DNA of 22,200 nt from a virus: IMG/VR virus record IMGVR_UViG_3300000405_000048, positions 2,658 to 24,857 of that record; one strand, given 5' to 3'. The stretch's first letter is position 1, and each line of letters begins with the position of its first letter. A program made the translations under genes and the position numbers. Below, piece by piece: positions 1-22,200 of this stretch. The notes under the pieces were generated by a model. It was not told where the DNA came from, ran no database searches, and saw only the letters and a program-made list of their open reading frames with translations.

Positions 1-18
1 GATGATTTACCGTTTTAA
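1..18 (+). CDS. 3' end of an upstream gene, probable single-stranded DNA-binding protein (C-terminal tip only)
   Basis: The first five codons of the window read D-D-L-P-F, followed by a TAA stop. This is the acidic C-terminal tip of bacterial-type SSB proteins (compare DDDIPF in E. coli and DDDLPF in Bacillus), which docks partner enzymes of replication and repair. The next gene is a primase, and resolvase and exonuclease genes follow, so an SSB here fits well. Only 15 coding bases are visible, so the call rests on the tip motif and context, and chance is possible. A hairpin 13 bases after the stop is consistent with a gene end here. Confidence 0.5.
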   Translation, partial: DDLPF

Positions 19-31
19 TATATAAAACATA

Positions 32-54
32 AGTAGGAGATTAATTCTCCTACT
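32..54 (+). terminator. Hairpin with U-tract, probable intrinsic terminator or 5'-UTR hairpin
   Basis: A perfect 9-bp stem (AGTAGGAGA with TCTCCTACT) encloses a 5-base TTAAT loop and is followed by TTTTAAT on the plus strand. It sits after the probable SSB gene end and only 13 bases before the primase ATG. It could terminate the upstream transcript, or act as a processing or translation-control hairpin for the primase. Its design is shared with the hairpins at 4538-4560 and 7812-7838. Confidence 0.7.
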
Positions 55-67
55 TTTAATATAACTT

Positions 68-1018
68 ATGATAATAGACTTTGATAAAAAACCATTATCA
101 GCACAAGAGATATTAGATAGAGTAAATGATAAAGATATATATGAATTTTATTTAGAAAGATCTATTAATGAAAATAAAGCAACTACTTGTTGTTTTCATC
201 AAGATAGAAGTCCTAGTTTAAGATTTTATAGATCAAGATTTAATAATCTAAATTTTAAATGCTTTGGTTGTGGTAAACAAGGAGGAATATTTAACTTTGT
301 ACAAGACTTATATAACTTATCGTTTGGTGAAACGCTACGATTAGTAGCAAAAGATTTTAATTTAGATAACAGTCCAAACGTTATTCTAACAGAAAAGAAA
401 TCCATACCAGTAAAGGAACTTGTAGAAACTCAAATTATTCCTTCTTATCAAAGTTTTAATAAATTAGATTATAATTATTGGAATCAATATTATATATCAT
501 TAGATTTAGCTTATGATTATGGAATTAGAAGTTGTAGTAAAATAGAAATTATAAATAAAGATAACCAATATATGTTATGGGGTCAATATTACAAATTCAA
601 CCCTATGTATTGTTACATAATTGATGATCATTTTAAAGGCTATAGACCACTTAATCCTAATAAGGAAGGTAAATGGATTAGCAATACAAAATCAGATGAT
701 ATACAAGGCTTAAAACAGCTTAAAAGTACCGAGAATTTAATACTTACATCCTCATTAAAAGATGTTATAGTATTAAAATTATTAGGATATAATGCTATTG
801 CTTTAAGTAGTGAAGCACAACATACAAATTTAGAAGATATATGTTATATATTTTATGATAATGATGAACCAGGTATTAATTATGCTAAAAAACTATCATA
901 TAAAAGAGATATACCGTATATACACATACCTTTAGAACATAAAGAAAAAGATATTAGTGATTTTGTTAAGAGCTATAATCTTGAAGAAGGTAAAGAATTA
1001 ATGAATAAATTAATATAG
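68..1018 (+). CDS. DNA primase, CHC2 zinc finger plus Toprim-like domain
   Basis: This is a DnaG-type primase (316 residues) that would lay RNA primers for phage DNA replication. The N-terminus carries a zinc-binding module with C41-x2-H44 and C65-x2-C68 (CFGCGKQGG), as in CHC2 primase fingers. The C-terminal third is Toprim-like: a beta strand and LTSSLKDV at about 225-233, the acidic pair D264-N-D266 in YDNDEPG, and a KDISDF element near 294-299. The catalytic Glu usual in the first Toprim motif appears to be Ser here (SSLKD), which I recall from other phage primases. The protein is shorter than cellular DnaG (about 580 residues) and has no recognisable helicase-binding domain. The ATG is 13 bases after the hairpin stem, and the stop is TAG, the only TAG stop in the window. 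The downstream resolvase starts 4 bases later, implying co-transcription. Confidence 0.88.
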   Translation: MIIDFDKKPLSAQEILDRVNDKDIYEFYLERSINENKATTCCFHQDRSPSLRFYRSRFNNLNFKCFGCGKQGGIFNFVQDLYNLSFGETLRLVAKDFNLDNSPNVILTEKKSIPVKELVETQIIPSYQSFNKLDYNYWNQYYISLDLAYDYGIRSCSKIEIINKDNQYMLWGQYYKFNPMYCYIIDDHFKGYRPLNPNKEGKWISNTKSDDIQGLKQLKSTENLILTSSLKDVIVLKLLGYNAIALSSEAQHTNLEDICYIFYDNDEPGINYAKKLSYKRDIPYIHIPLEHKEKDISDFVKSYNLEEGKELMNKLI

Positions 1019-1022
1019 ACGA

Positions 1023-1649
1023 ATGAGTCAAGAAAAAGATAAATTAATAAGTATTACAATAGATAACTTTAGTGAGTATGTACAACTATCTAAAGCTAGA
1101 AGAAGTAAGCCTTATATAAAAGATAGATGTAGAGTACCCATAAAGTATTCTGGAGAAGGATATGGATGGATATTAAAAGGTAGAAATTATGTTCTAGCTC
1201 ACTTAGATAGTGGAGAAATACTTGTTGCTAATTCTAAATCAGCAGGAACTCCTAGATTAAAGAAAGGTAATGGACAAGATATATATAATGGTAATGTAAC
1301 TAGACAAGCTAGAGCTACTCTGGTTAAAGCTATACATAACTATTTCATACCTTATATTAAAAATATACCACCATTAGTGGATATAGATCAATTCCCATTA
1401 ACATTAGAAATATTATATTATGTACATGACAAAGGTAAGAATAATATAGATAATGATAATAAGTGGATTTGGAGAAAAGGAATACAAGACACTTTTGTAC
1501 AATTAGGTAAACTAACAGATGATAATCCTTATGTCATTAATAGAAATGAGGAAGAAACTATCTTAATACCTGATGATGAAGAACAGAAGTTAATTATAAA
1601 TATATACGGAAGAAAATATGCTAACAAAGGAATCGTTACTGATATTTGA
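1023..1649 (+). CDS. RusA-like Holliday junction resolvase
   Basis: Probable RusA-family endodeoxyribonuclease that cleaves branched DNA made during replication and recombination. The C-terminal half holds the family signature: NIDNDNK at 141-147, with acidic residues and the Lys spaced as in the RusA D-x-D-N-x-x-K motif, then a helix (WRKGIQDTFVQLGKL), then D166-D167 in the position of the conserved 'DD' before the last strands. E. coli RusA is about 120 residues. This one has roughly 100 extra N-terminal residues (basic, KARRSKPYIKDRCRVP) of unknown role, possibly DNA binding. It overlaps the exonuclease by 32 bases, so the two are probably translationally coupled. The family match is by motif only. 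The alternative is another small metal-dependent nuclease of the same fold. Confidence 0.65.
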   Translation: MSQEKDKLISITIDNFSEYVQLSKARRSKPYIKDRCRVPIKYSGEGYGWILKGRNYVLAHLDSGEILVANSKSAGTPRLKKGNGQDIYNGNVTRQARATLVKAIHNYFIPYIKNIPPLVDIDQFPLTLEILYYVHDKGKNNIDNDNKWIWRKGIQDTFVQLGKLTDDNPYVINRNEEETILIPDDEEQKLIINIYGRKYANKGIVTDI

Positions 1650-2430
1650 TGCTGATTTCATGTTGTATTATGCTACTATAGGTAATAAAGTATTTGACTT
1701 AGAGGGTAATCCACTAAGAGAAGATAACAAATTTGTCTATACAGAAAAAACACTAGAAGAAGTTTATACAGCTTGTGATGATATAATTGTTAATATATTT
1801 AACAAAGCTAATGTATATAACTATATAGGTTTTCTTGGAGGTAAAAGATGTTTTAGATACGATATATATCCTGATTACAAAGCTAATAGAAAGAATCTTA
1901 TTAAACCTAAGTTTTGGCAAGAATGTAAAGATTATCTTATTAATACATGGGGATTTAATATATGTGATTTTATAGAGGCAGACGATGCTGTTAATATAAC
2001 ACGAAACATATTAGAAAACTATAATTCTATTATTGTAACTAGTGATAAAGATTTAATAAAATGTATTGAAGGTACTTATATTAATCCAAAAGATTTGAAT
2101 GTATATTATACTAGTAAAAATGTAGCATATAATAATTTCTGGGAAAGCATGATAATAGGTGACACAGCAGATAATATTAAAGGATTACCTGGTTGTGGTA
2201 AAGCTTTCTTTAAAAAAATGTTAGAAATTTCAAGGCATAATAAAGATACATATGAACATATAGTATATAAAGCTTATTGTAATAAACTTGGTGAAGAAGA
2301 AGGTCGTATACATTTTGATTTACAATATGATTTACTTAAAATATTAGATCATGATGATAATTTAATAATACCAGAAGTAAGACAGTACAGTATATTTAAT
2401 AGTAGCAGAAAGGAACAAAGTGTTGAATGA
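1618..2430 (+). CDS. 5'-3' exonuclease / flap endonuclease (FEN family)
   Basis: A structure-specific 5' nuclease of the T4 RNase H / T5 D15 / Pol I N-domain family, expected to remove RNA primers and 5' flaps. Metal ligands can be traced in order: D11 and D13 (IFDADF), the YKANR helix at 87-91 (conserved Lys and Arg), E120 with D122-D123 (IEADDAV), D143 and D145 (TSDKDL), and D182 and D185 in GDTADNIKGLPGCG (181-194). The last segment also forms the helix-3-turn-helix that grips DNA. At 270 residues it has the normal length for the stand-alone family. It begins inside the resolvase gene and ends by ATGA overlap with the next gene. Together with primase, SSB and resolvase it forms a lagging-strand processing set. 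Confidence 0.9.
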   Translation: MLTKESLLIFDADFMLYYATIGNKVFDLEGNPLREDNKFVYTEKTLEEVYTACDDIIVNIFNKANVYNYIGFLGGKRCFRYDIYPDYKANRKNLIKPKFWQECKDYLINTWGFNICDFIEADDAVNITRNILENYNSIIVTSDKDLIKCIEGTYINPKDLNVYYTSKNVAYNNFWESMIIGDTADNIKGLPGCGKAFFKKMLEISRHNKDTYEHIVYKAYCNKLGEEEGRIHFDLQYDLLKILDHDDNLIIPEVRQYSIFNSSRKEQSVE

Positions 2431-2999
2431 TTGATGAAAACGCACTTGGAAATACAAAAGAAGAAGTAATTATACCTCATAAGGTAGATAGAAGTAAATG
2501 GAATAAATCAGTTTATTTTATATTACCTATGATTGGACTTAATAGTAATTATCCTAATTTAATTAATTCTTATTTAGGAGATATAGTTAATAAACCAGAA
2601 TACAATTATGAAAAAATATTTGTCCATCTAAAGTATAGAGACGACAAAAACATAATAAATAGACCTTATTATAATTCATTCTATAGAGACCAAGATATAG
2701 ACGGTAATATAAGTTATATTTATATATTTGATATACCAGATCATTTTAATTTAGATTATAAATTATTTTGTGATGGAGCTTATTCTAGATTTTCTAAAAG
2801 ATATAAAGACCAAATATTATCACTTATAAGAACAAGACCTATACAAAATAGTCCAACTTATAAAGTATTATATAAAACTTTAGATTTAAAGAAAATAATA
2901 GAAGATATGATTGGTGAAGATCTACCAATGGATGCTGAAGTTTGTAGTATTACAAATCTAAGTAGAGAAATTAGATCAACAGAGGAAAGGGATATATGA
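2427..2999 (+). CDS. Conserved-looking phage protein of unknown function
   Basis: I do not recognise a domain in this 190-residue protein. The N-terminal 20 residues are polar, then a hydrophobic stretch (VYFILPMIGL) precedes alternating strands and helices rich in Tyr and Asp, including YIYIFDIPDHF, which looks like a core strand. No signal peptide, zinc ligands or nuclease motifs are evident. It is joined to the exonuclease (ATGA, 2427-2430) and to the following DUF1599-like gene (ATGA, 2996-2999) by 4-base overlaps. That makes it an integral part of the replication transcript and suggests its product is made in step with those proteins. Confidence 0.8.
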   Translation: MIDENALGNTKEEVIIPHKVDRSKWNKSVYFILPMIGLNSNYPNLINSYLGDIVNKPEYNYEKIFVHLKYRDDKNIINRPYYNSFYRDQDIDGNISYIYIFDIPDHFNLDYKLFCDGAYSRFSKRYKDQILSLIRTRPIQNSPTYKVLYKTLDLKKIIEDMIGEDLPMDAEVCSITNLSREIRSTEERDI

Positions 3000-3373
3000 G
3001 CAACAGCAGAATAAAAAGACTCGTAATGACTAATGAATTTATGGATAATGTAATAAACATCAGAGTTGAACACACTGTTGATATATTATCTAAGAAAGCA
3101 TTAGAATATGTAAGAAATAATGATAGACTACATAATTTTAATGTAGGCGCAGAATTAGAAAACAAAACTAGAGAAGAAGTACTTCATAGTTTTTTTCTAA
3201 AACATTATATAAGTTATCTTGATATGTTAGAAGATATTAAAAATGATAAATTACCAAAAAAGTCTTATGTAGACGAAAAGATGGGTGATATGATCAATTA
3301 TCTTATATTGCAAGAGGCTTCGATTAAACAGAAAATAATAGAAAAGGAAAGGGAAATTAGTGAAAGTGAGTAA
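2996..3373 (+). CDS. DUF1599 / Nmad1-like putative nucleotide pyrophosphohydrolase
   Basis: This 125-residue all-alpha protein resembles DUF1599 (nucleotide modification-associated domain 1), a phage family related to MazG-type NTP pyrophosphatases. Family-like landmarks are K34 and EY at 37-38 (here ALEYVRNNDRLHNF; the usual form is roughly K-x-x-EY-x(5)-D-R-x-HNF), K69-H70 followed by YLDMLED, and the C-terminal DEKMGD-x2-NYLIL (93-105), whose acidic residues would bind metal. The likely role is hydrolysis or sanitising of deoxynucleotides, possibly linked to nucleotide pool control or modified bases. The substrate cannot be read from sequence. It overlaps its upstream neighbour by 4 bases and its downstream neighbour by 14. 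Confidence 0.65.
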   Translation: MSNSRIKRLVMTNEFMDNVINIRVEHTVDILSKKALEYVRNNDRLHNFNVGAELENKTREEVLHSFFLKHYISYLDMLEDIKNDKLPKKSYVDEKMGDMINYLILQEASIKQKIIEKEREISESE

Positions 3374-4250
3374 GGAAAATATACAAAAAGAATTTATTAA
3401 GAATCAATTATTAAACAATAAAGGTTATTTATCTAGTACAGGTGTACTTAAAAAAGGATATGCTTTTATTGCTAGTAAGTTTGATTGTACTCAAGTTCTT
3501 ATAAAAGAAATAGTACAGGAACTTAGACAACAGTTTAAGTACGAGCCTGTTAATGTTGAAGATATTAAGACAGTTAATGTTATTAATAAGAGTAAAACCA
3601 ATATGTTAATTATTGGTGATCTTCATGCACCTTGGATATTAGAAGGATATTTAGAATGGTGTAAAGAATTAGAAAAAGAATATAACTGTAATAAAGTTGT
3701 ATTTATAGGTGATGTGATTGATTCTGGAGCATGGAGTTTCCATGAACATGATGTTGATGGGATGAGTGTTGGAGATGAGTTAACAGCTTCTATTAAGCAA
3801 TTAAAACTAGCTTATGAGTTATTTCCAACAGCAGATGTAACTTTAGGTAATCATGATTTACTAGTTGCTAGAAAAGCTCGAGCAGCAGGTTTGTCACAAA
3901 GATTTATTAAAGACTTTGGAGAGATTATAGAAGCACCTAAATCATGGATATTTAGACATGAATTTATATACGATAATGTAAGATATATCCACGGTAGCGT
4001 AGGTAATGCTTTTACAAGAGCTAAAGAATCTCGTATGAGTACTGTACAAGGTCATCTTCATAGTCAATCATTTCTACAATATTCAGTATCTGAAAAAGAT
4101 GCTATATTTGGATTACAGATAGGATGTGGAGTAGATAGAGAGGCTTATGCATTTGATTATGCTAAACCTATGCCTAAGAAACCAGTAATAAGTGCTGGTG
4201 TTGTATTAAACAACGGAGAATTACCTATATTAAGATTAATGAAATTATAA
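3360..4250 (+). CDS. Calcineurin-like metallophosphoesterase with N-terminal HTH-like region
   Basis: A two-metal phosphoesterase with the full motif series: D87-x-H89 (IGDLHAP), G117-D118 (FIGDVID), G163-N164-H165-D166, H211-G212 and G231-H232-L233-H234. About 80 residues precede the catalytic domain and include a helical stretch (23-58, GVLKKGYAFIASKFD then an amphipathic helix) that resembles a helix-turn-helix, suggesting the enzyme is directed to DNA. No ATG is available before residue 82, so translation must begin at GTG, either 3360 or 3366; I keep the first. The start lies inside the preceding gene (14-base overlap). Substrates could be DNA ends, cyclic nucleotides or phosphoproteins. 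It is the largest of three phosphoesterases in this block. Confidence 0.88.
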   Translation: MKVSKENIQKEFIKNQLLNNKGYLSSTGVLKKGYAFIASKFDCTQVLIKEIVQELRQQFKYEPVNVEDIKTVNVINKSKTNMLIIGDLHAPWILEGYLEWCKELEKEYNCNKVVFIGDVIDSGAWSFHEHDVDGMSVGDELTASIKQLKLAYELFPTADVTLGNHDLLVARKARAAGLSQRFIKDFGEIIEAPKSWIFRHEFIYDNVRYIHGSVGNAFTRAKESRMSTVQGHLHSQSFLQYSVSEKDAIFGLQIGCGVDREAYAFDYAKPMPKKPVISAGVVLNNGELPILRLMKL

Positions 4251-4266
4251 TTAAAAGAAAGATCAG

Positions 4267-4527
4267 ATGATGAAGAAGAGAAATACAAAAGATAACAAAT
4301 ACAGTAGAGTAGAAGAATTAATAATTAGTAGAGTACAAAATGGAGGAGTACCTTCTAAAACAGGTTATAAAGGAGTAAATAGTGATAATAGACCGGGTAG
4401 AAAACCATATAAATCACAATTCCATATAACATATAATAATAGAATGTTAAATATTTCATTAGGTAGTTATAATACTCCAGAAGAAGCTTATATAGCTAGG
4501 ATTAAATTTATAGATAGTTTAAAATAA
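4267..4527 (+). CDS. Small AP2-domain DNA-binding protein
   Basis: An 86-residue basic protein whose residues 32-84 match the AP2/ERF fold used by phage homing endonucleases and integrases: TGYKGV, then a basic three-strand sheet (KPYKSQFHITYNNRMLNISLG), then SYNTPEEAYIARIKFID as the C-terminal helix. The typical motif is SGYKGV...LGxFxTxEEAAxAY. No HNH nuclease is attached, so this would be a stand-alone AP2 DNA-binding protein, perhaps a regulator or the remnant of an HNH-AP2 homing endonuclease. The start may be either of two adjacent ATGs (4267 or 4270). It is 16 bases after the phosphoesterase gene and is followed by a terminator-like hairpin. Confidence 0.75.
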   Translation: MMKKRNTKDNKYSRVEELIISRVQNGGVPSKTGYKGVNSDNRPGRKPYKSQFHITYNNRMLNISLGSYNTPEEAYIARIKFIDSLK

Positions 4528-4537
4528 TAATAAAATT

Positions 4538-4560
4538 AAGGAGAGTTAATAGCTCTCCTT
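4538..4560 (+). terminator. Hairpin with short U-tract, probable terminator
   Basis: An 8-bp stem (AAGGAGAG with CTCTCCTT), extendable by a G-T and a T-A pair, surrounds TTAATAG and is followed by TT on the plus strand. It lies between the AP2 gene and the 83-residue gene. As with the hairpin at 32-54, exactly 13 bases separate the stem from the next ATG. It may divide the plus-strand block into two transcripts, or serve as an RNA processing or stability element. Confidence 0.65.
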
Positions 4561-4573
4561 TTACATAAACGTT

Positions 4574-4825
4574 ATGAAACAAAAAAAGAATATAAAATTA
4601 AAAAATGTAAGATTAACTAAAACTGCCGATAATGCTTTTAAGGGTTCCCATCCTAATGGTATAATAGAAGGAACTGTTAGAGAAGGATTTGAATTAGTAC
4701 CTCCTACAATAGGAGAAGCTTATTGGGTTGGTAATTACTTTAGAACATCACCTGTTACTATGATATTAGGTAATGGAAAATTTAGAACACTATATTCTAC
4801 TTATAAAATAAAATATATAAAATAA
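4574..4825 (+). CDS. Small hypothetical protein, 83 residues
   Basis: I do not recognise a domain. The N-terminus is strongly basic (KQKKNIKLKNVRLTK), and the rest is predicted to be mainly beta: EAYWVGNYFRTSPVTMIL, then a Gly turn, then RTLYSTYKIKYIK. The FRTSPV...STYKI layout recalls small phage proteins that fold as a single beta barrel, but this is an impression only. It begins 13 bases after the hairpin and ends 8 bases before the next phosphoesterase gene. It therefore appears to open the second half of the plus-strand transcript. Confidence 0.7.
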   Translation: MKQKKNIKLKNVRLTKTADNAFKGSHPNGIIEGTVREGFELVPPTIGEAYWVGNYFRTSPVTMILGNGKFRTLYSTYKIKYIK

Positions 4826-4833
4826 TAATTAAT

Positions 4834-5385
4834 ATGAAGAATTTTTTCACAACAGATTATCATTTTATGCATAATAATGTAATCAGATATGATAACAGAC
4901 CTTTTAAAGATGTTTATCATATGGGAGAAGTTATTATACAAAAACATAATTGTATTGTATCTAAGGAAGATCATTTTTATTATCTAGGAGACTTTTGTTT
5001 CAATATTAGTAAATTAGAAGAATATCTATCTAGATTAAATGGAAAGAAATTCTTTATAAAAGGTAATCATGATAAAGATAAACACATAAAAATATTTGAA
5101 AAATATGGAGAATATCTTGGTGAACAAAAACGTATTCACATTAATGGTCAAGATATAATATTAAATCATTTCTCTATGAGAGTATGGGATAAACATCATC
5201 ATGGAGCAATTCATCTATATGGTCATTCTCATAATAGTCTGGAAAATTCTCCTAATGGAAAATCAATGGATGTATTTATAGGAAATAATGATTACTATCC
5301 TTATGAATTAAATGATATACTTAAAATACTAAATAATCGAGAAATACAAAATGTAGATCATCATTATAATTATGAAAAAAAATAA
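4834..5385 (+). CDS. Metallophosphoesterase, MPP_AQ1575-like
   Basis: A compact calcineurin-like phosphoesterase (183 residues). Motifs are D8-Y-H10 (FTTDYHFMH, where the family usually has SDxHFGH), VIRYDNRPF at about 16-24 (characteristic of the subfamily), G52-D53 (YLGDF), G77-N78-H79-D80, H112 (NHF) and G130-H131-S132-H133 (YGHSH). This resembles the small MPP_AQ1575-like subgroup common in bacteria and phages, for which I know no firm natural substrate. The C-terminal tail is polar. Its last 14 bases overlap the next phosphoesterase across a run of eight A residues. Confidence 0.85.
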   Translation: MKNFFTTDYHFMHNNVIRYDNRPFKDVYHMGEVIIQKHNCIVSKEDHFYYLGDFCFNISKLEEYLSRLNGKKFFIKGNHDKDKHIKIFEKYGEYLGEQKRIHINGQDIILNHFSMRVWDKHHHGAIHLYGHSHNSLENSPNGKSMDVFIGNNDYYPYELNDILKILNNREIQNVDHHYNYEKK

Positions 5386-6058
5386 AACTATATGGCATTT
5401 TTCTGATACCCATACATTTCACGATATGATGAAAGTACCTAAAGCAGATATAGCCATATTTTCTGGTGATTGTTCTAATCCTAGAGAAAGTTTACCAAAT
5501 TCTATTGAGGTATTAAAATTCTTAAAATGGTTTGGTAGTTTAGATATAGAATATAAAATATTTGTAGCTGGTAATCATGATACTTCTATAGAAAGAAAAA
5601 TCATAACTCAATGGGATTTTATAGATAATAATATAATCCATTTATGGGATCAACAAGCTGTTATAGAAGGTATTAAAATATATGGTAGTCCTTACACTCC
5701 TACGTTTGGCACTGGATGGGCTTTTAATAAGGACAGAGGAAATATTTATAAAGTTTGGAATAATATACCAGACAATGCAGATATAGTCGTTACACATGGT
5801 CCTCCTAAAGGAATACTAGATCTTTCTTATAATAGAGATAACGCATTAGAATTTTGTGGAGATTTAGCTCTTAAAAAGAGATTAAAAATTATACAACCAA
5901 AATTAGTATGTTTTGGTCATATACATAACTGTGATAATATTACTAATCAAGGTTATACAAAATTATCTGATCATCAAACTATATATTCTAATGGATCAAT
6001 AGTTACTGATGGTAGATTTGGACAAATAAACAATAGTGGAAATGTATTTGAATTATGA
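5372..6058 (+). CDS. Metallophosphoesterase, MPPED / 239FB-like
   Basis: A second phosphoesterase directly overlapping the first, 228 residues long. Motifs are D12-T-H14 (HFSDTH), G32-D33 (FSGDCSN), G67-N68-H69-D70, T141-H142-G143-P144-P145 (THGPPKGILD) and F181-G182-H183-I184-H185, followed by a terminal SNGS segment. The THGPP...FGHIH...NGS series is typical of the MPPED1/MPPED2 (239FB) group, whose members hydrolyse cyclic nucleotides and other phosphodiesters in vitro. It is clearly a different subfamily from its two neighbours, so it is not a recent duplicate. It ends by ATGA overlap with the 57-residue gene. Confidence 0.87.
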   Translation: MKKNKTIWHFSDTHTFHDMMKVPKADIAIFSGDCSNPRESLPNSIEVLKFLKWFGSLDIEYKIFVAGNHDTSIERKIITQWDFIDNNIIHLWDQQAVIEGIKIYGSPYTPTFGTGWAFNKDRGNIYKVWNNIPDNADIVVTHGPPKGILDLSYNRDNALEFCGDLALKKRLKIIQPKLVCFGHIHNCDNITNQGYTKLSDHQTIYSNGSIVTDGRFGQINNSGNVFEL

Positions 6059-6228
6059 GTAAGAAAAAAACAATAGTAGTTGAAGGAGAAGCAAATTATG
6101 GTAGATCATATCATTTAATAATAATAGGTGATTTTATTCAATTTGATTGTTCTGATGATGAATATGGACCAATACAACTCCATTTATCTATATTAGAAGA
6201 AGCTATTAAAAAACATAAAGAAAAATAA
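6055..6228 (+). CDS. Small hypothetical protein, 57 residues
   Basis: A short open frame fills the gap between the phosphoesterase and the MazG-like gene. It starts with an ATGA overlap (6055-6058) and ends TAATG at 6226-6230, sharing one base with the next start. Because both ends are coupled and the frame is open throughout, I take it as a real gene. The product begins MSKKKTIVVEGEANYG, continues with a strand-like LIIIGDFIQFDC and an acidic DDEYGP, and ends in a basic helix (LEEAIKKHKEK). No known family is recognised and there is no signal peptide or membrane segment. Confidence 0.7.
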   Translation: MSKKKTIVVEGEANYGRSYHLIIIGDFIQFDCSDDEYGPIQLHLSILEEAIKKHKEK

Positions 6229-6611
6229 TGGTAGAAGATAGAGTGCAAAAAGTATTAATAAAAGAAGTAGTAGATAATAGTACTTTAGAATACTGTTATC
6301 AAAAATTAGCAGAAGAATTATTTGAATTAGGTGAATTAGTTATGAAACAGATAACTAAACCTAAAGGAGCTAATTCTGATGAAAGAATTAATCACCTTAT
6401 TGAAGAAATGGGTGATGTATTATTAAATGTCCAAGGATTAGCTATTAAGTTAGATGTAGAAAATCAAGTAGACAAAAGAATTAAATATAAACTTGATCAA
6501 TGTTTAAATCGAGTAAAAAAGCAAAAAAAAATATTATCTGAAAATTTATCATTAGGTATTGTAATTGAAGTTAATGATAATAGTTTTTTTGTAAACGAAG
6601 ATGAGTATTAA
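6228..6611 (+). CDS. MazG-like nucleotide pyrophosphohydrolase
   Basis: A 127-residue helical protein with the MazG metal-binding pattern: E29-E30-x2-E33 (AEELFELGE) in the first helix and E59-E60-x2-D63 (IEEMGDVLLNVQ) in the second, followed by helices (VDKRIKYKLDQCLNRVKKQ) as in phage MazG-like dNTP or NTP pyrophosphatases. Such enzymes hydrolyse (d)NTPs to monophosphates, and some phage versions are thought to act on host alarmones. The last 25 residues are an acidic extension outside the family core. Its ATG shares one base with the preceding stop (TAATG), so translation is probably coupled. Confidence 0.72.
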   Translation: MVEDRVQKVLIKEVVDNSTLEYCYQKLAEELFELGELVMKQITKPKGANSDERINHLIEEMGDVLLNVQGLAIKLDVENQVDKRIKYKLDQCLNRVKKQKKILSENLSLGIVIEVNDNSFFVNEDEY

Positions 6612-6616
6612 AATAT

Positions 6617-6622
6617 AAGGAG
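6617..6622 (+). promoter_or_regulatory. Shine-Dalgarno-like AAGGAG before a TTG start
   Basis: AAGGAG lies 8 bases before the TTG at 6631. Most genes here overlap their neighbours and show no such site, so this one supports translation from the non-ATG start of the secreted lysin gene. Confidence 0.5.
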
Positions 6623-6630
6623 AAATAATA

Positions 6631-7014
6631 TTGATAAAATTTCTGAAAATATTATTTGTATTATTAATAGTTTTATTAAATACTGTTAATGCACAAATAA
6701 GTACTAAAGAAGTCTATGAACTATTAGATAAGTACGAGATAAAGAATAAAGATGGGGCTATAAGAGTAGCTATCCATGAAAGTAATTGGTTTAGATCTAG
6801 AAGAGCTGTCCAAGATAATAATATATTTGGTTTCTTAGTTGGTAAACATATATTTGAATCTTATGATGAAGCTATACTAGCGTATAAACGTAGAGTTGAA
6901 TCAAGACTTAGAGTAGATGAAAATTTCTACTCTTTTTTAAAGCGAATTAAATATGCAGCTGATCCAAAGTATATTTGGAAATTAAAACAAATAAAATATG
7001 ACAAAAAAATATAA
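6631..7014 (+). CDS. Secreted glucosaminidase-like (GH73-type) lysin
   Basis: A probable exported peptidoglycan hydrolase of 127 residues. Residues 1-21 form a clear signal peptide: basic start (MIKFLK), hydrophobic core (ILFVLLIVLLN), then VNA before Q22. The body recalls the lysozyme-like glucosaminidase fold (FlgJ/GH73): AIHESNW with candidate catalytic E50, NNIFGF at 63-68, a YDEAILAYKRRV helix, and FLKRIKYAADPKYIWKLKQI, which matches the family's usual C-terminal '.YATDP.Y..KL' segment. It is short for the family, so it may be a minimal domain. It would act in the periplasm to help lysis. The start is TTG, as no in-frame ATG exists nearby, and is supported by an AAGGAG 8 bases upstream. 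The gene overlaps the next one by 17 bases. Confidence 0.7.
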   Translation: MIKFLKILFVLLIVLLNTVNAQISTKEVYELLDKYEIKNKDGAIRVAIHESNWFRSRRAVQDNNIFGFLVGKHIFESYDEAILAYKRRVESRLRVDENFYSFLKRIKYAADPKYIWKLKQIKYDKKI

Positions 7015-7807
7015 ACTTATTCGTGAGTATCCGGGTTCTCATAAATTAGGAACTATTAGTTGGTTAGAAGGTAATATGACATCAGTTAAATCTCATAATC
7101 CTGAAGATTTTTGGTATATTACTTTTCCTATTAATTATACTATGTATCCAGATTTTTGGGAAGAAATTATAGAAAAAGAATATGAAATATTATCTTTTAT
7201 AAATACTAGAGGTATTATTTATAAAAAAGATTCACAAATAAATCAGTATTGTGAAAATAATGGTAAAGTACCTTTTTTTAATGAAAAAGAATTATTAAAC
7301 AATCTTGTAATTACAATCCACTCAATAAAAAGATTATCTGATGGAGAAATATTTACTATTGGTGATGATTGTGTTATTAAAGGACGTAACGAACCTTCTG
7401 ATAAAATAAAAAACTTTTCAATAAAAGATAGAGGATTATCAGTTTATGCTAGATATTATACTCAATATATAAATGATATTGAACATTTTAAACAACCATT
7501 ATTTACAACAGAAGATGGTGTAGATATATTTGAAGGAGATTTATATTATTTTATAAAAAAAGATAATAATTATTTATTAGATAGAATGTCTAATCGTAAA
7601 TTTACAGGAACACCCGATGATGATACTTTAACATTTTTTAGTAAAGAAAAAGCAGAAGAATATATAGTAATGAATAAACCTTGTTTATCTATTAATGAAA
7701 TATTAAAAATATCAACTAATAATTATCGTATTGTAGTATTTGGTAATAGAATATCATATCTTATAGGAGATCGAGATTTAGAAAAATTAGTAAAATCTAA
7801 ACTATAA
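6998..7807 (+). CDS. Hypothetical phage protein, 269 residues
   Basis: This is the last gene of the plus-strand block. I cannot assign a function. The layout is familiar from proteins found repeatedly in Bacteroidota phages: an N-terminal unit (KLIREYPGSHKLGTI, then YPDFWEEIIEKEYEILSF), a small beta unit (ITIHSIKRLSDGEIFTIGD at about 105-123), and a C-terminal unit with PLFTTEDGVDIFEGDLYYF and FFSKEKAEEYIVMNKPCLS. The pattern suggests several small beta-rich modules strung together. There are no membrane segments and no catalytic motif that I can see. Translation starts inside the lysin gene (17-base overlap), so the two are probably co-expressed. A strong hairpin begins 5 bases after the stop. 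Confidence 0.78.
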   Translation: MTKKYKLIREYPGSHKLGTISWLEGNMTSVKSHNPEDFWYITFPINYTMYPDFWEEIIEKEYEILSFINTRGIIYKKDSQINQYCENNGKVPFFNEKELLNNLVITIHSIKRLSDGEIFTIGDDCVIKGRNEPSDKIKNFSIKDRGLSVYARYYTQYINDIEHFKQPLFTTEDGVDIFEGDLYYFIKKDNNYLLDRMSNRKFTGTPDDDTLTFFSKEKAEEYIVMNKPCLSINEILKISTNNYRIVVFGNRISYLIGDRDLEKLVKSKL

Positions 7808-7811
7808 TAAA

Positions 7812-7838
7812 AAAGAGATAGTTAATAGCTATCTCTTT
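7812..7838. terminator. Bidirectional terminator at the convergent gene boundary
   Basis: A perfect 10-bp stem (AAAGAGATAG with CTATCTCTTT) encloses TTAATAG, the same 7 bases found in the loop at 4538-4560. It is the main feature of the 50-base gap between the plus-strand block and the minus-strand giant genes. Read on the minus strand it is followed by TTTTATTAT, giving a good U-tract. On the plus strand the T-run is shorter. It probably stops transcription arriving from both sides. Confidence 0.82.
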
Positions 7839-7857
7839 AATTTCCCTTCTGGAGTTT

Positions 7858-10800
7858 TTATTTTTGAAGATCTTCTGCTTTCTTCTTAGTTTGTTTATAT
7901 ACTTTATCATATTGTTTCCAATAAGGAACTATATCTCTAACTTCTTTAAGAACTTTAGGATTTCCTTTATTAATTCCTTTAGTAATGACTTTATTCTTTT
8001 CTGATCCAAAAGCTACTTCACCTAAAGAATAAAAAGCTTGACCTAATTCATTTAATGTCTGTATTAAAGCCATCCTAGATATAATATCTGGATATTTAAA
8101 TACATTATAAAATTGTAATCTATCTGTAGCTATTCTATTAGAATGATCTGACATATATTTAACAAACATAGTTAATGGTGATTTACTCTTATTAAACGAA
8201 GATTTATTTTTATATATTCCTAAATTAATAATATTATAAAACCAATCCTGTAAAGCATTAGGTAACCACCAAGCATAATCATCATCGTCTTCTGGAGGAG
8301 GCATAATTAATAATGGTAAAAAAGTAAAAGTTATGATTTGAATTAAATCTCCTATTATTTTTCTAGCAGCTATCATCTCATCTTTAGTTATATCTTTTTT
8401 ATTAAGTAACATATTTTGATTTTGTGTAATCAAACTCATAACACCTAAATAACTATTTGTAAAAGTTTTAGATATTACTCTATTACCAGTTATAAAAAAT
8501 CCTTCATCATAATTTCCTGTTTTATAATTATATCTTTTACCTTCGAATCTATCGGCGATCATAGCTGGTAACCATTTTCTAAATAATATAGCTACTTTAT
8601 ATGTAATTTCATTACTGTGTACAGATGAATTATCTTTAGAATAATCTCCTTGATTTTTAGAGTTAATATTTATGATAGTATTTTTATGATTTTTAATAAA
8701 ATTATTTACATCTGTAGTACCAGTCAATGCTGAATTAAATACCAATCTATCATTTTCTACAGAAAACAAGCTCCACAAACTATGTTGTTTACCATCCGTA
8801 CCTGTTATCTTTTGAGAAATTAAATAAGCAACCATAGATGATTTATGAATAGTATCTTCACCTAATTGTTGTAATATAAATGTTTGATCATATATATAAT
8901 TAAATCCTTTAACAGCTATGTTACTGCTTTTTACTTTAACCTCTTTTTTAATATCATACTCGGCAATTTCATCTAATGGTTGTATAAGATTAGATAATAA
9001 TTCAACCTTAGTCATATTAACGTCTGGTTGTAACCATTTAGTTCGTTGACTAAAAGCATCTCCTAAATATATACCTAGTCCTGTTAAATATTGTCGTTTA
9101 CCATAATATCTTCCACCAAAAGCTTCTGTTATATTGGATGTTATACCTGCTGCTAAGTTACCTATTGCTGATAAAACATTAAATCCTAATTGTAATACAC
9201 GAGTATAAGTTAATAAATGTTGTACTAGAGTAGACCAATAAAATTTATTTTCACCTACTTCTTTTCCATCATTATCATATATTTTAGTAGTAAGTAATTT
9301 AAATTCTATTTGATCTTGTGTATCTGTTTTAGTAATGGTTTTATCTATATATAATTCAAATGCAGCATTTATTCGAGATTGTTCTCCTGATATACCTTTT
9401 TCTCCATAATTCTTTTTAGCAATAATATTTTGAACAAGTCTAGCTATAGGTAATACCTTAGTCATTTGTTCATACTCATTACCAAAGGAATAGAATTGAA
9501 ATAAAACTTCACCTAGATCATTAGATTTTTTATTAGCTTCAATCTCACCAATCATTTTTAATCTAACTTGATCTTGAGTAAGTTCTTTAATAGTAAAATT
9601 ATTTTCTAGTTCTCCATCTTCATTATAAAATACAGGACTTCCTGAACCAAATAACATAGTTTTTACTCCTAATTTAATAGATTTCATAATATTTAAAGGA
9701 CTTAATCCATACCATTGAAATACTACATCTTTAATTAAAGTAGGTATTTTTTCTTTATTTTTTAATCCAACAAATTCGGGTAATTTATCATATGTTTCAG
9801 CTACTTTTTCTTGAAAATATTTATAAAAATCATATAATTCTTCATTACCAACAGATTTTATATACTCAAACTTAGGATTATTATATTTACTATCTTTAGT
9901 GGGTGTATAATAATTCTTTTTAAGCCAAGACTTAGCATTTCCTATTTCTGCGGGTGTTGCTGTACTTGAATATCTTTGTTTAATATATTTATTAACAGTA
10001 TTATAATACTCATTATTATAAGACTTAACTAAATCTAATCTATCTAAATGATTTACATCAGATAATAAATTATAAACTTTAGTTAAATCTACTATACCAA
10101 ACATATTAGCTAATTTATTTTTTTTAGCCCATTTAATCAACTTTCTTTTATGTTCTAATATTTCTTCACCTGTTTTCTCAGAGTCTGATCTAGCCTTCTT
10201 AGAACCTTCTACAGTTAAAGAATGGATTAATTGTGATTCTAATCTTGGATAGTCTCCTAATCCTCTAAAATATTTTTCTAAAATAGATACATCTGGATTA
10301 TTTTTAAGTAGGTCAGATATATCTAGAGTTTTTTCATCTAATCCTGATAAATTAAGATTATTTGTTGCTGTTTGACTAATAAAAGGAGATATAAACTGAT
10401 TAATTAACTTATTAATTAATATATCTGATTTCCCTTTTACATGATACATACCATTAAACTTAGAGAATAGATGTAAAAAATTATAATCATTAGATAAATC
10501 TTCTATATCAGAAGGATTATTAAGATCGTAATCTTTATTTTCAATTTCATTCATTTGTTGTAAAGCTGCGTTAGCATACTCTATTTCAAATAATCTTAAA
10601 TCAGATGTATCATTTATATCTACAAGATCTTGATTTAACATTATGTTGTAATTTTCTAAATCTTCTATTTCATCTTGTAAAGGTTTTAAAGTATTTTCTA
10701 AATCATTTATTAAATCTTTCCAAACTTTACTTTTTTCATATCCTTTGTCATATACACCACCTCTTGAAGCAATATAATCATCTACAAGTTCTCTTGCTAA

Positions 10801-12057
10801 TTTATTATAATCACGTTCAATAGATCTAATGTTCTGTTGTATTTTTTTAATTTCTAAATTAGTTTTACCAACTGCATATTTTATACGCTTATGTATAGTT
10901 AGAATAGCTTTCTCAAGTTCTGATACGTAATTTCTATCTTTATTAGCTTGTTTTAAATAACTATCTATTTCTCCTATTACAGTCTTTTTACTTATTTTAC
11001 TATTAAAATCTACATTATCAAAATTTACTAACTCAGGAGTACTTATGTTAATAAAATCAAATAAGTATTTTTGAACAGTTGTTATATCTACTTTTTCAAC
11101 CAATGGAGATAATCCTAATAATTGTCTAAAAGCATCAATTAATTTATTTAATAATGTTGGTTTTTTAATACCTAGTTCATTAATAAATTCAGGGTTAGTT
11201 AATATTTCAGTTACAAATTCAAATTTGTTAGTAAGTCCATAATCATTGGTCATACTCGAATTCTTAACAGACTCATATAATTTAGTAATCTGATTATCAA
11301 AGTTTATCTCAGCTTCCGACTTAGGTGCACCTAACGCGTTAACTGTATATGCGTGGATTAATTCATGTAATATAGTTTCATGCCATTTCTTTTTATCTAC
11401 ATATTCTAAACGCTTATTTAGTGTGATATTACCAGTAGCTGAATTATAATTACCTAATACATTTTCGTTTAATCTATTAACATCAAATTTAACAAAATTA
11501 ATCTTATCTACATTATCTAATAATAATTTAATAACTTTACTAGTAGATTTATTATTATTTTCATTCAAAAGAATTTCTAATACTTCTTTAGCATTTAAAT
11601 TATTAAATCTAGAAAGCTCGGTTAAATTATTTTCTACTGTTTCTTTATTTATATTATTAAAAATATTTTTATAATAATCAATACTATATCCACCACTATT
11701 TTGTATAACAGTAAAAGTATAATCAGGAAATTGAGCACGTAACTTTCTTAATTCTGCGTATGATTTAAAAAGATCCCTTCCATGAGTTTTTATTTTATTT
11801 TTGGTAATGAAGTCTCTTACAGGATCTGGATTTAATACATTATTAAATACCTTAACAGCATCTTTAACATTCAATTCACTATTATCATCTAATTCATAAT
11901 CATTAGGATCAACAGATTTAGAAGCTAAATAAATTCTCTTAGCTTCTGTTCTATTATTATTTGTATAAGACAACAAATCTGTAAACAATATGCTGTCTAC
12001 AGATATACCTTCACTATTACTTACTACTGGAATTATACTACAACTATTACTTGCCAT
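7858..12057 (-). CDS. Giant probable virion-ejected protein with N-terminal zincin-like domain
   Basis: A 1,399-residue protein if started at the ATG at 12057, one base after the polymerase stop (TAA-T-ATG). An in-frame ATG at 12084 would add nine residues and overlap the upstream gene by 26 bases; I prefer 12057. Near the N-terminus H231-E232-L-I-H235 (ILHELIHAY) is a zincin HExxH motif, with E280 or E284 (KFEFVTEIL) as candidate third zinc ligand. Residues about 355-485 are charged and probably coiled coil. About 960-980 is small-residue hydrophobic (NVLSAIGNLAAGITSN), and 1238-1255 (LIQIITFTFLPLLIMPPP) is membrane-like, followed by EDDDD. The tail is basic. Its place beside the virion RNA polymerase suggests a packaged protein injected with DNA. 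The protease role is inferred from the motif only. Confidence 0.8.
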   Translation of the reverse strand: MASNSCSIIPVVSNSEGISVDSILFTDLLSYTNNNRTEAKRIYLASKSVDPNDYELDDNSELNVKDAVKVFNNVLNPDPVRDFITKNKIKTHGRDLFKSYAELRKLRAQFPDYTFTVIQNSGGYSIDYYKNIFNNINKETVENNLTELSRFNNLNAKEVLEILLNENNNKSTSKVIKLLLDNVDKINFVKFDVNRLNENVLGNYNSATGNITLNKRLEYVDKKKWHETILHELIHAYTVNALGAPKSEAEINFDNQITKLYESVKNSSMTNDYGLTNKFEFVTEILTNPEFINELGIKKPTLLNKLIDAFRQLLGLSPLVEKVDITTVQKYLFDFINISTPELVNFDNVDFNSKISKKTVIGEIDSYLKQANKDRNYVSELEKAILTIHKRIKYAVGKTNLEIKKIQQNIRSIERDYNKLARELVDDYIASRGGVYDKGYEKSKVWKDLINDLENTLKPLQDEIEDLENYNIMLNQDLVDINDTSDLRLFEIEYANAALQQMNEIENKDYDLNNPSDIEDLSNDYNFLHLFSKFNGMYHVKGKSDILINKLINQFISPFISQTATNNLNLSGLDEKTLDISDLLKNNPDVSILEKYFRGLGDYPRLESQLIHSLTVEGSKKARSDSEKTGEEILEHKRKLIKWAKKNKLANMFGIVDLTKVYNLLSDVNHLDRLDLVKSYNNEYYNTVNKYIKQRYSSTATPAEIGNAKSWLKKNYYTPTKDSKYNNPKFEYIKSVGNEELYDFYKYFQEKVAETYDKLPEFVGLKNKEKIPTLIKDVVFQWYGLSPLNIMKSIKLGVKTMLFGSGSPVFYNEDGELENNFTIKELTQDQVRLKMIGEIEANKKSNDLGEVLFQFYSFGNEYEQMTKVLPIARLVQNIIAKKNYGEKGISGEQSRINAAFELYIDKTITKTDTQDQIEFKLLTTKIYDNDGKEVGENKFYWSTLVQHLLTYTRVLQLGFNVLSAIGNLAAGITSNITEAFGGRYYGKRQYLTGLGIYLGDAFSQRTKWLQPDVNMTKVELLSNLIQPLDEIAEYDIKKEVKVKSSNIAVKGFNYIYDQTFILQQLGEDTIHKSSMVAYLISQKITGTDGKQHSLWSLFSVENDRLVFNSALTGTTDVNNFIKNHKNTIININSKNQGDYSKDNSSVHSNEITYKVAILFRKWLPAMIADRFEGKRYNYKTGNYDEGFFITGNRVISKTFTNSYLGVMSLITQNQNMLLNKKDITKDEMIAARKIIGDLIQIITFTFLPLLIMPPPEDDDDYAWWLPNALQDWFYNIINLGIYKNKSSFNKSKSPLTMFVKYMSDHSNRIATDRLQFYNVFKYPDIISRMALIQTLNELGQAFYSLGEVAFGSEKNKVITKGINKGNPKVLKEVRDIVPYWKQYDKVYKQTKKKAEDLQK
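11353..11367 (-). other. HExxH zincin motif in the 1,399-residue protein
   Basis: Codons for H-E-L-I-H (residues 231-235) within WHETILHELIHAYTVNALG. This fits a zincin metallopeptidase active site, with the flanking hydrophobic residues expected for the active-site helix. Confidence 0.75.
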
Positions 12058-12058
12058 A

Positions 12059-15000
12059 TTAACATAATGGGTTATTAGAATCATCTGTAAAATTATCTAC
12101 ATCTGAATCTAGTTTATTTAATTTATCTTCTTTATCAAAAGAATCATCTATTGCTTTTTGCATTGATATATATATATCATCAAAGATACTATTATTTTCT
12201 GAATTTTCCAAAAGATTTTGTACTTTTTGAAAAGGCAGTTCATCAACATCAAAACCTATTCTATCAGATATTGTAGCAGCTAAATCTCTAACTGTTTGTT
12301 CAGAAGCTAAAATACCAGCGTCTGAACTAGTTTGATTTTTTTGATAATTTACATCATTTTCTGTATTATCCAAATTTTCATTAGTATCTGGTACAATACT
12401 TACCTTTGGTTCATTATCATTATATATTTGTTTTTCTTTATCTATATTTTTAACTACTCTTGAATAAGAATTTATAAACTGTACATCTGTAATAGTTGAA
12501 TCAAAAGCTGTATCTTCAATAACTCTTACTTTACTATAATTAACTTCTATTGCTTTAGGTAAGAATCCTTTATCCATATAGAAATCAACAAGTTCTTCTA
12601 ATGTTAATGTTTTAAGTTCTCCATTACCAATAAAAGCTTTAACAGATTCTATTAATCTACCTCTTGTAACAGTTTCTTGAGTAACTGGGTTAGTAGCACC
12701 TTCATATACTGCTAAGTTATAAGGTATACCCTTCTTAGATAAAGCTACTAATTTATTATCGCCTGTAATTTTATGTAACTCTTTTAATGATGCTTCAAAT
12801 GATGCAGCACTAGTAATATCTATTTGTTTTAATATATCAAATTTAATAACATAATTAATATGTTTTTCATTATCTGTAATTTTTAAATTAGCTTTAATAT
12901 CAGGATGAATTCCTATATATTGTAATTTATCATGATGATTTTCTAATACAGCTAATGAAGTTAACATATCTATAATATTATTAGTTAAATTACTACTTAA
13001 AGAAGTATAACTTTCATAATTTGTATCTTTAAAATCATTATTTAAATTATCTAAAGATTTAGATACATCTCTAAATACCCATGATGGAATAGTATTAATA
13101 AACGATTTGTTTTTAAATTGTAATCCGTCTTTATAATAAGAATAATAATATAATTTCCTAGCAAAATCAGTAGTTTTAGGATTCATAAATAACTCTTTGA
13201 AAGCATTATTTACATTTGTATAGAAATCTCCTTGTGCTTTTATTCTAGTTGGAAATTCAATACTAATAACCTTACTTGAACTACTAGGTTGTTTTAATGA
13301 CAACATCTTGATTAAAAGATTGTTTCTAAAGTCAGGATCTTTTTTTAATTTAAATAAATCTCTACCTATAGAATTATTTCCAGATTTATGAATCATATAA
13401 GCTGCGTTATCTTTAGCAGTTATAAGCTCTTGATATTTTTCAGGAAAATTAGTTTCTAAGTAAGCTTCATTAGCCTTATTCATAAAATAAGGAATTAAAT
13501 TTTTAGAATTAGTATTAACTAGTCCTCTTAGTTTTTTAAATACAGGAGTATTCATAAGGAAGAATTCCTTAGAAGTATCCATAATCTTTTTATAGATTAT
13601 AATATTTTGTATTGTATTAGGATCGTTTAATAAAGTTTCTCTAGCATCAAATGGTGTCTTATTAATATTATCATCTGTTTCGAATACAGGCATATTAATA
13701 TCTTTATATATTTTATTACCTACAACTCTAATATAATTTTCTTCTAATAATTTAGTTATTAAATCATCATAGGTAAGTACATCATCATTAATAAATGTAT
13801 ATAAAAAATTTAATTGTAAAGAATCTAATACAGTTTCTAATCTTAAATTATCATCAAATGTTGATTTAACACCTTTATTCAAAGACATTAATGCAGATAC
13901 ATTAGAATTATAACCAGCTTGTAATTGCATCTGATTAAATATTGATTCCGCTAATCTTATATGAGGAAGATCATATATATCTAAATCATTTTCATTTAAT
14001 GAAGAAATTAAATTTTCAGAAGTAAAAGGTTTAATGTTTTGAGCACTAAATTTTTGATAGGCTAATTTATAAGCATCTTTTTTATTTTTAGAAACACCTA
14101 AGTGTACTTCTAGTTCTGTTTGTAATTCTTCTAATTTTTTATATATATTTTGATCGTTAGTAATAAATGCTCTGATAGTAGGTTGGTTTATAAACAATAC
14201 TGTTTCTTCCATACTATATCCTACAGACAACATATAAGCTGCTACTGGCAAAGTATTAGCATCAGCTGTTCTAGAATTAAATGTTAAAGTTAATAACTTA
14301 GCTAATTGTTCCTTAGCATTATCGGTCATAGCTGATAATAGAGTAGATATATTATCATTCTTTCTATTACTATCAGAATCTATAGTATAAATACCTCCAA
14401 ATCCATTAGCTAATTTACCATTAATAGTAGGTAAAGATACCTCAGAAAATAACTTCTGATCATAAGTAGATAATAAAGCATGGGTTACATTAGATAATGC
14501 AACTGGACCAATACCATCTTTACCTTCCATATTATTTCTATTAGCATTATATCTAGCTAAAGGAGTATTAGGAGATATTGATTGATTTTGATCTATATTT
14601 AAAGCTTCCATAACAATATCTGCCACATCTTTAATAGAAGATAATGATGACGGAATAATAGCTGCTCTTTCTCTTACATAATCATTAGTTAAAAATTTAA
14701 TTTGAGCTTCTAACATAAGATTATTATTTAATCCTACATTAATAGTATTGTTTACTATAAATTCTAATGCGGTAGTAGGCATATTTAATGAAGACAAAGC
14801 AGCTTCTAACGAACCTAAAGTATTTATTCTATTTTTTAATAATTTATTATTCTTTAAATTCCAAGTTATATACTCTTGATATTTATTTTCATCAGTAGAA
14901 GCTTCACCATATAATCTAATTCTTCCATTATCTTCCACATAAAAATCTGGAGTATGGATAAATTCAGAGTCAATATCAAAATCTGCTCCTGATAGATATA

Positions 15001-18000
15001 CAATTTCTTTAGGAAATATACCAACAGAACCATATTCCATAGGAAGAAATCCTACTACTTTTAAACTAATCATAGAGTGTTTATCCTGAGTAGGAATACG
15101 TACTCCAAACATTTTTAAAACCTTTTGTACATCAGCATCACTAGGATTTTTACCGAGTAATTCTTCTGCAAAAGGAGGTAATAAACATTCAGAATAATAA
15201 TTTCCATCATCATCTAATTGCATATGAGCTAATGATCTCATTTTACCAGTTTTAGCATCTTTAACTAATATACCTGCATCAGATACTAAAGATACTTTAA
15301 GTCCTGGAACTTTTTGAGATAATACTCCTTTACTAAAATGAGATAAAAATAATTGTTCAGCTTTATTAACTATAGGCCCTAAATTCCAATTGAATTGTCT
15401 TTCACCAGTAATGGGATCAGGACTAAAGAAATTAGATAATACTTCATCTGAACCAGACTCAGTTATTGTTTGATAAAACTTTTTAGTTAACTCTTTTGAA
15501 TTAACTTCTCCAGATATAGGATCTCTCATATATGCCAGAGCTGTTTTAAAGCCCTCTAAGCGATTATCTGCTAGTAACCCTCTATATAGTTCCCTAAGTT
15601 GACCTACAGTTTTTATATCAGAGTTATATTTAAAATCTATTTCTAAATTATCTGATTGTTCACTATGTACTAATTGAATTAATTGTGTACCGTGGATAAT
15701 AGATCTTTTACCAGAAGGAGTTTCAACTTGCAATCTCTTAAATTTATTTTCTAATTCCATAACAGAACCAGTAAAATCAAATTTACCATCTTGTGCATAT
15801 TCAGCAGGACTTATTGTAGCCATTTTAGAAGCAGATTCAGGTAAAGCCTGATCTACACCTTGATCTAACATACTAATATACTTATTAAATAAGTATTCAA
15901 ATCCTTCTTTTGCTTCAGCAGGTCTTCCTTGATCATCAAGTATTACATTTTCTGATTCATCAGTTTTACCTACCAATCTTGGAGATAAAGCTATTTCAGA
16001 TAATTTAAAATAAAAATCACCATTATACGATACAGTCTTTGTTGAATTTAAAGCTGCATTATTATCTTCTAATGTATTTTTCTCATCCCATGTAATTTCT
16101 TCACCAAGTTTTAATTTATCATATATATCAGAAACTTGCTTAGGAAATCTTCCCCATCTCTGTAGTTGTAATATTTTATGATCTAATGTAACATAAGATT
16201 GAGCATCAGCTATTTGTATCTTACCTTTATCTATTTGTTTAATAAATGTATTTAAAGATTTAGCCTTAGCTTTATCATTTAAAGAACCATCTTCTAATCT
16301 TAATCTTTCTTCTTCTATTAATTTATCTCTTTCAAGTTCTGATAAATTTTTAACATCAATATATTTTAAAGGTTCTTTATATACACCAACTCTAGTAGTA
16401 CCTGTACCCATATCTGCTCCAGAGCCAATAATACCCTTAGCACGTTTAAACCAATCAACAGTATTTTTAACTTTCTTAGAATAGTTATCTAGTAATAAGT
16501 TATTGATACCTAAAGTATTAATATACGCATTTAAATATTGGTTATTTACTAATTTAGATATTTGAGCAGGAGTCATTTCTGACTTACCTTCTGTTAAATA
16601 ATTTCTTTTTAATAACTCAACATTAGGTAATAAAGATAATACATTATTAGCGTTTAATATATCAGTATAATCTTGTATATCTTTTTCTAATTTAATTTTT
16701 ATTAATTGTACTATTTTATCTTTTTCATATAATAATTCACTATATACATCTTCTGGAGTAATAACATTATCTTTAGAAGTAATATCATCTATGTATCCAT
16801 CTAAATCATAACCAGCAAATTCCATAAGTTTGAAACCTCTAGCTCCTAATTTATCATTATAACCATTCCATATAGTAGTACCTTCTTTACCAAATTGTTT
16901 TTTAACTTTATTAATTCTAATAACTTCTTGAGCTAAGTAATTAAATAAAATATCTGTTACATTATCATTAACATCATTATATTCTTCTACAGGTAAAAAT
17001 ACAGCGTAACCAGTATTGGAAGCTTCCATCTGATCTATATTAATCATAGCACTTTCACCAAGCTTTATAGTCTTACCTGTTTGTTCATCTATAGTACTTA
17101 ATACTTTTCTGTTAGATAAAAACATAAGCATATCAGCAAGTAAATATTCTTGGGAATTAAACTTACCAAATGTAATACCTTCGCCTTCTTCTGTTTGACC
17201 TATATCTCCTTCAATACTAGTAATTCTATAACCATCAATCATAGAAGGAGTAAGATTAGACATAATAATATCTAAATTTTCATGTCCTAATAAATGATTA
17301 AGCACAACATTTTCTAAAGGATCTATAAAATCATCCTTCTTATTTTTTTCATCACGTAATAATTTGTTTCTGGTAATAGTGTTTCTTAACCATCTGAGTT
17401 TAACTAAACCAAAAGAAGGTCTTATAATAGAGTATACACTTTTACCATCAGCATTTTGAAAACTACTTTCACCTATTGTGGGATCAAATAAAGCGTTTTG
17501 TTGAGCTATATTTTTTAAACGTGATACAGCACCTCTTTCTTTATTTTTATCATCTTTAGTAGTTATAAATGGATTGTATTCGGATTTAAATTCAGTAACT
17601 ATAAAAGGTATATTACCACCATCATATAATCCTTCAACACCTGAGAAAGCGTTAATTAAATCTTTAGCCTCTTGATCTAATCCTAGATAAGGAGATTTTT
17701 TAAGTAAAGAATAAGTTATGTAACCATCTGATAAAATTATAGATAGTTTTTTAAAGTGTTCTCTTATTTCAGAAGATAGTTTTTTAGCTTCTGCTAAACT
17801 ATTAACAATAGCATTTTCACTTCTGTTAACAGCATCAGCAGCTGCGTTAATTGATTTTTTTACATCTTCATCAAATTTACCATCTTCAAAACTAATATTA
17901 TAGTTTTGTAACCAGCTATTAAACTGTATATCTTTTGCAGAATTATTATTTGTTTCTAATAATCTAGATTGTTCATTAGATTGTAATATAGTATACCAGG

Positions 18001-21000
18001 AAACATTTTCATTATTAAATGCTGTTACAAATTTTCTCCATAAATCATAATTTTTAGTTATGTTTTGACCATCTAATAAACTATCATTAGTTAAACCCAG
18101 ATCAAGAATAAGCTGATTAAATACAGCATTAATATCTTCATCAAATTCAGCTAGTGCTTTAAATCTAGGAAGTACTTTATCTTCTTCTATACCAGCTAAT
18201 GCTCTAACTAATCCTCTATATACTTTACTAAAATCTACAGCTTCATCAATATCTTGACCATATTCATCTTTAGTTTTAATAACAACTAATGATATGTATT
18301 CTCTTAGTACTTTACTAAATGATGTTTCACCACCAATAGACCAAGGATCTGTATCAAAGTTTTCACCAACATCATCTATTTCTTTTTGTCTATTTTCGTT
18401 ATCTATATCAGTGTCTATATCAAATATTGATATTTTAGATTTAATATCTTTCTTTAAAGCAGCTATGTTTTCAGGTAATGTATATATATTTCTTTTCTGT
18501 TCTAAATTTCTAGTCATAACCTCAATATACTCATCATTATCTGACAATCCTTTTTCATCTAAGAAAAGTTCATAATAAGCATTATCGTCTAAACTATAAA
18601 AAGCAGCTTTTTCAGCTAATAATATATCTATAATTTTATCATCTGTTAAATTAGGATAAGCTTTATTAATTTTAAGTTGTAACAACTTTCTAGTTAAATT
18701 AGCTAATACAGCCTGACCTTCAAGTTGTGAAGTAACAATAGTAGTTTTATTAATTTCGTCTATACCTTTTTTATAAATTTGGAATACTGATTCATTTATA
18801 TTATTAGTAAATTTATTATTAGTAATTAAAGCATTTTTAAATTTACCTCTATTAATGTTATAGAATAAAGCTTGTACTTCATCCATATTACCAGTAATAA
18901 AGTTAATCCAATTAATTATTTTATTCCAAATAGATTTAAGAGGATTATTTGTATTAAAGTCTTTACTATATTCTTTAAAGTTATCTGCTAATTTTTCTTC
19001 TAAAAATAATTCACGAAGTTGAGTATCATTATAATTAATATATACAGAAGAACTATTTCTTAAATCTTCTAAATCTTTTTTAGTAGGTTTATTAGTTCTG
19101 GATATAATATTATAAGCTGCTTGTATTTGTTTATCTGTAGAAAATAATCTGAATATAGCGTGGAAAGCCTCATGATATTCAGTACCTTTAGCAGCTTTTG
19201 TAGATAAGTATATAACACTATTAGCAAAAGCTCCAAATGTTATACCATTATTTTTTATATCTCCTAATAACTTGTTAATGTCATCTATAGAAATAGTATC
19301 TGGTAGATTTTTATTAATCCAATTAACAGCCTCATTATAGTCCATAATTTCTTCAGAGGTTCCTATAGAAAATACAGGATCTGAAGAAGGACCTTTATAT
19401 TCATTAATAATAGCTCTTATTTTAACAGCTATACCAGCTTTCTTAATTTTAGAAGCTGTTGTCAATTGATCTAATAAAGGTTGAGCTTTATTAGTAATTT
19501 CTAATTTAATTTCTTTACTTAAATTATTAAACTCAGAATCAAATGATGATAAATCAGATATAGTATTGTTTATAATATCAGGAGTAGTTACTTCTTCAGT
19601 TACCACAGCATCTGCAAATTCAACTATTTCGGTTTCTTCTACAGGATTATTAACTAATAAAGAATCTAATTTATCTTCATCAATCTTAATACTTACACTA
19701 GGATTTTTAAGTACAGTAGGTTTTAAATTAATAGATAAAGTATTTATTGTTGTTTCTACTGATGCGTTATTAACTAAAGGAGTTCTTAAGTTAATTCCTG
19801 TAAGTTCTAATCCAGCTAATAAATCATTTAGATTAGAATATTTAACATTATCTAAATGAACTTTTTTTCTACTTCCTTTAAGTCTAAGTCCATAAAATTT
19901 ACTTGTTTGTGTAGATTTACTTGTTTGTGTAGGTGTAGTTAATTGTAATTGAGAATTTTGTTTAGTAGGATCATTAGTAGCTACAAAGATATTATTTTCT
20001 AAGTATCTATTTATATCTCCTACAAGTTTTTTAAATTGAGCAGGATCTTCAATAGTTTTTAGTTTCTCTACTTGTTCAAATAAATAACTATATAAAGTAT
20101 CTTGAATATCTGTATTTACTTGATTTTGAGAACCAACCCAGTATAGTTTCCCATTATTAGCTCTAACCAATACTACATATCTTTCTTTTAATCCTTCTGG
20201 AATAGCAGGAATATTATCTAACTCATTATTAGGGTCACTAAATAAATTAGTAATTTCAAGACTGTTAACACTATCATATATATAGTAAAAAGATTTACCT
20301 GACTTACCAACTAGTTTAGCTGCTGGAAAATCTTTAATAAGAGTTCTACCTATATTAGTATCTACAAAGAAATCTCCATTCCAAGATAAATTAAATCCAA
20401 TAGATTTTAAAGTTTCAGCATCTAATCTACCTTTTTCTTTTAATAAAGCAATTAATTTAATATTTCTAGTTTGTGTATTTAATAAACCTTGTTCACTAAG
20501 ATTAACTTGTGATGGATCTGTAACAGTAAAACTATCTAACTGATTTAAATTACCTAAGTTTTTACCTTGATAACTTAATGATATAACTATTTTAGGATTA
20601 ACAATATTAGTACCATTATTCCATTTACCAACAACAGCTCCTGCAACTATTCCTAGATCATTTGCTGTATAGTAAACCATCTCAAGCTGAGATAATATTT
20701 CTTCAATGGGAGTATTTAAAAATATTTTATCAAATTCTTCATCAGACCAATAATCTTTATGATTATTCATAAATCTAAGTCTTTCTACTCTATCAAAGAA
20801 ATTAATACCTTTTACTAAAGGTTCATTATCTCTATCAGCAGCATTATTATCAAACTCTTCTTGAGCTATAACATCATTAGCTTGAGATTCAAGTTTGTCT
20901 CTTGTTTCCAATACAATTTTAGTTACTGTAGTATGGAGTGATTGTAATTCAGATACATCTAATCCTTGATCTCTATAAGCAGGTATAAGCTGCTCAATTT

Positions 21001-22200
21001 CTTTTTTAATAGCTGAGTAAGCCTGATTTAATTCAACGTCTTCTAGGTCATTAAAAGCATCTAATTTTTCAACTATTTCACTTACTTGATTCTTATAATC
21101 TTGAGTAGCTATTTGTAACTTATTATCTACTGTAGCTACTTCATTATCTATTTCTTGTAATAGTAATTCTAGTTCTGCTTTTGTTTCAGAATCTAAATCA
21201 GGATTTTCTAATTCGTTTAATATTTCATCTCTTTCAGATAATAATTGATCACCTATATAAGTAAGTTTTTCTTCATTATCTAATTGAACATCACTATTAT
21301 CTTCAATACCTTCTTGTATATCAACAGGAGCTGATGTTTCGGTTGGACCTTTAGGAGCTGTATCTTCAGTTTCTGTTTTATCTGCTTTATCTTTTAAATC
21401 AGCTTGATAAGTATCAGAAGTTATTTCATTAAATTCATCTACTTTCTTTTGAGATAATTCTTGTAATTGCTTTAATTTATTTTCATAAACTGATTTTATA
21501 AGTTTATTAAGGTCTAACTCTTTTTTAATCTCTTTAGCAGCTTTACCTTTTTTAGCTCTAATATTATCTAAATCTTCTTGATTTTGTTGTGCTTTAGATT
21601 CATAATTAGATATACTACTTTCTGTAGAAGTAATATCATTATCTATTTGAAATCTATTAAATTTATTATTTAATACTTCTTCTTGATTTAAATAATTAGT
21701 AAACTCAACAGCATTTACTTTACCATCTTCTCTAGGTAGAAATTCTGTTTCTAAATAATTAGAATAAAAAGTTCTTTCAGCCGCTTTGGTTTTAATTTCT
21801 TTTATTATTTCAGGAGTTTGCTCTTTCTTAGCTAATACTTCTAATTCTTGATCTAAACTAGCAATTCCATTAATTACATTTAATGCTTGTGCTTTTACTT
21901 TAGTAGCTACTTCTGGACCATATTGATCTAACGCAGCAAATTTTCCTTGATTTTTATCTACTAATTCAGCAAGATTATTTATCTTTTGTGTATAAAAAGT
22001 TTTTTGATTATCATTAATAACTCCAGTACTAAATAAAGTATCTACCATAGCTAATACCTGAGATTTATTACCATCAGCTAAATATTTTAATATAGGTTCA
22101 TCATGAGATGTTTTCTTATTTACATATTTATCATATTGTTCTTTAGTATGTTTTATACCTCCCATACCACCACCTAATATAGCACCAAAGAAACCTGCTT
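12059..22200 (-). CDS. Giant virion-packaged RNA polymerase polypeptide of crAss-like phage (5' end outside window)
   Basis: This is a DNA-dependent RNA polymerase of the double-psi beta-barrel type, comparable to gp66 of Cellulophaga phage phi14:2, thought to enter the host with the DNA and transcribe early genes. Numbering is from the ATG at 22165. Residues 1-450 are charged and coiled-coil rich. About 920-1070 is a zincin-like domain: H998-E999-A-F-H1002, with E1056/E1057 (LEEKLADNF) as likely third ligand. About 2100-2140 (ESASKMATIS with K2114, then GTQLIQLV) may be the beta-like barrel. FSKGVLSQKVPGLKVSLVS near 2277-2295 aligns with the beta-prime LLGKRVDFSGRSVI region. VRIPTQDKHS to ADFDIDSEF (about 2350-2401) aligns with NRAPTLHRL...NADFDGDQM, giving metal ligands D2395, D2397 and D2399. 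The frame stays open to the right edge with AGFFGAILGGG before that ATG, so the true start lies beyond the window. Confidence 0.9.
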   Translation of the reverse strand, partial: AGFFGAILGGGMGGIKHTKEQYDKYVNKKTSHDEPILKYLADGNKSQVLAMVDTLFSTGVINDNQKTFYTQKINNLAELVDKNQGKFAALDQYGPEVATKVKAQALNVINGIASLDQELEVLAKKEQTPEIIKEIKTKAAERTFYSNYLETEFLPREDGKVNAVEFTNYLNQEEVLNNKFNRFQIDNDITSTESSISNYESKAQQNQEDLDNIRAKKGKAAKEIKKELDLNKLIKSVYENKLKQLQELSQKKVDEFNEITSDTYQADLKDKADKTETEDTAPKGPTETSAPVDIQEGIEDNSDVQLDNEEKLTYIGDQLLSERDEILNELENPDLDSETKAELELLLQEIDNEVATVDNKLQIATQDYKNQVSEIVEKLDAFNDLEDVELNQAYSAIKKEIEQLIPAYRDQGLDVSELQSLHTTVTKIVLETRDKLESQANDVIAQEEFDNNAADRDNEPLVKGINFFDRVERLRFMNNHKDYWSDEEFDKIFLNTPIEEILSQLEMVYYTANDLGIVAGAVVGKWNNGTNIVNPKIVISLSYQGKNLGNLNQLDSFTVTDPSQVNLSEQGLLNTQTRNIKLIALLKEKGRLDAETLKSIGFNLSWNGDFFVDTNIGRTLIKDFPAAKLVGKSGKSFYYIYDSVNSLEITNLFSDPNNELDNIPAIPEGLKERYVVLVRANNGKLYWVGSQNQVNTDIQDTLYSYLFEQVEKLKTIEDPAQFKKLVGDINRYLENNIFVATNDPTKQNSQLQLTTPTQTSKSTQTSKFYGLRLKGSRKKVHLDNVKYSNLNDLLAGLELTGINLRTPLVNNASVETTINTLSINLKPTVLKNPSVSIKIDEDKLDSLLVNNPVEETEIVEFADAVVTEEVTTPDIINNTISDLSSFDSEFNNLSKEIKLEITNKAQPLLDQLTTASKIKKAGIAVKIRAIINEYKGPSSDPVFSIGTSEEIMDYNEAVNWINKNLPDTISIDDINKLLGDIKNNGITFGAFANSVIYLSTKAAKGTEYHEAFHAIFRLFSTDKQIQAAYNIISRTNKPTKKDLEDLRNSSSVYINYNDTQLRELFLEEKLADNFKEYSKDFNTNNPLKSIWNKIINWINFITGNMDEVQALFYNINRGKFKNALITNNKFTNNINESVFQIYKKGIDEINKTTIVTSQLEGQAVLANLTRKLLQLKINKAYPNLTDDKIIDILLAEKAAFYSLDDNAYYELFLDEKGLSDNDEYIEVMTRNLEQKRNIYTLPENIAALKKDIKSKISIFDIDTDIDNENRQKEIDDVGENFDTDPWSIGGETSFSKVLREYISLVVIKTKDEYGQDIDEAVDFSKVYRGLVRALAGIEEDKVLPRFKALAEFDEDINAVFNQLILDLGLTNDSLLDGQNITKNYDLWRKFVTAFNNENVSWYTILQSNEQSRLLETNNNSAKDIQFNSWLQNYNISFEDGKFDEDVKKSINAAADAVNRSENAIVNSLAEAKKLSSEIREHFKKLSIILSDGYITYSLLKKSPYLGLDQEAKDLINAFSGVEGLYDGGNIPFIVTEFKSEYNPFITTKDDKNKERGAVSRLKNIAQQNALFDPTIGESSFQNADGKSVYSIIRPSFGLVKLRWLRNTITRNKLLRDEKNKKDDFIDPLENVVLNHLLGHENLDIIMSNLTPSMIDGYRITSIEGDIGQTEEGEGITFGKFNSQEYLLADMLMFLSNRKVLSTIDEQTGKTIKLGESAMINIDQMEASNTGYAVFLPVEEYNDVNDNVTDILFNYLAQEVIRINKVKKQFGKEGTTIWNGYNDKLGARGFKLMEFAGYDLDGYIDDITSKDNVITPEDVYSELLYEKDKIVQLIKIKLEKDIQDYTDILNANNVLSLLPNVELLKRNYLTEGKSEMTPAQISKLVNNQYLNAYINTLGINNLLLDNYSKKVKNTVDWFKRAKGIIGSGADMGTGTTRVGVYKEPLKYIDVKNLSELERDKLIEEERLRLEDGSLNDKAKAKSLNTFIKQIDKGKIQIADAQSYVTLDHKILQLQRWGRFPKQVSDIYDKLKLGEEITWDEKNTLEDNNAALNSTKTVSYNGDFYFKLSEIALSPRLVGKTDESENVILDDQGRPAEAKEGFEYLFNKYISMLDQGVDQALPESASKMATISPAEYAQDGKFDFTGSVMELENKFKRLQVETPSGKRSIIHGTQLIQLVHSEQSDNLEIDFKYNSDIKTVGQLRELYRGLLADNRLEGFKTALAYMRDPISGEVNSKELTKKFYQTITESGSDEVLSNFFSPDPITGERQFNWNLGPIVNKAEQLFLSHFSKGVLSQKVPGLKVSLVSDAGILVKDAKTGKMRSLAHMQLDDDGNYYSECLLPPFAEELLGKNPSDADVQKVLKMFGVRIPTQDKHSMISLKVVGFLPMEYGSVGIFPKEIVYLSGADFDIDSEFIHTPDFYVEDNGRIRLYGEASTDENKYQEYITWNLKNNKLLKNRINTLGSLEAALSSLNMPTTALEFIVNNTINVGLNNNLMLEAQIKFLTNDYVRERAAIIPSSLSSIKDVADIVMEALNIDQNQSISPNTPLARYNANRNNMEGKDGIGPVALSNVTHALLSTYDQKLFSEVSLPTINGKLANGFGGIYTIDSDSNRKNDNISTLLSAMTDNAKEQLAKLLTLTFNSRTADANTLPVAAYMLSVGYSMEETVLFINQPTIRAFITNDQNIYKKLEELQTELEVHLGVSKNKKDAYKLAYQKFSAQNIKPFTSENLISSLNENDLDIYDLPHIRLAESIFNQMQLQAGYNSNVSALMSLNKGVKSTFDDNLRLETVLDSLQLNFLYTFINDDVLTYDDLITKLLEENYIRVVGNKIYKDINMPVFETDDNINKTPFDARETLLNDPNTIQNIIIYKKIMDTSKEFFLMNTPVFKKLRGLVNTNSKNLIPYFMNKANEAYLETNFPEKYQELITAKDNAAYMIHKSGNNSIGRDLFKLKKDPDFRNNLLIKMLSLKQPSSSSKVISIEFPTRIKAQGDFYTNVNNAFKELFMNPKTTDFARKLYYYSYYKDGLQFKNKSFINTIPSWVFRDVSKSLDNLNNDFKDTNYESYTSLSSNLTNNIIDMLTSLAVLENHHDKLQYIGIHPDIKANLKITDNEKHINYVIKFDILKQIDITSAASFEASLKELHKITGDNKLVALSKKGIPYNLAVYEGATNPVTQETVTRGRLIESVKAFIGNGELKTLTLEELVDFYMDKGFLPKAIEVNYSKVRVIEDTAFDSTITDVQFINSYSRVVKNIDKEKQIYNDNEPKVSIVPDTNENLDNTENDVNYQKNQTSSDAGILASEQTVRDLAATISDRIGFDVDELPFQKVQNLLENSENNSIFDDIYISMQKAIDDSFDKEDKLNKLDSDVDNFTDDSNNPLC
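14969..14983 (-). other. Catalytic DFDID motif of the RNA polymerase
   Basis: Codons for D-F-D-I-D (residues 2395-2399 from the ATG at 22165), the three-aspartate metal-binding loop. Cellular polymerases have DFDGD here, and crAss-like virion polymerases are known for DFDID. Flanking sequence (YLSGA before, SEFIHTPDF after) keeps the hydrophobic pattern of the beta-prime barrel. Confidence 0.93.
19160..19174 (-). other. HExxH zincin motif inside the RNA polymerase polypeptide
   Basis: Codons for H-E-A-F-H (residues 998-1002) in AKGTEYHEAFHAIFRLFS, preceded by ITFGAFANSVIYLS, which fits the strand before a zincin active-site helix. It lies about 1,400 residues before the polymerase catalytic loop. 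Confidence 0.78.
19898..19932 (-). repeat. Two tandem 18-base units inside the giant gene
   Basis: Two identical 17-base copies (TTTACTTGTTTGTGTAG on the plus strand) occur at a period of 18 bases. They encode a repeated six-residue unit rich in Thr, Gln, Ser and Lys (TQTSKS-TQTSK). It probably marks a flexible linker in the N-terminal third of the protein that expanded by slippage. Confidence 0.8.

Follow-up and report, generated by a model that had tools for sequence, protein, structure and literature searches.

Three Distinct Metallophosphoesterases Stacked at a Gene-Swapping Spot in the Early Operon of a crAss-like Phage

In this study, three metallophosphoesterase (MPP) genes were analyzed at positions 3360–6058 of the window, the whole 22,200-nt stretch of phage DNA under study. 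Relatives show that the trio, made up of known phage enzymes, was picked up piece by piece at a site of gene exchange amid nucleotide-metabolism genes and is not a conserved three-part system. As the best explanation, with a probability of about 0.58, the genes encode separately acquired, intact phosphoesterases, complete in their catalytic residues, in the nucleotide and nucleic-acid maintenance part of the early operon. MPP1 is best read as a core gene of the replication block, and MPP2 and MPP3 as accessory genes. Phage MPPs are widespread yet nearly uncharacterized, and a literature search on metallophosphoesterases of crAss-like phages found no paper.

Organization of the Locus

The source phage was crAss-like (related to the gut virus crAssphage) and had a complete, terminally repeated genome of about 90.5 kb. 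A second contig of 92.5 kb with a 1985-bp terminal repeat was 100% identical over the 22.2 kb of the window, so the trio locus is not an artefact of one small contig.

The early operon lies on the plus strand. Its replication/recombination part (68–2999) encodes a primase-like protein (68–1018), a RusA-like protein (1023–1649), a 5'-3' exonuclease (1618–2430), and a hypothetical protein (2427–2999). The following genes encode a conserved protein assigned to phrog_6802 by PHROGs (2996–3373); MPP1 (3360–4250, 296 aa, GTG start), which overlaps the preceding ORF by 14 nt; a small protein judged AP2-like by eye (4267–4527); the minimal enzyme MPP2 (4834–5385, 183 aa); and MPP3 (5372–6058, 228 aa). 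A 57-aa ORF (6055–6228) starts at the MPP3 stop and is followed by a MazG-type pyrophosphohydrolase (6228–6611). The slot is bounded by two convergent genes on the minus strand (7858–22165) for giant proteins of 1408 and 3368 aa, the second of which contains the crAss RNA-polymerase motif DFDID.

Identification of the Three Metallophosphoesterases

The original prediction of three MPP ORFs was confirmed, and all were intact. Each had been credited with a complete motif set, and the eight metal-ligand positions were found by family alignment in MPP1 (D87, H89, D118, N164, H165, H211, H232, and H234), MPP2 (D8, H10, D53, N78, H79, H112, H131, and H133), and MPP3 (D12, H14, D33, N68, H69, H142, H183, and H185). 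The ligand motifs of the MPP fold (D-x-H, GD, GNH[D/E], H, and GHxH) were invariant or nearly so in all three alignments. The proposed assignment to different subgroups also held: the enzymes fell into phrog_221 (MPP1, E 1e-40), phrog_547 (MPP2, E 8e-41), and phrog_1649 (MPP3, E 4e-11), and family HMMs, each built from 72–77 relatives, gave no cross-matches among the three enzymes. The Pfam PF00149 gathering score was passed by MPP1 (31.6 bits) and MPP3 (49.4 bits). MPP2 had no Pfam match; its modeled fold and phrog_547 nonetheless marked it as an MPP. The trio was thus real, but the argument that a phage rarely needs three such enzymes was weakened by other crAss-like genomes, two of which pair MPP2 in tandem with an MPP of another kind, while others hold two or three MPPs genome-wide.

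The phrog_221 profile covered residues 56–286 of MPP1 (E 1.1e-40). The HTH-like N-terminus claimed for this protein corresponded to a predicted three-helix segment, and an N-terminal GYL motif was invariant in crAss-like homologues. In a structural search, the MPP1 model was nearest to YfcE (Z 15.3) and MJ0936 (Z 14.7). The PolD DP1 exonuclease (Z 14.2–14.0) gave the longest aligned stretch (196–222 residues), and Mre11 scored about 12.5–13. The MPP core of the model was shared with the archaeal PolD DP1 proofreading exonuclease, Mre11/SbcD, and YfcE (Z 12.5–15), at a sequence identity of 11–18%. The top matches were nearly tied in Z (YfcE 15.3 vs DP1 14.2), and fold likeness leaves the substrate undecided. 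No chain was found by the MPP1 profile among PDB sequences.

The description of MPP2 as AQ1575-like agreed with both its profile (phrog_547) and its fold. The closest solved structure was the functionally uncharacterized Aquifex aeolicus aq_1665 (1XM7), with Z 19.8 and an rmsd of 2.3 over 161 residues. The MPP2 HMM also matched gp66 of mycobacteriophage D29 (64.5 bits, E 6e-21), a remote similarity between phages of different hosts.

MPP3 had been called MPPED/239FB-like, and phmmer matched it to MPPED2 with E 1.5e-31. MPPED2 (239FB; PDB 3RL3–3RL5) aligned over most of the length of MPP3. The active-site residues were complete, including His183, whereas MPPED2 has Gly at this place (His in the 3RL4 sequence). 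Drosophila dMpped hydrolyzes cAMP and cGMP (PMC10547211). A calcineurin-like phosphoesterase of Elemovirus, a Flavobacterium phage, was 54% identical to MPP3 and located near primase/helicase genes; unlike in the window, no second annotated MPP was among the neighbors listed. Cellular relatives of MPP3 were restricted to one contig with phage-like gene content. Two enterotoxin-named PDB matches of the family alignment (E 0.02–0.03) were taken as chance.

Distribution in Related Phages

The trio was not conserved as a set. Among 94 crAss-like loci, MPP1, MPP2, and MPP3 occurred together only in the window phage, and relatives carried the families singly or scattered. This is the outcome set beforehand as refuting, and the trio was rejected as a conserved module. 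Of the three families, MPP1 alone was present in L006, L294, L304, and L331; MPP2 alone in L266, L321, L323, and L193; and MPP3 alone in L144/L341/L342, L318/L344, L103/L104, and L105. No MPP was found in 34 of the 44 loci that continue for 7 kb or more downstream of the primase, some of these loci being duplicates. Apart from the phage itself, one relative of 5.3 kb was all that single-protein viral scans recovered.

The cultured Cellulophaga phage phi14:2 (Crassvirales, Steigviridae) carries two of the families. Its g075, flanked by endolysin and tail genes, encodes an MPP1 homologue of 42% identity, and its g063 is an MPP2-family gene beside the convergent RNAP-associated gene. In contrast to the window, the two lie 28 kb apart, and no further MPPs were found in the genome.

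MPP1 belongs to the replication block of the lineage and is under strong purifying selection. Between the window and its nearest relative, L006, MPP1 showed 86% amino acid identity and a dN/dS of about 0.12, against about 0.27–0.5 for neighboring genes. MPP1 relatives occurred in 636 phage records, and their neighbors included DNA polymerase/exonuclease or Erf genes.

MPP2 and MPP3 lie in a stretch of variable content that separates MPP1 from the convergent RNA-polymerase genes; its makeup differs among relatives, which frequently have one or two MPPs there. In L006, the flanking genes are kept with no MPP2 or MPP3 between them. A recurrent site for MPPs in crAss-like phages is the slot where the early operon ends, next to the convergent RNA-polymerase gene: it holds MPP2 in phi14:2 (g063), MPP3 in L144 and L105, and MPP2 with a NinI-like MPP in L193 and L360.

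A nucleotide-signal or nucleotide-pool module had been proposed, and the neighborhood is a nucleotide-pool or nucleic-acid block: the window has the MazG gene, and dGTP-diphosphohydrolase, dUTPase, RNR, thymidylate synthase, and UDG genes occupy this slot or lie close to it in relatives. MPP2 relatives occurred in 1,345 phage records. Neighbors of the MPP3 family included dNMP kinase, spore-photoproduct lyase, ThyX, MazG, DNA ligase, cREC, and PNKP phosphatase genes. Each family keeps its own genomic company: replication or lysis-boundary genes for MPP1; RNA ligases and kinases for MPP2, as seen in cultured phages; and dNMP kinase, ThyX, and photoproduct repair for MPP3. Together with the trading at one crAss-like slot, these neighbors point to concrete, testable substrates, and phi14:2 offers a ready test system.

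Proposed Functions and Alternative Explanations

In the preferred explanation, the three enzymes would work in parallel, neither in one pathway nor as a complex. The N-terminal helical segment of MPP1 may bind nucleic acid, and its core may act as a DNA-end nuclease or phosphatase during replication or recombination. MPP2 would strip 2',3'-cyclic or 3'-phosphates off RNA or DNA ends or small nucleotides, a job plausibly done by its relatives beside RNA ligases and kinases. Like MPPED enzymes, MPP3 would hydrolyze cyclic nucleotides or other small phosphodiesters, and its products may return to the nucleotide pool.

Purely parallel roles are countered by the recurrent adjacency of MPP2 and MPP3 and the 14-nt overlap of their genes, which suggest that at least these two may work together. 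A functional pair, for example a diesterase followed by a monoesterase on one substrate, with MPP1 unrelated, is a somewhat unlikely alternative. In 50 MPP3-bearing records, five of the seven strong MPP2 matches, that of the window among them, lay within 1.5 kb of MPP3. The adjacency recurs with different MPP2 lineages and in both gene orders; the MPP3-adjacent MPP2s of the window and L097 belong to widely separated regions of the MPP2 tree, the two genes lie within 2 kb in Flavobacterium phage immuto, and the MPP2 and NinI-like tandem of L193 and L360 is analogous. However, most records with MPP2 or MPP3 hold just one of the pair, and dense early operons put unrelated small enzymes side by side. 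It is more doubtful still that Crassvirales maintain the slot at the operon end as a dedicated site, where an MPP2-type enzyme repeatedly joins another MPP unrelated to it (MPPED-type or NinI-like) to dephosphorylate RNA ends or host signal nucleotides in two steps; the window, with its three MPPs, would be the most elaborate case. That MPP2 and MPP3 merely hitchhike in a region prone to change, without any phosphoesterase role under selection in this phage, is very improbable: the interval is wholly different in L006, but the catalytic residues of both are complete, MPP3 shows dN 0.22 against dS 0.99 relative to L097, which has the nearest MPP3, and these MPP families reappear at this slot in further lineages.

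Degradation of signals that serve host immunity (cyclic mono-, di-, or trinucleotides or cADPR-type molecules) by at least one of the enzymes, with the slot gathering them under arms-race selection, is rather unlikely. The known signal-cleaving phage enzymes Acb1 and Apyc1 have the 2H and MBL folds, respectively; the three enzymes here have the MPP fold, so they are not in these anti-CBASS/anti-Pycsar families. MPP3 matched PDC-S10 of PADLOC (E 1e-58), but this defence model is only a candidate built for host-side genes, and a literature search on it found no paper. MPPED enzymes hydrolyze cyclic mononucleotides (PMC10547211), the signal class of Pycsar, and calcineurin-like PDEs have been predicted as counter-nucleotide factors in jumbo phages (PMC7824862). 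MPP2 shares a family with D29 gp66, reported to hydrolyze mono- and diesters and cAMP (PMC12287305). A10ZJ24 gp48, a cluster-A relative of gp66, has a reported counter-defence function, although through host DNA damage and not signal cleavage (PMC12287305). The MPP turnover at one slot resembles accessory-gene selection, but the neighbors in relatives are mainly nucleotide metabolism and repair genes, not known anti-defence genes.

Healing of RNA ends is unlikely in the window phage. In this reading, MPP2, alone or together with MPP3, would open 2',3'-cyclic phosphates on RNAs cut by host RNases and strip their 3'-phosphates for religation. An RNA ligase lay within 2 kb of MPP2 relatives in phiPsa381, BME3, PA10, Va1, KB57, TAC1, and VPG01; in a sample of 10 cultured phages, this held for 6. 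A PNK-like kinase adjoins MPP2 in VPG01 and the ligase in BME3, the MPP2 relative of Ps15 is near PseT, and L097 has the gene row MPP3-MPP2-AAA_33 kinase-RNA ligase. For MPP3, 6 of 8 cases had PNK/ligase genes no more than 2 kb away, where 1.8 were expected (p 0.0018, permutation), an optimistic value because L097 served as the seed of these families. In the IMG/VR records gathered around the MPP2 of the window, however, the linkage was not significant (6 of 17 vs 4.05 expected, p 0.2, permutation); Rnl1 was not close to MPP2 in these records, and PF09414 near MPP2 was weakly enriched by hand count. Some of the cultured-phage cases have a single widespread PRPP/NAMPT/RNA-ligase cassette in common, so they are not independent. 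No partner for an RNA-repair cassette of kinase, phosphoesterase, and RNA ligase was detected in the window phage: its complete genome had no PF09414, PF09511, or RtcB ligase match and no match to AAA_33, the only PNK-type kinase family searched.

Small Genes Flanking the Trio

Two MazG/DUF1599 enzymes had been proposed near the trio, and one was retained. The protein at 6228–6611 was a MazG (PF03819, 25 bits against a cut-off of 22), and it was homologous to the small MazG-like protein encoded directly upstream of MPP2 in phi14:2. The protein at 2996–3373, earlier described as DUF1599-like, had no MazG/DUF1599-type Pfam match, either itself or in two homologues, and hhalign found no link of phrog_6802 to MazG or dGTP_diPhyd proteins. 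Its homologues also adjoin MPPs in L006 and L360. A homologue of the AP2-like gene follows MPP1 in crAss-like L331, as in the window. By eye, the 57-aa ORF resembled a small ORF directly before MPP3 in crAss-like L144.

Identity of the three enzymes

Three ORFs, at 3360–4250, 4834–5385 and 5372–6058, each encoded an intact metallophosphoesterase (MPP1, MPP2 and MPP3). The eight metal ligands were complete in all three and conserved within each own-family alignment, and HMMs of the three families gave no cross-matches when searched against them. The presence of three distinct MPPs, as in the original prediction, was therefore borne out. A Pfam MPP domain was detected in MPP1 and MPP3. MPP2 matched no Pfam model, although its membership of phrog_547 was clear. 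Its predicted structure was a confident MPP fold (pLDDT 93), closest among solved structures to aq_1665 (1XM7, Z 19.8). MPP3 was MPPED-like (E 1.5e-31), with a histidine that MPPED2 lacks. The N-terminal segment of MPP1 was predicted to form three helices, carried a GYL motif common to crAss-like homologues and may bind DNA. In structural comparison of MPP1, PolD DP1 gave the longest alignment, and YfcE was level within about 1 Z. The predicted subgroups (HTH-like N-terminus, AQ1575-like and MPPED-like) agreed with these features of MPP1, MPP2 and MPP3, respectively.

Genome and operon setting

The source record, a virus contig, is 24.9 kb long. Over the window, it was 100% identical to a larger contig of 92,469 bp; because that contig carried a 1985-bp terminal repeat, the complete phage genome is available, at about 90.5 kb. 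A segment of 1000 aa from the 3368-aa protein matched crAss-like phage RNA polymerases. The MPP genes lie towards the end of a rightward early operon, which runs into convergent RNA-polymerase genes: primase, RusA-like, exonuclease, hypothetical, phrog_6802, MPP1, AP2-like, hypothetical, MPP2, MPP3, 57-aa ORF, MazG, glucosaminidase-like and hypothetical. The proposed nucleotide-metabolism setting was supported.

The glucosaminidase-domain protein (6631–7014) has homologues close to the exonuclease gene of crAss-like L294, L304 and L331. The 2.6 kb upstream of the window (L003:1–2675) contained a GIY-YIG-like ORF (1044–1802), possibly a homing endonuclease insertion, flanked by short ORFs (1–450 and 461–946) resembling replication/recombination gene parts. 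By eye, 63829–74285 of the 92.5-kb contig (L255–L259) held a cluster of class-II glutamine amidotransferase, ATP-grasp/amidoligase, gamma-glutamyl-cyclotransferase and class-I amidotransferase-like genes, possibly a phage module for peptide or metabolite tagging.

Conservation of the trio

The nearest relative, L006 (5.3 kb), had the window's RusA-to-MPP1 gene order and a homologous MazG. Its MPP1–MazG interval held other small genes and neither MPP2 nor MPP3; the contig stops right after MazG, and copies beyond are possible. Among 94 loci around crAss-like primase and RusA genes, with a few added relatives, each family occurred alone in several phages, and all three together only in the window's phage. 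In near-complete crAss-like genomes, MPP1 was 28 kb from MPP2 (Cellulophaga phage phi14:2), 30 kb from MPP3 (genome of L105), accompanied by MPP2 and a NinI-like MPP in tandem (genome of L067), or accompanied by a NinI-like MPP (genome of L056). Because relatives carry the families singly or in other combinations, the interpretation of the trio as a conserved module was not supported; it is an unusual stack of known families.

MPP1 was the most conserved protein compared between the window and L006 (86% identity, dN 0.09, dS 0.75; neighbours 54–73%). Its behaviour is that of a core enzyme.

In the slot next to the convergent RNAP-associated gene, phi14:2 carried MPP2, L144 and L105 carried MPP3, and L193 and L360 carried MPP2 and then a NinI-like MPP. 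MPP2 also adjoined or lay near MPP3 in L097, L124, L147 and L156. In quick FastTree trees, the window and L097 were sisters for MPP3 and far apart for MPP2, and their MPP2/MPP3 orders were reversed, which suggests that the two pairings arose separately. The MPP2s of L097, L124, L147 and L156 grouped together, so independent pairing events may be few.

L124 and L147 had identical gene order and sister MPP2s, with MPP3s from different tree parts; MPP3 was possibly replaced in place. The 57-aa ORF after MPP3 (6055–6228) resembled, by eye, a 62-aa ORF (L144:9826–10011) just before MPP3 in crAss-like L144. Both may be MPP3-associated small proteins.

Possible functions

MPP1 would be a nucleic-acid-bound MPP acting on DNA ends during replication/recombination. 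MPP2 may be a phosphodiesterase/phosphatase on nucleic-acid ends or small nucleotides, judging from the company of its relatives and D29 gp66 (PMC12287305). MPP3 would be a diesterase of cyclic-nucleotide type, like MPPED enzymes (PMC10547211). The three would work in parallel. A counter-defence role is possible, above all for MPP3 acting on cyclic mononucleotides. MPP3 matched the PADLOC candidate defence model PDC-S10 (E 1e-58); a literature search found no description of this candidate.

As to genomic company, the commonest MPP3 neighbours across 45 loci were dNMP kinase, spore-photoproduct lyase, ThyX, MazG and RNase H-type proteins; two loci each had DNA ligase, DnaB or cREC proteins. MPP1 relatives lay, depending on the phage, near lysis, crAss tail-ring or replication/recombination genes. 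RNA ligase lay within 2 kb of MPP2 relatives in six of ten sampled cultured-phage genomes, partly within a shared PRPP/NAMPT cassette, and a PNK-like kinase adjoined the MPP2 relative in VPG01. In permutation tests for PNK/RNA ligase within 2 kb, MPP3 scored 6/8 (p 0.0018, an optimistic value because the families were seeded from L097), and MPP2 6/17 (p 0.2). The window's phage genome had none of three tested RNA ligase families and no AAA_33 kinase; within these families, a full RNA-repair pathway is thus not encoded.

In the uncultured phage L097 (10001–13164), MPP3, MPP2, AAA_33 kinase and RNA ligase genes were consecutive and form a putative RNA-repair cassette that includes two MPPs. In a phage-like contig of a Cryomorphaceae MAG (L260:5375–6672), a gene resembling, by eye, a PNKP-type HAD phosphatase lay directly upstream of MPP3.
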